64,000 nt of DNA. Source: Streptococcus himalayensis. GTDB taxonomy: Bacteria; Bacillota; Bacilli; Lactobacillales; Streptococcaceae. The position numbers and the translations under genes were made by a program. Location of the stretch: NCBI RefSeq assembly GCF_001708305.1, contig NZ_CP016953.1:8501-72500 (forward strand). The letters run 5' to 3'. The notes beneath the pieces are model-generated. The model was not told where the DNA came from, did not search any database, and worked only from the letters and a program-made list of their open reading frames with translations. This document shows, piece by piece, positions 1 through 64,000 of this stretch (its first letter is position 1; each line of letters opens with the position of its first letter).

Positions 1-3000
1 GTGAAGGTATTAGATACTAGGACATAACCCTTATCTGTATACTCTTTAATCTTATCGGCAGTTGTATACGGGATAAGATCACCAGATTTACCTGACTTGG
101 ACTCAACGGCAAGGTTTTTACCAGTTGTTTGATCAACGTAGGTAATCGTTGCCTTTTGGTCATCTGCCACATACGTAATGACCGTATTTTCACCTGGATC
201 TTTTGGCGTTGGTGGTGTATAGCCGCCTGCTGGATTCTTTGGATCCGCCGGAGTCAATGGTTGACCATCTGGATCTTGTGGGGTATATCCTGGGACATAC
301 GGAATCGTAACCGTTGGCTCACCTGGAACCGTTGGTTTCTCTGGTGTTGGATCTGGATATGGAAGCGGAGTTGGTTTTTCCTCACCTGGTTTGTTTGGTA
401 CCCAGCTTGCTAGTTTGCCATAGTAAACGGTGTGTTCAATATTTGAACTTGTTTCTGTTAAACCAGTAACTTCTTCAATCACCGCGTCGTCCGCCTTCAC
501 AAGGTAATGACCAGAAACTACTGGAGACGTTACAGCGTCAAACGTAGTATCGTTATCCTTAGCTGTCCAAGGAGTAGATTCAATCACTTCCCCTGTTACC
601 TTGTTCACGGTTACAGAACGAGTGAAGGTTACAGAGTCTGTCGCGTCTTTGGCAAGGGTATCTCCACTATCTTTTTCCTTATAGTGGATGGTTTGCGTAA
701 TGACTTTGTTCAAGCCATCTTGACCTGTCTCAGCTGGCCACTTAGGTCCTTCTGGGAAGCCAGGGTTGATTGGCTCACCTGGGGTCTTAGGAGCTGTCGG
801 TGGCACTTCTTCCGTACCTTGTTTAAGGGTAACGACGAAGTTTTGATCCACAGCTGAATCATTGTCGAATTTCTCTTTACCATCTGTGAAGGTATTAGAT
901 ACTAGGACATAACCCTTATCTGTATACTCTTTAATCTTATCGGCAGTTGTATACGGGATAAGATCACCAGATTTACCTGACTTGGACTCAACGGCAAGGT
1001 TTTTACCAGTTGTTTGATCAACGTAGGTAATCGTTGCCTTTTGGTCATCTGCCACATACGTAATGACCGTATTTTCACCTGGATCTTTTGGCGTTGGTGG
1101 TGTATAGCCGCCTGCTGGATTCTTTGGATCCGCCGGAGTCAATGGTTGACCATCTGGATCTTGTGGGGTATATCCTGGGACATACGGAATCGTAACCGTT
1201 GGCTCACCTGGAACCGTTGGTTTCTCTGGTGTTGGATCTGGATATGGAAGCGGAGTTGGTTTTTCCTCACCTGGTTTGTTTGGTACCCAGCTTGCTAGTT
1301 TGCCATAGTAAACGGTGTGTTCAATATTTGAACTTGTTTCTGTTAAACCAGTAACTTCTTCAATCACCGCGTCGTCCGCCTTCACAAGGTAATGACCAGA
1401 AACTACTGGAGACGTTACAGCGTCAAACGTAGTATCGTTATCCTTAGCTGTCCAAGGAGTAGATTCAATCACTTCCCCTGTTACCTTGTTCACGGTTACA
1501 GAACGAGTGAAGGTTACAGAGTCTGTCGCGTCTTTGGCAAGGGTATCTCCACTATCTTTTTCCTTATAGTGGATGGTTTGCGTAATGACTTTGTTCAAGC
1601 CATCTTGACCTGTCTCAGCTGGCCACTTAGGTCCTTCTGGGAAGCCAGGGTTAATTGGCTCACCTGGGGTCTTAGGAGCTGTCGGTGGCACTTCTTCCGT
1701 ACCTTGTTTAAGGGTAACGACGAAGTTTTGATCCGCAGCTGAATCATTGTCGAATTTCTCTTTACCATCCGTGAAGGTATTAGATACTAGGACATAACCC
1801 TTATCTGTATACTCTTTAATCTTATCGGCAGTTGTATACGGGATAGGATCACCAGATTTACCTGACTTGGACTCAACGGCAAGGTTTTTACCAGTTGTTT
1901 GATCAACGTAGGTAATTGTTGCCTTTTGGTCATCTGCCACATACGTAATGACCGTATTTTCACCTGGATCTTTTGGCGTTGGTGGCGTATAGCCTGCCTC
2001 TGGATTCTTTGGATCTGCCGGAGTCAATGGTTGACCATCTGGATCTTGTGGGGTATATCCTGGGACATACGGAATCGTAACCGTTGGCTCACCTGGAACC
2101 GTTGGATTCTCTGGTGTTGGATCTGGATATGGAAGCGGAGTTGGTTTTTCCTCACCTGGTTTGTTTGGTACCCAGCTTGCTAGTTTGCCATAGTAAACGG
2201 TGTGTTCAATATTTGAACTTGTTTCTGTTAAACCAGTGACTGCTTCAATCTCCGCGTCGTCCGCCTTCACAAGGTAATGACCAGAAACTACTGGAGACGT
2301 TACAGCGTCAAACGTAGTATCGTTATCCTTAGCTGTCCAAGGAGTAGATTCAATCACTTCCCCTGTTACCTTGTTCACGGTTACAGAACGAGTGAAGGTT
2401 ACAGAGTCTGTCGCGTCTTTGGCAAGGGTATCTCCACTATCTTTTTCCTTATAGTGGATGGTTTGCGTAATGACTTTGTTCAAGCCATCTTGACCTGTCT
2501 CAGCTGGCCACTTAGGTCCTTCTGGGAAGCCAGGGTTAATTGGCTCACCTGGGGTCTTAGGAGCTGTCGGTGGCACTTCTTCCGTACCTTGTTTAAGGGT
2601 AACGACGAAGTTTTGATCCGCAGCTGAATCATTGTCGAATTTCTCTTTACCATCCGTGAAGGTATTAGATACTAGGACATAACCCTTATCTGTATACTCT
2701 TTAATCTTATCGGCAGTTGTATACGGGATAGGATCACCAGATTTACCTGACTTGGACTCAACGGCAAGGTTTTTACCAGTTGTTTGATCAACGTAGGTAA
2801 TTGTTGCCTTTTGGTCATCTGCCACATACGTAATGACCGTATTTTCACCTGGATCTTTTGGCGTTGGTGGCGTATAGCCTGCCTCTGGATTCTTTGGATC
2901 TGCCGGAGTCAATGGTTGACCATCTGGATCTTGTGGGGTATATCCTGGGACATACGGAATCGTAACCGTTGGCTCACCTGGAACCGTTGGCTTCTCTGGT

Positions 3001-6000
3001 GTTGGATCTGGATATGGAAGCGGAGTTGGTTTTTCCTCACCTGGTTTGTTTGGTACCCAGCTTGCTAGTTTGCCATAGTAAACGGTGTGTTCAATATTTG
3101 AACTTGTTTCTGTTAAACCAGTGACTGCTTCAATCTCCGCGTCGTCCGCCTTCACAAGGTAATGACCAGAAACTACTGGAGACGTTACAGCGTCAAACGT
3201 AGTATCGTTATCCTTAGCTGTCCAAGGAGTAGATTCAATCACTTCCCCTGTTACCTTGTTCACGGTTACAGAACGAGTGAAGGTTACAGAGTCTGTCGCG
3301 TCTTTGGCAAGGGTATCTCCACTATCTTTTTCCTTATAGTGGATGGTTTGCGTAATGACTTTGTTCAAGCCATCTTGACCTGTCTCAGCTGGCCACTTAG
3401 GTCCTTCTGGATAGTCAGGGTTAATTGGCTTGGTTGGATCCTTAGGATCTGTCGGTGGTACCGTTACTTTGCCTGGTTTCAAGCGAACTTCGAAGTTTTG
3501 AGAAACAGTTGTTCCATCATCTACTGTATCGAAGGTCAAGCCATCTGCTGGGAAGTCGTTGCTTACAAGCTCATAGCCTTTCTTCTTATAGTCTTCAATC
3601 GTTGCTTGAGGACTGTAAGGGCTCTTCGCACCAGTCTTACCTGCTAGATCTTCATGGCTCAACTCAGTGTTTCCATTACCGTCTAGACCTGTATCGATGA
3701 AGGTTACTTTAGCTTTTTGATCACCAGCGTTGTAAGTAACTGTGACTTCACGATTTTTCGCGTCTGCCGTGATGTTTTCTTCTGCGGCAACAACGGCTTT
3801 GTCAGGAGTGTACCCTGCAATAGTTGGAGACGTTACAGCGTCAAACGTTGTGTCCTCATTGTCCGCTACCCAATCACCGTAAGTAACAGTTTTATCTACC
3901 AAGTCAACAGTCGCATTGCGCTTGAAGGTCAAGGTTTCTGTGACATCCTTCGCTGCTTCTCTACCATCTGCGTATTTGTAATGAATGGTACGAGTAACAG
4001 TTTTCACCAATTCTTTCTTATCAGTGACACCATTTGGCCATTCTGGGTTGTCAGATGGTGGAACTACCTGTGTACCATGTTTCAAGTGAACTTCAAATGT
4101 TTGTGAAGCACCTTTCTCATCATCAACTGCATCGAATACTACACCAGTTGCTGGATAGTTATCTGATACGAGAACATAACCTTGAGCAGTCAATTTATCA
4201 ATCGTTGGTTTTGTACGATAGTCACTTGTTTGATCTGTCTTACCTGTTAGATCTTCATGGCTCAACTCAGTGTTTCCTTTACCGTCTAGACCTGTATCGA
4301 TGAAGGTTACTTTAGCTTTTTGATCGTTAGCCTCATACGTGATTGGCGTATCTTTACCTGGATCTTTTGGCGTTGGTGGCGTATAGCCTGCCTCTGGATT
4401 CTTTGGATCTGCCGGAGTCAATGGTTGACCATCTGGATCTTGTGGGGTATATCCTGGGACATACGGAATCGTAACCGTTGGCTCACCTGGAACCGTTGGC
4501 TTCTCTGGTGTTGGATCTGGATATGGAAGCGGAGTTGGTTTTTCCTCACCTGGTTTGTTTGGTACCCAGCTTGCTAGTTTGCCATAGTAAACGGTGTGTT
4601 CAATATTTGAACTTGTTTCTGTTAAACCAGTGACTGCTTCAATCTCCGCGTCGTCCGCCTTCACAAGGTAATGACCAGAAACTACTGGAGACGTTACAGC
4701 GTCAAACGTAGTATCGTTATCCTTAGCTGTCCAAGGAGTAGATTCAATCACTTCCCCTGTTACCTTGTTCACGGTTACAGAACGAGTGAAGGTTACAGAG
4801 TCTGTCGCGTCTTTGGCAAGGGTATCTCCACTATCTTTTTCCTTATAGTGGATGGTTTGCGTAATGACTTTGTTCAAGCCATCTTGACCTGTCTCAGCTG
4901 GCCACTTAGGTCCTTCTGGATAGTCAGGGTTAATTGGCTTGGTTGGATCCTTAGGATCTGTCGGTGGTACCGTTACTTTGCCTGGTTTCAAGCGAACTTC
5001 GAAGTTTTGAGAAACAGTTGTTCCATCATCTACTGTATCGAAGGTCAAGCCATCTGCTGGGAAGTCGTTGCTTACAAGCTCATAGCCTTTCTTCTTATAG
5101 TCTTCAATCGTTGCTTGAGGACTGTAAGGGCTCTTCGCACCAGTCTTACCTGCTAGATCTTCATGGCTCAACTCAGTGTTTCCATTACCGTCTAGACCTG
5201 TATCGATGAAGGTTACTTTAGCTTTTTGATCACCAGCGTTGTAAGTAACTGTGACTTCACGATTTTTCGCGTCTGCCGTGATGTTTTCTTCTGCGGCAAC
5301 AACGGCTTTGTCAGGAGTGTACCCTGCAATAGTTGGAGACGTTACAGCGTCAAACGTTGTGTCCTCATTGTCCGCTACCCAATCACCGTAAGTAACAGTT
5401 TTATCTACCAAGTCAACAGTCGCATTGCGCTTGAAGGTCAAGGTTTCTGTGACATCCTTCGCTGCTTCTCTACCATCTGCGTATTTGTAATGAATGGTAC
5501 GAGTAACAGTTTTCACCAATTCTTTCTTATCAGTGACACCATTTGGCCATTCTGGGTTGTCAGATGGTGGAACTACCTGTGTACCATGTTTCAAGTGAAC
5601 TTCAAATGTTTGTGAAGCACCTTTCTCATCATCAACTGCATCGAATACTACACCAGTTGCTGGATAGTTATCTGATACGAGAACATAACCTTGAGCAGTC
5701 AATTTATCAATCGTTGGTTTTGTACGATAGTCACTTGTTTGATCTGTCTTACCTGTTAGATCTTCATGGCTCAACTCAGTGTTTCCTTTACCGTCTAGAC
5801 CTGTATCGATGAAGGTTACTTTAGCTTTTTGATCGTTAGCCTCATACGTGATTGGCGTATCTTTACCTGGATCTTTTGGCGTTGGTGGCGTATAGCCTGC
5901 CTCTGGATTCTTTGGATCTGCCGGAGTCAATGGTTGACCATCTGGATCTTGTGGGGTATATCCTGGGACATACGGAATCGTAACCGTTGGCTCACCTGGA

Positions 6001-9000
6001 ACCGTTGGTTTCTCTGGTGTTGGATCTGGATATGGAAGCGGAGTTGGTTTTTCCTCACCTGGTTTGTTTGGTACCCAGCTTGCTAGTTTGCCATAGTAAA
6101 CGGTGTGTTCAATATTTGAACTTGTTTCTGTTAAACCAGTAACTTCTTCAATCACCGCGTCGTCCGCCTTCACAAGGTAATGACCAGAAACTACTGGAGA
6201 CGTTACAGCGTCAAACGTAGTATCGTTATCCTTAGCTGTCCAAGGAGTAGATTCAATCACTTCCCCTGTTACCTTGTTCACGGTTACAGAACGAGTGAAG
6301 GTTACAGAGTCTGTCGCGTCTTTGGCAAGGGTATCTCCACTATCTTTTTCCTTATAGTGGATGGTTTGCGTAATGACTTTGTTCAAGCCATCTTGACCTG
6401 TCTCAGCTGGCCACTTAGGTCCTTCTGGGAAGCCAGGGTTGATTGGCTCACCTGGGGTCTTAGGAGCTGTCGGTGGCACTTCTTCCGTACCTTGTTTAAG
6501 GGTAACGACGAAGTTTTGATCCACAGCTGAATCATTGTCGAATTTCTCTTTACCATCTGTGAAGGTATTAGATACTAGGACATAACCCTTATCTGTATAC
6601 TCTTTAATCTTATCGGCAGTTGTATACGGGATAAGATCACCAGATTTACCTGACTTGGACTCAACGGCAAGGTTTTTACCAGTTGTTTGATCAACGTAGG
6701 TAATCGTTGCCTTTTGGTCATCTGCCACATACGTAATGACCGTATTTTCACCTGGATCTTTTGGCGTTGGTGGTGTATAGCCGCCTGCTGGATTCTTTGG
6801 ATCCGCCGGAGTCAATGGTTGACCATCTGGATCTTGTGGGGTATATCCTGGGACATACGGAATCGTAACCGTTGGCTCACCTGGAACCGTTGGTTTCTCT
6901 GGTGTTGGATCTGGATATGGAAGCGGAGTTGGTTTTTCCTCACCTGGTTTGTTTGGTACCCAGCTTGCTAGTTTGCCATAGTAAACGGTGTGTTCAATAT
7001 TTGAACTTGTTTCTGTTAAACCAGTAACTTCTTCAATCACCGCGTCGTCCGCCTTCACAAGGTAATGACCAGAAACTACTGGAGACGTTACAGCGTCAAA
7101 CGTAGTATCGTTATCCTTAGCTGTCCAAGGAGTAGATTCAATCACTTCCCCTGTTACCTTGTTCACGGTTACAGAACGAGTGAAGGTTACAGAGTCTGTC
7201 GCGTCTTTGGCAAGGGTATCTCCACTATCTTTTTCCTTATAGTGGATGGTTTGCGTAATGACTTTGTTCAAGCCATCTTGACCTGTCTCAGCTGGCCACT
7301 TAGGTCCTTCTGGGAAGCCAGGGTTAATTGGCTCACCTGGGGTCTTAGGAGCTGTCGGTGGCACTTCTTCCGTACCTTGTTTAAGGGTAACGACGAAGTT
7401 TTGATCCGCAGCTGAATCATTGTCGAATTTCTCTTTACCATCCGTGAAGGTATTAGATACTAGGACATAACCCTTATCTGTATACTCTTTAATCTTATCG
7501 GCAGTTGTATACGGGATAGGATCACCAGATTTACCTGACTTGGACTCAACGGCAAGGTTTTTACCAGTTGTTTGATCAACGTAGGTAATTGTTGCCTTTT
7601 GGTCATCTGCCACATACGTAATGACCGTATTTTCACCTGGATCTTTTGGCGTTGGTGGCGTATAGCCTGCCTCTGGATTCTTTGGATCTGCCGGAGTCAA
7701 TGGTTGACCATCTGGATCTTGTGGGGTATATCCTGGGACATACGGAATCGTAACCGTTGGCTCACCTGGAACCGTTGGCTTCTCTGGTGTTGGATCTGGA
7801 TATGGAAGCGGAGTTGGTTTTTCCTCACCTGGTTTGTTTGGTACCCAGCTTGCTAGTTTGCCATAGTAAACGGTGTGTTCAATATTTGAACTTGTTTCTG
7901 TTAAACCAGTGACTGCTTCAATCTCCGCGTCGTCCGCCTTCACAAGGTAATGACCAGAAACTACTGGAGACGTTACAGCGTCAAACGTAGTATCGTTATC
8001 CTTAGCTGTCCAAGGAGTAGATTCAATCACTTCCCCTGTTACCTTGTTCACGGTTACAGAACGAGTGAAGGTTACAGAGTCTGTCGCGTCTTTGGCAAGG
8101 GTATCTCCACTATCTTTTTCCTTATAGTGGATGGTTTGCGTAATGACTTTGTTCAAGCCATCTTGACCTGTCTCAGCTGGCCACTTAGGTCCTTCTGGAT
8201 AGTCAGGGTTAATTGGCTTGGTTGGATCCTTAGGATCTGTCGGTGGTACCGTTACTTTGCCTGGTTTCAAGCGAACTTCGAAGTTTTGAGAAACAGTTGT
8301 TCCATCATCTACTGTATCGAAGGTCAAGCCATCTGCTGGGAAGTCGTTGCTTACAAGCTCATAGCCTTTCTTCTTATAGTCTTCAATCGTTGCTTGAGGA
8401 CTGTAAGGGCTCTTCGCACCAGTCTTACCTGCTAGATCTTCATGGCTCAACTCAGTGTTTCCATTACCGTCTAGACCTGTATCGATGAAGGTTACTTTAG
8501 CTTTTTGATCACCAGCGTTGTAAGTAACTGTGACTTCACGATTTTTCGCGTCTGCCGTGATGTTTTCTTCTGCGGCAACAACGGCTTTGTCAGGAGTGTA
8601 CCCTGCAATAGTTGGAGACGTTACAGCGTCAAACGTTGTGTCCTCATTGTCCGCTACCCAATCACCGTAAGTAACAGTTTTATCTACCAAGTCAACAGTC
8701 GCATTGCGCTTGAAGGTCAAGGTTTCTGTGACATCCTTCGCTGCTTCTCTACCATCTGCGTATTTGTAATGAATGGTACGAGTAACAGTTTTCACCAATT
8801 CTTTCTTATCAGTGACACCATTTGGCCATTCTGGGTTGTCAGATGGTGGAACTACCTGTGTACCATGTTTCAAGTGAACTTCAAATGTTTGTGAAGCACC
8901 TTTCTCATCATCAACTGCATCGAATACTACACCAGTTGCTGGATAGTTATCTGATACGAGAACATAACCTTGAGCAGTCAATTTATCAATCGTTGGTTTT

Positions 9001-12000
9001 GTACGATAGTCACTTGTTTGATCTGTCTTACCTGTTAGATCTTCATGGCTCAACTCAGTGTTTCCTTTACCGTCTAGACCTGTATCGATGAAGGTTACTT
9101 TAGCTTTTTGATCGTTAGCCTCATACGTGATTGGCGTATCTTTACCTGGATCTTTTGGCGTTGGTGGCGTATAGCCTGCCTCTGGATTCTTTGGATCTGC
9201 CGGAGTCAATGGTTGACCATCTGGATCTTGTGGGGTATATCCTGGGACATACGGAATCGTAACCGTTGGCTCACCTGGAACCGTTGGCTTCTCTGGTGTT
9301 GGATCTGGATATGGAAGCGGAGTTGGTTTTTCCTCACCTGGTTTGTTTGGTACCCAGCTTGCTAGTTTGCCATAGTAAACGGTGTGTTCAATATTTGAAC
9401 TTGTTTCTGTTAAACCAGTGACTGCTTCAATCTCCGCGTCGTCCGCCTTCACAAGGTAATGACCAGAAACTACTGGAGACGTTACAGCGTCAAACGTAGT
9501 ATCGTTATCCTTAGCTGTCCAAGGAGTAGATTCAATCACTTCCCCTGTTACCTTGTTCACGGTTACAGAACGAGTGAAGGTTACAGAGTCTGTCGCGTCT
9601 TTGGCAAGGGTATCTCCACTATCTTTTTCCTTATAGTGGATGGTTTGCGTAATGACTTTGTTCAAGCCATCTTGACCTGTCTCAGCTGGCCACTTAGGTC
9701 CTTCTGGATAGTCAGGGTTAATTGGCTTGGTTGGATCCTTAGGATCTGTCGGTGGTACCGTTACTTTGCCTGGTTTCAAGCGAACTTCGAAGTTTTGAGA
9801 AACAGTTGTTCCATCATCTACTGTATCGAAGGTCAAGCCATCTGCTGGGAAGTCGTTGCTTACAAGCTCATAGCCTTTCTTCTTATAGTCTTCAATCGTT
9901 GCTTGAGGACTGTAAGGGCTCTTCGCACCAGTCTTACCTGCTAGATCTTCATGGCTCAACTCAGTGTTTCCATTACCGTCTAGACCTGTATCGATGAAGG
10001 TTACTTTAGCTTTTTGATCACCAGCGTTGTAAGTAACTGTGACTTCACGATTTTTCGCGTCTGCCGTGATGTTTTCTTCTGCGGCAACAACGGCTTTGTC
10101 AGGAGTGTACCCTGCAATAGTTGGAGACGTTACAGCGTCAAACGTTGTGTCCTCATTGTCCGCTACCCAATCACCGTAAGTAACAGTTTTATCTACCAAG
10201 TCAACAGTCGCATTGCGCTTGAAGGTCAAGGTTTCTGTGACATCCTTCGCTGCTTCTCTACCATCTGCGTATTTGTAATGAATGGTACGAGTAACAGTTT
10301 TCACCAATTCTTTCTTATCAGTGACACCATTTGGCCATTCTGGGTTGTCAGATGGTGGAACTACCTGTGTACCATGTTTCAAGTGAACTTCAAATGTTTG
10401 TGAAGCACCTTTCTCATCATCAACTGCATCGAATACTACACCAGTTGCTGGATAGTTATCTGATACGAGAACATAACCTTGAGCAGTCAATTTATCAATC
10501 GTTGGTTTTGTACGATAGTCACTTGTTTGATCTGTCTTACCTGTTAGATCTTCATGGCTCAACTCAGTGTTTCCTTTACCGTCTAGACCTGTATCGATGA
10601 AGGTTACTTTAGCTTTTTGATCGTTAGCCTCATACGTGATTGGCGTATCTTTACCTGGATCTTTTGGCGTTGGTGGCGTATAGCCTGCCTCTGGATTCTT
10701 TGGATCTGCCGGAGTCAATGGTTGACCATCTGGATCTTGTGGGGTATATCCTGGGACATACGGAATCGTAACCGTTGGCTCACCTGGAACCGTTGGCTTC
10801 TCTGGTGTTGGATCTGGATATGGAAGCGGAGTTGGTTTTTCCTCACCTGGTTTGTTTGGTACCCAGCTTGCTAGTTTGCCATAGTAAACGGTGTGTTCAA
10901 TATTTGAACTTGTTTCTGTTAAACCAGTGACTGCTTCAATCTCCGCGTCGTCCGCCTTCACAAGGTAATGACCAGAAACTACTGGAGACGTTACAGCGTC
11001 AAACGTAGTATCGTTATCCTTAGCTGTCCAAGGAGTAGATTCAATCACTTCCCCTGTTACCTTGTTCACGGTTACAGAACGAGTGAAGGTTACAGAGTCT
11101 GTCGCGTCTTTGGCAAGGGTATCTCCACTATCTTTTTCCTTATAGTGGATGGTTTGCGTAATGACTTTGTTCAAGCCATCTTGACCTGTCTCAGCTGGCC
11201 ACTTAGGTCCTTCTGGATAGTCAGGGTTAATTGGCTTGGTTGGATCCTTAGGATCTGTCGGTGGTACCGTTACTTTGCCTGGTTTCAAGCGAACTTCGAA
11301 GTTTTGAGAAACAGTTGTTCCATCATCTACTGTATCGAAGGTCAAGCCATCTGCTGGGAAGTCGTTGCTTACAAGCTCATAGCCTTTCTTCTTATAGTCT
11401 TCAATCGTTGCTTGAGGACTGTAAGGGCTCTTCGCACCAGTCTTACCTGCTAGATCTTCATGGCTCAACTCAGTGTTTCCATTACCGTCTAGACCTGTAT
11501 CGATGAAGGTTACTTTAGCTTTTTGATCACCAGCGTTGTAAGTAACTGTGACTTCACGATTTTTCGCGTCTGCCGTGATGTTTTCTTCTGCGGCAACAAC
11601 GGCTTTGTCAGGAGTGTACCCTGCAATAGTTGGAGACGTTACAGCGTCAAACGTTGTGTCCTCATTGTCCGCTACCCAATCACCGTAAGTAACAGTTTTA
11701 TCTACCAAGTCAACAGTCGCATTGCGCTTGAAGGTCAAGGTTTCTGTGACATCCTTCGCTGCTTCTCTACCATCTGCGTATTTGTAATGAATGGTACGAG
11801 TAACAGTTTTCACCAATTCTTTCTTATCAGTGACACCATTTGGCCATTCTGGGTTGTCAGATGGTGGAACTACCTGTGTACCATGTTTCAAGTGAACTTC
11901 AAATGTTTGTGAAGCACCTTTCTCATCATCAACTGCATCGAATACTACACCAGTTGCTGGATAGTTATCTGATACGAGAACATAACCTTGAGCAGTCAAT

Positions 12001-12110
12001 TTATCAATCGTTGGTTTTGTACGATAGTCACTTGTTTGATCTGTCTTACCAGGCACATTTTTTACTTCGATGTTCTTTTTAGCGGTATCATCGATGAAGG
12101 TTACGGTCGC
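1..12110 (-). repeat. Near-identical tandem repeats coding for mucin-binding domain pairs
   Basis: Equivalent positions recur at these spacings. A 885-bp unit (295 aa: one B1+B2 pair plus linker) is seen between 129, 1014, 1899 and 2784, and between 6687 and 7572. A 1509-bp unit (503 aa: two pairs, one of 603 bp without linker and one of 906 bp with linker) is seen between 3717 and 5226, and between 8505, 10014 and 11523. A larger period of 4788 bp (two 1509 plus two 885 units) relates 3717 to 8505, 4320 to 9108 and 5226 to 10014. Copies differ by only a few bases. Units to the right of about 12110 are diverged single copies. Confidence 0.95.
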
Positions 12111-15100
12111 TTTTTGATTGTTAGCCTCATACGTGATTGGCGTATCTTGACTTGGATCATTTGGAATTGCTGGAGGGTTGAAGCCTTGAGTTGGATCTCC
12201 AGGAACTTTTGGAGTTAAAGCGCCACCTGGACCTTGTGGGGTATATCCAGGGATATTTGGAATAATTCCTTCTTCTGGCGTTCCAGGTTTTGTCGGATCC
12301 GTTGGATGATTTGGATATTGGATAGGATCTTTAGGTTCCTTTCCAGCCGGCACCTTTGGAACCCAGCTTCCTAGTTTCGTATAGTAAACGGTTTCCTCTA
12401 TATCCTGACTATTTTCTGTCAAGTTCGTCTTTTCAGGAACTTCGCCCTTATCCGCTAGATAGCCGGCAAGTTTCGGACTCGTAATAGCGTCAAACGTAGT
12501 ATCGCCATCCTTAGCTGTCCAGTCTGTATACGTTATCTTCTTGGTAACAAGGTTAACTTTAGCAGAACGTTCAAATGTGACTTTATCTGACCGATCTGGA
12601 CTTGCTTGTCTATTGTCCGCTTTAAACTTGTAGTGAACAACCCTGTTAATATCTTTAACCAACTGTTGTTTATCTGCTTCTTTAACACCTTCTGGCCACT
12701 CTGGGGTTTCAGAAGGTGGAACAGTCACAACTTTTTGACGAAGCTTAACCACATAATCTTGAGAGATGGTAGTATCATCATTTATACTATCATAATAGGT
12801 AATCCCCTTAGGAAATCCATCCGATACAAGTTCATAACCTTGGCTCTCGTAATTTGAAATCTCATCGGTAGTTGTATACTTGATAGGATCACCAGATTTA
12901 CCTTTTACCTCATCTGTTTTTAAGGGAGTAGTTCCCTGACCATCTTCTCCTACATTAATATAGGTGATACGAGCCTTTTGTTCTTTCTTATAAACGACAA
13001 CTGTCTCATAATTATTGGTAAAACCAGTATTTGAGTAATTATTGAAATAGCTATCAGAAATGATTGTATTCCCATTTTCATCTTGGGTTGTGACTGTATC
13101 TGTAATGACCGCATTGGTCAATACAGCCGTGACCGTCTCTGCATCTGCTCCAGTTTTAATATTTGGGACATTTGAGGTAAGAATACTTGGTGAGTACCCT
13201 TTAAGGTCTTTAACTTTATGGTCCTTATCGAAAGCAGATTTAGGAGAAGCAACACTATCATAAGTATTCGTTGTATTGTCTGTACCAGTCACCAGCCAGC
13301 CAGTATCGGCAATCCCATCTCCATTAACATCTTTGACGATATAGCGAGCTTTCTTATAGGCTGCAAGGAAATCATCTCCATTATCAACGATACTTCCTTC
13401 GAGCGTATTAAGGAATCGTGCAAGGTCAATCCCAGCTTCAATCTTTCTTGTCCAGTCTGATTTTTGAACAACAACCAATGGTTTCCCATCTTCCCCTAAA
13501 ACAGGTGTTCCATCTTCATAGACATAGCGGATTGTATTGGTATGTTGTGCAACTGGAGCGATAACTGTACCATTTGAAATCCAAATGTTTTGACGGTTAC
13601 TGTTAACCGGATCAATTCCGTAGTCCGGATCGTTTACTAATACACTTCCTGCAGAAGAAAGGGTAGGATCAGAAAGGGCATTCGATGGTTGGATTTCAGG
13701 TCTAGCACCTGGTAGGAATCCAGCAACTGGTAGTGCACCACTTTGAATATTGGTCCAAACAGAACTTACTTTAGTTTTTTGGTCCTTATTGTCCAAATTC
13801 AAAGAGTAAACTGTATAAGTCCCATTCGTCACACCTTCTGGTCCGTTGAACTCAATTTTAGCGCCATCGGCTTTAGTTTTAGCGCTCACATAAAGAATAT
13901 TCCCATGTGGAATTTTTTCCGGATTATTTCCTTGAGGGATTTCAGGAGGAAGGTGTCCCTCAATAGCTCCAGCAGAAATCCCTGATGATTTCGTATAACG
14001 AAGAAGAGAGACGTAGGCTGGATTATTAAACTGGAAGGTCACATCCTTAGAGCCACCCAACGGAACTGAAATCAACTCTGCATAGTAGTTGGTATTATCG
14101 TCCCGGATGTCAACAATGGAACCTTCATTAGCTTTAAATAGCGGTACTGGCTTTCTTTCTACTTTTCGTGAGTCTAGAGAGATAACATCATCCCAGTCAT
14201 TATCTCCACGATTGTCCATCTGAACACGGAAGGTTGCAAACGCATCAACAGTCAATGTTCCGTCTTCATCTACACCGATATAGTTATATCCATCAAACGC
14301 TCCAGATGGCCCAGGAAATTCTCTACTTTTTCCTTTCCCATCAGAATGGAAGGTATTAACTGAGTTTTTTCCAAAGAAGATATGAGAGTCGTCTCCAAGC
14401 TCAAGCGCTACACCACGACCCTGATTTTCAAAGCGAACTTTAGATTTTTCTCCAGATGTAAATCTTGCATTGTGGCCAGTGATGATTCCATCACGTCCTG
14501 TAAAGTTAAAGGTAGCTCCCTCTCCAATAGAGATGATTGCTGAGGAATCTTTAACTTTACTTATACCCCTAGCTCCATAGCCGCCAAAACGATCAGCTGG
14601 TGTTATAGCGTCATCAGGACGTTTTACACCGATAGAAATCCCTTGACCAATACTTGTATTTAGATTCAAAGTAGAATTTTTACCAGTGATTACTTGACCA
14701 TCTGTAGGCATGAAAATACCAGCATTATGGTAGCGGATAGGATCTTTAGCTCCTGTGGTATTCATATTGATGGTCAAGGACGCAGCATCTTTGACTTCAA
14801 CCTTGCTACCGTTTGGAAGATTGATCCCATCACCGCTAGGAGAACGACTAATAGTCAAGGACGCACCTTCAGAAACCGTCACTGAAGAAGCATCATGAAT
14901 ATTTGCTTCACGACGTTCACGGTTATGGACCGTTTCTGCGGCGGCTGTAGTCGCAGTTCCTACATTTTTTTGGACATATTGGACTTGACCTGTTTTAGTT
15001 GTGTATGATTCACTGACAGTTGACGTAGTATTTCCTTTAATAACAACTGCTGTGTCACCTCCACCTCCATAAAGAGAGGAACCGTTAGCCGTTACATTGT

Positions 15101-16208
15101 TAAAGGTCACCGTATTTTGACCCGATGTATGTGTTAGGTTCAAAGCACCTTTTGAGTTAGCGGTATTTAGCGCTACATCTTTGAAGGTAATATCCCAAGA
15201 ATCTGAGCCGTTGGGCGTCAAGGTAAAGGAACGCAAATCTAAGGTGTGATTTCCACCATCAATCAACAAACCATGACCTGTTGCATTAAGTGTTAATGTG
15301 CGGTCAACACTGGCAGGTCTATTCCGAATGGAACCAGTATCCACTCCATTAGAATTCCCATTAGTAACATTTGCATCAGCAAGAACTCCTGGGCGAACTC
15401 CTGTAGAAGCGTTATCTGGAGCAACAATATCTCCTGCTAATTTAATCGTTCCTACATTTCCATCTGCAAATGCTTGTAAGAATTCTGCCCAGCTAGAGAC
15501 AGTTGCTTCTGTCTGAGCACGTTCAGCAGCAAAAAAGCGTGCTCCTGAAACCTCTGTATTTCGAGTTGCTAATTTATTTTCTAAGACAGGTGTAGCAGTA
15601 CTAGTTTCATCAAGAGATGATTTTGTCTCCAGATTAAGAGTAGTTGCTGAAGCGTCTATAGTCACACTACGATTAGCTGGTTCAGATTTTTCTTCAACCT
15701 TTTCTTTGGACGTTACTTCAGCTGTCTCTGTTTTTTTCTCAGCTACCGGCTTTTGGTTATTTTCAGCTTTTTCTTTACTAGAAGAGGTTGTTTTTTCTAC
15801 TGATTTACGAACCTCAGCTGTATTTTCTGTTTTTTTCTTTTCATCAACAATAGGCGTTTCAGATTTTTCTTGAACTTTTTCTTCAACCTTTTCTTCAACT
15901 ACCTCCTCTGTTGATAATTCAGGAACCGTTTCTTCAACATCAGCAGATTGCGTCGTTGATTGTACTGTTTCTGTTTTTGAATCTTTTGACACCTCATCCT
16001 CTGTCGTACTCGAAGAGGTTGTCAAAGAAATCTGATCAGATTCTACACTAGTGCTTGAATCTGCAGAAACTGGTGCTTGTGCACCCCAAAAAAGACTGGC
16101 ACCGATAATGGCAGAAGCGACACCTTGATTAAATTTTCGAATTGAAAACGTAAAGCGCTTATCTGCACACTGTTCGTTGCGAACTTTTCGGTTGTTTTTT
16201 CCAACCAT
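1..16208 (-). CDS. Giant mucin-binding-type repeat surface adhesin (5' part; runs out of the window)
   Basis: One frame stays open from ATG 16208 to base 1: 5402 codons with no stop. The start has a strong AGGAGG ribosome site 9-10 nt upstream. Residues 1-50 form a YSIRK-type signal (core FSIRK, then GVASAIIGASLF) with likely cleavage after VSA. Residues about 50-230 are E/K/S/T/V-rich stalk. About 234-700 reads as a pectate-lyase-like adhesive beta-helix (SWAEFLQAF start, many short N/G turns). From about residue 1070 onward come 16 complete pairs plus one partial pair of Mub-type domains: a B1-like module (QKA-T/V-TFID ... GYELVS ... NFEV-L) followed by a B2-like module (TxTIHYK ... W ... 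TTFDAVTSP). Most pairs end in a proline-rich linker of about 80 residues. Such proteins bind mucin or glycans. The C-terminus and a sortase LPXTG signal are expected beyond the left edge but are not seen. Adhesin role is inferred from domains. Confidence 0.93.
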   Translation of the reverse strand, partial: MVGKNNRKVRNEQCADKRFTFSIRKFNQGVASAIIGASLFWGAQAPVSADSSTSVESDQISLTTSSSTTEDEVSKDSKTETVQSTTQSADVEETVPELSTEEVVEEKVEEKVQEKSETPIVDEKKKTENTAEVRKSVEKTTSSSKEKAENNQKPVAEKKTETAEVTSKEKVEEKSEPANRSVTIDASATTLNLETKSSLDETSTATPVLENKLATRNTEVSGARFFAAERAQTEATVSSWAEFLQAFADGNVGTIKLAGDIVAPDNASTGVRPGVLADANVTNGNSNGVDTGSIRNRPASVDRTLTLNATGHGLLIDGGNHTLDLRSFTLTPNGSDSWDITFKDVALNTANSKGALNLTHTSGQNTVTFNNVTANGSSLYGGGGDTAVVIKGNTTSTVSESYTTKTGQVQYVQKNVGTATTAAAETVHNRERREANIHDASSVTVSEGASLTISRSPSGDGINLPNGSKVEVKDAASLTINMNTTGAKDPIRYHNAGIFMPTDGQVITGKNSTLNLNTSIGQGISIGVKRPDDAITPADRFGGYGARGISKVKDSSAIISIGEGATFNFTGRDGIITGHNARFTSGEKSKVRFENQGRGVALELGDDSHIFFGKNSVNTFHSDGKGKSREFPGPSGAFDGYNYIGVDEDGTLTVDAFATFRVQMDNRGDNDWDDVISLDSRKVERKPVPLFKANEGSIVDIRDDNTNYYAELISVPLGGSKDVTFQFNNPAYVSLLRYTKSSGISAGAIEGHLPPEIPQGNNPEKIPHGNILYVSAKTKADGAKIEFNGPEGVTNGTYTVYSLNLDNKDQKTKVSSVWTNIQSGALPVAGFLPGARPEIQPSNALSDPTLSSAGSVLVNDPDYGIDPVNSNRQNIWISNGTVIAPVAQHTNTIRYVYEDGTPVLGEDGKPLVVVQKSDWTRKIEAGIDLARFLNTLEGSIVDNGDDFLAAYKKARYIVKDVNGDGIADTGWLVTGTDNTTNTYDSVASPKSAFDKDHKVKDLKGYSPSILTSNVPNIKTGADAETVTAVLTNAVITDTVTTQDENGNTIISDSYFNNYSNTGFTNNYETVVVYKKEQKARITYINVGEDGQGTTPLKTDEVKGKSGDPIKYTTTDEISNYESQGYELVSDGFPKGITYYDSINDDTTISQDYVVKLRQKVVTVPPSETPEWPEGVKEADKQQLVKDINRVVHYKFKADNRQASPDRSDKVTFERSAKVNLVTKKITYTDWTAKDGDTTFDAITSPKLAGYLADKGEVPEKTNLTENSQDIEETVYYTKLGSWVPKVPAGKEPKDPIQYPNHPTDPTKPGTPEEGIIPNIPGYTPQGPGGALTPKVPGDPTQGFNPPAIPNDPSQDTPITYEANNQKATVTFIDDTAKKNIEVKNVPGKTDQTSDYRTKPTIDKLTAQGYVLVSDNYPATGVVFDAVDDEKGASQTFEVHLKHGTQVVPPSDNPEWPNGVTDKKELVKTVTRTIHYKYADGREAAKDVTETLTFKRNATVDLVDKTVTYGDWVADNEDTTFDAVTSPTIAGYTPDKAVVAAEENITADAKNREVTVTYNAGDQKAKVTFIDTGLDGNGNTELSHEDLAGKTGAKSPYSPQATIEDYKKKGYELVSNDFPADGLTFDTVDDGTTVSQNFEVRLKPGKVTVPPTDPKDPTKPINPDYPEGPKWPAETGQDGLNKVITQTIHYKEKDSGDTLAKDATDSVTFTRSVTVNKVTGEVIESTPWTAKDNDTTFDAVTSPVVSGHYLVKADDAEIEAVTGLTETSSNIEHTVYYGKLASWVPNKPGEEKPTPLPYPDPTPEKPTVPGEPTVTIPYVPGYTPQDPDGQPLTPADPKNPEAGYTPPTPKDPGKDTPITYEANDQKAKVTFIDTGLDGKGNTELSHEDLTGKTDQTSDYRTKPTIDKLTAQGYVLVSDNYPATGVVFDAVDDEKGASQTFEVHLKHGTQVVPPSDNPEWPNGVTDKKELVKTVTRTIHYKYADGREAAKDVTETLTFKRNATVDLVDKTVTYGDWVADNEDTTFDAVTSPTIAGYTPDKAVVAAEENITADAKNREVTVTYNAGDQKAKVTFIDTGLDGNGNTELSHEDLAGKTGAKSPYSPQATIEDYKKKGYELVSNDFPADGLTFDTVDDGTTVSQNFEVRLKPGKVTVPPTDPKDPTKPINPDYPEGPKWPAETGQDGLNKVITQTIHYKEKDSGDTLAKDATDSVTFTRSVTVNKVTGEVIESTPWTAKDNDTTFDAVTSPVVSGHYLVKADDAEIEAVTGLTETSSNIEHTVYYGKLASWVPNKPGEEKPTPLPYPDPTPEKPTVPGEPTVTIPYVPGYTPQDPDGQPLTPADPKNPEAGYTPPTPKDPGKDTPITYEANDQKAKVTFIDTGLDGKGNTELSHEDLTGKTDQTSDYRTKPTIDKLTAQGYVLVSDNYPATGVVFDAVDDEKGASQTFEVHLKHGTQVVPPSDNPEWPNGVTDKKELVKTVTRTIHYKYADGREAAKDVTETLTFKRNATVDLVDKTVTYGDWVADNEDTTFDAVTSPTIAGYTPDKAVVAAEENITADAKNREVTVTYNAGDQKAKVTFIDTGLDGNGNTELSHEDLAGKTGAKSPYSPQATIEDYKKKGYELVSNDFPADGLTFDTVDDGTTVSQNFEVRLKPGKVTVPPTDPKDPTKPINPDYPEGPKWPAETGQDGLNKVITQTIHYKEKDSGDTLAKDATDSVTFTRSVTVNKVTGEVIESTPWTAKDNDTTFDAVTSPVVSGHYLVKADDAEIEAVTGLTETSSNIEHTVYYGKLASWVPNKPGEEKPTPLPYPDPTPEKPTVPGEPTVTIPYVPGYTPQDPDGQPLTPADPKNPEAGYTPPTPKDPGENTVITYVADDQKATITYVDQTTGKNLAVESKSGKSGDPIPYTTADKIKEYTDKGYVLVSNTFTDGKEKFDNDSAADQNFVVTLKQGTEEVPPTAPKTPGEPINPGFPEGPKWPAETGQDGLNKVITQTIHYKEKDSGDTLAKDATDSVTFTRSVTVNKVTGEVIESTPWTAKDNDTTFDAVTSPVVSGHYLVKADDAVIEEVTGLTETSSNIEHTVYYGKLASWVPNKPGEEKPTPLPYPDPTPEKPTVPGEPTVTIPYVPGYTPQDPDGQPLTPADPKNPAGGYTPPTPKDPGENTVITYVADDQKATITYVDQTTGKNLAVESKSGKSGDLIPYTTADKIKEYTDKGYVLVSNTFTDGKEKFDNDSAVDQNFVVTLKQGTEEVPPTAPKTPGEPINPGFPEGPKWPAETGQDGLNKVITQTIHYKEKDSGDTLAKDATDSVTFTRSVTVNKVTGEVIESTPWTAKDNDTTFDAVTSPVVSGHYLVKADDAVIEEVTGLTETSSNIEHTVYYGKLASWVPNKPGEEKPTPLPYPDPTPEKPTVPGEPTVTIPYVPGYTPQDPDGQPLTPADPKNPEAGYTPPTPKDPGKDTPITYEANDQKAKVTFIDTGLDGKGNTELSHEDLTGKTDQTSDYRTKPTIDKLTAQGYVLVSDNYPATGVVFDAVDDEKGASQTFEVHLKHGTQVVPPSDNPEWPNGVTDKKELVKTVTRTIHYKYADGREAAKDVTETLTFKRNATVDLVDKTVTYGDWVADNEDTTFDAVTSPTIAGYTPDKAVVAAEENITADAKNREVTVTYNAGDQKAKVTFIDTGLDGNGNTELSHEDLAGKTGAKSPYSPQATIEDYKKKGYELVSNDFPADGLTFDTVDDGTTVSQNFEVRLKPGKVTVPPTDPKDPTKPINPDYPEGPKWPAETGQDGLNKVITQTIHYKEKDSGDTLAKDATDSVTFTRSVTVNKVTGEVIESTPWTAKDNDTTFDAVTSPVVSGHYLVKADDAEIEAVTGLTETSSNIEHTVYYGKLASWVPNKPGEEKPTPLPYPDPTPEKPTVPGEPTVTIPYVPGYTPQDPDGQPLTPADPKNPEAGYTPPTPKDPGKDTPITYEANDQKAKVTFIDTGLDGKGNTELSHEDLTGKTDQTSDYRTKPTIDKLTAQGYVLVSDNYPATGVVFDAVDDEKGASQTFEVHLKHGTQVVPPSDNPEWPNGVTDKKELVKTVTRTIHYKYADGREAAKDVTETLTFKRNATVDLVDKTVTYGDWVADNEDTTFDAVTSPTIAGYTPDKAVVAAEENITADAKNREVTVTYNAGDQKAKVTFIDTGLDGNGNTELSHEDLAGKTGAKSPYSPQATIEDYKKKGYELVSNDFPADGLTFDTVDDGTTVSQNFEVRLKPGKVTVPPTDPKDPTKPINPDYPEGPKWPAETGQDGLNKVITQTIHYKEKDSGDTLAKDATDSVTFTRSVTVNKVTGEVIESTPWTAKDNDTTFDAVTSPVVSGHYLVKADDAEIEAVTGLTETSSNIEHTVYYGKLASWVPNKPGEEKPTPLPYPDPTPEKPTVPGEPTVTIPYVPGYTPQDPDGQPLTPADPKNPEAGYTPPTPKDPGENTVITYVADDQKATITYVDQTTGKNLAVESKSGKSGDPIPYTTADKIKEYTDKGYVLVSNTFTDGKEKFDNDSAADQNFVVTLKQGTEEVPPTAPKTPGEPINPGFPEGPKWPAETGQDGLNKVITQTIHYKEKDSGDTLAKDATDSVTFTRSVTVNKVTGEVIESTPWTAKDNDTTFDAVTSPVVSGHYLVKADDAEIEAVTGLTETSSNIEHTVYYGKLASWVPNKPGEEKPTPLPYPDPTPENPTVPGEPTVTIPYVPGYTPQDPDGQPLTPADPKNPEAGYTPPTPKDPGENTVITYVADDQKATITYVDQTTGKNLAVESKSGKSGDPIPYTTADKIKEYTDKGYVLVSNTFTDGKEKFDNDSAADQNFVVTLKQGTEEVPPTAPKTPGEPINPGFPEGPKWPAETGQDGLNKVITQTIHYKEKDSGDTLAKDATDSVTFTRSVTVNKVTGEVIESTPWTAKDNDTTFDAVTSPVVSGHYLVKADDAVIEEVTGLTETSSNIEHTVYYGKLASWVPNKPGEEKPTPLPYPDPTPEKPTVPGEPTVTIPYVPGYTPQDPDGQPLTPADPKNPAGGYTPPTPKDPGENTVITYVADDQKATITYVDQTTGKNLAVESKSGKSGDLIPYTTADKIKEYTDKGYVLVSNTFTDGKEKFDNDSAVDQNFVVTLKQGTEEVPPTAPKTPGEPINPGFPEGPKWPAETGQDGLNKVITQTIHYKEKDSGDTLAKDATDSVTFTRSVTVNKVTGEVIESTPWTAKDNDTTFDAVTSPVVSGHYLVKADDAVIEEVTGLTETSSNIEHTVYYGKLASWVPNKPGEEKPTPLPYPDPTPEKPTVPGEPTVTIPYVPGYTPQDPDGQPLTPADPKNPAGGYTPPTPKDPGENTVITYVADDQKATITYVDQTTGKNLAVESKSGKSGDLIPYTTADKIKEYTDKGYVLVSNTF

Positions 16209-16243
16209 AAATATATTTCCTCCTAGGCTTGCGCCGTCATATA

Positions 16244-16269
16244 CATTAGCAACAAAAGCATTGCTAATG
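16244..16269 (-). promoter_or_regulatory. Hairpin in the adhesin 5' leader
   Basis: A perfect 9-bp inverted repeat (CATTAGCAA / TTGCTAATG) with an 8-nt loop lies about 36-61 nt upstream of the adhesin ATG, inside the predicted 156-nt untranslated leader. No T-run follows, so it is not a terminator. A role in mRNA stability or translation is possible but not shown. Confidence 0.5.
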
Positions 16270-16370
16270 CACTATCTTCTATTTTTTCCAGTGTCCATTC
16301 CTCTGATATTGAACAGAGTATGAAAAGACATGGAAATATTTTCTGGGTATTATGAAAACACCCATTCTAT

Positions 16371-16398
16371 ATGATACCCCCCCCCTCGGTTTTGTCAA
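16371..16398 (-). promoter_or_regulatory. Adhesin promoter with G9 homopolymer in the spacer
   Basis: On the minus strand a perfect -35 box TTGACA (16398-16393) is followed by a 16-nt spacer consisting of AAACCGA plus nine G (16385-16377), then a -10 box TATCAT (16376-16371, 5/6 match). The predicted start of transcription is near 16364. A spacer of 16 is one short of the optimum, so one added G gives 17. This is the geometry of phase-variable promoters controlled by slipped-strand mispairing. Confidence 0.8.
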
Positions 16399-16436
16399 GT
16401 ACTTTTAATATATTATTTTTATTTTTTTAGTTTAAA

Positions 16437-16465
16437 TTTAGACAAAGTTTAATTTATTGTCTAAA
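16437..16465. promoter_or_regulatory. Inverted repeat upstream of the adhesin promoter
   Basis: TTTAGACAA (16437-16445) and TTGTCTAAA (16457-16465) form a perfect 9-bp inverted repeat with an 11-nt centre, 39-67 bp upstream of the adhesin -35 box. It lies in AT-rich DNA with no gene. The position suits an activator or repressor site, but no regulator is identified. Confidence 0.45.
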
Positions 16466-16983
16466 AAATGAGGTTTTAGCTATTTCAATATAGCATAATG
16501 TGCTCCTGCAAAGAATCTACTCTTTATCCATGCTTACCCGTGCTCATACAAATAAGCAACAAAATCACTTGAATTCTAAATAATGGCTTGAAAATATAGA
16601 GATACACCGCATGTTTGTTACCAGTAAGCTTTGACCTATGCTCTCTACCAGTACTCTATAAAGCTCAAAATTCGACTAGGTAACACCTCCTGATAGAACT
16701 GGAGTTCAACAAGATGAGTTAACGATGTCAGATTTTGATTTTGGTTGACTATAATACTCCTGTAATTTCAAAAATATAAATTTTATATATGCATGTTTAT
16801 GTTGTCACAAAGTGAAATAAACCAAGTATGTCAAACAGGATGCTTTTTTAGCAGATGAAAAGTACAGTCATAAAAAATAAGTAGTTTACGTCCGAACCAT
16901 CTAAGAAAGTCGCACAAATGCTAACTTTGATTTCAGATGAGTCTAAGGTGAATAGCTCGCCCTCTATCTATGTTTTTTGACAA
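16466..16983. other. Intergenic region between the adhesin promoter and murJ; degraded dispersed repeat
   Basis: I see no credible gene here. Bases 16713-16759 carry a partial, diverged copy, in the opposite orientation, of the dispersed repeat found at 20327 and 34476 (shared core GAGTTAACGATGTCAGAT). The rest is AT-rich with no other recognisable element. Confidence 0.5.
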
Positions 16984-17030
16984 ACAAAAAAACTGAAACA
17001 GACAAGGCTAATAGCTGTCTGTCTCAATCT
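16984..17030 (-). terminator. Terminator of murJ
   Basis: A hairpin with arms around 16993-17004 (CTGAAACAGACA) and 17016-17026 (TGTCTGTCTCA), with T-rich tails on both sides, directly follows the murJ stop on the minus strand. Confidence 0.8.
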
Positions 17031-17033
17031 TTT

Positions 17034-18662
17034 TTATGGAATATGCAATTTTTGGCGGAGACTTTCTGCTCTAGCACCTAAAAATTTATCAAGCAAGCGT
17101 GTCAAAAGTCCCAGGTAAAAATAGGTTACAACTCCAATTCCACCAACCAGAGTAAGATAAATCAAATTAAGCAAGCGTCCTTGCGAATGAAAGACAAATC
17201 CTAATAGGAATTGGGCTAGATAAACAGCCACTGCCATCATTCCAGTCAACATCAAAGCTAACAAACTTCGTCTCAAGATAATGTTTGAGCGCAATTTGGT
17301 CACGCGCTGAATATGTCGATACATCAATACAATCGGAACGAGCAAGCCTACAGTCGTTGAAAGCAGAGGCCCATACGCTTGAAACAGAAAAATCATCGGA
17401 GCTTGCAAGGCCACCTTTAGCAAGAATCCATAGACAAAATAGAGCACGGCTTTCCGATTTTGAAACAAGGATTGAATCATCGGCGAAAGCACCATATACC
17501 CTCCCAATAGAAGGGTCTGGGAAACAGCAAAGATAAATAAACCTAAAGCCAAGGAATCAGCTTCTCCATAAAAAACTGTGTATAGTGGTTTTGCCAAGAG
17601 AATCGATCCGACCGTAGCTGGAATTAAAAAGGCCATGAGCATACTCAAATTATCTTGTATCAATTTGACGACAGCTGGTCGATCTCCTTTAATATAGTTG
17701 GCTGTTAGAAGGGGGATTCCCACCCCTCCAATAGAAGTTGCCACAGCAATCAAAATCATCGTAATTTTATTAGGGTTGGCTGAAAAATAACTAAACATAA
17801 TCACTAATTCTGATTTACTATAATCGGTCAAATCCTGCATAAATTTAATAAAAGTCATTTGATCAATGATTTGGAATAACTGAATAGCTGAGCCTGTGAT
17901 AATAAAAGGAATGGCTTCCCGAAGGGTATCCCATAACAAGGCTTTACTATCAATCTTTTCTTTCTTACTTGACTTTTTCAAAATAGCAGCCAACATATCC
18001 GCTTGCCATAAAAAGTAAAGCAAGACAAGCATACTCGCAATCATTCCGATAAAAGCTGCAAAGGTCGATTGGGTCACAGCTTCCACATAATTTTTCGAAC
18101 CCAAATTCATGATGAGATAAGCTGTTACCAACATCCAAATCACTCGCACCACTTGTTCGGCAATCTGGCTGACCGCAAAGGGTTTTAAATCATTGAAACC
18201 TTGAAAAAATCCACGGATAACACTCATCACAGGAAATACAAGAACTGCCCAAGATAAGCTCCTCATGACAGGAATGAGATCTTTTCCAACACCAGACATT
18301 TCTGCAAATAAGGGAGAACCGAGATACATCCCTATCGCAAAAACAAGGCCTAAGATGAGCATCAAGTTGATAAATTCTCTCACTAGGATAAAACTATGCT
18401 CTCGCTCTTCTTTGGCATTGTATTTTGCCACTTGCTTTGCAATAGCAACTGGAATCCCTGCTGTGGAAACCAGAAGAAACCAAGCATAGATGTTATATCC
18501 CATCGTAAACAAGCCGTTTGCCTCAGCAGCATGAGGCTGCATCCAGATATACCAAGGGATAATATAAATCGCTCCCAGTAAACGACTGATAAAATTACTA
18601 ATTGTTAACCAAGCCGTTCCACGGAGCATCTGCTCCTGCTGACTTGTTTCTTTTTCTTTCAT
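17034..18662 (-). CDS. murJ: Polysaccharide biosynthesis/lipid II flippase, YtgP-MurJ type (MATE/MOP superfamily)
   Basis: This is a 542-residue multi-span membrane protein with about 14 predicted helices, starting MKEKETSQQEQMLRGTAW. The first helix follows immediately (TISNFISRLLGAIYIIPW), as in YtgP proteins of the oligosaccharidyl-lipid exporter superfamily. The Streptococcus pyogenes YtgP protein complements loss of MurJ in E. coli, so the likely role is flipping lipid II across the membrane for peptidoglycan synthesis. An AGAGG ribosome site precedes the ATG. It lies back to back with murE, another peptidoglycan gene, with about 85 bp between them. Length is normal and I see no damage. 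Assignment to MurJ activity rests on family knowledge. A generic polysaccharide transporter is the alternative. Confidence 0.88.
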   Translation of the reverse strand: MKEKETSQQEQMLRGTAWLTISNFISRLLGAIYIIPWYIWMQPHAAEANGLFTMGYNIYAWFLLVSTAGIPVAIAKQVAKYNAKEEREHSFILVREFINLMLILGLVFAIGMYLGSPLFAEMSGVGKDLIPVMRSLSWAVLVFPVMSVIRGFFQGFNDLKPFAVSQIAEQVVRVIWMLVTAYLIMNLGSKNYVEAVTQSTFAAFIGMIASMLVLLYFLWQADMLAAILKKSSKKEKIDSKALLWDTLREAIPFIITGSAIQLFQIIDQMTFIKFMQDLTDYSKSELVIMFSYFSANPNKITMILIAVATSIGGVGIPLLTANYIKGDRPAVVKLIQDNLSMLMAFLIPATVGSILLAKPLYTVFYGEADSLALGLFIFAVSQTLLLGGYMVLSPMIQSLFQNRKAVLYFVYGFLLKVALQAPMIFLFQAYGPLLSTTVGLLVPIVLMYRHIQRVTKLRSNIILRRSLLALMLTGMMAVAVYLAQFLLGFVFHSQGRLLNLIYLTLVGGIGVVTYFYLGLLTRLLDKFLGARAESLRQKLHIP

Positions 18663-18712
18663 ATATTACCTCTGACATTCTTCTCATCTTATTATAAACT
18701 TTTCCTTTCCGC

Positions 18713-18747
18713 TTGTAAAACATGACCCTTAGGTTTATAATGGAAAC
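18713..18747 (+). promoter_or_regulatory. murE promoter placing transcription start at the ATG
   Basis: TTGTAA (18713-18718), a 17-nt spacer and a perfect TATAAT (18736-18741) are followed by only six bases (GGAAAC) before the ATG at 18748. Transcription would begin at or within a base or two of the start codon. No Shine-Dalgarno sequence is present between the -10 box and the ATG. Confidence 0.75.
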
Positions 18748-20199
18748 ATGATTAAAATTGAAACTGTACTTACTATTTTAAAAAACGATGCGAATTTTCG
18801 TGAGATTATTTCAAACGGTCATTATCACTATAGCGCTCAATCTGTCGTATTTGATAAGATTAGCTACGATAGTCGTGCTGTCGATTCATCTACCCTCTTT
18901 TTTGTCAAAGGAGAAAACTTCAAACCAGCTTTTCTGGAGCAAGCCATTGAGGCTGGTCTGACTTACTATGTTAGTGAAGTAGATTTTGAGGTCTCCATTC
19001 CAGTCATTATCGTCAATGACATCAAGCAGGCTATGAGCTTGATTGCAATGGAATTTTACGACCATCCTCAAAAAAATCTCAAACTGATGGCTTTTACGGG
19101 AACCAAGGGAAAGACAACAGCTGCTTATTTTGCCTATCACATCCTCAGTCAAAACCATAAGCCTGCCCTACTCTCCACCATGAATACAACACTGGACGGC
19201 AAGACCTTTTTCAAGTCCACTCTCACCACTCCAGAAAGTCTAGATCTATTTGCGATGATGGCAGAAGCTGTCAGCAATGGTCGAACCCACCTTATCATGG
19301 AGGTCTCCAGTCAGGCCTATCTTAAAAAGCGCGTGTATGGCTTAACCTTTGATGTTGGAATTTTCCTCAATATCAGCCCTGACCATATTGGACCTATTGA
19401 ACACCCTAGCTTTGAAGATTATTTCTATCACAAGCGTCTTCTGATGGAAAATAGCAGAGCAGTCGTCGTCAATAGCGGGATGGATTATTTCGAGGTGATG
19501 AAAGAGCAAGTTTCAGATCAAGAGCATGATTTTTACGGCCCTCATTCAACCAATCAAATCACCCATTCTCAAGCCTTTTCTTTTAAAGCAAGCGGAGCAC
19601 TAGAAGGAGCCTTTGACATCCAGCTCATCGGTGGTTTTAATCAAGAAAATGCCCTTGCAGCTGGCCTTGCAGCTCTTCGTCTAGGCATCTCCAAAGAAGA
19701 CATAAAGGCTGGAATTGCTGAAACCTGTGTCCCTGGACGCATGGAAGTCCTAACCCAACAAAATGGTGCTAAAGTCTTTGTCGATTATGCTCATAACGGA
19801 GATAGTCTTGCAAAACTCCTTTCAGTCGTCAAAGACTATCAAACAGGGAAGTTGATTCTCATTCTTGGAGCAACGGGAAATAAGGGAGAGAGCCGTCGCA
19901 AAGACTTTGGTCTCCTCCTCAACCAATACCCTGAAATTGAAGTCATTCTGACTGCTGACGATCCTAACTATGAGGATCCTGTTCAGATTGCCCAAGAAAT
20001 TGCTAGTTTTATAGCACATGAGGTAGCCATTATCCCAGACCGTGAAACAGCCATTATCGAAGGCTTAAAACGCACCTCTGGCGAGCATGATGCCCTTATT
20101 ATCGCTGGAAAAGGGGCGGATGCCTATCAAATTGTAAATGGTGAAAAAATTCCTTATGCAGGGGATTATACCATTGCAGAGACATGCATAAAAGGCTAG
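18748..20199 (+). CDS. murE: UDP-N-acetylmuramoyl-tripeptide synthetase, L-lysine-adding MurE
   Basis: The 483-residue protein adds L-lysine to UDP-MurNAc-L-Ala-D-Glu in the cytoplasm, an ATP-dependent step of peptidoglycan synthesis. The Mur-ligase ATP loop GTKGKTT is at residues 118-124. The central domain has TTPES and the conserved MEVSSQAY stretch. Near residue 407 the motif DDPN replaces the DNPR typical of diaminopimelate-adding enzymes, which fits lysine specificity in streptococci. The N-terminus MIKIETVL matches other streptococcal MurE proteins, supporting the chosen start. That start lacks a ribosome site and sits six bases after a -10 box, suggesting a leaderless message. It is divergent from murJ. 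Confidence 0.95.
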
Positions 20200-20220
20200 G
20201 ATTTCCCTGCCTTTTTTCTT
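20192..20220 (+). terminator. Terminator overlapping the murE stop codon
   Basis: The stem AAGGC-AGG / CCT-GCCTT has one bulged base and a 5-nt loop. It includes the last murE codons and is followed by a T-rich run. Confidence 0.65.
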
Positions 20221-20326
20221 TCTATCTCGTACTCTACCGTCATAGACCGATAAAATTGACCTTGTTCCTAGCAATTGCCATAGCTGTCCATCGAGCTTCG
20301 TCTTGAAATAGGTCAGCTTCATGTGT

Positions 20327-20540
20327 CATACTCGTCAACAATCAACATCTGCGATGCTAACTTACCTTGCTTCAACAGTCCAACGGACTATTGAAGGTTG
20401 GAAATAAGGAAGTGAGACAGAGCTGCTAACCTCCCGTTCCCCCTGCGGTTTTTAGGACACCAGCTAGGCTAGTTTTAGCTATCACCTTCTACAATTCTCA
20501 ATTGTGGAATCTAGTCAGATTTTGATGTTTATAGAGTATA
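20327..20540. repeat. Dispersed intergenic repeat, copy 1
   Basis: About 210 bp similar along its length to 34476-34692. Shared blocks include ATACTCGTCAACA at one end, TTGAAGGTTGGAAAT, CTGCGGTTTTTAGGACAC, and CTCAATTGTG near the other end, with a terminal AGTAT. It contains no ORF. Its right end overlaps the last codons and stop of the DUF1803 gene. It fills most of the murE-DUF1803 gap. Confidence 0.75.
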
Positions 20541-21182
20541 AAACCGTAATTCTTCCTTATCTAGCCCCATTTGCAACTCATATTTTCCTTCTTGATTTGG
20601 AGCAATATAGCCCAAAAGAACCAAGCTATCTACAAAAATATCTCGTCGTTTCTGAGGAACTTGATCTTTTTTGACAAATTTCAACAGAAAAGTCGTCATA
20701 TACTTGAGAGCATATTCTGGATTGACATCTCCCAATACTGCATAAAGTGGCTCTTGCTCTGGAGATAGAGGATAGCCATGGTTGAGCTTATAAAAATAGT
20801 TGGACAAGGTCAGACTGTCACGAAAGATTGTTGTTGGCTCCTCAATGATGACCTCATTCGTCTGATTTCGGATTTCTGTTTGAAAAACCATTTTTTCAAG
20901 TTTAGGATAGAGCGGACTGTCGCTACGAATAAACAGCTCTTGATCCAACTGAACCTCGTCAAGACTTTCTAAAAAAGGAAGAGTTAAACAATAACGCTTA
21001 TTCTCTCGCTTGATCAAACCCTTTGTGATATACTGTTCTAACAAACGATCCAGGTGGGGAACATCCGCAAATTCCCGCTTGATATCTCGTAAAATCACAT
21101 CCTCATGTTGGTCTAAATAAGCTAATATATTACTAAAAAACGAATGTTTAGTCACGCGACTTGGATTGATAATCTCAATCAT
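20529..21182 (-). CDS. DUF1803 family protein (streptococcal, function unknown)
   Basis: This is a 217-residue soluble protein starting MIEIINPSRVTKH. An upstream in-frame codon would extend it by 14 residues, but a strong AAGGAGGG ribosome site lies directly before the internal ATG at 21182, so that start is used. The sequence matches the DUF1803 family, which in streptococci sits between murE and ppaC as it does here. The N-terminal 80 residues are helical and charged and could be winged-helix-like, which is speculative. No catalytic motif is visible. The last four residues and the stop codon fall inside a dispersed repeat, so the C-terminus may differ from that of relatives. Confidence 0.78.
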   Translation of the reverse strand: MIEIINPSRVTKHSFFSNILAYLDQHEDVILRDIKREFADVPHLDRLLEQYITKGLIKRENKRYCLTLPFLESLDEVQLDQELFIRSDSPLYPKLEKMVFQTEIRNQTNEVIIEEPTTIFRDSLTLSNYFYKLNHGYPLSPEQEPLYAVLGDVNPEYALKYMTTFLLKFVKKDQVPQKRRDIFVDSLVLLGYIAPNQEGKYELQMGLDKEELRFYTL

Positions 21183-21463
21183 GTTCCCTCCTTGATAGAT
21201 AGGAACAGGCTGGAAAACCTCCAAGCCTGTTTTGTCATATTCTCATTTTATGGCACAGCAAATATTGCTAACGATGTTACTGTCATCAGTCCACTGGCAA
21301 ATAGATGTCATGGGCACTCACTCTAGAACAGGTTCTCAAAATGAAGCCCTAAACCACTTCGCCAAACTTTGCTGAAGCTCACTTTACCTACAGACTGAAA
21401 TACATTGAAACCAGGGGGTGCTAGCCTCATTTTGCATTCTAGTCTTCCAGGCTTGTCGTCCGT

Positions 21464-22399
21464 TTAAGCTCCAAAGCTTTCTGTCAACTGAGGCACCACT
21501 TGTTTTTTACGAGAAACAGCTCCTGCCAGGAAGGCATGGTTGTTTTCAAGTGTGAAGTTAAAGGCTGCTTCGACCTTATCCATGTTGCGACCAAGAGCCA
21601 GAATTTCAGAGTTTGAGTTGACAATATCCGTAATCATCAAGACAAAGTCTGAATAGCCATTTTCCTTACTTGCAGCTTCAATGGCTGCTTCGATTTCTGC
21701 TTGGCGCTCCAAAACTTCTGCAATATCAACCGTATTGACCTGTGCCACACGAACGGCGTTACCGTTTAATTCGAAGGTTTTTGCATCGATGTCAATCAAT
21801 TCATCAGCTGTTTTGCTAGCAAGATTAGTTCCTGCTTTGAGCATAGCAAGTCCGTATTCTTCCAAGTTAACGCCTGCTAGTTCTGCTAATTCTCTAGCCA
21901 CTTGTGGGTCGCTCGCATGAGTGGTTGGAGATTTGAGCAAGAGTGTGTCCGAAATCAAACCGGACAAGAGTAAACCTGCCACTTCTTTTGGTGGTGTCAA
22001 ACCATTTTCCTTGAAGGCACGATAAACGATGGAAGAAGCTGAACCAACTGGCTCCAAACGCATGTAAAGAGGATTTGCTGTTTCAAAATTCGCCACACGG
22101 TGGTGATCAACAACTGCCACTACTTCCACTTCTTTAATATCAGAAATAGATTGCTGGAATTCATTATGGTCTGTTAAGATGACCTGATCTACACCTTCTG
22201 CCTTAGCAGATTCTACCACGCGCGGTGCTGTTACCCCAAAATAATCAAGAGCAAAGGCTGTTTCTTCATTTGGTGTCCCAAGCGCTACGCTTTCTGCCTC
22301 ACGACCAAAAGCCTCACGTTCCAAATAGGCCCAACCATAAGAAGACGCAATCGCATCTGTATCAGGATTTTGGTGACCAAAAACTAACAATTTTGACAT
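21464..22399 (-). CDS. ppaC: Manganese-dependent inorganic pyrophosphatase (family II)
   Basis: The 311-residue cytoplasmic enzyme hydrolyses pyrophosphate to two phosphates, pulling biosynthetic reactions forward. The DHH-superfamily motifs are clear: GHQNPDTDA near the N-terminus and VDHHR around residue 97, plus the DHHA2 domain in the last third ending with RKKQVVPQL. Length matches characterised streptococcal PpaC. I use the ATG at 22399 ([10 protein letters not shown]) rather than one six codons upstream, because GAGG sits 9 nt before it. A good promoter lies at 22432-22460. No partner genes are apparent. Confidence 0.95.
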
Positions 22400-22431
22400 T
22401 CTGTTATACCTCATCATTTTTTCTTAGGTCT

Positions 22432-22460
22432 ATTATAGCATAAGTCTGCTAGCAGTCCAA
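22432..22460 (-). promoter_or_regulatory. ppaC promoter
   Basis: On the minus strand TTGGAC (22460-22455), a 17-nt spacer and TATAAT (22437-22432) precede ppaC. In the rest of the interval to 22740 I see no gene and no confident promoter for the downstream peptidase. Confidence 0.7.
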
Positions 22461-22740
22461 GTACTTAAAAACAATCTTACTATAGGTAGAACAATAGCCA
22501 TCAACATTAGACTTGTTCGGAAACTCCATGAGTTAATTTTAAACCAAGTAATATAGATAGGATTTTGAACTTCTTGTCTTTCAATATTTAAGTTTTCAGA
22601 ATAAGTCTATTCACGTTCTATCTTTTCAGATTAAACGCTATCACATTGGTTTATCCTACTTCGATGCTTGCGAGGCATTCTACCAAGATTTGCAAAACGC
22701 TTTCAAAAAAGGTAAGATAGTAATCAAGAAAGGAATACTT

Positions 22741-24438
22741 ATGAAATTTACAGATTATACCTATACACGTCCTGATTACGCTCTTATAAAAGAGCAAATG
22801 ACCGATTTAATAGAGCAATTGCACCAAACTACTTCTGCAAACGAAGCACTTGATATCGTAGAAAACATCACGAAAATCAATGCATCCATTGACACGCAGA
22901 TGAACTTGTGGCACATTCGCCATACGATTGATATGACGGATGAATTTTACAATGAGGAAACCAAGTTTTGGAATGAACACCTCCCCCTCTTTGAAGAATT
23001 AACAACTGCCTACTACCAAGCCGTTTTAGCTTGCCCATACCGTGCAGCATTAAGTGAGTTCTTACCAGAAACCTTCTTCATGTTGGCTGAAAACAAGCAA
23101 AAGATTTTCTCCTCTGAAGCTATTCCTCTTTTCCAAAAGGAAAATGAACTCGTAGACCAGTACAGGGACTTGATTGCGGGAGCAAAAATTGACTTCCAAG
23201 GTCAAACCTACAACCTTGCCCAAATGGCACCCTTTGCCCAATCAACTGACCGTGCAGTCCGCAAGGCTGCTTCTGACGCTTCAACAGCTTATTTTGCAAG
23301 TAAAGAAGAAGAGTTCGACCGTGTCTATGATGAATTGGTCAAGGTTCGGACTGATATTGCCCATACTCTTGGCTTTAAAGACTACGTCGAATATGGTTAT
23401 GCAGCCATGAATCGCTTTGACTACAACCGCGATATGGTTAAGGTCTACCGTGAAGAAATTCTCAAACATGTCGTGCCAATCGTACAAAAACTACGCGAGC
23501 GCCAAGCAAAACGCATTCAAGTGCCTAGCCTCAAACACTATGATTTAGCCTTGGAATTCTTAGACGGTAATCCAACACCTCAAGGAGATCCTGATTTTAT
23601 CGTCGGAGAAGCACAAAAAATGTACCACGAATTGTCAGCAGAAACAGGGGAATTCTTTGACTTTATGGTGGAACATGGTCTGCTTGACTTGGTTGCAAAA
23701 ACTGGTAAAGATAGCGGCGGTTATTGTACCTATATTCCAGATTACAAGAGTCCGTTTATCTTTTCGAACTTCAATGGAACAAGTGGCGACATTGATGTCT
23801 TGACCCATGAAGCTGGGCATGCCTTCCAAGTCTATCGTTCACGTTGGATTGCCAGCCCTGAAGTTATCTGGCCAACTTATGAAACCTGTGAAATCCACTC
23901 CATGTCTATGGAATTTATGACCTGGTCTTGGATGGATCGCTTCTTTAAAGAACAGGTGAACAAATATAAATTTGGTCACCTAGCAGGCGCCCTTCTCTTC
24001 TTGCCCTATGGGGTTCTGGTCGATCATTTCCAACATGAAATTTATGAAAATCCAACCATGACACCTGCAGAACGCAAGGCAACTTGGAAACGTTTGGAAG
24101 AACTCTATCTGCCTGACCGTGATTTCTCTGAATCAGAAGCACTTAACCGTGGTATCTTCTGGTACCGTCAAGGACATATCTTTGCAAGTCCGTTCTACTA
24201 CATTGACTATACTTTAGCCCAAGTCTGCGCCCTCCAATTCTGGAAACGCACGCAAGTAGACAAGGACGAAACTGCTTGGGAAGATTACCTTCGTATCTGT
24301 GACCTCGGTGGAACAAAATCCTTCCTTCAAGTCGTTGCTGCTGCAAATCTTGAATCACCCTTTAAATCAGGGGCTCTTCTTGCAACCACCAAGGCGGCTA
24401 GCGATTGGTTGGACAGCGTAGATGATGCAACTTTCTAG
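22741..24438 (+). CDS. M3-family oligoendopeptidase (PepF-related)
   Basis: The 565-residue zinc metallopeptidase probably trims oligopeptides in the cytoplasm. The HEXXH zinc site is present as HEAGH (in DVLTHEAGHAF), and the third ligand region ETCEIHSMSMEF follows about 25 residues later, as in thimet-type M3 peptidases. Length and motifs fit the M3 subfamily near, but distinct from, classical PepF. The start MKFTDYTYTRP at 22741 is chosen because AAAGGA precedes it and relatives begin there. An in-frame TTG 17 codons upstream is less likely. There is no signal peptide. It is a single gene, followed by two hairpins. Confidence 0.9.
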   Translation: MKFTDYTYTRPDYALIKEQMTDLIEQLHQTTSANEALDIVENITKINASIDTQMNLWHIRHTIDMTDEFYNEETKFWNEHLPLFEELTTAYYQAVLACPYRAALSEFLPETFFMLAENKQKIFSSEAIPLFQKENELVDQYRDLIAGAKIDFQGQTYNLAQMAPFAQSTDRAVRKAASDASTAYFASKEEEFDRVYDELVKVRTDIAHTLGFKDYVEYGYAAMNRFDYNRDMVKVYREEILKHVVPIVQKLRERQAKRIQVPSLKHYDLALEFLDGNPTPQGDPDFIVGEAQKMYHELSAETGEFFDFMVEHGLLDLVAKTGKDSGGYCTYIPDYKSPFIFSNFNGTSGDIDVLTHEAGHAFQVYRSRWIASPEVIWPTYETCEIHSMSMEFMTWSWMDRFFKEQVNKYKFGHLAGALLFLPYGVLVDHFQHEIYENPTMTPAERKATWKRLEELYLPDRDFSESEALNRGIFWYRQGHIFASPFYYIDYTLAQVCALQFWKRTQVDKDETAWEDYLRICDLGGTKSFLQVVAAANLESPFKSGALLATTKAASDWLDSVDDATF

Positions 24439-24522
24439 GAGACGCTATGCACATCCATACTTTTCATCTGCTAAAACATCACCCTATTTGACTTACGTAA
24501 CCTACTTCATGTTGCACCAAAA

Positions 24523-24553
24523 ATAAATAGGTTTACATCAAATGCCTATTTTT
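24523..24553 (+). terminator. Probable terminator of the M3 peptidase gene
   Basis: AAATAGG (24525-24531) and CCTATTT (24545-24551) form a 7-bp stem followed by T residues on the plus strand. Confidence 0.5.
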
Positions 24554-24592
24554 GAAATTACATGGGTACAACATTTAATATATGAGAGATAA

Positions 24593-24646
24593 AAAAGCGA
24601 ACAAGACAGAATTCTGAAGGTCAGAAAACTAGTTTTGTTCGCTTTT
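24593..24646. terminator. Bidirectional terminator between the peptidase and pflA
   Basis: AAAAGCGAACAA (24593-24604) and TTGTTCGCTTTT (24635-24646) are perfect complementary arms with a self-complementary centre. It lies between convergent genes and can serve both strands. Confidence 0.8.
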
Positions 24647-24710
24647 CTATTAGGATTGGGCTTTCACCCCAACATATTTATCTATTTAAACAATCATAAT
24701 CACAAGAGTA

Positions 24711-25508
24711 TCAGCTGCCATGCACACGTTTGAGATAATCTTGGTAATTTTCCGTATGCATGAGTTTCTTGGCATTGTCTACCCGATCCTTGGTCGGCGG
24801 TTTGACACCTGCCAAGGGGTAAGGAATTCCCAATTCCCGCCATTTAAACTCACCCATGGTGTGATAAGGCAGAATTTCAAAACGATCAACATTTTTCAGT
24901 GTTTGAACAAATTCGCCCAATTCTTTCAAATCTTCATCACGGTCTGTCAAGCCAGGCACCAAGACATGACGAATCCAAACTGGTTTGCCCATATCAGAAA
25001 GATACTTGGCACAGTCCAAAATATTTTTATTGGTTTGACTCGTCACAATTTTATGCTGCTCTTCGTTGATTTCTTTGATATCTAAGAGAACCAAGTCCGT
25101 CACTGCCATTAAACGGTCAAACTTCACCAGATATTCTGGCTTATTGCGAAAAGGAAGGGCACAGGTATCCAGCGTACAATGAATGCCCAGCTCATGTGCC
25201 TTTGTGAAAAGAGCAATCAAAAAATCAATCTGTAGGAGAGCTTCCCCACCAGAGACAGTAATACCTCCGTGCTTGCCCCAAAAACCACGGTAACGAAGAG
25301 CTTCTTTCAAGACATCATCCACCGTCCGTTCACGCGCCTTATTGCTCTCCATTGCCCATGTATCTGGGTTATGGCAGTACTGGCAACGCATTTTACAGCC
25401 TTGTAAAAAGACAATAAAGCGAATCCCAGGACCATCTACCGAACCAAAACTCTCCGTAGAATGCACCAAACCTGTTACTTGTCCATAATCAATCGTTTCT
25501 TGTTCCAT
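24711..25508 (-). CDS. pflA: Pyruvate formate-lyase activating enzyme (radical SAM)
   Basis: The enzyme uses S-adenosylmethionine and a 4Fe-4S cluster to put the glycyl radical on pyruvate formate-lyase, enabling anaerobic mixed-acid fermentation. The cluster motif CxxxCxxC is seen as CKMRCQYC about 38-45 residues from the start, followed by the TVSGGEALLQ glycine-rich SAM motif. Two ATGs are close together. The upstream one (25514) sits one base from the AGAGGG ribosome site, so the second (25508, 265 residues) is preferred. No pfl gene is adjacent, as is usual in streptococci. A degenerate cre-like sequence centred on AACG lies just upstream but is too weak to call. Confidence 0.93.
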   Translation of the reverse strand: MEQETIDYGQVTGLVHSTESFGSVDGPGIRFIVFLQGCKMRCQYCHNPDTWAMESNKARERTVDDVLKEALRYRGFWGKHGGITVSGGEALLQIDFLIALFTKAHELGIHCTLDTCALPFRNKPEYLVKFDRLMAVTDLVLLDIKEINEEQHKIVTSQTNKNILDCAKYLSDMGKPVWIRHVLVPGLTDRDEDLKELGEFVQTLKNVDRFEILPYHTMGEFKWRELGIPYPLAGVKPPTKDRVDNAKKLMHTENYQDYLKRVHGS

Positions 25509-25633
25509 TGCCATACCCTCTTGAAAACGTTTTATATCCTTATTATAACATTTATCAGTGGAAAATCTCCTATTTTGTCTATTTTTTAGAAAACAATCTG
25601 TTTTTCAAGAACTATTTTCATGTACTATAACAG

Positions 25634-25665
25634 AAAAAGGAGATAAAAGGCTCTTTCATCTCCTT
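25634..25665 (-). terminator. Terminator of treC
   Basis: AAGGAGAT (25637-25644) and ATCTCCTT (25658-25665) form an 8-bp stem. In the minus direction it ends in a T-run. Confidence 0.8.
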
Positions 25666-25699
25666 AGACTTTCTCATAAACTTTTCAATCAACCAGCTT

Positions 25700-27325
25700 T
25701 TATCGAAGGATAATCGCTAGCGTTTCATAGGCTCGCAAGCAAATGCTTTCGTCAATCTTGCTGTCAGCATAGTTACCAATCAGCACTTGGGCTTCTCGGT
25801 ATTCTTCTGGCAAAGTCAGGCTGACTGCATCAGCATAAAAGTTATTCAAGACTAAAAGTTTTTGTCCTTGGTACTGGCGTTCAAAAGCATAAATCTGCTG
25901 ACTATCCACAAAGGCTGGCACATAGTTCCCTTCTGCAATAATCTTTTCTTTTTTTCGAAGGGCAATTAGCTCCTTATAAAAATTGAAAATTAAACCTTTT
26001 TGTTCAGCTTCTACATTGATAGTTTGGTAAGATTTGCCTACCTTCAACCAAGGGGTTCCTGTGGAAAAGCCCGCGTTCAAACTTGCATCCCATTGCATTG
26101 GAATTCGTGTATTGTCGCGCGATTTTGCCTTGATGATAGCTAGTGCTTCCTCTTCTGACTTTCCTTCTGCAAGCAAGATTCGATAGGCATTCAAACTTTC
26201 CACATCTACATAATCGGCCATCGAATCATAGTCTGGATCGAGCATGCCAATCTCTTCACCCATGTATATATAAGGTGTGCCGCGGGATAAATGAATGCTC
26301 GCTGCTAACATGGTGGCCCCTTCTGATCGGAACTGTTTGACATCCACAAAACGATTAAGGGCACGCGGTTGGTCATGATTATTCCAAAACAGAGCACTCC
26401 AACCGTTCTGCTCACTCATTTCCTGCCCCCAAGTATGGAACAAGGTTTTTAATTCTTCAAAGTCAAAAGCCTTCAAAGTCCATTTTTGACCCTCTTCATA
26501 ATCCACTTTTAGATGATGAAAATTAAAAGCCATCGACAATTCATTGCGATCTGGAGCTGAATACAGGACACAATTTTCAATAGTGGTTGAGCTCATCTCT
26601 CCAACAGTCATAAAGCTTTCATCCGCTCCAAAGGTTGCCTTGTTCATCATCTGCAGATAATCATGAGTGATAGGCCGATCGGTATAAGCGGGTTTTCCAT
26701 CATTGATAGGGCAATTCTCTAAAACTTCGTCTTTACCAATCAAGTTAATCACATCAAAACGAAATCCTTTGACTCCCTTGTCTTTCCAGAAATTGACCAC
26801 CTGAAACAGTTCCTTACGGACTTGGGGATTGCGCCAATTCAAATCTGCCTGACTTTCGTCAAAAAGATGAAGATAATATTTGCCAGTATCTCCAAAAGGA
26901 GCCCAAGCACTCCCTCCAAACTTAGAAACCCAGTCCGTTGGCTCCTCGCGTAGGATAAAAAAGTCTTGGTAATACTCATCGCCAGCAAGGGCTTTTTGGA
27001 ACCATTCATGCTCTATCGAACAGTGATTTAACACCATATCTAGCATAAATTCAATGCCCTGCTCTTTTCCAGCTTCAATCATTTCCTCAAAATCTGCCAT
27101 ATCCCCAAACAAGGGATTGATAGCCTTATAATCAGAAATATCATAGCCATTATCACGCTGTGGGCTTGGATAAAATGGATTCAGCCAGACCATATCGACA
27201 CCAAGCTCTTTCAAGTAAGGGATTTTCTCAATAATCCCTCGAAAATCTCCAATCCCATTTCCAGTCGTATCCTTAAACGATTTTGGATAAATTTGATAGA
27301 CAACTTTGCTCTTATCTACTACCAT
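25700..27325 (-). CDS. treC: Trehalose-6-phosphate hydrolase (GH13)
   Basis: The 541-residue cytoplasmic enzyme cleaves trehalose-6-phosphate into glucose and glucose-6-phosphate after PTS import. It is a GH13 alpha-amylase-family protein. The nucleophile aspartate is D191 (in GFRFDVINL), the acid/base glutamate is E243 (in VGEMSS), and the third carboxylate is D318 (in NNHDQPR). The N-terminus VVYQIYPKSFKDTTGNGIGD is the family signature of oligo-1,6-glucosidase/TreC proteins. The substrate is inferred from position directly after treP and near treR. It is the second gene of a treP-treC operon with a 76-bp gap that holds a possible weak hairpin. Confidence 0.93.
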   Translation of the reverse strand: MVVDKSKVVYQIYPKSFKDTTGNGIGDFRGIIEKIPYLKELGVDMVWLNPFYPSPQRDNGYDISDYKAINPLFGDMADFEEMIEAGKEQGIEFMLDMVLNHCSIEHEWFQKALAGDEYYQDFFILREEPTDWVSKFGGSAWAPFGDTGKYYLHLFDESQADLNWRNPQVRKELFQVVNFWKDKGVKGFRFDVINLIGKDEVLENCPINDGKPAYTDRPITHDYLQMMNKATFGADESFMTVGEMSSTTIENCVLYSAPDRNELSMAFNFHHLKVDYEEGQKWTLKAFDFEELKTLFHTWGQEMSEQNGWSALFWNNHDQPRALNRFVDVKQFRSEGATMLAASIHLSRGTPYIYMGEEIGMLDPDYDSMADYVDVESLNAYRILLAEGKSEEEALAIIKAKSRDNTRIPMQWDASLNAGFSTGTPWLKVGKSYQTINVEAEQKGLIFNFYKELIALRKKEKIIAEGNYVPAFVDSQQIYAFERQYQGQKLLVLNNFYADAVSLTLPEEYREAQVLIGNYADSKIDESICLRAYETLAIILR

Positions 27326-27356
27326 AAGCTTCTTTTCTTATTATTCCTCTCTAAAC

Positions 27357-27396
27357 AGAAGGAAGGGGTGAGACAAACCTCCACTCCCCTTCTCCA
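27357..27396 (-). terminator. Possible weak intra-operon hairpin between treP and treC
   Basis: On the minus strand GAAGGGG and CCCCTTC can pair across an inner loop of about 17 nt. It lacks a clear T-run, so it may modulate rather than end transcription between treP and treC. Confidence 0.35.
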
Positions 27397-27401
27397 ACTT
27401 T

Positions 27402-29411
27402 TTACAAACGACTAGCTATCATCAGCTTTTCTCCACGTTGAATTGTGCGTGGCAATTCTCCCAAGGCATCTGCTTGGTACTGATCTTGGTTGGTGATAAT
27501 CACTGGTGTTTCAGTAACATAACCACTATTTCGAATAACATCCATATCAAATCGAATCAATACTTGACCAGCCTTGACAGTATCTCCTTGGCTGACATGG
27601 GCTGTGAAGCCTCGTCCTTCTAAATTAACCGTATCCATTCCGATGTGCATGAGCATCTCCACGCCATCTGTTGACACAATGCCTACGGCATGTTTGGTTG
27701 GAAAGAGAACCGATACAACACCATCCACTGGTGCTACCAACTCGCCCTCATTCGGTACAATCACAACTCCTTGCCCCATCACACCTTGGGCAAAGACAGG
27801 ATCCGTTGCTTGGCTAAGAGGCATAACCTCCCCTGCCAATGGGCTCATTACTTCTACTAATTCGACTTTTGTAGCCGCTTCTTTGGCTTCTTGAAGTGCT
27901 TCAACTTGCGGAGCTTTGACTGTTTCATCTTCTGCCTTGGTAAAGAAACCTGCTTTTCTAAAGAAGATTGTCAAAACAAACGGCACTCCAATAGCAACCA
28001 GCATAATCGCTGCAAATGGCAACATATATTTGGCTTGGATAGATAAGATACCAGGAATTCCTCCAATACCAATGGCATTAGCTGTTACATTAAAACTAAC
28101 GCAAAGGAAACCTGCAATCCCTGAACCAATCATACCTGCTACAAATGGATAAACATACTTAACATTCACCCCAAAGAGAGCTGGTTCTGTCACCCCAAGA
28201 TAGGCTGAAATCGTTGCCGGAAGTGAAATTTGGGCTTCGCGTTCATTTTTACGATTCATCCAGTAGTAGGCCAATACAGCTGAACCTTGAGCGATATTTG
28301 AAAGGGCAATCATTGGCCACAAACCAGTACCGCCAGTATCTGCAATCAACTGCGTATCCACTGCATTGGTCATGTGGTGAAGACCTGTGATGACAAACGG
28401 TGCATAAAGGGCACCAAAAACCGCACCAAAGAGCCATTTCACAGGGCCTGTCAGACCAGCAAGCACCACCGCTGAAATCCATTGACCAAGAGTCCAACCG
28501 ATTGGTCCTAAGACTGTATGAGCCAAGATTAGGGCTGGAATGAGGGACAAGAAGGGTACAAAAATCATCGAAACGACTTCTGGAATCCGCTTGCGCCAGA
28601 AAATTTCAAGATAGGACAGTGAAAGCCCAGCAAGGAGGGCTGGAATGACTTGCGCTTGGTAACCGATACGATTGATCGTAAAGAAACCAAAATTCCAAGT
28701 CCAATTTTCAGCGATTTCTGCCGCAGATGTCCCAGGCACTGCGTAGGCATTGAGGAGCTGTGGAGAGACCAAGCAAATCCCCAATACAATCCCAAGAATT
28801 TGACTGGTTCCCATCTTACGGGTCACAGACCAGGTAATGCCTACTGGCAAGAAATGGAAGATTGCTTCCCCTGGAAGCCATAGGAAATGGTTGACCCCAT
28901 TCCAAAATGGTGAAACCATGGTAATAGTGTTCCATACAGGATTGCCATCTACATCAAAAACTTTGGCACCATCTGCAATTTGTTGTCCTAACCATGGCAT
29001 ACCCACAGATTCTAAGACATTACGGAAACCAAGAATCAATCCCCCAACGATAATAGCTGGAATGATAGGCGTGAAGATTTCCGCTAGCATCGTCATCACC
29101 CGTTGAACAGGATTTTGATTGCTCTTAGCTGCAGCTTTGGCTGCTTCTTTTGACACTCCTTCGATGCCTGATACGGCTGTGAAGTCATTGTAGAAAATCG
29201 GTACATCATTGCCGATAATCACTTGAAACTGCCCTGCATTGGTAAAGGTTCCCTTCACTGCAGGAATAGCTTCAATTGCCCGAACATCTGCTTTCTTCTC
29301 ATCTGCTAGTACAAAACGCATCCGCGTCGCACAGTGAGTAACCGCAGAAACATTTTCCTTGCCGCCAACAGCCTCAAGTAAGACCTTGGCGTCCTTTTCA
29401 AATTTCCCCAT
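27402..29411 (-). CDS. treP: Trehalose-specific PTS enzyme EIIBCA
   Basis: The 669-residue membrane protein imports trehalose while phosphorylating it to trehalose-6-phosphate. Domains in order: EIIB (about 1-80) with phospho-cysteine C27 in THCATRMRF; a multi-span EIIC (about 110-460); and a crr-like EIIA (about 515-669) with the active histidine near H589 (EMLMHIGMDTV). Carrying its own EIIA makes it self-sufficient apart from HPr and EI. The frame is open 57 codons further upstream, but those codons lie across the promoter. The ATG at 29411 (MGKFEKDAK) has AGGAGA before it. It is first gene of treP-treC, divergent from treR, and its promoter is overlapped by a cre box. Confidence 0.95.
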   Translation of the reverse strand: MGKFEKDAKVLLEAVGGKENVSAVTHCATRMRFVLADEKKADVRAIEAIPAVKGTFTNAGQFQVIIGNDVPIFYNDFTAVSGIEGVSKEAAKAAAKSNQNPVQRVMTMLAEIFTPIIPAIIVGGLILGFRNVLESVGMPWLGQQIADGAKVFDVDGNPVWNTITMVSPFWNGVNHFLWLPGEAIFHFLPVGITWSVTRKMGTSQILGIVLGICLVSPQLLNAYAVPGTSAAEIAENWTWNFGFFTINRIGYQAQVIPALLAGLSLSYLEIFWRKRIPEVVSMIFVPFLSLIPALILAHTVLGPIGWTLGQWISAVVLAGLTGPVKWLFGAVFGALYAPFVITGLHHMTNAVDTQLIADTGGTGLWPMIALSNIAQGSAVLAYYWMNRKNEREAQISLPATISAYLGVTEPALFGVNVKYVYPFVAGMIGSGIAGFLCVSFNVTANAIGIGGIPGILSIQAKYMLPFAAIMLVAIGVPFVLTIFFRKAGFFTKAEDETVKAPQVEALQEAKEAATKVELVEVMSPLAGEVMPLSQATDPVFAQGVMGQGVVIVPNEGELVAPVDGVVSVLFPTKHAVGIVSTDGVEMLMHIGMDTVNLEGRGFTAHVSQGDTVKAGQVLIRFDMDVIRNSGYVTETPVIITNQDQYQADALGELPRTIQRGEKLMIASRL

Positions 29412-29477
29412 GGAATTCGTCTCCTTTTTTCGGACATTTTCTTGATCGCGAAAATATCCTGTTTCATTTATAACCCC

Positions 29478-29506
29478 ATTGTAACCGATACCAAACTTGT
29501 AGGCAA
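29478..29506 (-). promoter_or_regulatory. treP promoter with overlapping cre (CcpA) site
   Basis: On the minus strand TTGCCT (29506-29501), a 17-nt spacer and TACAAT (29483-29478) precede treP. The plus-strand sequence TTGTAACCGATACCAA (29479-29494) matches the cre consensus WTGNAANCGNWNNCWW at every defined position and covers the -10 box. CcpA binding there should repress treP in the presence of glucose. Confidence 0.7.
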
Positions 29507-29524
29507 CTTGTTTGTTGCAATTCA

Positions 29525-29546
29525 AACATTTTTTTGCTAAAATGTT
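29525..29546. promoter_or_regulatory. Candidate TreR operator
   Basis: AACATTTT (29525-29532) and AAAATGTT (29539-29546) form a perfect 8-bp inverted repeat between the divergent treP and treR genes. Location fits autoregulation and control of treP by TreR. No binding data are available. Confidence 0.4.
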
Positions 29547-29584
29547 CCCAGTTGTATGGTAAAAACAAAACAAGTGAGGCATCT

Positions 29585-30295
29585 ATGAAGAAATACCAGC
29601 AGATTTTTAAAGAATTAGAACGACAGATTTTAGAGGAAACCTACCTAACCGGTGATTTTCTCCCCAGCGAATACGAACTGATGGCACGCTATGCTGTCAG
29701 CCGTGATACCGTACGCAAGGCCCTTGAAGAGCTCCAAAAAGCAGGCTTGATTCAAAAAATTCGTGGCCAAGGGTCAAAAGTGCTCAAAAAAGAGCAAATT
29801 GACTTTCCCGTTTCTCACTTGACCAGCTATCGCGAATTGGTTGAGCAATACGGAATCAACTCCATCACGAATGTCATTAGTTTAGAAAAGGTCACTGTCG
29901 ATCAAAAATTATCCCAACTGACTGGCTTTCCTGAATTTCGCATTGTCTGGAAAATTGTCCGCCAACGGGTCGTGGATAATGTCGCTTCTGTTCTTGACAC
30001 GGATTATCTGGATAAACAGGTAGCTCCTGAGCTCACACGCCAAATCGCAGAGGATTCGATTTATGCCTATTTGGAAGAAAAACTCCATCTTCCAATTGCC
30101 TATGCCACAAAGGAAATTACCATCGATCAAGCAAGAGATCGGGATAAAATACTCATGGATATCAAGGGAGACCATCATGTAGTATCCGTCAAATCCAAGG
30201 TTTATCTTACAGATGGTCAACAATTTCAATTTACTGAGAGCCGCCATAAATTAGAAAAATTCCGCTTTGTCGATTTTGCCAAACGTCATCATTGA
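29585..30295 (+). CDS. treR: Trehalose operon repressor, GntR family
   Basis: The 236-residue DNA-binding protein likely senses trehalose-6-phosphate and represses treP-treC. The N-terminal 70 residues are a GntR winged helix-turn-helix (FLPSEYELMARYAVSRDTVRKALEEL). The rest is a UTRA ligand-binding domain ending FTESRHKLEKFRFVDFAKR. The start MKKYQQIFKELE at 29585 is the family start, with GTGAGG upstream. An in-frame codon 17 codons earlier would begin inside the operator region. It is divergent from treP, as in other streptococci, and ends at a strong bidirectional terminator. Confidence 0.93.
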   Translation: MKKYQQIFKELERQILEETYLTGDFLPSEYELMARYAVSRDTVRKALEELQKAGLIQKIRGQGSKVLKKEQIDFPVSHLTSYRELVEQYGINSITNVISLEKVTVDQKLSQLTGFPEFRIVWKIVRQRVVDNVASVLDTDYLDKQVAPELTRQIAEDSIYAYLEEKLHLPIAYATKEITIDQARDRDKILMDIKGDHHVVSVKSKVYLTDGQQFQFTESRHKLEKFRFVDFAKRHH

Positions 30296-30300
30296 GCTAA

Positions 30301-30345
30301 AAAAGACTTGAATTTCCCCTATCCAAAAGGAAATTCAAGTCTTTT
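30301..30345. terminator. Strong bidirectional terminator after treR
   Basis: AAAAGACTTGAATTTCC (30301-30317) and GGAAATTCAAGTCTTTT (30329-30345) are perfect 17-bp arms with an 11-nt loop, between the convergent treR and the next gene. Confidence 0.92.
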
Positions 30346-30348
30346 CTC

Positions 30349-30669
30349 TTACAAAGCTACAACCCAGCCATAAAGACGAAGCTGTGGTTTGACTTCCTTG
30401 AAATGAAAACGATCATAGGCTCGCCAAGCTAGACGTGCTTCCTCCGTCATCTCAAGATGACTTAAGCCAATCATCAAACTTACAGACTGATAAAATTTTT
30501 CAAGGCCGATGAAAAGCTTATTATTGTCGGTTTCCTTTTGGAGAATCGAGTAGACATCTTCAAAGATTTCTCTTAGCTTTAACTCCTCACGAAGCCCTTT
30601 CTCACAAGTCTGTAATTCCTTTTCTACATTTTCAATCAGCTCTTTAGCTGTCACTTCTAGATGTTCCAT
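30349..30669 (-). CDS. Small helical protein of unknown function
   Basis: I do not recognise this 106-residue protein (MEHLEVTAKELIENVEKEL...). It has no signal peptide or membrane helix, is rich in E, K and L, and looks fully alpha-helical, with a C-terminal RAYDRFHF...YGWVVAL stretch. An AGGAGA-like ribosome site precedes the ATG. It stands alone between two terminators, so it is its own transcription unit. A small helical bundle such as an immunity-like or regulatory protein is conceivable from shape alone, with no motif support. Confidence 0.65.
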   Translation of the reverse strand: MEHLEVTAKELIENVEKELQTCEKGLREELKLREIFEDVYSILQKETDNNKLFIGLEKFYQSVSLMIGLSHLEMTEEARLAWRAYDRFHFKEVKPQLRLYGWVVAL

Positions 30670-30789
30670 CTACCTTCTCCTTTCTGAAATTGGGAATACC
30701 TCTCAATTTAATCTGTTGTTATGTTATTTTGTAAAATCTATTGTAGCACTTTCTCCTTTTTTTGACAAGTATTTTTAGGCTCAATATGC

Positions 30790-30839
30790 AAAAAAGACCT
30801 AGACACTTCCAATCGGAATGTATGCTCTAAGTCTTTTTC
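30790..30839 (-). terminator. Terminator of the CNNM/CBS gene
   Basis: AAAAAGAC and GTCTTTTT arms with an imperfect inner stem lie just downstream of the gene ending at 30934 on the minus strand. Confidence 0.7.
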
Positions 30840-30933
30840 AATCTTATAAAAGTCGTTACGGGTCATCTCTGATGGAATGCCGGAGTAAATCTCTCACCCC
30901 CAAGCATGTCCCACTCAGTCAAGTCCTGCATGT

Positions 30934-32283
30934 TTAGTCCTTTTTCTTGGCATCTGCTTCTTCAAGCTCCAAGGGACGAATTTCTAGCTTAACCTTGGTT
31001 ACACGGCCGCTTTTGACCTTATCATTGGTCAAAGTCAGTACCTTGTTTTGACTTTCCACTTCATGAGAGAGGCGTTCTTTGGCCGTCGGAATAGAGCCAA
31101 CACCCGTCAAATAATAGCCTGCGATGGTGTCAACATCATCGCTTTCTAGCTCGACATCAAAGTATTCGTTGAAGTCATTGAGGTTCATAGCACCTTGAAC
31201 AATATAGGTCAAATCAGAAATCTGGTGAACATCAATCTCTGCCTTGTCCGTTTCATCATCAATTTCTCCGACAATCTCCTCTAGCAAGTCTTCCAAGGTC
31301 ACAAGCCCTGCCATTCCACCGTATTCATCAAGCAAAATAGCCATCTGATTTTGTGTATTACGAAGCTCCGTCAACAAATCATCCACGAAAATTGTCTCAT
31401 GGACAAACAAAGCTTCTTGCAAAATCTTACGCAGGACAATATTGTCAAAACCATTTGTAAAAGCCGCATTCAGCAAGCGCTTGGTATGAATCACCCCAAT
31501 GACATTATCCTTATCTCCATCATAGACCGGAATCCGTGAATAATTTTCCTTCAAAATACGCTCGATAATCTCTTTGGTATCATCTTGAATATCCACCATA
31601 AAAGCATCGGTCCGAGGAACCATGACCTCTCTTGCCATCAGCTCATCCAGCGAGAACACGCCTTGTAGCATTTCAATCTCGTCAGCATCCAAGGTCTGTT
31701 CGCCATTTTTGGTCAGCATATACTCAATCTCATCCCGTGTCATCTTCGCATCTGCATCATCAAAAGTCATCGGTGTGATGCGACTCAACAAATTGGTCGA
31801 TGCTGACAACAGCCAGACAAAGGGACTGACGAGTTTCCCTAGAAAAATAATAAACGGAGCCGTGCGAATCGCCAAAGCGTCCTTAAGATTCAATGCAATC
31901 CGCTTCGGATACAATTCTCCAAATACAATAGAAATATAGGTCAATAGTGCCAGAGCTAAAAAGCTTGAGGCTGCTCTGGCTGTTTCTGAATTGCCCATCC
32001 ATTTGGCAATCTCAGTCCCCAAAGTATCTGCAAGACTAGCCCCTGATAAAATCGTAATCAAGGTAATGCCAACCTGAATCGTGGATAGAAAATTATTAGG
32101 ATTTTCTAACACATTTAACAAACGCATGTACTTGATATCGCCTTCTTCAGCCTTCTGCTCGACACGCGCTCGATTGAGCGATACCATAGCCATCTCGGTA
32201 GCCGAGAAAAAAGCATTGAATAAGGTTAACACGACTAATAATAGGCTTTGTTGTAATAAGGTCTGACTGCCAGGGTCTTCCAT
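30934..32283 (-). CDS. Hemolysin-family CNNM/CBS/CorC membrane protein (TlyC/MpfA-like)
   Basis: The 449-residue protein has an N-terminal CNNM transmembrane domain (about residues 10-190, three to four helices), two CBS domains (about 215-340; REVMVPRTDAF begins the first) and a CorC/HlyC domain (about 355-440, DLTYIVQGAMNLNDFNEYF). It is annotated as hemolysin by tradition. Related Firmicute proteins such as MpfA export magnesium, so a divalent cation efflux role is more likely. An extended -10 (TGGTATAAT, 32317-32322) lies upstream and a GAGGAG ribosome site precedes the ATG. It is monocistronic. Confidence 0.88.
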   Translation of the reverse strand: MEDPGSQTLLQQSLLLVVLTLFNAFFSATEMAMVSLNRARVEQKAEEGDIKYMRLLNVLENPNNFLSTIQVGITLITILSGASLADTLGTEIAKWMGNSETARAASSFLALALLTYISIVFGELYPKRIALNLKDALAIRTAPFIIFLGKLVSPFVWLLSASTNLLSRITPMTFDDADAKMTRDEIEYMLTKNGEQTLDADEIEMLQGVFSLDELMAREVMVPRTDAFMVDIQDDTKEIIERILKENYSRIPVYDGDKDNVIGVIHTKRLLNAAFTNGFDNIVLRKILQEALFVHETIFVDDLLTELRNTQNQMAILLDEYGGMAGLVTLEDLLEEIVGEIDDETDKAEIDVHQISDLTYIVQGAMNLNDFNEYFDVELESDDVDTIAGYYLTGVGSIPTAKERLSHEVESQNKVLTLTNDKVKSGRVTKVKLEIRPLELEEADAKKKD

Positions 32284-32381
32284 TTTTCTTTCTCCTCAAA
32301 AATCTAAATATTTTCCATTATACCACACTTCCTCCACTTTTCATAGGAAAATGAAGTCAAAGCCACGACAGACGTACGCAG

Positions 32382-32419
32382 AAAATGCATGTACCCATTT
32401 CCTAGCTGCATGCATTTTT
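32382..32419 (-). terminator. Terminator of folD-nnrD in the 32284-32632 gap
   Basis: AAAATGCATG (32382-32391) and CATGCATTTT (32409-32418) are perfect 10-bp arms with flanking A and T runs. The rest of this 350-bp gap holds the -10 box for the CNNM gene at its left end and otherwise no gene I can support. Confidence 0.75.
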
Positions 32420-32632
32420 CAAAATATTTTCACGACAGTTACATATATACATTTGTTTATCCTATTTTTCACCAACCTGTTAACAAAATTTCATGATGAA
32501 AAAGACAACTTTTATGAAAACCCTTATCTGAAAATGATAGGCTCTTCATGTGTTTGGCTTGAGGTCAAAGCTATCCAGGCCTAGCCATCATCTGGATACG
32601 CCTGCCAACTTCAAAAAGCCAAAATCTCCTAT

Positions 32633-33496
32633 TCAGTCTTTTTGAGGTGAGCGACTGGCATATTGCTTCATCAAACGTGGAATTTCCTGACTAATAGCCG
32701 TTGGAAGGGTAACATAGGTAGTCTCGCTGAGCTCCGCTGCAATGGCAGAATGAAGATACACCGCAGCCTCCACTCGCTCACGGAGCGAAACCTGCGGAAA
32801 TTGACCTGCAAAACCAGCAATCATCCCAGCCAAGGTATCTCCCATCCCCCCTGTTGCTTGGTGCGGTCCACCAATCAACAAGCGAGCAACATCTTCTTGC
32901 CCCTTTTGATAAACCGTTGTTTCTTGGCTCTTTTGTACCAAGATGACATCTGATGGAAATCTTTCCAAAGCTCCAAGATTGGCACGGTCATTTTGCTCCT
33001 CAATCGCTAAGCCACTCAGTACTTCCCATTCTTTCTGGTGAGGCGTTAAAATACAGCCAGCTGGCAGAGCAGTCATCCCGTGCTGCTTGACAAACTGAAT
33101 AGCGCCTCCGTCTAGGATGAGAATTTGCCCCTGACGAACTTCTTTTATAACCAAGTCAAAACAAGCCTGTTCTCGATTTCCCAAGGCAAGCCCTGGGCCT
33201 ATGAGAATAACATCTGCTTTCTTGATTTGGCTGCACAGCAAGTCCTCCTCTTGGAAATCCATGCCCATGGCTTCTGGCAAAGAGGCATGAAGTGCTGGCA
33301 GATGCGCTCTTTCTGTCGCCACCGTCACAAGACCTGCACCACTGGAAACTGCCGCACGAGCCGCCATGAATATGGCACCACCATAGGGATAAGTTCCACC
33401 GATTAGCAGCACTCGTCCGTAGTCTCCTTTGTGACTGTTTGGCTGCCGCGGCTGAATCACTCGCCTAAGAAGGCTATCATCTAGAATTCTGACCAT
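32633..33496 (-). CDS. nnrD: ADP-dependent NAD(P)H-hydrate dehydratase
   Basis: The 287-residue enzyme repairs damaged nicotinamide cofactors by dehydrating NAD(P)H hydrates with ADP. It is the YjeF C-terminal (ribokinase-like) domain alone, without the epimerase domain. Visible motifs are GGTYPYGGA near residue 33, LIGPGLALGN near 100, LTPHQKEW near 150 and the nucleotide-binding GGMGDTLAGM near 218. It starts 11 bp after folD, so the two are co-transcribed. Both concern pyridine-nucleotide-dependent metabolism, though the link is positional. Confidence 0.9.
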   Translation of the reverse strand: MVRILDDSLLRRVIQPRQPNSHKGDYGRVLLIGGTYPYGGAIFMAARAAVSSGAGLVTVATERAHLPALHASLPEAMGMDFQEEDLLCSQIKKADVILIGPGLALGNREQACFDLVIKEVRQGQILILDGGAIQFVKQHGMTALPAGCILTPHQKEWEVLSGLAIEEQNDRANLGALERFPSDVILVQKSQETTVYQKGQEDVARLLIGGPHQATGGMGDTLAGMIAGFAGQFPQVSLRERVEAAVYLHSAIAAELSETTYVTLPTAISQEIPRLMKQYASRSPQKD

Positions 33497-33507
33497 GGAT
33501 TTTCACC

Positions 33508-34359
33508 TTATTTGTCCAAGTTCCGTTGAAAGGCCTCGAAGGTCTGCTCCATTAGCATGGTAATGGTCATGGGACCAACTCCACCAGGCACAGGTGTGAT
33601 GTAGCTGGCGAGCTCTTTGACCTCATCATAGGCTACATCGCCAATCAATTTGCCATTTTCATCACGGTTCATACCGACATCAATGACCACCGCCCCTTCT
33701 TTGACAAAGTCCTTGGTCACAAAATGCCCACGGCCAATTGCTACAACTAAGATATCTGCTTCACGTGCTAGTTGCGCTAGATTTTCCGTCCGTGAATGGG
33801 CAATGGTCACTGTCGCATGGGCATCTAAAAGAAGTTGGGCCATGGGTTTTCCAACGATATTGCTCCGACCAATCACGACTGCTTTCTTCCCTTCAAGCGT
33901 AATCCCATACTCGCGGAACATCTCCATGATCCCTGCTGGCGTTGAGGGAATCATGACAGGATGACCGCTCCAGAACTTGCCCATATTGGTCGGATGAAAA
34001 CCATCCACATCTTTTTGAGGGTCAATCGCAAGTAAGACTGCCTCTTCATCTATATGGGCTGGCAAGGGCAACTGCACCAAAATCCCATGCCAAGCATCGT
34101 CTTGATTGTAGCGCTCAATCAGACCCAGCAGCTCTGCTTGGGTAATCGTATCAGGAACTCGCACAACTTCACTGCGAAAACCAGCCGCAAGTGCTGAACG
34201 CTCCTTATTTCTCACATAGACTTGGCTGGCAGGATTTTCCCCCACTAAAATCACAACCAAGCCTGGTTCTAATCCCGTTTTGTCCTTCAAAAGAGCTGTT
34301 TTTTCTGCCAAACGCCCCTGTAACTTCGCCGCAAGCACCTTCCCATCAATGACTACCAT
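33508..34359 (-). CDS. folD: Methylenetetrahydrofolate dehydrogenase/cyclohydrolase
   Basis: The 283-residue bifunctional enzyme interconverts 5,10-methylene-, methenyl- and 10-formyl-tetrahydrofolate in one-carbon metabolism. Signatures are complete: [13 protein letters not shown] around residue 50, [21 protein letters not shown], the NADP-binding [11 protein letters not shown] and the C-terminal [11 protein letters not shown]. Length is normal. GGAGATG precedes the ATG. It is first gene of a folD-nnrD operon. A TATAAT-like -10 lies about 30 bp upstream, with a poor -35 box. Confidence 0.96.
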
Positions 34360-34475
34360 TTCTCATCTCCTTTTCTTTTTTCCTATTATATCAAAAAATG
34401 AAAGCAGGCTCTAGCAGTTCTTGGCTAGATAGCCTTATAGTTTCTATCTATATCAAGCATTCTCTATCAGAATGG

Positions 34476-34692
34476 ATACTCGTCAACATGCAATATCTGA
34501 CATCGTTAACTCACCTTGCTCCAACAATTCAGCGGACTGTTGAAGGTTGGAAATGGTAGTGGGACAAACCAGCCTCAGCTACCCTCTAGTTCTACCTGCG
34601 GTTTTTAGGACACAAGCTACGCTAGTTTTAACGATTGCCTTCTACTATTCTCAATTGTGAAACCAGTCAGAGGTTGATGTTCATTGAGTATG
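34476..34692. repeat. Dispersed intergenic repeat, copy 2
   Basis: About 215 bp matching the repeat at 20327-20540 along its length. Ends are ATACTCGTCAACAT on the left and CATTGAGTATGA on the right, so the termini are near-complementary (ATACTC / GAGTAT). It fills most of the folD-to-ABC-ATPase gap and has no ORF. Confidence 0.75.
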
Positions 34693-34693
34693 A

Positions 34694-34716
34694 CACTAAA
34701 AGCTGAGCAAGGGCCC
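34694..34716 (-). terminator. Probable terminator of the amino-acid ABC operon
   Basis: On the minus strand AAGCTG and CAGCTT pair around a 10-nt loop followed by TTTT, just downstream of the ATPase gene. Confidence 0.5.
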
Positions 34717-34748
34717 AGCTTGAAACTTCGTGCTTAAAAATCGGAATA

Positions 34749-35483
34749 CTATAACACCTTAGACAAGAAATTCTTTGTCCGCTCTTCTTTGGTTTCTTCA
34801 AAGATTTGCTGGGGTGTGCCGTCTTCTACCACAACGCCACCATCCATAAAGATAACACGGTCTGCCACTTCTCTCGCAAAGCCCATTTCATGGGTGACAA
34901 TCACCATGGTCATCCCAGATTTTGCCAACTCTTGCATCACGCTTAAAACCTCTCCGACCATCTCAGGGTCGAGGGCTGACGTTGGCTCGTCAAATAAAAG
35001 AACATCAGGATCCATTGCTAAACCGCGTGCAATCGCAATCCGCTGTTGCTGACCACCTGATAAGCTCTGAGGGTAAGCATGAGCCTTATCGGGCAAGCCA
35101 ACTTTTTCAAGCAAATCATAGGCAATTTTTTCAGCCTCATTCTTTCCCAATCCCTTGGTCTTCATCGGTGACAGGGTAATATTGTCTAACACCGACATAT
35201 TCGGAAACAGATTGAACTGCTGAAAGACCATACCCATTTTTTCTCGCATCTTAAAAATATCATTTGACTTATCCGTGATATCAACCCCCTCAAAGGTCAC
35301 CGTCCCCTTGGTTGGCACTTCAAGCAGGTTCATAGTTCGCAGGAAGGTAGATTTCCCACTACCGGACGGTCCAATAATCACAACGACCTGTCCCTTCTCA
35401 ATGTCCAAATCAATCCCTTTTAGTACTTCATGTTTTCCAAATGATTTATGCAAATTTTTGATGGAAATAATGGTCTCACGCAT
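34749..35483 (-). CDS. Polar amino-acid ABC transporter, ATP-binding protein
   Basis: The 244-residue cytoplasmic ATPase energises amino-acid uptake. Walker [10 protein letters not shown] is near residue 39, the signature LSGGQQQR near 141, and Walker [12 protein letters not shown] near 161. It belongs to the GlnQ/HisP polar amino-acid subfamily. It overlaps the permease gene by 8 bp, so the two are translationally coupled. No substrate-binding protein gene is nearby, so the solute is unknown. Glutamine or another polar amino acid is likely. Confidence 0.92.
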
Positions 35484-36165
35484 GAGTTTGCCCTCCTTTG
35501 TTTAACTGTTTCTCAAATGCTTGAATAGCTAAGGTCAACACGCTCGTCATGACCAGATAATAAGCTGCCGCAAACAAGAGCGGTGTCAGGGTCAAATAGG
35601 TCGTTGCCGCAACGGTTGTCGCACCATTCCACAGCTCCATCACACCGATGGTAGATAAGAGTGAGCTGTCCTTAATAATGGTGATAAATTCGTTGCCTAA
35701 AGCTGGCAGAATATTCTTCACTGCTTGGGGAAGGATAACGTATCGCATGGCTTTACTTGGACGAATTCCCAGTGAATAGGCCGCTTCTAGCTGCCCCTTT
35801 GGAACAGCGTTAATCCCAGCCCGTACCGTCTCTGACACATAGGCTCCGCTATTCATGGAAATAATGATAATCCCTGGTAACAAGCGTGATAAATCAACCC
35901 CTAAAATCCCAATCTGAACCGTCGGTGCTTGGATTTGCATCATCGCAAAGGCAATCATAATCTGAACCATCATCGGCGTTCCACGAAAAATCCAGACATA
36001 AAGATTGGCTAGCCAAGCCAAGGGGCGAAATTTACTGCGTTGAGCAAAAGCCAGCGTCACTCCCAATATCGTTCCAAAAAAGACGACACAAACCGATACA
36101 ATAAGCGTCACGACAGCCCCATAGTTGAAATAGGGTAAATACTTTGGTAAAAACGAAAAATTCAT
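35476..36165 (-). CDS. Polar amino-acid ABC transporter, permease
   Basis: The 229-residue HisM/GlnP-type permease has about five membrane helices and the EAA loop ([22 protein letters not shown]) that docks the ATPase. The frame is open upstream to 36237, but the first 24 codons have no ribosome site. AGAGAGG stands 3 and 6 nt before twin ATGs at 36168 and 36165, and I use the second ([16 protein letters not shown]). There is no fused binding domain, so the pair must borrow a lipoprotein binding subunit encoded elsewhere, as in related streptococci. Confidence 0.9.
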
Positions 36166-36262
36166 CATAGACCTCTCTAAATTCAAACTGAATATTAGTC
36201 TACCACAATATGAATAAAAATTCAATATAAAATTCAAAAAATACTAAATAAATATTTTTTAA

Positions 36263-36303
36263 ACAAAAAAAGATCTAAACCTGTATAAAAACAAGCTTAG
36301 ACC
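36263..36303 (-). terminator. Probable terminator of the DUF1797 gene
   Basis: Imperfect arms (GTCTAAGCTTG / CAGGTTTAGATC on the minus strand) are followed by a run of seven T, directly after the DUF1797 stop. Confidence 0.65.
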
Positions 36304-36315
36304 CCTTTGTGATTT

Positions 36316-36546
36316 TTAATAAAGCAATTCGTAAATTTCCATTGCAATCAAGTCAATGCTATCAAACGTATAGGTTTCACGTGCTGCTACATCGCGAAGT
36401 GTGAACACTGAACCATTTTCTTCATCGTAGTTGTAAGCAACTTCTGCTACCACAACTCCCTCACGTTCAAAGTTACGCTTTAGGTTACCGCCATCTTTGG
36501 CCATAGCCTCCAAGCGGTTGATAATTCGTACTAAATGTGATTCCAT
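36316..36546 (-). CDS. DUF1797 family protein
   Basis: This 76-residue acidic cytoplasmic protein (MESHLVRIINRLEAMAKDGG...) belongs to the conserved Firmicute DUF1797 family. It folds as a small alpha/beta protein of unknown function. AGGAGACG precedes the ATG. An extended -10 (TGGTAAAAT) lies about 45 bp upstream. In related streptococci it also sits between the amino-acid ABC genes and clpE. It is a single gene with its own terminator. Confidence 0.88.
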   Translation of the reverse strand: MESHLVRIINRLEAMAKDGGNLKRNFEREGVVVAEVAYNYDEENGSVFTLRDVAARETYTFDSIDLIAMEIYELLY

Positions 36547-36696
36547 TTTACGTCTCCTATTTCCTTTATACGTTCCTATTTTACCATATTTTCTGCCTAT
36601 TGGGCTATAAAAACTCTATTTTTACAAAAATTATCCCTTGAAATCCTCGATTTTAGCCCTCTTTCAGCTATTTTTTTGCCGTTCAATACTTTCTTC

Positions 36697-36753
36697 TTGC
36701 AATGTTTTCAAATACTGCTATAATGAAAGTAGAAAGTTTGACTAAATTTGACC
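36697..36753 (+). promoter_or_regulatory. clpE promoter with CtsR heat-shock operator
   Basis: TTGCAA (36697-36702), a 16-nt spacer and a perfect TATAAT (36719-36724) form the promoter. On the opposite strand 36753-36737 reads GGTCAAATTTAGTCAAA, two heptads separated by three bases, matching the CtsR consensus. The box begins about 6 bp downstream of the predicted transcription start. A partial third heptad follows at 36757. Confidence 0.85.
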
Positions 36754-36797
36754 AATGGTCAGATTGCTACAAGTATCAAATAGAAAAGAGGGATTAT

Positions 36798-39008
36798 ATG
36801 CTTTGTCAAAACTGTAAAATCAATGAATCAACTATCCATCTCTATACAAATGTCAATGGAAAACAACGTCAGGTTGACCTCTGCCAAAATTGCTACCAAA
36901 TCATGAAAACAGATCCAGAAAATGCTATCTTCAAAGGTTTTAGCAACATGCACCAACCACTTGATCCGTTTAATGATTTCTTTGGCAATCTGGAAAATTT
37001 CCAACAACCACAAGAACCCAAAACACCTCCTACACAGGCAGGTGGTGCTGGAGGTCGTGGTGGTCAACGAGGCAATCAAACACCGCCACAACCAAAAGGC
37101 ATTTTGGACGAATTTGGAATTAACGTCACAGAAATTGCCCGCCAAGGCAATATTGACCCCGTGATTGGCCGTGATGAGGAAATCGTTCGTGTCATTGAGA
37201 TTTTAAACCGCAGAACTAAGAACAATCCTGTACTCATCGGAGAGCCTGGGGTCGGTAAAACGGCTGTTGTAGAAGGATTGGCACAAAAAATCGTGGATGG
37301 AGATGTTCCCCACAAACTTCAAGGCAAGGAAGTCATTCGTCTGGATGTGGTCAGTCTGGTTCAAGGAACGGGTATCCGTGGTCAATTTGAAGAACGCATG
37401 CAAAAGTTGATGGAGGAAATCCGCAAACGCAACGATGTTATTCTCTTTATTGATGAAATTCATGAAATTGTCGGTGCTGGCTCTGCTGGTGACGGCAATA
37501 TGGACGCAGGCAATATTTTAAAACCTGCTCTTGCACGTGGAGAATTGCAACTGGTCGGTGCCACAACTCTCAACGAATACCGCATTATCGAAAAAGATGC
37601 AGCCTTGGAGCGTCGTATGCAGCCAGTCAAGGTTGATGAGCCAACAGTGGAAGAAACCATCACGATTTTGAAAGGCATTCAACAAAAATACGAAGACTAC
37701 CACCACGTTACCTATACTGATGAGGCGATTGAAGCCGCTGCAGTCCTTTCCAATCGCTATATCCAAGACCGTTTCTTGCCAGACAAGGCGATTGACCTCT
37801 TGGATGAAGCGGGTTCAAAAATGAACCTCACCCTCAATTTTGTCGATCCAAAGGTCATTGACCAACGCTTGATTGAGGCTGAAAATCTCAAAACCCAAGC
37901 CACACGAGATGAAGATTTCGAAAAAGCAGCCTACTTCCGCGACCAGATTGCCAAATATAAGGAGCTGCAAAAAAATAAAATGCTGGATCAAGATACGCCG
38001 ATTATCAGCGAGAAAACAATCGAGCATATCATCGAGCAAAAGACCAATATTCCAGTTGGTGATTTGAAGGAAAAAGAGCAATCCCAACTCATTCATCTAG
38101 CTGAAGACTTAAAAGCACATGTCATTGGGCAAGACGAGGCCGTGGACAAGATTGCCAAGGCCATTCGCCGCAACCGTGTTGGACTCGGTACGCCGAATCG
38201 TCCGATCGGAAGTTTCCTCTTTGTCGGACCAACAGGGGTCGGAAAAACGGAGCTATCCAAACAACTAGCCATCGAACTCTTTGGCTCAGCCGATAGCATG
38301 ATTCGCTTTGATATGAGTGAATATATGGAAAAACACAGCGTGGCAAAATTGGTCGGTGCCCCTCCGGGCTATGTCGGTTACGAGGAAGCAGGACAGCTCA
38401 CCGAGCGTGTGCGTCGCAATCCTTACTCCCTCATTTTGCTGGATGAGGTCGAAAAAGCCCACCCTGATGTCATGCACATGTTCCTTCAGGTATTGGATGA
38501 TGGCCGTTTGACCGATGGCCAAGGCCGCACAGTCAGCTTTAAAGACGCTATCATCATCATGACCTCCAATGCTGGTACAGGCAAGGTTGAGGCGAGCGTC
38601 GGCTTTGGAGCTGCACGCGAAGGTCGCACCAATTCTGTTTTAGGAGAGTTAGGCAATTTCTTCAGCCCAGAATTCATGAACCGCTTTGATGGCATTATCG
38701 AATTTAAAGCCCTCAGCAAGGACAATCTCCTTCATATCGTCCATCTCATGCTAGAGGATGTCAATCAGCGTCTCTCAAGCAATGGTATTCATCTGGATGT
38801 CACAGATAAAGTCAAGGAAAAACTGGTTGATTTAGGCTACGATCCGAAAATGGGGGCAAGGCCTCTGCGTAGAACCATTCAAGACCATATCGAAGATGCT
38901 ATCACCGACTTCTACCTTGAACATCCGACCGAAAAATCCCTCAAAGCTGTTATGGGAAGCAAGGGCAATATCCTCATCAAGGCAAATACAAAAGAAAAAG
39001 AAGCATAA
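36798..39008 (+). CDS. clpE: ATP-dependent Clp protease ATPase subunit ClpE
   Basis: The 736-residue Hsp100 ATPase unfolds substrates for ClpP under heat and protein stress. The N-terminal zinc finger uses C3, C6, C29 and C32, which distinguishes ClpE from ClpC. A Q/G-rich linker follows. AAA domain 1 has GEPGVGKT, a UVR-like coiled coil ([20 protein letters not shown]) lies in the middle, and AAA domain 2 has GPTGVGKT. The frame is open upstream to 36702, but those codons contain the promoter and CtsR box, so the ATG at 36798 after AGAGGG is the start. It is controlled by CtsR as judged by the operator. Confidence 0.96.
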
Positions 39009-39095
39009 AATTTCTTCTCATTTCTCCTCAAAATAGCTAGGTAAATTTTCTGTAATGTGTTATAATATTCCTATACAGATTCGCGAGGAAATCCT

Positions 39096-39545
39096 ATGAC
39101 TATTGCAACTTTTGGAGAGAAAAAAGAGGGAGTTGACTACACCAATCGCTATGGAGTCTATGCAGTCATCCCTGATAAAACTAAGGAAAACATCATTCTG
39201 GTTCAAGCTCCCAACGGTGCTTGGTTCTTGCCAGGTGGTGAGATTGAAGAAGGCGAAAATCACCTAGCAGCCCTTCAGCGTGAGCTCCTAGAAGAGCTGG
39301 GTTTTACAGCAACCATTGGCCACTACTACGGTCAGGCTGACGAATATTTCTACTCTAGCCACCGTGATACCCACTTTTACAACCCTGCCTACATCTATGA
39401 AGTAAGCCAATTTGAGCAAAGTCAAGCTCCTTTAGAGGACTTTAATCAGCTAGCTTGGTTTCCCATCGATGAAGCCATCGCAGCATTAAAACGTGGCAGC
39501 CACAAATGGGGTATTGAAATGTGGAAAAAACAACAAGTACACTAA
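39096..39545 (+). CDS. Nudix hydrolase
   Basis: The 149-residue cytoplasmic enzyme has a complete Nudix box around residues 46-69 (GGEIEEGE ... RELLEELGF). The substrate is a nucleoside diphosphate derivative but cannot be specified; a MutT-like cleaning role is one option. A TATAAT with an extended TG motif (39061-39066) lies just upstream and CGAGGAAA precedes the ATG. It is followed by DUF1827, which has its own promoter-like TATAAT. Confidence 0.88.
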   Translation: MTIATFGEKKEGVDYTNRYGVYAVIPDKTKENIILVQAPNGAWFLPGGEIEEGENHLAALQRELLEELGFTATIGHYYGQADEYFYSSHRDTHFYNPAYIYEVSQFEQSQAPLEDFNQLAWFPIDEAIAALKRGSHKWGIEMWKKQQVH

Positions 39546-39605
39546 AAATGTCTACTACACCATCATCAAAAAGTGCTATAATAGAACAAAAGCAAGGAGG
39601 AATTT

Positions 39606-39905
39606 ATGAAACTCATCAACACAACCAATAGCCACGCCCGCTTGGTACAAAGCCAGTTAGAAAGTACCGATGCGACACTGGTTGAAACCTTCTCTGCTGG
39701 AAATACTGACGTAGTTTTTACCCAAGCACCCCTTCACTACGAAATCTTGATTTCCAACAAGCACCGCGCCATTCGTGAGCAAGAAGTCGATAAAATCCGC
39801 GAATTCTTCCTCAAGCGAAAAATTGACACCGCCCATATCGATCAAGCGGGTATCAGAACCATCTATTCGAGCAATTTGATTGAAATCTCCATTCCGATTG
39901 TGTGA
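39606..39905 (+). CDS. DUF1827 family protein
   Basis: This 99-residue cytoplasmic protein (MKLINTTNSHARLVQSQLE...) belongs to DUF1827, a streptococcal family of unknown function found next to clpE and a Nudix gene. A strong AAGGAGGA ribosome site lies 6 nt before the ATG. No catalytic motif or membrane segment is visible. It ends at a strong hairpin terminator that separates it from the RM island. Confidence 0.87.
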   Translation: MKLINTTNSHARLVQSQLESTDATLVETFSAGNTDVVFTQAPLHYEILISNKHRAIREQEVDKIREFFLKRKIDTAHIDQAGIRTIYSSNLIEISIPIV

Positions 39906-39915
39906 TGAACGATAA

Positions 39916-39952
39916 ACCCACCCCATCAGTTGAAACTGGTGGGGTGGTTGTT
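39916..39952 (+). terminator. Terminator of DUF1827
   Basis: CCCACCCCATCAGT (39917-39930) pairs with ACTGGTGGGGTGG (39935-39947), followed by TTGTTT. GC-rich and strong. Confidence 0.88.
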
Positions 39953-39983
39953 TGCTTTATGGATTTCTAGTAAATAAATTTTT

Positions 39984-40478
39984 TTAATCTGGAAATAATG
40001 GGACGCTTGATTCGCTCACAAAGAATGTCCCTAGAGCTTGCTTTTCTTCTTGCTCTATTTGATCTATTTGTTTCCGTGAGATATCTTTTCTATGTTTCAC
40101 TTCCCATTTCATACTTCTGATGATTGTAAAAATATAGACATCGAATACATTGTATTCTTTACTGCGATTTTTATTTTCCAATCGCACAGATTCATGATGG
40201 CATTCATCTAAAAAACTTTGAAATAGTCTATTTATTTCATCGCTTGCAAAAAAGTATATTTCACCGATGAATCCTTGAACCTCTGGAAAGAGTATAGGTA
40301 AGTACTCATGATTCGCTGTTAATTTTTGTAATTTATGAACTAAGAGTCCATAAAGACGGAACCTTTCTTCAAATATCGCCTTCTTTTTCTCATATCTATA
40401 GGTGATATGAATCGTTAAAAAAGTTAGAGGTAGGCTCAGTAAGGCACATAAGGCCTGTATCCAATCTGCTCCTATCAT
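39984..40478 (-). CDS. Unrecognised single-span membrane protein coupled to hsdS
   Basis: I do not recognise this 164-residue protein. It has one membrane helix (about residues 8-27, ALCALLSLPLTFLTIHITY), then YEKKK, so the bulk should be cytoplasmic. The rest is helical and charged, with a second hydrophobic patch near 60-80 (PEVQGFIGEIYFFA). Its ATG overlaps the hsdS stop as ATGA (40478-40475), so translation is coupled to the specificity subunit and it is the fourth gene of hsdR-hsdM-hsdS. An AGGTG ribosome site lies in the hsdS end. Position suggests a role tied to restriction-modification, such as membrane tethering or an abortive response, but that is inference. Confidence 0.75.
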   Translation of the reverse strand: MIGADWIQALCALLSLPLTFLTIHITYRYEKKKAIFEERFRLYGLLVHKLQKLTANHEYLPILFPEVQGFIGEIYFFASDEINRLFQSFLDECHHESVRLENKNRSKEYNVFDVYIFTIIRSMKWEVKHRKDISRKQIDQIEQEEKQALGTFFVSESSVPLFPD

Positions 40479-41713
40479 TCCACTTTCACCTGACCGTTCA
40501 TAAGCATGGGCAAGAGCCAGTCGCGGAGTTGGGCGAGGTTGCGGTTTTCTATCATATTTAAGCTTATTTTTGAAAAAATAGGTTTTGCTAAATAGTGGTA
40601 TTTTTCTTCTAATACCCGCTTATCTGGAACTAATAATTCAATTTCCTTCAAATCAGTATTATTAACCGCTTGTTGTGTCGCCCCATGAGATAAATCATTT
40701 TTTATAGATTCGAAACCTGAGAATCGAATAAAAGAAGCTATATATTCAAAACTTTCAGCGGAACATTGTAGACCAACGAAACCTGTTGAAAAAATATAAT
40801 TCTCTATAAAAACTGACATTTCCGATGTTAAAAATATATGTTTTATACTATCTTTCATTTTTGCAAACCATACAGAATTTAAAATTGGCTGCATATTTGC
40901 TCTACTAGGTCGGCTTTCGAATTCAATCACTTCACCATTAGATATAGTTGTTTCGTTTACGTCCGCCGTGGCTAAATAGTATTTTTGGAAAAAATCATTT
41001 ACGCCTGTTTTAATTATTTTACAAAGATTATTATTTACCAAACTCTTCACTTCCCACCCCTTAGGAATCTCTCGCTTGAGGGCTTCGTTGTAGACCATCT
41101 CTCCACCTGATGATTTATAGGGTTTGCCGTTTTCATCAGGAAAGTCAAACTGGACAAACCAGTAATCATAAAGCTCTTTTGCCATTCTCTCCAACTCCTC
41201 ATTGATTCGATTGTTGAGGGCAATTTTTTCGTCAAGGGCAGAAAGGAGGGTGGCGATTTTTTGTTGGGTGTGGAGGGGAGGGCAAGGCACTGAGAAACTT
41301 TCCAAGTTCTTCTTAGATATTTCTTTAAATGTTGTTCCTGAACCTAAATTCTGTAAATTTTCTTTGGACGCTAATAGGTAATAATACAAAAACTCGTTAT
41401 TTAAAATCTCCTGATTTACTACAATATTTTTAAAACCCTGATTTGTATATAACGGCTTTTCTGCAATAGCTAATAATCCGATTGGAGCCCTACTTGATAA
41501 AAGTACAGTCCCCCTCGGCAGATATTGTCCAATTTGTTGAGCTCCTAATTCAGTGATATTTCGTTCTCCACATTTAACATATTTATTGTTGCTATTTGAT
41601 AAATCTTTGGGGGTTATCCACGAAAGTTCACCACCATAATATTCAGGCTTAGATGTCGAAGGTGTAGCCCCATTATGTATTGTAGCAATATTTTTTAATT
41701 TTTTTAGCTTCAT
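40475..41713 (-). CDS. hsdS: Type I restriction-modification specificity subunit
   Basis: The 412-residue subunit recognises the bipartite DNA target for both methylation and restriction. It has two target-recognition domains: about 1-150 and about 215-370. Each is followed by a conserved helical spacer; the first reads PPLHTQQKIATLLSALDEKIALNNRINEELE. Length is full and there is no frameshift. It begins 17 bp after hsdM. I see no second hsdS copy, inverted repeats or recombinase, so phase variation by shuffling is not supported here. The recognition sequence cannot be read from the protein. Confidence 0.93.
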   Translation of the reverse strand: MKLKKLKNIATIHNGATPSTSKPEYYGGELSWITPKDLSNSNNKYVKCGERNITELGAQQIGQYLPRGTVLLSSRAPIGLLAIAEKPLYTNQGFKNIVVNQEILNNEFLYYYLLASKENLQNLGSGTTFKEISKKNLESFSVPCPPLHTQQKIATLLSALDEKIALNNRINEELERMAKELYDYWFVQFDFPDENGKPYKSSGGEMVYNEALKREIPKGWEVKSLVNNNLCKIIKTGVNDFFQKYYLATADVNETTISNGEVIEFESRPSRANMQPILNSVWFAKMKDSIKHIFLTSEMSVFIENYIFSTGFVGLQCSAESFEYIASFIRFSGFESIKNDLSHGATQQAVNNTDLKEIELLVPDKRVLEEKYHYLAKPIFSKISLNMIENRNLAQLRDWLLPMLMNGQVKVE

Positions 41714-41730
41714 TAAAGTATCTTCCCTAT

Positions 41731-43347
41731 TTAATAATCATCATTCCCAAAACCTAACTTCCCTAACTGCCCCATTATCTCTTCTTCCAAGGTCCGTGAT
41801 TGGCTAAAGAGAGCTTCCAAGCTGGCTTGGTGTTCTGCCATTTGCCTTTCAAACTCTTCAGCGGTAATGTCCACATAGTCAATCTTAATCTCAAAATATT
41901 GCCCTGCACTCAAGGAATAGTTTTTCTCTTCAATTTCCTCATAGCTGACAAGGACGGAAAAGTTTTCCTTGGCTTCTTTGTCGATAAAGGTATGGATGAT
42001 GTCTGTTTCTTCCTCTGCTGAGAGGACTGTTTTTTGATTGCTCCCTTCCTTGACCTTGCTTCCAAGATTGGAGGCGTCAATCAAGATAACATCTCCCTTA
42101 TTGGTTTTATCAATGAAAAGAATAGAAACATTGGTTCCTGTGGTCGCAAAGATATTGGACGGCATAGACACAACTCCTGCTAGCATTTTCTCTTTGACCA
42201 GATGTTGACGGATTTTCTTATCAATCCCTGATTGAGCTGTGATAAAGCCGGTCGGCACCACAACAGCCGCCTTTCCATCTTCTCTCAGCGAGTAGATAAT
42301 GTGCTGCAAGAAGAGCTGGTAAATCGCCATGCTCTCTTTTTTCTTTCTAGGAATGCTTGGCACCCCTGCAAAGAAGCGGCGGTGACTATCGACCTGCGTT
42401 TCTACCTCTGCCTGCCAATCTGAAAAATCTAGCTTAAACGGCGGATTTGAGACGATATAGTCCATCTTTTCAGTATGCCGATTTTCGATAATGGTATTTC
42501 CTTGGACGATATTTTGAATGGAATGACTGAGACCATTTAAAATCAAGTTCAAGCGTAGCAGATTGGAGGATTTTTGAGAAATATCCTGACTATAAACGCT
42601 AGTCTTATCTGTTCCGATTTTCCCTGCCAAGTTCATCAAGAGACTTCCTGAACCAGCTGATGGATCATAAATCTTGACATTGTAGGGATCGTCTTTTCCG
42701 ACCAAGATTTCTGCGATAATTTTTGCGACAGAATGGGGAGTATAGTATTCTGCGTATTTTCCGCCACCATCTTTGTTGTAGTCTTTTATCATGTATTCAA
42801 AAATAGTCAGGAAGAAGTCAAATCCTTCTGAAAAGATTTGCTCATCAAAGCGGACAGAAGCCAGTTTATTGATGATTTTTTTAGCCACATCATTTCGTTT
42901 TGAAAAATCAGCGACATTTTCTGCGATTAAGTGGGCATCAAAGAGGCGGATATCTGTATTTCCAGCTGTATGGACAGAGAAAATATCGTTATTTTCAACG
43001 GCAATAGCATTTAAGGTATCATCAAAGGTCTGGCTAAAATCAGCTTCATTTTGCTTAGGATGAAGGCTTTCAAGTAAATGCTCGACTTTCATTCTTGCTG
43101 TGTTATTTCCAATGTCCATGAGGAGAAATTCATAGTCGTCCTCAGAAAGAGTCACCAATGTTTGAAACTCATAACTTGGGTCCACTTTCTTGGCTTCATA
43201 GAGAAACTTATCATTTAAAAATTTATAGAGGAAGGACTGGGTCAGGAGTTTATACTCTCCAGCTTCTCCTCCCAGTCCTGCATGGGTAAAAATTGCCTTT
43301 AAATCATCCACTAATTGTTTGATGGTTTCTGTATAAGTTGTTTCCAT
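41731..43347 (-). CDS. hsdM: Type I restriction-modification DNA methyltransferase subunit
   Basis: The 538-residue N6-adenine methyltransferase modifies host DNA as part of an M2S complex. The SAM-binding motif DPSAGSGSLL is near residue 228 and the catalytic NPPF motif near residue 303 (DYIVSNPPFKLDF). The N-terminal HsdM helical domain (KQLVDDLKAIFTHAG) is present. Its ATG shares a base with the hsdR stop (TAATG), so the genes are coupled. Length is intact. Confidence 0.95.
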   Translation of the reverse strand: METTYTETIKQLVDDLKAIFTHAGLGGEAGEYKLLTQSFLYKFLNDKFLYEAKKVDPSYEFQTLVTLSEDDYEFLLMDIGNNTARMKVEHLLESLHPKQNEADFSQTFDDTLNAIAVENNDIFSVHTAGNTDIRLFDAHLIAENVADFSKRNDVAKKIINKLASVRFDEQIFSEGFDFFLTIFEYMIKDYNKDGGGKYAEYYTPHSVAKIIAEILVGKDDPYNVKIYDPSAGSGSLLMNLAGKIGTDKTSVYSQDISQKSSNLLRLNLILNGLSHSIQNIVQGNTIIENRHTEKMDYIVSNPPFKLDFSDWQAEVETQVDSHRRFFAGVPSIPRKKKESMAIYQLFLQHIIYSLREDGKAAVVVPTGFITAQSGIDKKIRQHLVKEKMLAGVVSMPSNIFATTGTNVSILFIDKTNKGDVILIDASNLGSKVKEGSNQKTVLSAEEETDIIHTFIDKEAKENFSVLVSYEEIEEKNYSLSAGQYFEIKIDYVDITAEEFERQMAEHQASLEALFSQSRTLEEEIMGQLGKLGFGNDDY

Positions 43348-46300
43348 TAGTATTCATATTCTCCTATATATTCATCTGTGATGAGTTTTGAGAAATTCAT
43401 CACCACTTTTGGGGTTACTTTTAAGTTTAATTCTTTCATACTTTGTCGAGAAATCTGCGTCGCTTCTGTCTCGAAATAAGTTTTTCCAGCTAAAATTCCT
43501 TGATTGTTCATCACGCGCCGATCCAGTTCCTTTTTTGAAGCCTTCATCATTTCAAAAACCGGACGATGTGTTTCAATATCCTTGGTTTCTGTCACCTGAC
43601 GATAGGCTCTAGCATACTTTTTATCGTGATGAAAGGCTTTCGCTAATTCATCATTTTTTTGATTTAAAGACTTGATTTGTTGCTCAATGTCTTTAAAGGC
43701 TTTTTGATGTGCATAAGCAAGGTCAGCTGTAAATTCGCCCATCTCTTGATTGACTTTTTGCAGAATACGCTTAAATTCCTCATATAAGGAAATCCATTCT
43801 GGATCTGTCTGATCCCAATTCCCCTCTAGCTCACGTGCAGCCTGACCTTGTGCTTCTAGCATGGATTTGGTTGCTAGTTGTAATTCTTCTTCTCCTCGCT
43901 TAAAAAAGGTAAACTGAGTCTGACTCATAGCAAGATTGAGTAATTCAGTACTCGTTGTCTGTCCTCCTTGCTCCAGCAGATTCATCGTTGCCAAACGATT
44001 GGTCACCATCGATAGCAAGCTCGCTACACTTGAGCGATCCACTCGCTTTTCCAATTCCTCATGACCAAACAAGCGTGCTAGATTGTAGTTCTCCTTGAGA
44101 TTTTCTAAGGCCTTTCTGAGCTCTTGAAGTTGTTTCCTATCTTGAATAGTAGAAATTTCTCGATCAAATAACTCTAAATTCTCTGTCGGATAAGCCTGTA
44201 AAATGCTTTCTGCTTCTGTTAAATGCTGAGCAATTTCATCTGCGGACATAAAAATCGAACCGAAGACATTTTCTTCATCCAAAGCATCCGCATATTCACG
44301 GTTCAACTCATCAATATAGGCTTGGTTGGTCAGGTCAAATTCTTGGGAAATATCTGCAAAGTCAACCACATAGCCCAAACGATAATCCTTATAAGGACGG
44401 TTGACACGCGTCAGCGTTTGTAAGAGATTATGGGCACGAATTTTACGCCCTAGGTATAATTTTTTCAACCGTGGAGCATCAAATCCTGTCAATAACATGC
44501 TGTAGACAAATAAAATATCAATTTTACCAGCCTTAAAAGCTTCTCGTTCTTGCTTCATCTTCTCCTTGTCTTCCACATCATGAAGAATAAGAGCACCACT
44601 TAATTGACTTTCTCCACTTTCTTGACGCTCTAATAGCTGACGGTACAATTCCCTAGCCTGTTCAGAAGAATGAGCGACCACCATCGCGCCCATCGTTTGA
44701 TCTGCAAATCGAATGCGAAACTCTTCAAAATCATGAAGAATATAGTCCAACATAGCAGAAGCATAACGCGAATGAGCTTTGAAATCTTTTTCCTTGATAC
44801 TCCCTTTTTCCACCTCGTTCTTTAAGGCTTCATCCAAAGCATTTAATTGTTCTTGATGAGAAAAAGCGATATCTTCTCTCATCAAACGAAGAGTATAGCC
44901 ATCCTCAATCGATTGATGGTAATAATATTTATGGATGTAATCTCCAAAAATTTCGCGTGTCGTCTGTTGCGATAATTTCTTTTGATTATTCTCTTCTTGG
45001 TAAGAAATCAAGGGGGTCCCTGTAAGAGCTATCTTGATGGCTCCCTCGTCAGCATTGTAAAGATTGGGAAGATAAGACCCCGTTACATTGTAGGAACGAT
45101 GGGCTTCATCGATAAAGTAAATATTTTGCACATTCAAATCATAGCCTGACTGATCGGTCAAATCTGTATCTTCATTGACTTTTTGAATATTCACAACCGC
45201 AATATCTTCTGAAAATGTTCCACTTAATTCAGCCTTTGTCGCAATCCGTCGAACACTCAACCCTCGCTTTCGAAATTCTTTTTCCGCTTGATCAGCCAAA
45301 TCGAGGCGATCGACAATAAAATAAAATCGCGGAACCTTGCCTTGCTCTGAAAAATAATGTTTGAGATGAGCAACGTTAAAAAAGGCAAGAGCCGTTTTCC
45401 CCGAACCCTGCGTATGCCAAATGACCCCCTTTTTCTCACCACGCTTGAGCATTTCTACAATCGCTTTTGTCGCAAATAGCTGTGGATAACGCATAATATG
45501 CTTTTGAATGAGCGGTTGACCATCCTTGTCCTCTTCTTCTACATAGACGATTCCATATCTTAGTAAAAATTTCAATCGTTCTGGATGATACAGCGATGTT
45601 AAGAAATGATTGAGCGGGGTAGTTTCTGCACAATTCGTCTGAAATGCTGGTGAATGCTTTAAAACTGTTTTGTTGGTATCATATAGGACTTGGTCAAGGA
45701 TTTTCTCGGACAAGGGAGAGACATCATCCACCAATTCACTCCATCTTTCTTCCTTGAAAGAATTGAACTTGGTCTTTGATTTACTGGTAGAAGCATAATA
45801 AGACCCCTGCATTTGATAACCACCATCTGTATGGTAGGGCATATTATCAGAAAAGGAGATGAGCTGGGTGATATTATGAAATTTTCGAAACTTCTGATTT
45901 TCAAATCGTCGTTCCATACGCTCAAACTCTGACCGAATACCTGTCATGCCATCTCGAATTGCATTTGGCTTTTTAACCTCAATGTACGATAGAGGTAGAC
46001 CATTGACAAAAATCATGATATCCGGTCGAAAACTAGCTCCCTCATGCTCACAAGATACCTCCAGAGATACCTGCAAGGTATTGTTTCTAAAATTTTCCCA
46101 GTCTATCAACCGATACACCGAGTTCTTCCCTCTCCCTTGTAGACGGTTAAAAAAGTCTCTTCCTAGGTCATCCTGCCCCAGTTCCAATCGAATGTCTTGG
46201 ACTTCATGACAAAAATCATCCTCTGTCGCTTCTGGATTCAGTTTCAAAAATGCTTCTTTAAATACTGGTAGTAGAATATTGGTAGTAGCATCTCTTGACT

Positions 46301-46400
46301 GAAGCAAAGGATCATGCTCTGCCAAATAAAGATACCCCAAACGGGTCAAATGTAGTAAGGCTGGTAATTGAACACGCGTCATTTCATTGTGATAAACCAT
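43347..46400 (-). CDS. hsdR: Type I restriction endonuclease subunit
   Basis: The 1017-residue subunit translocates DNA and cuts unmethylated targets. The N-terminal nuclease domain contains the D...ExK pattern (RPDIMIFVNGLPLSYIEVKKP). The helicase motor has Walker A WHTQGSGKTALAF, the DEAH box IDEAHRS and the motif III-like ALTGTPL. The C-terminus is helical for assembly with HsdM. I use the ATG at 46400 (MVYHNEMTRVQ) because GAGGGG sits 6 nt before it; codons ten further upstream have no such site. It is divergent from an XRE regulator with a shared palindromic region. Confidence 0.94.
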   Translation of the reverse strand: MVYHNEMTRVQLPALLHLTRLGYLYLAEHDPLLQSRDATTNILLPVFKEAFLKLNPEATEDDFCHEVQDIRLELGQDDLGRDFFNRLQGRGKNSVYRLIDWENFRNNTLQVSLEVSCEHEGASFRPDIMIFVNGLPLSYIEVKKPNAIRDGMTGIRSEFERMERRFENQKFRKFHNITQLISFSDNMPYHTDGGYQMQGSYYASTSKSKTKFNSFKEERWSELVDDVSPLSEKILDQVLYDTNKTVLKHSPAFQTNCAETTPLNHFLTSLYHPERLKFLLRYGIVYVEEEDKDGQPLIQKHIMRYPQLFATKAIVEMLKRGEKKGVIWHTQGSGKTALAFFNVAHLKHYFSEQGKVPRFYFIVDRLDLADQAEKEFRKRGLSVRRIATKAELSGTFSEDIAVVNIQKVNEDTDLTDQSGYDLNVQNIYFIDEAHRSYNVTGSYLPNLYNADEGAIKIALTGTPLISYQEENNQKKLSQQTTREIFGDYIHKYYYHQSIEDGYTLRLMREDIAFSHQEQLNALDEALKNEVEKGSIKEKDFKAHSRYASAMLDYILHDFEEFRIRFADQTMGAMVVAHSSEQARELYRQLLERQESGESQLSGALILHDVEDKEKMKQEREAFKAGKIDILFVYSMLLTGFDAPRLKKLYLGRKIRAHNLLQTLTRVNRPYKDYRLGYVVDFADISQEFDLTNQAYIDELNREYADALDEENVFGSIFMSADEIAQHLTEAESILQAYPTENLELFDREISTIQDRKQLQELRKALENLKENYNLARLFGHEELEKRVDRSSVASLLSMVTNRLATMNLLEQGGQTTSTELLNLAMSQTQFTFFKRGEEELQLATKSMLEAQGQAARELEGNWDQTDPEWISLYEEFKRILQKVNQEMGEFTADLAYAHQKAFKDIEQQIKSLNQKNDELAKAFHHDKKYARAYRQVTETKDIETHRPVFEMMKASKKELDRRVMNNQGILAGKTYFETEATQISRQSMKELNLKVTPKVVMNFSKLITDEYIGEYEY

Positions 46401-46446
46401 AATATACCCCTCGTTTATATAAACTCTCAAGCTATATTATATCACT

Positions 46447-46500
46447 TATATAAACTATTAGTAAATAAATATCGCAAACAAAATACTAATAGTTTATATA
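46447..46500. promoter_or_regulatory. 17-bp perfect inverted repeat between hsdR and the XRE regulator
   Basis: TATATAAACTATTAGTA (46447-46463) and TACTAATAGTTTATATA (46484-46500) are exact reverse complements with a 20-bp centre. Further half-sites resembling TTTATATAAACT occur at 46414-46425 and GTTTATAT near 46527. The layout resembles operator arrays bound by control proteins of restriction systems. Confidence 0.75.
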
Positions 46501-46553
46501 TCAAACCTACGGAAAAATATACAATTGTTTATATCAGATACTAAGGAGGGGAT

Positions 46554-46877
46554 ATGAGTAATCTAACACGACGAGATATTGGTAGGCTCATTCGTCACTA
46601 TCGTTTGGAAAAAGGATTTACCCAGCAAGAGTTAGCTGAACGTGCAGAACTGAGTCTTCCCTACATCAACTTTTTAGAGAATAATAAAAGAAGCGTCTCC
46701 TTAGAAACACTATTTACTATTTTAAATGTCTTAGAAGTCTCTCCTAGCAACTTTTTTCGCCCATTTTCCTACAGTTACGACGAAAACCTATCCGAGCTTA
46801 TCTTACGCCTGCAAAATTCTCCTGAGCAAGATAAATACATCGCTTTATTTCTAGATATCCTATCCCTTGGCAAGTAA
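46554..46877 (+). CDS. XRE-family regulator of the restriction locus
   Basis: The 107-residue DNA-binding protein has an HTH_3 domain over residues 8-62 (LIRHYRLEKGFTQQELAERAELSLPYINFLENNKRSVSLETLFTIL is split here as helices 1-4), followed by a short helical tail. A very strong AAGGAGGGG ribosome site stands 3 nt before the ATG. It is divergent from hsdR across an AT-rich region with a 17-bp inverted repeat, so it probably controls itself and hsdRMS in the manner of a controller protein. It ends at a strong terminator. Confidence 0.88.
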   Translation: MSNLTRRDIGRLIRHYRLEKGFTQQELAERAELSLPYINFLENNKRSVSLETLFTILNVLEVSPSNFFRPFSYSYDENLSELILRLQNSPEQDKYIALFLDILSLGK

Positions 46878-46937
46878 TCACTTCCCACGATTTTCCTAAC
46901 TATTTCCTAGCCTAAACTTCTTTGTTCAAAGATGACA

Positions 46938-46977
46938 AAAAGGACTGGATTCTGCTTCACACAGAATTCAGTCCTTT
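46938..46977. terminator. Bidirectional terminator after the XRE gene
   Basis: AAAGGACTGGATTCTG pairs with CAGAATTCAGTCCTTT around a 7-nt loop. It lies between the convergent XRE and ABC permease genes. Confidence 0.88.
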
Positions 46978-47015
46978 GTTGTCTATAACTTTTTTAGTCA
47001 GACCTAGAATTTTAT

Positions 47016-49688
47016 CTAATCCACTGATTTTAAAGCTTCTAACATATCTAAGCGTTTCAAGCGTCGGTTTACCAGTAATCCCAACATCAACAAAATACTA
47101 CTGATTACCAATAAAGGCAAGACATACACTTCCCAAGAAACAGTCGTTGGAAACAAGGTCGTATTTGAGCTGATCATGGAAAGAAGCACTTGGTGCAACA
47201 CACGCCCGCCCAGCAAACCTACAAGCATCCCAAGTATCGATAACACGATAGTCTCTCGATAGATGTAGAGCGTGACTTCCTGATGGTAAAAGCCCAGTAC
47301 TTTTATTGTAGATAGCTCACGAATGCGTTCTGCTACATTGATGGTTGTCAAATTATACAAAATCACCAAGCCGAGTAAAATGGACAAGATGATGAGAATC
47401 ATCATGACAGCCGTTAGAGAGCTTACGATGGTACGCAGCTGACTGACCAGACTTGTATTTTGCACAACTGCCGCTACCTTATCAAGCTTCAAAAGCTCAC
47501 TGCTGACTTGCTGGATGGCTGCTTCTGTTTGATTGGCTAGCGTCACAAAATAAGCATTTGATTGATAGGTTTCTCCTGTCAATGCTTCAAAATAATCAGC
47601 TGTCATATACAAAAAATGGCCTGTGTATAGTTCCGTAATTCCTGCTATTTTTAGCTTGAGAGGTTTCCCTTGGTAGGTGAGAGGGAGCCAGTCGCCAACG
47701 TCTACTTGATAGAGTTGTGCCAGTCTGGTCGAGATAATCACGCCATCATCGCTTAATGTCAAGGGCTTTTGATTGCTGGCTCTCAAGGTTACAAAATCTG
47801 CCAACTTTTCTACATCCCTTGTAACTACCCATGATAAAGTCTGCTCTTCTTTTACACCCGTAATCTCTTGCTGAGTAGTTTCATAGCGAATCGGCAGAGT
47901 AGCCCGAATGTCTGAAGGCCAGTTCTCTATTTGCTCATCAGAGGATTTTGCCACAGCAATCACATCATAGGTCAAGAGCTTACCAAACTGCAAGTCCGCC
48001 ACTTCTGAGATAGAACTCCGAATGCCTAGACCAGCGAATAAAAGAGCAACAGAACCTGCAACACCGATAATCGTCATCAGCATTCGCTGCTTATAACGGA
48101 ATATATTACGCGCCGTGACCTTTTGATGAAAGGACAATCGGCTCCACAACCAAGCCCATTTTTCTAACCAAATGTTTGAGCCTGCAACTGGAGGCTTGGC
48201 CTGAAGCAAGCGAGCTGGCTCTTCAACCACATCTCGTCGTGCTACCAGATAAGCTGGAAAAACCGCCGACAAGAGCGAAAAGCCCAAGGACAGCAATAAA
48301 TAGCTAGGGTAGAAATGAACTGCCGAAGGACCTAAGACCGTTCGCTCGGTGACAATCCGATCGATTACCGGAGAGAGGTAGAAATTTCCCAAAAACACTC
48401 CAACCACCGTGCCGGTGAAACTAGCAGTGAGACCATAGACCACAAATTTTGCAATGATTTGTCGATTGCTATAGCCCAAGGCCTTGAAAATCCCAGCATG
48501 GGAACGTTCTTCGTCTACAAAACGCGTCATCGTTGTAAAAGTCACCAAGGCCGCCACCAGATAGAGAACCAGTGGAAAAAGATTTCCCACCGCTCTAATG
48601 CTCGTTTTAGCATTGTTAAAAATCATATAGCCATTTCCACCTGCCAGACTAGAGCGAGTATAGACTTGATAGGTTGGTTGTTTTAGGCTATCAATCTCTG
48701 CTTGGGCTTTTGATAAGCGCTTTTCTTCGGCTGCTAATTTGTGACTTGCTTCTTTTCGCCTTGCTTCAAATTTTTCCTTCGCTGCTGTTAAGGGCTTAGC
48801 TTGGGGACTATCGAGCGTCACACCAATCGCTCTGAGCTGGGTTTCTTGTTCTTGCAGCTCTTGTTCGCCTTTTTTTAAGTCAATTTTAGCAGTTTCTAAG
48901 GCTTTTTTGCCTTGATCCAGCTCTTTTTGGGCAGCTTGTTTTATCGCAGCTAGCCGCCTTTCTCCCTTACATTCTAAAAGTTTGGTGAGCGTATTTTTGG
49001 CTTCTTTTATGTTTTTCTCAGATTTCTCACTATCATAGGCTTCCCCTTGTAAATCCTTTCTCCTCAATCGTGCAATGGTCGGCGTCTCATGTTCAAAATC
49101 CTCTGCAAGGATTACCCCATAGCCTGTCAAATCCCCTGCACCGACACTAGACATTCCCAGATGATGAGTATCCCAGATTTCTGAAGAATGGACGAAGCCA
49201 GTCACTCGAAAAGTCTCTGACCTCAGTAGCTTTTGATCCTTTTTTTGTGAAAATGAAATCGTATCTCCCAGCTGATAATCTCCTTGTAAAGGACTGAGCA
49301 AGGCAATCTCACCTGATTTTTCTGGCAATTTTCCCTTCATCAACTGAAATTGAGAGATATTTTTAGGCTTTGAAAAGAGACGAAAGGCTTTGTCGGTCTT
49401 CCCCACCGTGACATCCGCCAAGTGACCGTACTCCACCTCTGAGCCTTTCACATCGGATAATTCCTCCATATCCTCTTGACTAAAGCCGTAGCTGGCTATC
49501 ACAGCCAAATCCATGGTTCGATATTGATTCAGATAGGCTTGGGCAGACTGCTGCATATTTAGGGGTGTAGTCTTTAATCCAACCAGTGTCATAGAGCCAA
49601 TCATCATCAAACTAAAAATAGAGAGAAATCTCCCTAGGGAAGAGGTAATGGCTTGGCGTAAATCTTTATGGTATGTCTTTTTTGCCAT
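47016..49688 (-). CDS. FtsX-family ABC transporter permease with coiled-coil extracellular domain
   Basis: The 890-residue protein has an N-terminal membrane helix, a large extracellular region with a coiled coil (about residues 230-340, rich in K, E, Q and A), then two FtsX/MacB permease modules (about 370-500 and 760-890). It resembles streptococcal exporter permeases involved in stress or antimicrobial-peptide resistance; the substrate is unknown. The in-frame GTG two codons upstream overlaps the ribosome site AGGAGG, so the ATG at 49688 is the start. It follows its ATPase gene by 9 bp. No two-component system lies beside it. Confidence 0.9.
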   Translation of the reverse strand: MAKKTYHKDLRQAITSSLGRFLSIFSLMMIGSMTLVGLKTTPLNMQQSAQAYLNQYRTMDLAVIASYGFSQEDMEELSDVKGSEVEYGHLADVTVGKTDKAFRLFSKPKNISQFQLMKGKLPEKSGEIALLSPLQGDYQLGDTISFSQKKDQKLLRSETFRVTGFVHSSEIWDTHHLGMSSVGAGDLTGYGVILAEDFEHETPTIARLRRKDLQGEAYDSEKSEKNIKEAKNTLTKLLECKGERRLAAIKQAAQKELDQGKKALETAKIDLKKGEQELQEQETQLRAIGVTLDSPQAKPLTAAKEKFEARRKEASHKLAAEEKRLSKAQAEIDSLKQPTYQVYTRSSLAGGNGYMIFNNAKTSIRAVGNLFPLVLYLVAALVTFTTMTRFVDEERSHAGIFKALGYSNRQIIAKFVVYGLTASFTGTVVGVFLGNFYLSPVIDRIVTERTVLGPSAVHFYPSYLLLSLGFSLLSAVFPAYLVARRDVVEEPARLLQAKPPVAGSNIWLEKWAWLWSRLSFHQKVTARNIFRYKQRMLMTIIGVAGSVALLFAGLGIRSSISEVADLQFGKLLTYDVIAVAKSSDEQIENWPSDIRATLPIRYETTQQEITGVKEEQTLSWVVTRDVEKLADFVTLRASNQKPLTLSDDGVIISTRLAQLYQVDVGDWLPLTYQGKPLKLKIAGITELYTGHFLYMTADYFEALTGETYQSNAYFVTLANQTEAAIQQVSSELLKLDKVAAVVQNTSLVSQLRTIVSSLTAVMMILIILSILLGLVILYNLTTINVAERIRELSTIKVLGFYHQEVTLYIYRETIVLSILGMLVGLLGGRVLHQVLLSMISSNTTLFPTTVSWEVYVLPLLVISSILLMLGLLVNRRLKRLDMLEALKSVD

Positions 49689-49697
49689 TCGCACCTC

Positions 49698-50399
49698 CTA
49701 ATATTCCAAGGTCAAAATATCCGCTGGATGTTCCTGTAATTCGACCGACTGAACCGTCGCGTCTCTCATCCGAATAATCCGATCTGCAATGGCAGCTAGC
49801 GCCGCATTGTGCGTCACAATGATAACCGTCGCTCCTTCTTTTCGTGACATATCTTGGAGAATCTGGAGAACTTGCTTGCCAGTCTGATAGTCCAAAGCCC
49901 CAGTTGGTTCATCACAAAGAAGCATTTTAGGACGTTTAGCCACTGCACGCGCAATAGCCACCCGTTGCTGCTCACCGCCCGATAATTGGGCAGGAAAATT
50001 ATTCATCCGATGGCTTAAACCAACCTTCTTTAATATTTCTAAAACATCCATGCCATTAGAAACCAGCTCTGTAGCTAACTCCACATTTTCCTTGGCTGTG
50101 AGATTAGCCACCAGATTATAAAACTGAAATACAAAACCAACGTCTGCTCGGCGATAGGCCGTTCGCTCGCGGTCCGTCAAAGAGGCAATATTCACCCCAT
50201 CAATCCACACTTCTCCCTCATCGCAATAATCCATTCCCCCAAGAATATTGAGCAAGGTTGATTTCCCGGCACCTGACGAGCCTAAGACCACGACCAACTC
50301 TCCTTTTTCAATATCAAACGATACCTCCTTGTTGGCAGAAATTGTCATTTCTCCCATTTGGTAATGCTTACCAAGTCCCCTCACTTCTATATAGGCCAT
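49698..50399 (-). CDS. ABC transporter ATP-binding protein (MacB/LolD type)
   Basis: The 233-residue ATPase has Walker A GSSGAGKS near residue 42, signature LSGGEQQR near 141 and Walker [12 protein letters not shown] near 160, all typical of the LolD/MacB group that partners FtsX-type permeases. It is co-transcribed with the large permease gene directly downstream. Promoter TTGCAA-17-TATACT is at 50456-50484. Confidence 0.93.
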
Positions 50400-50455
50400 G
50401 TAGTCACTCTTTCTTCCTATTTCTCCAGAAAAGTCTGTTTCGCTTCTCTACTATC

Positions 50456-50533
50456 AGTATAGCCTTCTAGGATAAAAATTGCAATGATTGGGGTAGAATT
50501 TCCAATTTTTTATATATAAAGATAACTGTTATC
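50456..50533 (-). promoter_or_regulatory. Promoter and upstream palindrome of the FtsX-type exporter
   Basis: On the minus strand TTGCAA (50484-50479), a 17-nt spacer and TATACT (50461-50456). About 37 bp upstream of the -35 box lies the perfect 13-bp palindrome GATAACTGTTATC (50521-50533), a plausible activator or repressor site. A 156-bp region around it has no gene. Confidence 0.65.
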
Positions 50534-50608
50534 CCTGTTTTTAAAAAAAGGATAGAGGGATACAGGACAATTCAAAAATCTGCTTTCCTTATTTTTCTAT
50601 ACATAAAT

Positions 50609-50640
50609 AAAAGGAATTGAGCTTCGTCCAATTCCTTTTA
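50609..50640 (-). terminator. Terminator overlapping the antiporter stop codon
   Basis: AAAAGGAATTG and CAATTCCTTTT are perfect 11-bp arms. The TAA stop of the antiporter lies at the hairpin base. Confidence 0.9.
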
Positions 50641-52692
50641 GTGATTTCTGGTATAATTTAGCACATCGTAAGGCAGGGTGTTGATGACTTCTTTTAAAGA
50701 GTAATTTTCCAAATTATTGACATTTTGCCGCAAGCGTTTGGCATAACTTGGGGAGATTAACTTTTGTTCTTCATATTCAAAAATCAATTTTCGCTCCAAA
50801 TAATAGCCCCGCAGCATTTCCTCAATATTGGTGGGCTTCAAGCGCGTGATAACCCGTTCGATAAAGGCACCGCTTCCGATAATAGCTGTCTTCCGAATCC
50901 GAGAATCCTGCAAAAAACTAATCAAGGAATTCTTATAAATTCCCTTTAAATGCTCCAAACTCTCAATAATGACTTCCGTGTTTGCCAGATACAATTCTGC
51001 AATAGCTTCGGCTTCTTCTTTATTCACATAGCCTTGCTCTTTTTGCATAAGGGAACGAAAACCAGAGCCAAAGGTTACGATTTCATGCAAAGCAAAGCGA
51101 AAGACACGCCAAAAGACAATCAAGAAATAGGTAAAACGAGACACCAAGGTCCGATTGATCCGTTGCTCCATCGTTCTTAGATACCGCTGATAGAGATGGT
51201 AGGCACGGTTGCTCATATTCCCTTCCTCATAGGCCTGTTCTAACCCATCATTTTCGATACTAAGAATGAGAAGCTGGAGGCTCGCTAAATCCTTGCGAAC
51301 CGTTCGATCCTCTTGCTCGACAATCAGATTTTCAATTCTCCCTTGGTAATTGTCAATCGCTGCATATAAAGGACCTTTGAGTTTGGTGCTTTTCAGCTCC
51401 TCTTCCAGTTCTAACACTACATCATTTAAAATCGCAATGTGCATCAGATAATCCGAAGATTCTTCCTTGTCTTCTGATAAACGAGGCAAGACCACTAAAC
51501 CAAGCAAGAAACTCAACATGGTCACCCCCGCCACTAAAAAGAGCAGGAGCGGATAATCCTGTTCAAGACTTGTAGGTATCAAAAGAATAGTCGCAATAGA
51601 CACCGTTCCCTTGACCCCTGAAAAAGTCAAAATCAAAATATCCTTCACATAATTTCCCATTCTCTTCTTGAGCCGTGCCCCTCGAGTGAGGTAGAAAGCA
51701 TAAATCATAACAAAACGAATGGCGAATAAAACAGCTGTTAAAAGGACAATCGTCACGACCAAAAAAAGGTTGTCATAAATCGGACTGCGTAAGATAGGTG
51801 CAGCAATCATCTGCAATTCCATGCCTAAAATGACAAAGACCGAACCATTAAGCATAAATGCAATGGTCTGCCAAACTGTATCCGTTACCGTATCCACTTG
51901 TGCTTCTAAAAGCGTAATTTTCTTAAAACGGCTAGCTTTGAAAATCCCAGCAACGACCACGGCAATAATCCCTGAAACATGAATTTCTTCTGCCAGAAAG
52001 AAGGTCAGTAAGGGCAAGCTAAGCTCAAGAAGCAGTTCTCCAGCAATATCCGAGGCACGAACATTGAGAAGCGATTGTTGCAGCTGACGATTTAAAAAGG
52101 CAGATAAGGCCCCAATGGCAAAACCACCAAGGATGGATAATAGCAATGATACACTAGCTTTTCCTAGGGAAAAATTGCCTGTTGTCCATGCGGCTAGAGC
52201 CACTTGAAAAGCAACCAAGCCACTTGCATCATTTAAAAGCCCCTCTCCTTTGAGGATATTTTCCACCCGCTTGGGAAATGAAAATCGCTCCGATAGGGAA
52301 GTAAAAGCTACTAAATCTGTCGGCCCCAAAGCTGCCCCAACTGCCAAACAAGCAGCAAGAGGGAGGACCAGCCACAAACGATGGGCTAAAAACCCTAAAC
52401 TCAAGGTTGAAACAAAAATCACTGGAAAAATCAAAAACAGCACAATTTTCCAGTGCTTCAAAATGCTTGTAATATCACTTTCTTCTGCTTCGCGAAAAAG
52501 AAGGGGGCCAATAACCAAGGCCAGAAAAACTTCCGTATCCAGATGAAATTTTCCCTGTGGTGTACAAAAACCAATGAGAATTCCTAATAAAATTTGGATA
52601 AGAGGCAAGGGAAATCGCGGAAACAATTTATTGGTCGCATTTGACACAATCAAAACGAGCAGAAAGATTAACGCATAAAAAAGTAGACTCAT
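50638..52692 (-). CDS. Na+/H+ antiporter (CPA1/NhaP type)
   Basis: The 684-residue membrane protein exchanges sodium (or potassium) for protons. About 12 helices occupy residues 1-410. The conserved acidic region GAALGPTDLVAFTSL and GEGLLNDASGLVAF supplies the ion-binding aspartates. The last 270 residues are a charged cytoplasmic tail. It starts 11 bp after the small coiled-coil gene and is the last gene of the mnmL operon. Ion specificity is inferred from the family. Confidence 0.92.
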   Translation of the reverse strand: MSLLFYALIFLLVLIVSNATNKLFPRFPLPLIQILLGILIGFCTPQGKFHLDTEVFLALVIGPLLFREAEESDITSILKHWKIVLFLIFPVIFVSTLSLGFLAHRLWLVLPLAACLAVGAALGPTDLVAFTSLSERFSFPKRVENILKGEGLLNDASGLVAFQVALAAWTTGNFSLGKASVSLLLSILGGFAIGALSAFLNRQLQQSLLNVRASDIAGELLLELSLPLLTFFLAEEIHVSGIIAVVVAGIFKASRFKKITLLEAQVDTVTDTVWQTIAFMLNGSVFVILGMELQMIAAPILRSPIYDNLFLVVTIVLLTAVLFAIRFVMIYAFYLTRGARLKKRMGNYVKDILILTFSGVKGTVSIATILLIPTSLEQDYPLLLFLVAGVTMLSFLLGLVVLPRLSEDKEESSDYLMHIAILNDVVLELEEELKSTKLKGPLYAAIDNYQGRIENLIVEQEDRTVRKDLASLQLLILSIENDGLEQAYEEGNMSNRAYHLYQRYLRTMEQRINRTLVSRFTYFLIVFWRVFRFALHEIVTFGSGFRSLMQKEQGYVNKEEAEAIAELYLANTEVIIESLEHLKGIYKNSLISFLQDSRIRKTAIIGSGAFIERVITRLKPTNIEEMLRGYYLERKLIFEYEEQKLISPSYAKRLRQNVNNLENYSLKEVINTLPYDVLNYTRNH

Positions 52693-52703
52693 CGACTACC
52701 TCC

Positions 52704-52958
52704 TTATCGTTCGTTGCAACACTTTTCAAATAAGAGTTTTTGTTCAGAGATTTTTCGGTCAATTTTGGAAACATCTCGGTGCTCGATTTGTTTTTGGCAC
52801 CGTTCCATTTCAAGACTGACCAACTTCTGTTTAATTTTGACCATTTTTTTACTTAAATGGGCATCATCAAATTTTTTGGCAAGCTGCTCACCAGCATCTG
52901 ATTCCAGATACTTACTTCGCAGTGTGTCTAATTTTTCCTGTAAATATTTTTTATCCAT
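52704..52958 (-). CDS. Small coiled-coil protein of unknown function
   Basis: This is an 84-residue, highly charged helical protein (MDKKYLQEKLDTLRSKYLESD...), with heptad-like spacing throughout and a C-terminal FEKCCNER. There is no signal or membrane segment. It overlaps the end of mnmM by 8 bp and precedes the antiporter by 11 bp, so it is translated from the mnmL operon. I recognise no family. Convincing operon packing and a clean start support it as real. Confidence 0.75.
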   Translation of the reverse strand: MDKKYLQEKLDTLRSKYLESDAGEQLAKKFDDAHLSKKMVKIKQKLVSLEMERCQKQIEHRDVSKIDRKISEQKLLFEKCCNER

Positions 52959-53508
52959 GATTGTATTCCTTTAATTTTTCAAGCATGAGTAAGAAAGGTG
53001 GGTGATTGATTTGGTTGAGGGTTTGATAAATCGTCACGGTAAATTCTCGTTGTGGTAGCTGAGACACAAAATCAAGCACTGCATCTCGCTCACAAACACC
53101 TCCCTCATGTCCGTAATAGACCATCATCGCAATTCGCCCACCTAATACCAAGCGTTGACATAATTTTTCAAGTGCGAGAATAGTCGTATTGGGTTGTGTA
53201 ATAATCGATTTGTCTGCACTTGGCAGATAACCCAGATTAAAAATCCCTGCTTTCACCTCTTCTACATAGATATCCAGTTGTTCATGACCTGCTAAAATCA
53301 GCTCAGCATTGGTCAGACCAGCCATTTCTAGACGCGTACGAGTCTGCTCAATCGCTTGTTCCTGAATATCAAATGCAAATACTTTTTTGGCTCTCTCAGC
53401 TAAAAAAAGAGTGTCATGTCCATTGCCCATGGTCGCATCCACCACGATATCTTCCTTGGTGATGACTTCTGCTAAAAACTGATGGGCCATTTCTAATGGT
53501 CTTAACAT
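52951..53508 (-). CDS. mnmM: tRNA 5-aminomethyl-2-thiouridine methyltransferase MnmM (YtqB family)
   Basis: The 185-residue class I SAM methyltransferase carries out the last step to mnm5s2U at wobble position 34 of Lys, Glu and Gln tRNAs in Gram-positive bacteria lacking MnmC. The SAM motif DATMGNGHDT is near residue 25 and the family motif NLGYLPSADKS near 93. It overlaps mnmL by 7 bp, the same pairing as ytqA-ytqB in Bacillus. Function is taken from published work on YtqB/MnmM. Confidence 0.9.
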   Translation of the reverse strand: MLRPLEMAHQFLAEVITKEDIVVDATMGNGHDTLFLAERAKKVFAFDIQEQAIEQTRTRLEMAGLTNAELILAGHEQLDIYVEEVKAGIFNLGYLPSADKSIITQPNTTILALEKLCQRLVLGGRIAMMVYYGHEGGVCERDAVLDFVSQLPQREFTVTIYQTLNQINHPPFLLMLEKLKEYNHG

Positions 53509-54437
53509 ATAAATTTCTGCTCCTTTGCTTTACAGCCTTGGATACTACCACGGCGACGCATTTCGGTTTCAATGGCATTCAGCACTTCCCACTTATTAAG
53601 GCTCCACATTGGTCCAATCAGCATATCGCGCGGTGCATCTCCTGTAATCCGATGAATGACGATATGTTTGGGGATAATTTCTAACTGGTCACAAATAATG
53701 TTCACATATTCTTCTTGGCTGAGCAACTGCAGCCGTCCCTCATGATAATCTCGCTGCATACGCGTATTCGTCATCAAATGAAGCAAGTGTAATTTAATGC
53801 CTTGAATATCATTATCTGTTACGCAACGGCGAACATTTTCAAGCATCATCTCGTGTGTCTCGCCAGGTAAGCCATTAATCAAATGAGAGACAATTTCAAT
53901 CTTAGGAAATTTACGCAATCGTTTCACGGTTTCGACATAGAGTTCATACGAATGAGCCCGGTTAATCAAATCAGATGTTTTTTCAAAGGTTGTCTGAAGC
54001 CCTAACTCCACTGTCACATGCATTCTCTCGGACAATTCTGCCAGATAGGCAATCGTTTCATCTGGTAGACAGTCTGGTCTCGTTCCAATATTGATGCCCA
54101 CTACTCCTGGCTCATTGATAGCCTGCTCATACCGCTCCCGAATAATCTCAACCTTTTCATGCGTATTGGTAAAGTTTTGAAAATAGACCAAATATTTCCG
54201 AACATCTGGCCATTTACGGTGCATGAAATCAATTTCCTTATAAAATTGTTCACGGATAGGCGCATCAGGTGCCACAATCGCATCGCCTGATCCCGACACC
54301 GTACAAAATGTACAGCCTCCTTTTGCCACTGTTCCGTCACGATTTGGACAGTCAAATCCCGCATCAATCGGCACTTTAAAGGTCTTTTCACCAAACAAGG
54401 TCCGATAATAATCATTCAAAGCATTGTAAGATTTCAT
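53502..54437 (-). CDS. mnmL: Radical SAM protein MnmL (YtqA, TIGR01212 family)
   Basis: The 311-residue radical SAM enzyme converts cmnm5s2U towards nm5s2U in tRNA, upstream of MnmM. Cluster cysteines are in FDCPNRDGTVAKGGCTFC (residues about 29, 42 and 45), an unusually wide first spacing typical of this family. The start MKSYNALNDYY at 54437 has no Shine-Dalgarno. The -10 box TAGAAT lies six bases before the ATG, suggesting a leaderless message. It is first gene of mnmL-mnmM-small ORF-antiporter. Confidence 0.9.
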   Translation of the reverse strand: MKSYNALNDYYRTLFGEKTFKVPIDAGFDCPNRDGTVAKGGCTFCTVSGSGDAIVAPDAPIREQFYKEIDFMHRKWPDVRKYLVYFQNFTNTHEKVEIIRERYEQAINEPGVVGINIGTRPDCLPDETIAYLAELSERMHVTVELGLQTTFEKTSDLINRAHSYELYVETVKRLRKFPKIEIVSHLINGLPGETHEMMLENVRRCVTDNDIQGIKLHLLHLMTNTRMQRDYHEGRLQLLSQEEYVNIICDQLEIIPKHIVIHRITGDAPRDMLIGPMWSLNKWEVLNAIETEMRRRGSIQGCKAKEQKFIC

Positions 54438-54443
54438 TCTTAT

Positions 54444-54452
54444 ATTCTACCA
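54444..54452 (-). promoter_or_regulatory. mnmL extended -10 promoter at the start codon
   Basis: On the minus strand TGG then TAGAAT (54449-54444), an extended -10 box, is followed by six bases (ATAAGA) and the ATG. The -35 region is poor. It abuts the tail of the PAP2 terminator. Confidence 0.5.
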
Positions 54453-54462
54453 CAAAATGAAA

Positions 54463-54503
54463 AAATAAGGTAAATTGGATGTTGCCCATCCATTCTACCC
54501 TAT
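54463..54503 (-). terminator. Terminator of ribU-PAP2
   Basis: On the minus strand AATAGGGTAGAATGGATG pairs with CATCCAATTTACCTTATT, followed by a run of T. Confidence 0.85.
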
Positions 54504-54505
54504 TT

Positions 54506-55156
54506 TTATGACTGTTTGCGTGTAAAGCGGCGTTTAAAGCGCCATTCATCGTAAAAAGGATACTCTAGGCACAAGACACCAAAACCAAGTAAGGCACCAC
54601 CCAGCACATCGCTGGGATAATGCACCCCTAGATAGACCCGAGACACTAAGACAATGCCTATCAAAAGAAGACACATTCCTTGCATCAAATAGCGTAGCGG
54701 TTTCTTCTGAATGCGTTGATACATCACCACGATTAAACTTCCAAAGACCAAGGTTGCAGCCAAGGAATGCCCACTCGGAAACGAGAAACCTGTCTCTTGA
54801 ACCAAATGAGAAATACTCGGTCTCGGTCGCTGGTAGACCTGCTTTAGTAAGCTCACTAAAAGACCAGAAAGAGCTAGATTTCCTGCCACATATAAGGCTT
54901 CGCTCTGCCAGTTTTTCCAAAGAAAAAATAAAACGAAAATAAGCACCCAAGAAATGATAACAGGTATATTTGCGAGTTGCGTCATCGTGGCAAAAAAATT
55001 CGTCCAAAGCCGAGGTAAATCCCCTCTGATGCCAGCTTGAATCGGCTGATCAATGTTCGTCAACTGCTCTGGATAAAACTTAACGACGTATCCTAAGATG
55101 ACAAAAAGTAAAAGGGCAAACGAGCCCCGTGTTAACCATGTTTGTTTATGCTTCAT
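54506..55156 (-). CDS. PAP2-family membrane phosphatase
   Basis: The 216-residue protein has about six membrane helices and the three phosphatase motifs: KQVYQRPRP, SFPSGHS and SRVYLGVHYPSD. Such enzymes dephosphorylate lipid phosphates, typically undecaprenyl or phosphatidylglycerol phosphates, on the outer face of the membrane. Its ATG lies 11 bp inside the 3' end of ribU, so it is coupled to ribU and placed under the FMN riboswitch. That raises the possibility of a flavin-phosphate substrate, which is inference only. Confidence 0.9.
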   Translation of the reverse strand: MKHKQTWLTRGSFALLLFVILGYVVKFYPEQLTNIDQPIQAGIRGDLPRLWTNFFATMTQLANIPVIISWVLIFVLFFLWKNWQSEALYVAGNLALSGLLVSLLKQVYQRPRPSISHLVQETGFSFPSGHSLAATLVFGSLIVVMYQRIQKKPLRYLMQGMCLLLIGIVLVSRVYLGVHYPSDVLGGALLGFGVLCLEYPFYDEWRFKRRFTRKQS

Positions 55157-55709
55157 ATTGTTTCCACACTGGTTTCAAAAAAAGTTGCACCAACCAAAAA
55201 GCCAAGGCAAAAACCAGTCCCTCAATCATATTAAAAGGAACAACCATTGTCCACAAATAAGTGCCAACACCAATCGTTGCAGCAATGTCAAAACCTGCAA
55301 ACATCGCATACAAGGGGATGGCATAAATCGCATTTAAAAGAACCATCACAAAAGTCAAGACAAGGGTTGCACTGATGCTAGCCAGTACAAATCTTTTTAT
55401 TGTTTGTTGCTTTTTCCACACAAGAGCAAAGACCAATACAAAAGAAGCCATGGCAATCATATTCATGGGTAACCCAATATAGGTGCTCACCCCTTGATTG
55501 TTCAAAACCAACTTCAGCAAGGAACGCAAGAGAACAATCGTCATTGCACTTCTCGTATCCAACATGAGCAAACCTAACAAAATCGGAACAATACTAAAGT
55601 CCAGTCTCAGAAATGGCACTGCTGGCAATATCGGAAAATCAAAGAACATCAATAAAAAAGAAAGTGCTGAAAGAATGGCAATCAAGGCCATTTTTCGTGT
55701 TTTTGTCAT
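55146..55709 (-). CDS. ribU: Riboflavin ECF transporter substrate-binding subunit RibU
   Basis: The 187-residue membrane protein has about six helices and binds riboflavin for uptake with the shared ECF module (EcfA, EcfA', EcfT) encoded elsewhere. The N-terminus MTKTRKMALIAILSALSFLLMFF with FPILPAVPFLRLDFSIVP is the RibU pattern. The start at 55709 is preferred because GGAGG lies 9 nt before it; a TTG 26 codons upstream would run into the riboswitch expression region. The FMN riboswitch upstream confirms the vitamin. Confidence 0.94.
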   Translation of the reverse strand: MTKTRKMALIAILSALSFLLMFFDFPILPAVPFLRLDFSIVPILLGLLMLDTRSAMTIVLLRSLLKLVLNNQGVSTYIGLPMNMIAMASFVLVFALVWKKQQTIKRFVLASISATLVLTFVMVLLNAIYAIPLYAMFAGFDIAATIGVGTYLWTMVVPFNMIEGLVFALAFWLVQLFLKPVWKQYEA

Positions 55710-55800
55710 AAAGGCTTCCTCCAATTTTTCTAAAATCAGAGAAGGCTGAAAGTTAGCCAAAAAGGCTTTCCACTTAGAAAGTTTCAACTATATCTTTCGT

Positions 55801-55908
55801 CTTCTCCCATCCAGACTTTACTGTCGGTTGTGGAATCTCACCACATCAGCTTATGCTCGCGGACTATCACCGCCGGTCGGGAATTGCACCCTGCCCTGAA
55901 GACTCTTT
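55801..55908 (-). promoter_or_regulatory. FMN riboswitch (RFN element)
   Basis: The minus strand contains the conserved blocks in order: TCTTCAGGGCAGGGTG, AATTCCCGACCGGCGGT, AGTCCGCGAGC, GGTGAGATTCC, ACCGACAGT and AGTCTGGATGGGAGAAGA. These are the RFN helices P1-P6. It lies 90 bp before ribU and should shut expression when FMN is plentiful. Between it and ribU, AGCC/GGCT segments can form alternative hairpins, but I see no long T-run, so control of translation is possible. Confidence 0.97.
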
Positions 55909-55909
55909 T

Positions 55910-55938
55910 ATCATACCAAAAAAGACCTGCTCTTGCAA
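55910..55938 (-). promoter_or_regulatory. ribU promoter inside the trmL terminator
   Basis: On the minus strand TTGCAA (55938-55933), a 17-nt spacer and TATGAT (55915-55910). The -35 box lies within the loop and stem of the trmL terminator. Confidence 0.65.
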
Positions 55939-55947
55939 GTCTTTGCT
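55919..55947 (-). terminator. Terminator of trmL
   Basis: AAGAC-TGC and GCA-GTCTT arms with an AAGA loop are followed by TTTT on the minus strand, just after the trmL stop. Confidence 0.8.
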
Positions 55948-55959
55948 ACCCTTCCTCGC

Positions 55960-56463
55960 TCACTTGAGCTTGTCTTTTTCATACTCATGGACCAAGTCTA
56001 ATCCTTGAAACTCTTGCTGCCTGAGAGCTTCGTACACCACCATACACACCGTATTCGAAACATTTAAACTCCTGACATGTGCATCATTCATAGGAATTCT
56101 CAAGGCTTTTTCTGGATGTTCTCGCATAAATTCCTCAGGTAAGCCCTTATCCTCACGTCCAAATAGAAAATAATGATTTCCCTCTTGGTTAAAATCTTCT
56201 TGCGAATAAACCTTAGAAGCAAATTTTGAAATCAAATACAAGCGGCCATCCATCTTCTCTAAAAATGCAGCCAAACTATCATAATAATAAATCTCTAACT
56301 GATCCCAATAATCCAGCCCCGCCCGCTTCATCTTTTTATCATCAATGGGAAAACCCATCGGCTTGATGATATGAAGAGGACTATTGGTTGCCGCACAGGT
56401 TCTGGCAATATTCCCCGTATTTTGCGGAATTTGCGGTTCAAATAATACGATATGATTTTTCAT
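55960..56463 (-). CDS. trmL: tRNA (cytidine/uridine-34 2'-O)-methyltransferase TrmL
   Basis: The 167-residue SPOUT methyltransferase adds 2'-O-methyl to the wobble base of Leu tRNAs. The N-terminus [20 protein letters not shown] and C-terminal knot motifs [14 protein letters not shown] and [15 protein letters not shown] are typical. The start at 56463 is chosen because GAGGAAAAGGG precedes it. The frame is open further upstream, but those codons lie in a terminator-like hairpin in the leader. It is monocistronic with its own promoter at 56588-56615 and a structured leader of about 118 nt. Confidence 0.94.
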
Positions 56464-56581
56464 GTCCCTTTTCCTCTGCAAAAAAATAGCCACACTGCCC
56501 GGAGTCAAGCTCAGCAAACAGCGTGGTTATGGCATCATTAACTTACATCACAACAGGTCTGAGGTAAATCAATGAAGGTAC
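56464..56581 (-). promoter_or_regulatory. Structured trmL leader with terminator-like hairpin (possible attenuator)
   Basis: The predicted 118-nt leader forms an upstream hairpin with 11-bp arms (56574-56564 and 56546-56536, containing G-U pairs), then a second hairpin (arms 56529-56519 and 56497-56487, 10 of 11 pairs) followed by seven T (56486-56480). The ribosome site and ATG come right after. This is the form of a transcription attenuator or a small RNA ending before trmL. It matches no riboswitch I recognise. Confidence 0.6.
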
Positions 56582-56587
56582 TCTCCT

Positions 56588-56615
56588 AGTATATCACTTT
56601 CTCCTTACATGTCAA
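56588..56615 (-). promoter_or_regulatory. trmL promoter
   Basis: On the minus strand a perfect TTGACA (56615-56610), a 16-nt spacer and TATACT (56593-56588). Confidence 0.75.
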
Positions 56616-56737
56616 TCAAAAGTACCTAAAATCCATCATTTTTATCAGATTTGTTAAAAATGTGTATCTTCTATATGAAATAAGATGAAATTTTTTCAAA
56701 AAAAGGGTATGATAGATACATATTTCGGAGGTAAAAG

Positions 56738-58087
56738 ATGAAAATTATTCTTGTCGGTGGTGGAAAAGTCGGCTCTGCCCTTTGCCGCTCACTGGTTGCT
56801 GAAAAGCATGATGTCGTCTTGATTGAGCAAAACGAATCTGTCCTCAATCATTTGACCAAACGCTATGACATCATGGGAATTGTCGGAAATGGAGCCGATT
56901 TTAAAATGCTCGAGCAAGCAGATGTAAAAGATTGTGACATCTTCATTGCTATGACTGAGTACGATGAGGTCAATATGATTTCTTCTCTATTGGCTAAAAA
57001 AATGGGAGCCAAAGAAACCATTGTTCGTGTCCGCAATCCAGAATATTCAAATCCTTTCTTTAAAAAGAAAAATATTCTCGGCTTCTCCCTCATTGTCAAT
57101 CCAGAACTTCTAACAGCCCGCTATATCGCAAATATCATTGATTTCCCAAATGCCTTGTCTGTCGAACGCTTTGCAAATGGGCGTGTCAGTCTCATGGAGT
57201 TTAAGGTCACACCAGGGAGCAAATTATGTGACATAACCCTAGCTCAATTTCGGAAAAAATTTGGCAACGTCTTGATTTGTGCTATGCGCCGAGGAGACGA
57301 TCTTTTCATCCCTAATGGTGACATTACAATCTTGCCAGAAGACATCATCTTTGTCACAGGAAATCGTAAAGAGGTTCTTCGCTTCCACAATTATATGCGT
57401 CCTAAAAGCATCAAGAGCCTGATGCTGATTGGAGCAGGGAAGATATCCTATTATCTTCTCAATATTCTCCAACACAGTAAAATTGATCTCAAGCTGATTG
57501 AGCTCAAGGAAGAACAAGCTCGGCTCTTCAGCCAAGAATTTCCGCATTTGCATGTCGTTCATGGAGATGGTACAGCCAAAGACATTCTTATGGAAGAACG
57601 AGCTCAGCATTATGATGCCGTGGCCACCTTGACAGGAGTTGATGAAGAAAACATCATCGCCTCTATGTTCCTTGAAAATCTTGGGGTGCAAAAAAATATT
57701 ACAAAGGTTAATCGAACCAGCCTCCTTGAGATTATCGACAAGAAAAACGAATCGAGTATCGTCACTCCAAAACGGATTGCCATTGATACGATTATGCATT
57801 TTATCCGAGGTCGCGTCAATGCCCAGTACTCTGATTTACAGGCCATGCATCATATCGCAAACGGTCAAATCGAAACCCTGCAATTCCAAATTATCGATGA
57901 CAGTCCGGTGACCAATTTACCCCTAGCTCAGCTCAGCTTTAAACCAGGTGTCTTGATTGCAGCGGTCATCCGTAATGGAAAAACGATTTTCCCAACAGGG
58001 GACGATCAAATTAAGGTTGGGGATCAGATTGTGGTAACCACCTTATTGCAAAATATCACACAAGTCCTTGATTTGTTAGAGGAGTAG
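56738..58087 (+). CDS. trkA: Trk system potassium uptake protein TrkA
   Basis: The 449-residue peripheral membrane protein gates the TrkH potassium channel. It has two RCK modules in tandem: GGGKVGSALC near residue 7 and GAGKISYYLL near 232 are the nucleotide-binding loops, and each is followed by a TrkA_C domain. A clear GGAGG ribosome site and a TATGAT -10 box (56708-56713) lie upstream. trkH starts 3 bp after its stop. Confidence 0.94.
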   Translation: MKIILVGGGKVGSALCRSLVAEKHDVVLIEQNESVLNHLTKRYDIMGIVGNGADFKMLEQADVKDCDIFIAMTEYDEVNMISSLLAKKMGAKETIVRVRNPEYSNPFFKKKNILGFSLIVNPELLTARYIANIIDFPNALSVERFANGRVSLMEFKVTPGSKLCDITLAQFRKKFGNVLICAMRRGDDLFIPNGDITILPEDIIFVTGNRKEVLRFHNYMRPKSIKSLMLIGAGKISYYLLNILQHSKIDLKLIELKEEQARLFSQEFPHLHVVHGDGTAKDILMEERAQHYDAVATLTGVDEENIIASMFLENLGVQKNITKVNRTSLLEIIDKKNESSIVTPKRIAIDTIMHFIRGRVNAQYSDLQAMHHIANGQIETLQFQIIDDSPVTNLPLAQLSFKPGVLIAAVIRNGKTIFPTGDDQIKVGDQIVVTTLLQNITQVLDLLEE

Positions 58088-58090
58088 GCT

Positions 58091-59530
58091 ATGAATAGAA
58101 GTATTATCCGTCACCTCCTCTCAAAATTGCTCCTTATTGAGGCTAGCTTACTCCTAGCCCCCCTTATCGTCGCTCTCCTTTATCAAGAATCTGCGACTAT
58201 TATTGAATCCTATGTATTCACAATCATCCTCCTTCTTCTCATTGGCTGGACTGGAGTCATCTTTAAACCAAAAGATTACCATATTTATGCCAAGGAAGGT
58301 GTCTTGATTGTTGCCCTTTGTTGGATTCTCTGGTCCTTCTTTGGGGCTCTTCCTTTTGTCTTTTCTGGACAAATTCCTAATATCATTGATGCCTTTTTTG
58401 AAGTCAGTTCAGGATTTACAACCACGGGGGCAACCATTCTCTCAGATGTCGGCGTCCTATCTCACTCACTCCTTTTTTGGCGGAGTTTCACCCACTTAAT
58501 CGGTGGAATGGGAGTGCTTGTCTTTGCTCTAGCTATTATAGACAACAATAAAAATAGCCATTTAGAGGTAATGCGGGCAGAAGTCCCTGGGCCTATTTTC
58601 GGAAAAGTCGTATCCAAACTAAAAAATACTGCCCAGATCCTTTATCTACTCTACCTAGCACTCTTTGCCATTTTTATTGGCATCTATTGTCTAGCAGGAC
58701 TTCCTCTGTTTGATAGTATCATTATTGCCATGGGGACAGCTGGAACTGGAGGCTTTGCTCTTTATAATGATGGTATTGCCCACTATCAAAACCCTGTCGT
58801 TACCTATCTCGTTAGCTTTGGAGTCTTGATTTTTGGGGTAAATCTCAATTTATACTACTATTGTCTGCTTCGGAAATTCAAACTTTTCTTAGGAGACGAG
58901 GAATTAAAAACTTACCTCATCATTATCGCTAGCTCCGCACTATTGATTGGCTTGAATGTTTTTCATCTCTATCAAAATGTAGCAGATACCTTAGAAATCT
59001 CTTTCTTTCAAGTGACCAATATTATCACGACAACAGGATTTGGGTTTGGAGACACTACTCATTGGCCCTTATTCTCACAAATCATCCTCTTATTGCTCAT
59101 GTGTATTGGAGGGTCTGCTGGATCCACCGCTGGTGGTTTCAAGGTGATGAGAGGGCTCATTCTCGCTCGTATCGCTAAAAATCAGATTCTATCAACTCTT
59201 TCTCCTAATCGGGTATTGACCCTACACGTTAATAACAGCGTTATTGACAAAGATACTCAACATAAAATTCTCAAATATCTAGTGCTCTATATAATGATCA
59301 TCGTTATTTTAATTTTCTTGATCAGCTTAGATAATGAAAAATTTTTAACCGTTGTCAGTGCAGTCATTAGCTGCTTCAATAATATTGGCCCCATGTTAGG
59401 CACCAGTGAAAGCTTTGCTATCTTCAGTCCGATTTCAAAATTACTCCTATCGCTGGCCATGATCGCCGGCCGTCTTGAAATCTACCCTATTATCCTCCTT
59501 TTCCTCCCTAAAACATGGTCCAAACGATAA
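58091..59530 (+). CDS. trkH: Trk system potassium uptake protein TrkH
   Basis: The 479-residue membrane protein forms the potassium-conducting pore. It has four repeated membrane-pore-membrane units with selectivity-loop sequences such as FTTTGATIL, GTAGTGGFAL, ITTTGFGFGD and CFNNIGPML. It is co-transcribed with trkA. The IS630 element begins only 38 bp after its stop, so downstream sequences have been displaced. No terminator is evident. Confidence 0.94.
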   Translation: MNRSIIRHLLSKLLLIEASLLLAPLIVALLYQESATIIESYVFTIILLLLIGWTGVIFKPKDYHIYAKEGVLIVALCWILWSFFGALPFVFSGQIPNIIDAFFEVSSGFTTTGATILSDVGVLSHSLLFWRSFTHLIGGMGVLVFALAIIDNNKNSHLEVMRAEVPGPIFGKVVSKLKNTAQILYLLYLALFAIFIGIYCLAGLPLFDSIIIAMGTAGTGGFALYNDGIAHYQNPVVTYLVSFGVLIFGVNLNLYYYCLLRKFKLFLGDEELKTYLIIIASSALLIGLNVFHLYQNVADTLEISFFQVTNIITTTGFGFGDTTHWPLFSQIILLLLMCIGGSAGSTAGGFKVMRGLILARIAKNQILSTLSPNRVLTLHVNNSVIDKDTQHKILKYLVLYIMIIVILIFLISLDNEKFLTVVSAVISCFNNIGPMLGTSESFAIFSPISKLLLSLAMIAGRLEIYPIILLFLPKTWSKR

Positions 59531-59606
59531 AAAATCATAACCATAAAAATCTTTACTTTATCATTTTATACTTAACAAAAATCAAATTCTGATGTATAAT
59601 AGTCAT

Positions 59607-60113
59607 ATGAACGCTACACAAGAACAAATCACAGAACTCAAATCAGCTCTCCAGGCTAAACATCTCTCTGCCTATCACAAACGGATTCAAGCGGTCTATT
59701 TACGCTCTCAAAAGTTGACCTACAAGGCCATTTCTGACTTAATCGGTTTATCTCATGATACGATTTGGCGTTTGGTGAAAAAATATGAACAAGAAGGTCT
59801 CTCTGCCCTTACCCATGATGCACGAGGGGGGCGTCATCGTTCTTATCTTACTTACGAAGAAGAAAAAGCATTCTTAGAAGAACAGTTTGTTGGTAGTGCT
59901 TCAGGACAATTTGTCACTATTGCAGAAATGCACGAGGCTTACCAAACTAAAATTGGGAAACAAACAACGCGAGAAGGGTTTTATGCACTGTTGAAGCGTC
60001 ACGGTTGGCGCAAAGTAACACCAAGACCTGAACACCCTAAAAAGGCAGATGCCAAAACGATTTTGGCGTCTAAAAATAAAATCTACCTTCAAGAAGACGA
60101 GAAAGCGCTTTAA
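59607..60113 (+). CDS. IS630 transposase, first reading frame (helix-turn-helix part)
   Basis: Starting at MNATQEQITELK, this 168-residue product carries two helix-turn-helix segments (TYKAISDLIGLSHDTIWRLVKKY and the winged-helix QTTREGFYALLKRHGWRK) that bind the element ends. It lacks the DDE catalytic part, which continues one base ahead in the next frame. The frame ends CTT TAA at 60108-60113, a likely +1 shift site. An in-frame ATG five codons upstream is less likely. Confidence 0.8.
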   Translation: MNATQEQITELKSALQAKHLSAYHKRIQAVYLRSQKLTYKAISDLIGLSHDTIWRLVKKYEQEGLSALTHDARGGRHRSYLTYEEEKAFLEEQFVGSASGQFVTIAEMHEAYQTKIGKQTTREGFYALLKRHGWRKVTPRPEHPKKADAKTILASKNKIYLQEDEKAL

Positions 60114-60654
60114 GAATAGTAGACGTTACCAGAAGGTCAGACTCATGTATCAAGATGAAGCAGGATTCGGACGGATTAGTAAAATTGGGAAGTCTTGGGT
60201 GCCAAAAGGAGTACGACCTCATGTTCACAGCCACTATATTCGAGAATATCGCTACTGCTATGGAGCTGTCGATGCCCATACGGGGGAATCTTTCTTTATC
60301 ATTGCTGGGGGATGTAACACCGATTGGATGAATGAATTTTTAAGACAACTGTCTCAAGCCTACCCTAATGACTATATCTTACTCGTGATGGATAAGGCTG
60401 TATGGCATAAATCACGGACGTTAGAGAAACCTACCAACATTGGCTTTGAGTTCATTCCACCTTATACGCCTGAGATGAATCCCATTGAACAAGTCTGGGC
60501 TGAGATTCGTAAGAGAGGTTTCAAGAATAAGGCCTTTAAGACGCTAGACGATGTCATTAACAAGCTGCAAGAGGTGATTCAAGGTCTGCATTGGTCTGTG
60601 TTAAAACCCATTGTTCATAGAAATTGGCTCTTTTCAGATTTTGATGTTAAATGA
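60049..60654 (+). CDS. IS630 transposase, second reading frame (DDE catalytic part)
   Basis: The frame overlaps the first by 65 bp and is offset by +1. It holds the RNase-H-like catalytic core: YQDEAGFGR (first D), LLVMDKAVWHKS (second D) and PEMNPIEQVWAE (E). A continuous transposase would join ...EKAL to KNSRRYQK at the CTT TAA G junction. Independent initiation at the ATG 60049 would yield a frame-specific basic stretch unlike known transposases, so fusion by frameshift is preferred. Confidence 0.78.
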   Translation: MPKRFWRLKIKSTFKKTRKRFKNSRRYQKVRLMYQDEAGFGRISKIGKSWVPKGVRPHVHSHYIREYRYCYGAVDAHTGESFFIIAGGCNTDWMNEFLRQLSQAYPNDYILLVMDKAVWHKSRTLEKPTNIGFEFIPPYTPEMNPIEQVWAEIRKRGFKNKAFKTLDDVINKLQEVIQGLHWSVLKPIVHRNWLFSDFDVK

Positions 60655-60793
60655 GTATTAGAATAAAAAGGCTCTATAATATCTGTAGTGGGTAAATCCA
60701 CTGTGGAGATTATGGAACCTTTTTCAGTGTAGAAAAAAAGTCCCATATGACCTATAATGAAAAGCGACAAAACCATCATTTAGAAAGACTCAT

Positions 60794-62108
60794 ATGGAAC
60801 AACTAAATCTTATCACAAATTTTCTCAAAATGAAAGACAAAAATATCACGATCACTAATGAATGCGACATGGGAACACACTTAGAACTCCACGGTCACTT
60901 GGATTACACAGCCCCTAAATGCTCTTCCTGCAAGGGACAAATGGCTAAGTACGACTTCCAGAAAGCCTCTAAAATCCCCTACTTAGAAACTGCTGGCTAC
61001 CCGCTACTTATCCGCCTTCGAAAGCGTCGTTTCAAGTGCAAAGACTGTGGGAAAATAGCGGTCGCTGAAACTCCTATTGTTAAGAAGAACCATCAAATCT
61101 CTGTCGCTGTCAACCAGAAAATCGCACAATTACTCATCGAAAAGCAAGCAATGACACATATCGCACACAGACTCTCCATTTCAACATCTACAGTTATTCG
61201 AAAACTCAATGAGTTTAAGTTTGAAACGGATTGGGCTAAGCTTCCAGAAGTCATGTCCTGGGATGAGTATGCCTTCAAGAAAGGGAAAATGAGCTTTATC
61301 GCTCAAGATTTTGACACAAATAACATCATCGCTATCCTTGATGGAAGAACGCAAGCAACCAGCCGAAATCACTTCCTACGATACCCTAGACAGGTCAGAA
61401 ACCGCGTTAAATTCATCACTATGGACATGTTTAGCCCCTACTATAAATTGGCTAAACCCTTCGCCCTCCAATTTCTAAGCTCAGGCTGAAACAGTCTATT
61501 CCCAGACTGTTTCACTCCCACATGCCAAAATCGTGCTGGATCGCTTCCACATTGTGCAACATCTCAGCCGTGCTATGAACCGTGTCCGCATACAAATCAT
61601 GAATCAATTCGATAGAAAATCTCTTGAGTATCGAGCCTTGAAACGCTACTGGAAATTGATACAACAGGATAGCCGTAAACTCAGTGACAAGCGGTTCTAT
61701 CGCCCTACTTTTCGCATGCACTTAACCAACCAGGAGATTGTCGCTAAACTGCTCGGCTATTCTCAAGAACTGAGAGAACACTACGAGCTCTATCAACTAC
61801 TGCTTTTTCACTTCCAGGAGAAGCAAGCTGACCAATTTTTTGGACTTATCCAAGACGCTCGGCAGACTGTCAATCCGATTTTCCAGACCGTATTTAATAC
61901 CTTTTTGAAGGACAAGGATAAGATTCTCAACGCCATGGAATTGCCTTACTCAAATGCCAAACTTGAGGAGACGAATAATCTCATCAAAGTCATCAAGCGT
62001 AATGCCTTTGGATTTCGGAACTTTGAAAACTTCAAAAAGCGGATTTTGATTGCCATCAACATCAAAAAAGAGAAGACCAAGCTGGTCCTCTTTTATTGGG
62101 CTCTATAA
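60794..62108 (+). pseudogene. ISL3 transposase, outer copy, disrupted
   Basis: The first 221 residues (zinc-finger-like Cys pairs, helix-turn-helix and the first two catalytic aspartates in MSWDEYAF and ITMDMFSPYY) run to about 61456. Compared with the intact copy, 64 nt (61457-61520) replace 12, a net +52, causing a frameshift and an in-frame TGA. The frame resumes at 61521 (AKIVLDRFH) through the final glutamate region (LEETNNLIKVIKR). The last codons read into the nested copy. Confidence 0.85.
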
Positions 62109-63520
62109 TATCTGTAGTGGGTAAATCCACTGTAGAGATTATGGAGCCTTTTTCAGTGTAGAAAAAAAGTCCCATATGACCTATAATGAAAAGCGATAAA
62201 ACCATCATTTAGAAAGACTCATATGGAACAACTAAATCTTATCACAAATTTTCTCAAAATGAAAGACAAAAATATCACGATCACTAATGAATGCGACATG
62301 GGAACTCACTTAGAACTCCACGGTCACTTGGATTACACAGCCCCTAAATGCCCTTCCTGCAAGGGACAAATGGCTAAGTATGACTTCCAGAAAGCCTCTA
62401 AAATCCCCTACTTAGAAACTGCTGGCTACCCACTACTTATCCGCCTTCGAAAGCGTCGTTTCAAGTGCAAGGAATGTGGGAAAATGGCGGTCGCTGAAAC
62501 TCCTATTGTTAAGAAGAACCATCAAATATCTGTCGCTGTCAACCAGAAAATCGCACAATTACTCATCGAAAAGCAAGCAATGACACATATCGCACACAGA
62601 CTCTCCATTTCTACATCTACAGTTATTCGAAAACTCAATGAGTTTAAATTTGAAACGGATTGGGATAAGCTTCCAGAAGTCATGTCCTGGGATGAGTATG
62701 CCTTCAAGAAAGGGAAAATGAGCTTTATCGCTCAAGATTTTGACACAAATAACATCATCGCTATCCTTGATGGAAGAACGCAAGCAACCATCCGAAATCA
62801 CTTTCTGAGATACCCTAGACAGGTCAGAAACCGCGTTAAATTCATCACTATGGACATGTTTAGCCCTTACTATCAACTAGCCAAACAACTTTTTCCTCAT
62901 GCTAAAATCGTGCTTGATCGTTTCCACGTTGTGCAACATCTCAGCCGTGCTATGAACCGTGTCCGCATACAAATCATGAATCAATTCGATAGAAAATCCC
63001 AGGAATACCGTGTCTTAAAACGCTACTGGAAACTGGTACAACAAGATAGCCGTAAACTCAGTGATAAACGATTTTATCGCCCTACATTTCGCATGCATTT
63101 GACCAATAAGGAAATCTTAGACAAGCTCCTATCCTACTCAGATGAGTTACGACAACATTATGAACTCTATCAACTTCTTTTATTCCATTTCCAAGAGAGG
63201 AACTCAGAGCATTTCTTTGACCTAATTGAGCAAGAAAGAGCCACTGTTAACCCTATTTTCCAGACGGTATTTAAGACCTTTCTAAAGGATAAGGACAAGG
63301 TTTTAAACGCTTTGGAATTGCCTTATTCCAACGCTAAATTGGAAGCTACCAATAATCTTATCAAAGTCATTAAACGAAATGCCTTTGGTTTCAGGAACTT
63401 TGAAAACTTCAAAAAGCGGATTTTGATTGCCTTAAACATCAAAAAAGAGAAGACCAAGTTGGTCCTCTCTAGATGTTAGCTGACATCTACCCACTACAGT
63501 TGACAAAGAGCCTTTTATTG
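62091..63520 (+). mobile_element. ISL3-family element (IS1167-like), nested intact copy, with 8-bp target duplication
   Basis: The element occupies 62099-63512 (1414 bp). Its left repeat begins GGCTCTATAATATCTGTAG and its right repeat, read inward, GGCTCTTTGTCAACTGTAG. It is flanked on both sides by TTTTATTG (62091-62098 and 63513-63520), an 8-bp target duplication typical of ISL3. It inserted in the 3' end of the older copy. Confidence 0.9.
62223..63479 (+). CDS. ISL3-family transposase, intact
   Basis: The 418-residue transposase has paired N-terminal cysteines (PKCPSCKGQ and FKCKECGK) forming a zinc-binding region, a helix-turn-helix (MTHIAHRLSISTSTVIRKL), and DDE catalytic residues in MSWDEYAF, ITMDMFSPYY and LEATNNLIKVIKR. 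It resembles the pneumococcal IS1167 transposase in length and motifs. No stops or frameshifts interrupt it, so this copy may be active. Confidence 0.93.
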   Translation: MEQLNLITNFLKMKDKNITITNECDMGTHLELHGHLDYTAPKCPSCKGQMAKYDFQKASKIPYLETAGYPLLIRLRKRRFKCKECGKMAVAETPIVKKNHQISVAVNQKIAQLLIEKQAMTHIAHRLSISTSTVIRKLNEFKFETDWDKLPEVMSWDEYAFKKGKMSFIAQDFDTNNIIAILDGRTQATIRNHFLRYPRQVRNRVKFITMDMFSPYYQLAKQLFPHAKIVLDRFHVVQHLSRAMNRVRIQIMNQFDRKSQEYRVLKRYWKLVQQDSRKLSDKRFYRPTFRMHLTNKEILDKLLSYSDELRQHYELYQLLLFHFQERNSEHFFDLIEQERATVNPIFQTVFKTFLKDKDKVLNALELPYSNAKLEATNNLIKVIKRNAFGFRNFENFKKRILIALNIKKEKTKLVLSRC

Positions 63521-63616
63521 TCCGTTATAACTTATTCACTATAGTTGACAAATATCTTTATAGCATTTATGATGAATTTATCTACCCTAGAAATTATTTA
63601 GTTTAATATCATTAAA

Positions 63617-63690
63617 TCGGGAAGACAGGATTCGAACCTGCGACACCTTGGTCCCAAACCAAGTACTCTACCAAGCTGAGCTACTTCCCG
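63617..63690 (-). tRNA. tRNA-Pro (anticodon TGG)
   Basis: A 74-nt cloverleaf on the minus strand with acceptor CGGGAAG/CTTCCCG, T-loop GGTTCGAATCC and anticodon loop TTTGGGA. CCA is not encoded. It is the last tRNA of the array before the IS cluster. Confidence 0.97.
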
Positions 63691-63739
63691 TTTCTATCTA
63701 AAAATAAATCTCCCCTAATGAAACCCATTAAGCGAGCTA

Positions 63740-63813
63740 TGCACCCTAGAGGAGTCGAACCTCTAACCGCCTGATTCGTAGTCAGGTACTCTATCCAGTT
63801 GAGCTAAGGGTGC
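63740..63813 (-). tRNA. tRNA-Arg (anticodon ACG)
   Basis: A 74-nt cloverleaf on the minus strand with acceptor GCACCCT/AGGGTGC, T-loop GGTTCGACTCC and anticodon loop CTACGAA. Confidence 0.97.
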
Positions 63814-63830
63814 CAACTATTATAACTTTA

Positions 63831-63915
63831 TGCCGAGGACCGGAATCGAACCGGTACGGTGTTAACCACCGCAGGATTTTAAGTCCTGTGCGTCTGCCAG
63901 TTCCGCCACCCCGGC
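63831..63915 (-). tRNA. tRNA-Leu (anticodon TAA)
   Basis: An 85-nt class II tRNA on the minus strand with a long variable arm (CGGTGGTTAACACCG region), T-loop GGTTCGATTCC and anticodon loop CTTAAAA. Confidence 0.97.
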
Positions 63916-63922
63916 CTCTTCA

Positions 63923-63994
63923 AGCGAACGACGGGATTCGAACCCGCGACCCCCACCTTGGCAAGGTGGTGTTCTACCACTGAACTACGTTCGC
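63923..63994 (-). tRNA. tRNA-Gly (anticodon GCC)
   Basis: A 72-nt cloverleaf on the minus strand with acceptor GCGAACG/CGTTCGC, T-loop GGTTCGAATCC and anticodon loop TTGCCAA. Gly-Leu-Arg-Pro is the order seen at the end of the tRNA array after many streptococcal rRNA operons. Confidence 0.97.
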
Positions 63995-64000
63995 ATGACT

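Follow-up and report, generated by a model that had tools for sequence, protein, structure and literature searches.

A poly-G promoter spacer ahead of a giant adhesin gene in Streptococcus himalayensis and a candidate genus-wide set of phase-variable surface-gene promoters

The 64-kb stretch of Streptococcus himalayensis DNA analysed here, referred to throughout as the window, carries on its minus strand the greater part of a giant adhesin gene, whose features are collected in Table 1. An earlier note on this DNA had put the adhesin at more than 5400 residues and described it as a streptococcal mucin-binding-type surface protein, and both statements hold: followed beyond the window edge to the gene end at C1:5773, the protein reaches a full length of 6,311 aa and combines a YSIRK signal, a Pectate_lyase_5 adhesive domain, long MucBP_2/Muc_B2 repeat arrays and an LPNTG motif near its end. 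By these sequence features the adhesin is a YSIRK/LPXTG wall-anchored protein of the MucBP type, with mucin binding as a putative function. A deep protein search with residues 1-900 returned 32 proteins at 33-40% identity, the named ones among them being lactobacillar mucin-binding proteins, and a scan of the contigs of named genomes gave one relative, in Limosilactobacillus balticus (27%). Within the genus, the adhesin N-terminus, whole or in part, was matched in 32 of 283 other genomes, and over its adhesive domain the adhesin (window 3-16208, L001) resembles streptococcal proteins at up to 62% identity. A mosaic or horizontal origin of the adhesin is possible.

Upstream of this gene, the minus strand reads TTGACA-AAACCGAGGGGGGGGG-TATCAT from 16398 to 16371, so that a perfect -35 box and a -10 box enclose 16 bases, nine of them an uninterrupted run of G, all exactly as the earlier note had read it. 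The same pair of boxes at a spacing of 16 has one exact match in the whole window, and the site, with 11 of 12 matches, has the top promoter-like score in 16100-17100; a promoter-box scan of the interval between the tract and the ATG gave no further minus-strand promoter-like site scoring at least 9. The promoter lies 162 bp upstream of the gene, with an AGGAGG 5' of the ATG at 16208. RNA folding predicts hairpins in the leader at about 16344-16364 and 16241-16272, and the 186-nt stretch 16375-16190 has a folding z of -5.1, while an Rfam scan gave no match at the leader. Since a terminator-like hairpin stands behind the upstream gene (17034-18662), the adhesin gene is apparently a separate transcription unit. 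Two further observations concern the surrounding DNA. A repeat-like stretch at 16640-16760, by eye akin to one near another G tract of the genome (L022), is presumably reminiscent of the small pneumococcal RUP repeats, and at 59592-63479 ORFs that we take to be transposase-like, two of which start with nearly identical protein sequence, are accompanied by two Srn266 RNA matches.

Table 1. Features of the giant adhesin locus, in window positions
Feature	Position	Strand	Basis or remark
Giant adhesin gene, in-window part	3..16208	minus	ORF; whole gene G000:C1:5773-24708
-35 box TTGACA	16393..16398	minus	exact sequence match
G9 tract, last nine spacer bases, abutting the -10 box	16377..16385	minus	sequence
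-10 box TATCAT	16371..16376	minus	exact sequence match
Predicted 5' leader	16209..16364	minus	start at about 16364 inferred
Ribosome-binding site AGGAGG	16219..16224	minus	read from sequence
Terminator-like hairpin and T-run	16987..17034	minus	behind upstream gene 17034-18662; RNA fold

The G9 run is the only one in the 64 kb, where dinucleotide shuffles expect 0.14 and produce at least one in 9 of 100 shuffles; per se it is only mildly unusual for a stretch of this length. Its significance lies in its location between two recognisable promoter boxes ahead of a surface-protein gene, and in a genome-wide and genus-wide pattern that exceeds chance. Both patterns go beyond the earlier note and come into view only with the genome: S. 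himalayensis has ten such tracts, and the genus a whole set to which this one belongs. The 2,275,471-bp genome holds ten G-runs of at least 9 (lengths 9, 10, 11, 10, 10, 9, 10, 9, 11 and 18); runs of 7 number five, and runs of exactly 8 are absent. For runs of 7, of 8 and of at least 9, a first-order model derived from the window expects about 72, 16 and 4.7, respectively. Mid-length G-runs are thus depleted and long ones retained, and the ten long runs against 4.7 expected are a modest excess taken alone.

In a 3-kb stretch examined around each, none of the ten tracts falls in a main ORF, and each is no more than 600 bp from the start of an ORF. YSIRK-type genes follow seven of them, in one case with a C-run on the coding strand, and six of the 15 PF04650 genes of the genome have a tract of at least nine G upstream. 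The remaining three precede a glycosyltransferase-like gene with a YSIRK gene behind it, a sugar-transferase-like gene and an MFS-type transporter gene, names that we assume from recognising the N-terminal sequences. Two of these tracts, L007 (G000:C1:427512-427522) and L024 (1850358-1850368), are G11 runs whose targets are the sugar-transferase-like gene and the glycosyltransferase-like gene with the YSIRK gene next to it, making glycan variation possible at these sites.

Of 284 genomes of the genus scanned for the pattern TTGA-N4-13-G8-N0-6-TANNNT, 67 contain it, S. himalayensis among them, and 6 contain its reversed control, with one match each; the poly-C counterpart occurred in 4 of 147 genomes, with 3 for its own reversed control. 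When the order was sampled, the pattern was present in 21 of 71 genomes belonging to the genus versus 13 of 324 others, and a stricter form with TTGACA was present in 7 of 258 genomes from elsewhere in the phylum. Among the matches listed, with alternative -10 readings merged, 130 sites came from 65 of the 67 genomes; 129 were located in the loci retrieved (G220:C13 was left out), and removal of five palindromic-element sites gave 124 curated sites from 63 genomes. The five removed sites (L054, L074, L117, L118 and L136) share the element TTGAA(C/T)GTTC-G8-CGTAC(A/G)TT, one of them with G10. In another family of the order (G125, G132, G180, G187, G193 and G500), G8-9 tracts of nearly constant length recur within elements that apparently form a separate class; several of these elements read TTGACAAAAT, an A-rich part, ATG8 and TAAACT.

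The genes downstream of the 124 curated sites among the matches listed comprise 39 of YSIRK type (variants such as FTIKK included), 2 with KxYKxGKxW, 49 with another signal or membrane segment and 33 others, with no gene at one site. With several ORFs inside 700 bp, a YSIRK-type one was given preference, which biases the surface-protein count upward, and the label 'other signal or membrane segment' follows a crude hydrophobicity rule that by itself marks 7 of 33 window genes; read with these limits, most targets look exported (90 of the 124 sites among the matches listed). Among 84 non-redundant target proteins, Pfam assigned YSIRK_signal to 26, SpaA to 9, Big_8 to 6, pilin domains to 2 and choline-binding domains to 2. 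The NCBIfam model pneumo_PspA matched seven targets, three of which, checked singly, were partial and under the model cut-off; one CpsA lay over its cut-off and one Cps4B-like protein slightly under. The PspA-like genes (L070, L079-L081, L145-L147 and L193) have G8-G10 between TTGACA and TATACT, and the length of this tract is variable where the flanks are near-identical.

Variability of tract length was assessed for the whole class from pairs of promoters with flanks of about 200 bp, at identity thresholds of at least 99% and at least 95%; the pairs are non-independent and nearly all compare different species. At the stricter threshold, 9 of 13 pairs have tracts of unequal length, and 2,600 bp of flank contain 0 gaps; at the looser one the tracts are unequal in 26 of 38 pairs, and 7,600 bp of flank contain 24 gaps. 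Grouped at flanks of at least 95%, 12 of 13 clusters of close relatives are polymorphic in tract length, and control A/T runs of at least 7 in those flanks are of unequal length in 2 of 21 comparisons. In one example, the 200 bp flanks are identical and the tracts are G8 and G10. For the promoter class, tract length as read from the assemblies is far more variable than the flanks, which shows a fast turnover of the tract and does not amount to switching in culture. A separate observation comes from L109 and L110 (G240:C1:1881575 and 1881825), where near-identical promoters about 250 bp apart, ahead of the same YSIRK gene, have G10 and G16.

These comparisons bear on a reading in which the tract is a static part of the promoter spacer, with length changes so rare or of so little effect that no real switch exists. 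What speaks for such a static spacer is the adhesin locus, seen in one genome and with a single tract length, and the adhesin family: 11 relatives (L195-L205, from the 32 genomes matched) gave 0 of 11 with a G- or C-run of at least 6 within 500 bp upstream, and one of the 13 near-identical promoter clusters is not polymorphic. The other 12 are polymorphic alongside stable flanks and A/T runs, which argues the other way, and we regard a static spacer as unlikely, though it is the best placed of the alternatives. The poly-G tract appears, from these relatives, not to be a conserved trait of the adhesin family, which counts against a family-wide switch. Furthermore, the adhesin promoter and leader had no ortholog among 195 other genomes searched in a sample of one genome per species; 16 other genomes matched the query over 21-62 bp, and the sole long match was the window itself. 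The G-run design is thus common to the genus and, with 11 relatives compared, found within the adhesin family only at the present locus.

A second alternative ascribes the action of the tract to DNA structure or to a regulator that binds it and not to the -35/-10 spacing, and the ten tracts of S. himalayensis lend it some weight. Four are flanked by -35-like and -10-like boxes, and five (L004, L007, L014, L019 and L024) have no clear spacer position: in L004, L007, L014 and L024 a promoter-like site begins about 50 bp beyond the tract start, and in L019 the nearest best promoter-like site is weak. L028 (G000:C1:2173205-2173222), the longest G-run of the genome, reads A16-G18-TATAAT with no clear -35 box, close upstream of the MFS-type transporter gene. 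Because tracts lie outside clear spacers, spacing cannot account for all ten, and DNA structure or a regulator is likely a second mechanism for tracts upstream of the promoter; a regulator-based effect has a precedent in the proposal for the R28 T-tract (PMC7098570). Against structure or a regulator as the general explanation stand the 124 curated sites among the matches listed, whose spacers range over 12-24 with 17-19 in 79 and 16-20 in 105, and whose tracts of 8-18 bases abut the -10 box in 78, as well as the adhesin locus, where the boxes border the tract exactly. We consider this explanation improbable, a shade more so than the static spacer. The remaining alternative, that the assemblies give wrong tract lengths and the variability is sequencing error, draws on the error-proneness of homopolymers and on lengths known here from assemblies alone, and is very improbable given that the tracts of near-identical promoters differ by as many as 6 bases, whether the genome is a draft or a single contig, and that A/T runs in the same flanks are mostly stable; the existence and location of the G9 tract itself are undoubted in any case.

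We therefore return to the reading in which spacing matters, and consider it probable that the main, sigma-A type promoter of the adhesin gene uses the G9 tract as its spacer and that the tract acts as a stochastic switch or rheostat, this promoter belonging with other G-run promoters, in the same genome and across the genus, found mainly ahead of surface-protein genes. Replication slippage would gain or lose Gs in the tract, and a change in their number would alter both the distance and the helical phase between the -35 and -10 boxes; the altered spacing would in turn change transcription of the giant wall-anchored mucin-binding-type protein. At 16 bp, the adhesin spacer is on the short side of the genus class. 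A G at -14 is an extended -10 contact in promoters; it is present in 114 of the 124 curated sites among the matches listed, and a C precedes the tract in 90. The strand bias may reflect this contact, as a G-run on the non-template strand would always supply a G at -14. The earlier note had proposed a phase-variable promoter: its architecture is borne out at the adhesin locus, and length variability is borne out at the level of the promoter class, from which we infer switching at the adhesin locus itself. The interpretation as a phase switch is accordingly plausible, and at class level it appears well supported.

The genus-wide set is a larger find than the adhesin locus. We lean, by a small margin of confidence, towards a set of phase-variable promoters across the genus built to one design, in which a non-template G-run, mostly abutting the -10 box, would provide the extended -10 G whatever its length and slippage would shift the distance to the -35 box, yielding graded random expression of the surface coat, with the adhesin as one of at least four in-spacer switches in its genome. 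This suggests that streptococci may randomly switch parts of their coat. If so, the switched coats would include YSIRK adhesins, pilin-like and PspA-like proteins, accessory-Sec-type glycoproteins and some capsule genes, and random coat variation would be widespread in the genus, given a design shared by 67 of 284 genomes, placed mostly before exported proteins and extending to PspA-like and capsule genes. Such variation would matter for colonisation, for typing and for which antigens are chosen for vaccines.

Among Gram-negative bacteria of mucosal surfaces, promoters switched by slippage are well known. For streptococci, a search of the open literature by title and the start of the abstract, with most subscription papers outside its scope, gave among the papers listed no description of a poly-G spacer promoter, which is weak evidence; as part of the same slightly favoured reading, the streptococcal set would be so far undescribed in the open literature. 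A 2025 review names mga and phasevarions for streptococci in its available part (PMC11868660), and two other papers leave streptococci unmentioned (PMC8808543, PMC2831843). The streptococcal slippage cases found, as far as the accessible parts of these sources describe them, appear few and different. In Streptococcus pyogenes, the length of an intergenic T-tract at R28/Spy1337 tracks transcript levels of an LPXTG surface protein (PMC7098570); like the adhesin locus, this is a streptococcal intergenic homopolymer with a surface protein, but the tract is T between divergent genes, with a proposed regulator-binding effect, and not a G spacer. Through strand slippage, the C8 tract of S. pyogenes mga likewise switches a streptococcal surface protein reversibly, but it acts on a reading frame, inside a regulator gene (PMC10330708). 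Repeat-controlled attenuation of a pilus is described for S. gallolyticus (PMC3894217, PMC7911514).

Outside the genus, Gardnerella has G/C tracts of at least 8 that for the most part precede ORFs, many of these ORFs having surface-protein motifs, and its colonies showed tracts of 9 versus 10 bp by Sanger sequencing (PMC11287997); this organism belongs to the Actinobacteria, and the available part of that report does not describe the tracts as -35/-10 spacers. In Bordetella pertussis, the length of the promoter C-stretch influences transcription of fim2, fim3 and fimX (PMC1891110), again a C/G homopolymer in surface-adhesin promoters, with the difference that the C-stretch belongs to a fimbrial promoter element that includes a fim box. 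The earlier note had also named nadA of Neisseria as an analogue, wrongly: there too an adhesin is under repeat control, but the repeat is distal to the promoter and changes the spacing of the NadR operator, whereas the adhesin tract lies between the -35 and -10 boxes (PMC2791445). The closer match is with porA, opc and fetA of Neisseria meningitidis, in which, as at the adhesin locus, a homopolymer lies between the -35 and -10 boxes ahead of a surface-protein gene; the Neisseria tracts are unstable, with a presumed effect on the binding of the sigma factor (PMC2791445). Those genes encode Gram-negative outer-membrane proteins, while the adhesin is a streptococcal wall-anchored protein whose promoter is part of a genus-wide set; by architecture and target, the adhesin promoter would be of the porA/opc/fetA kind.
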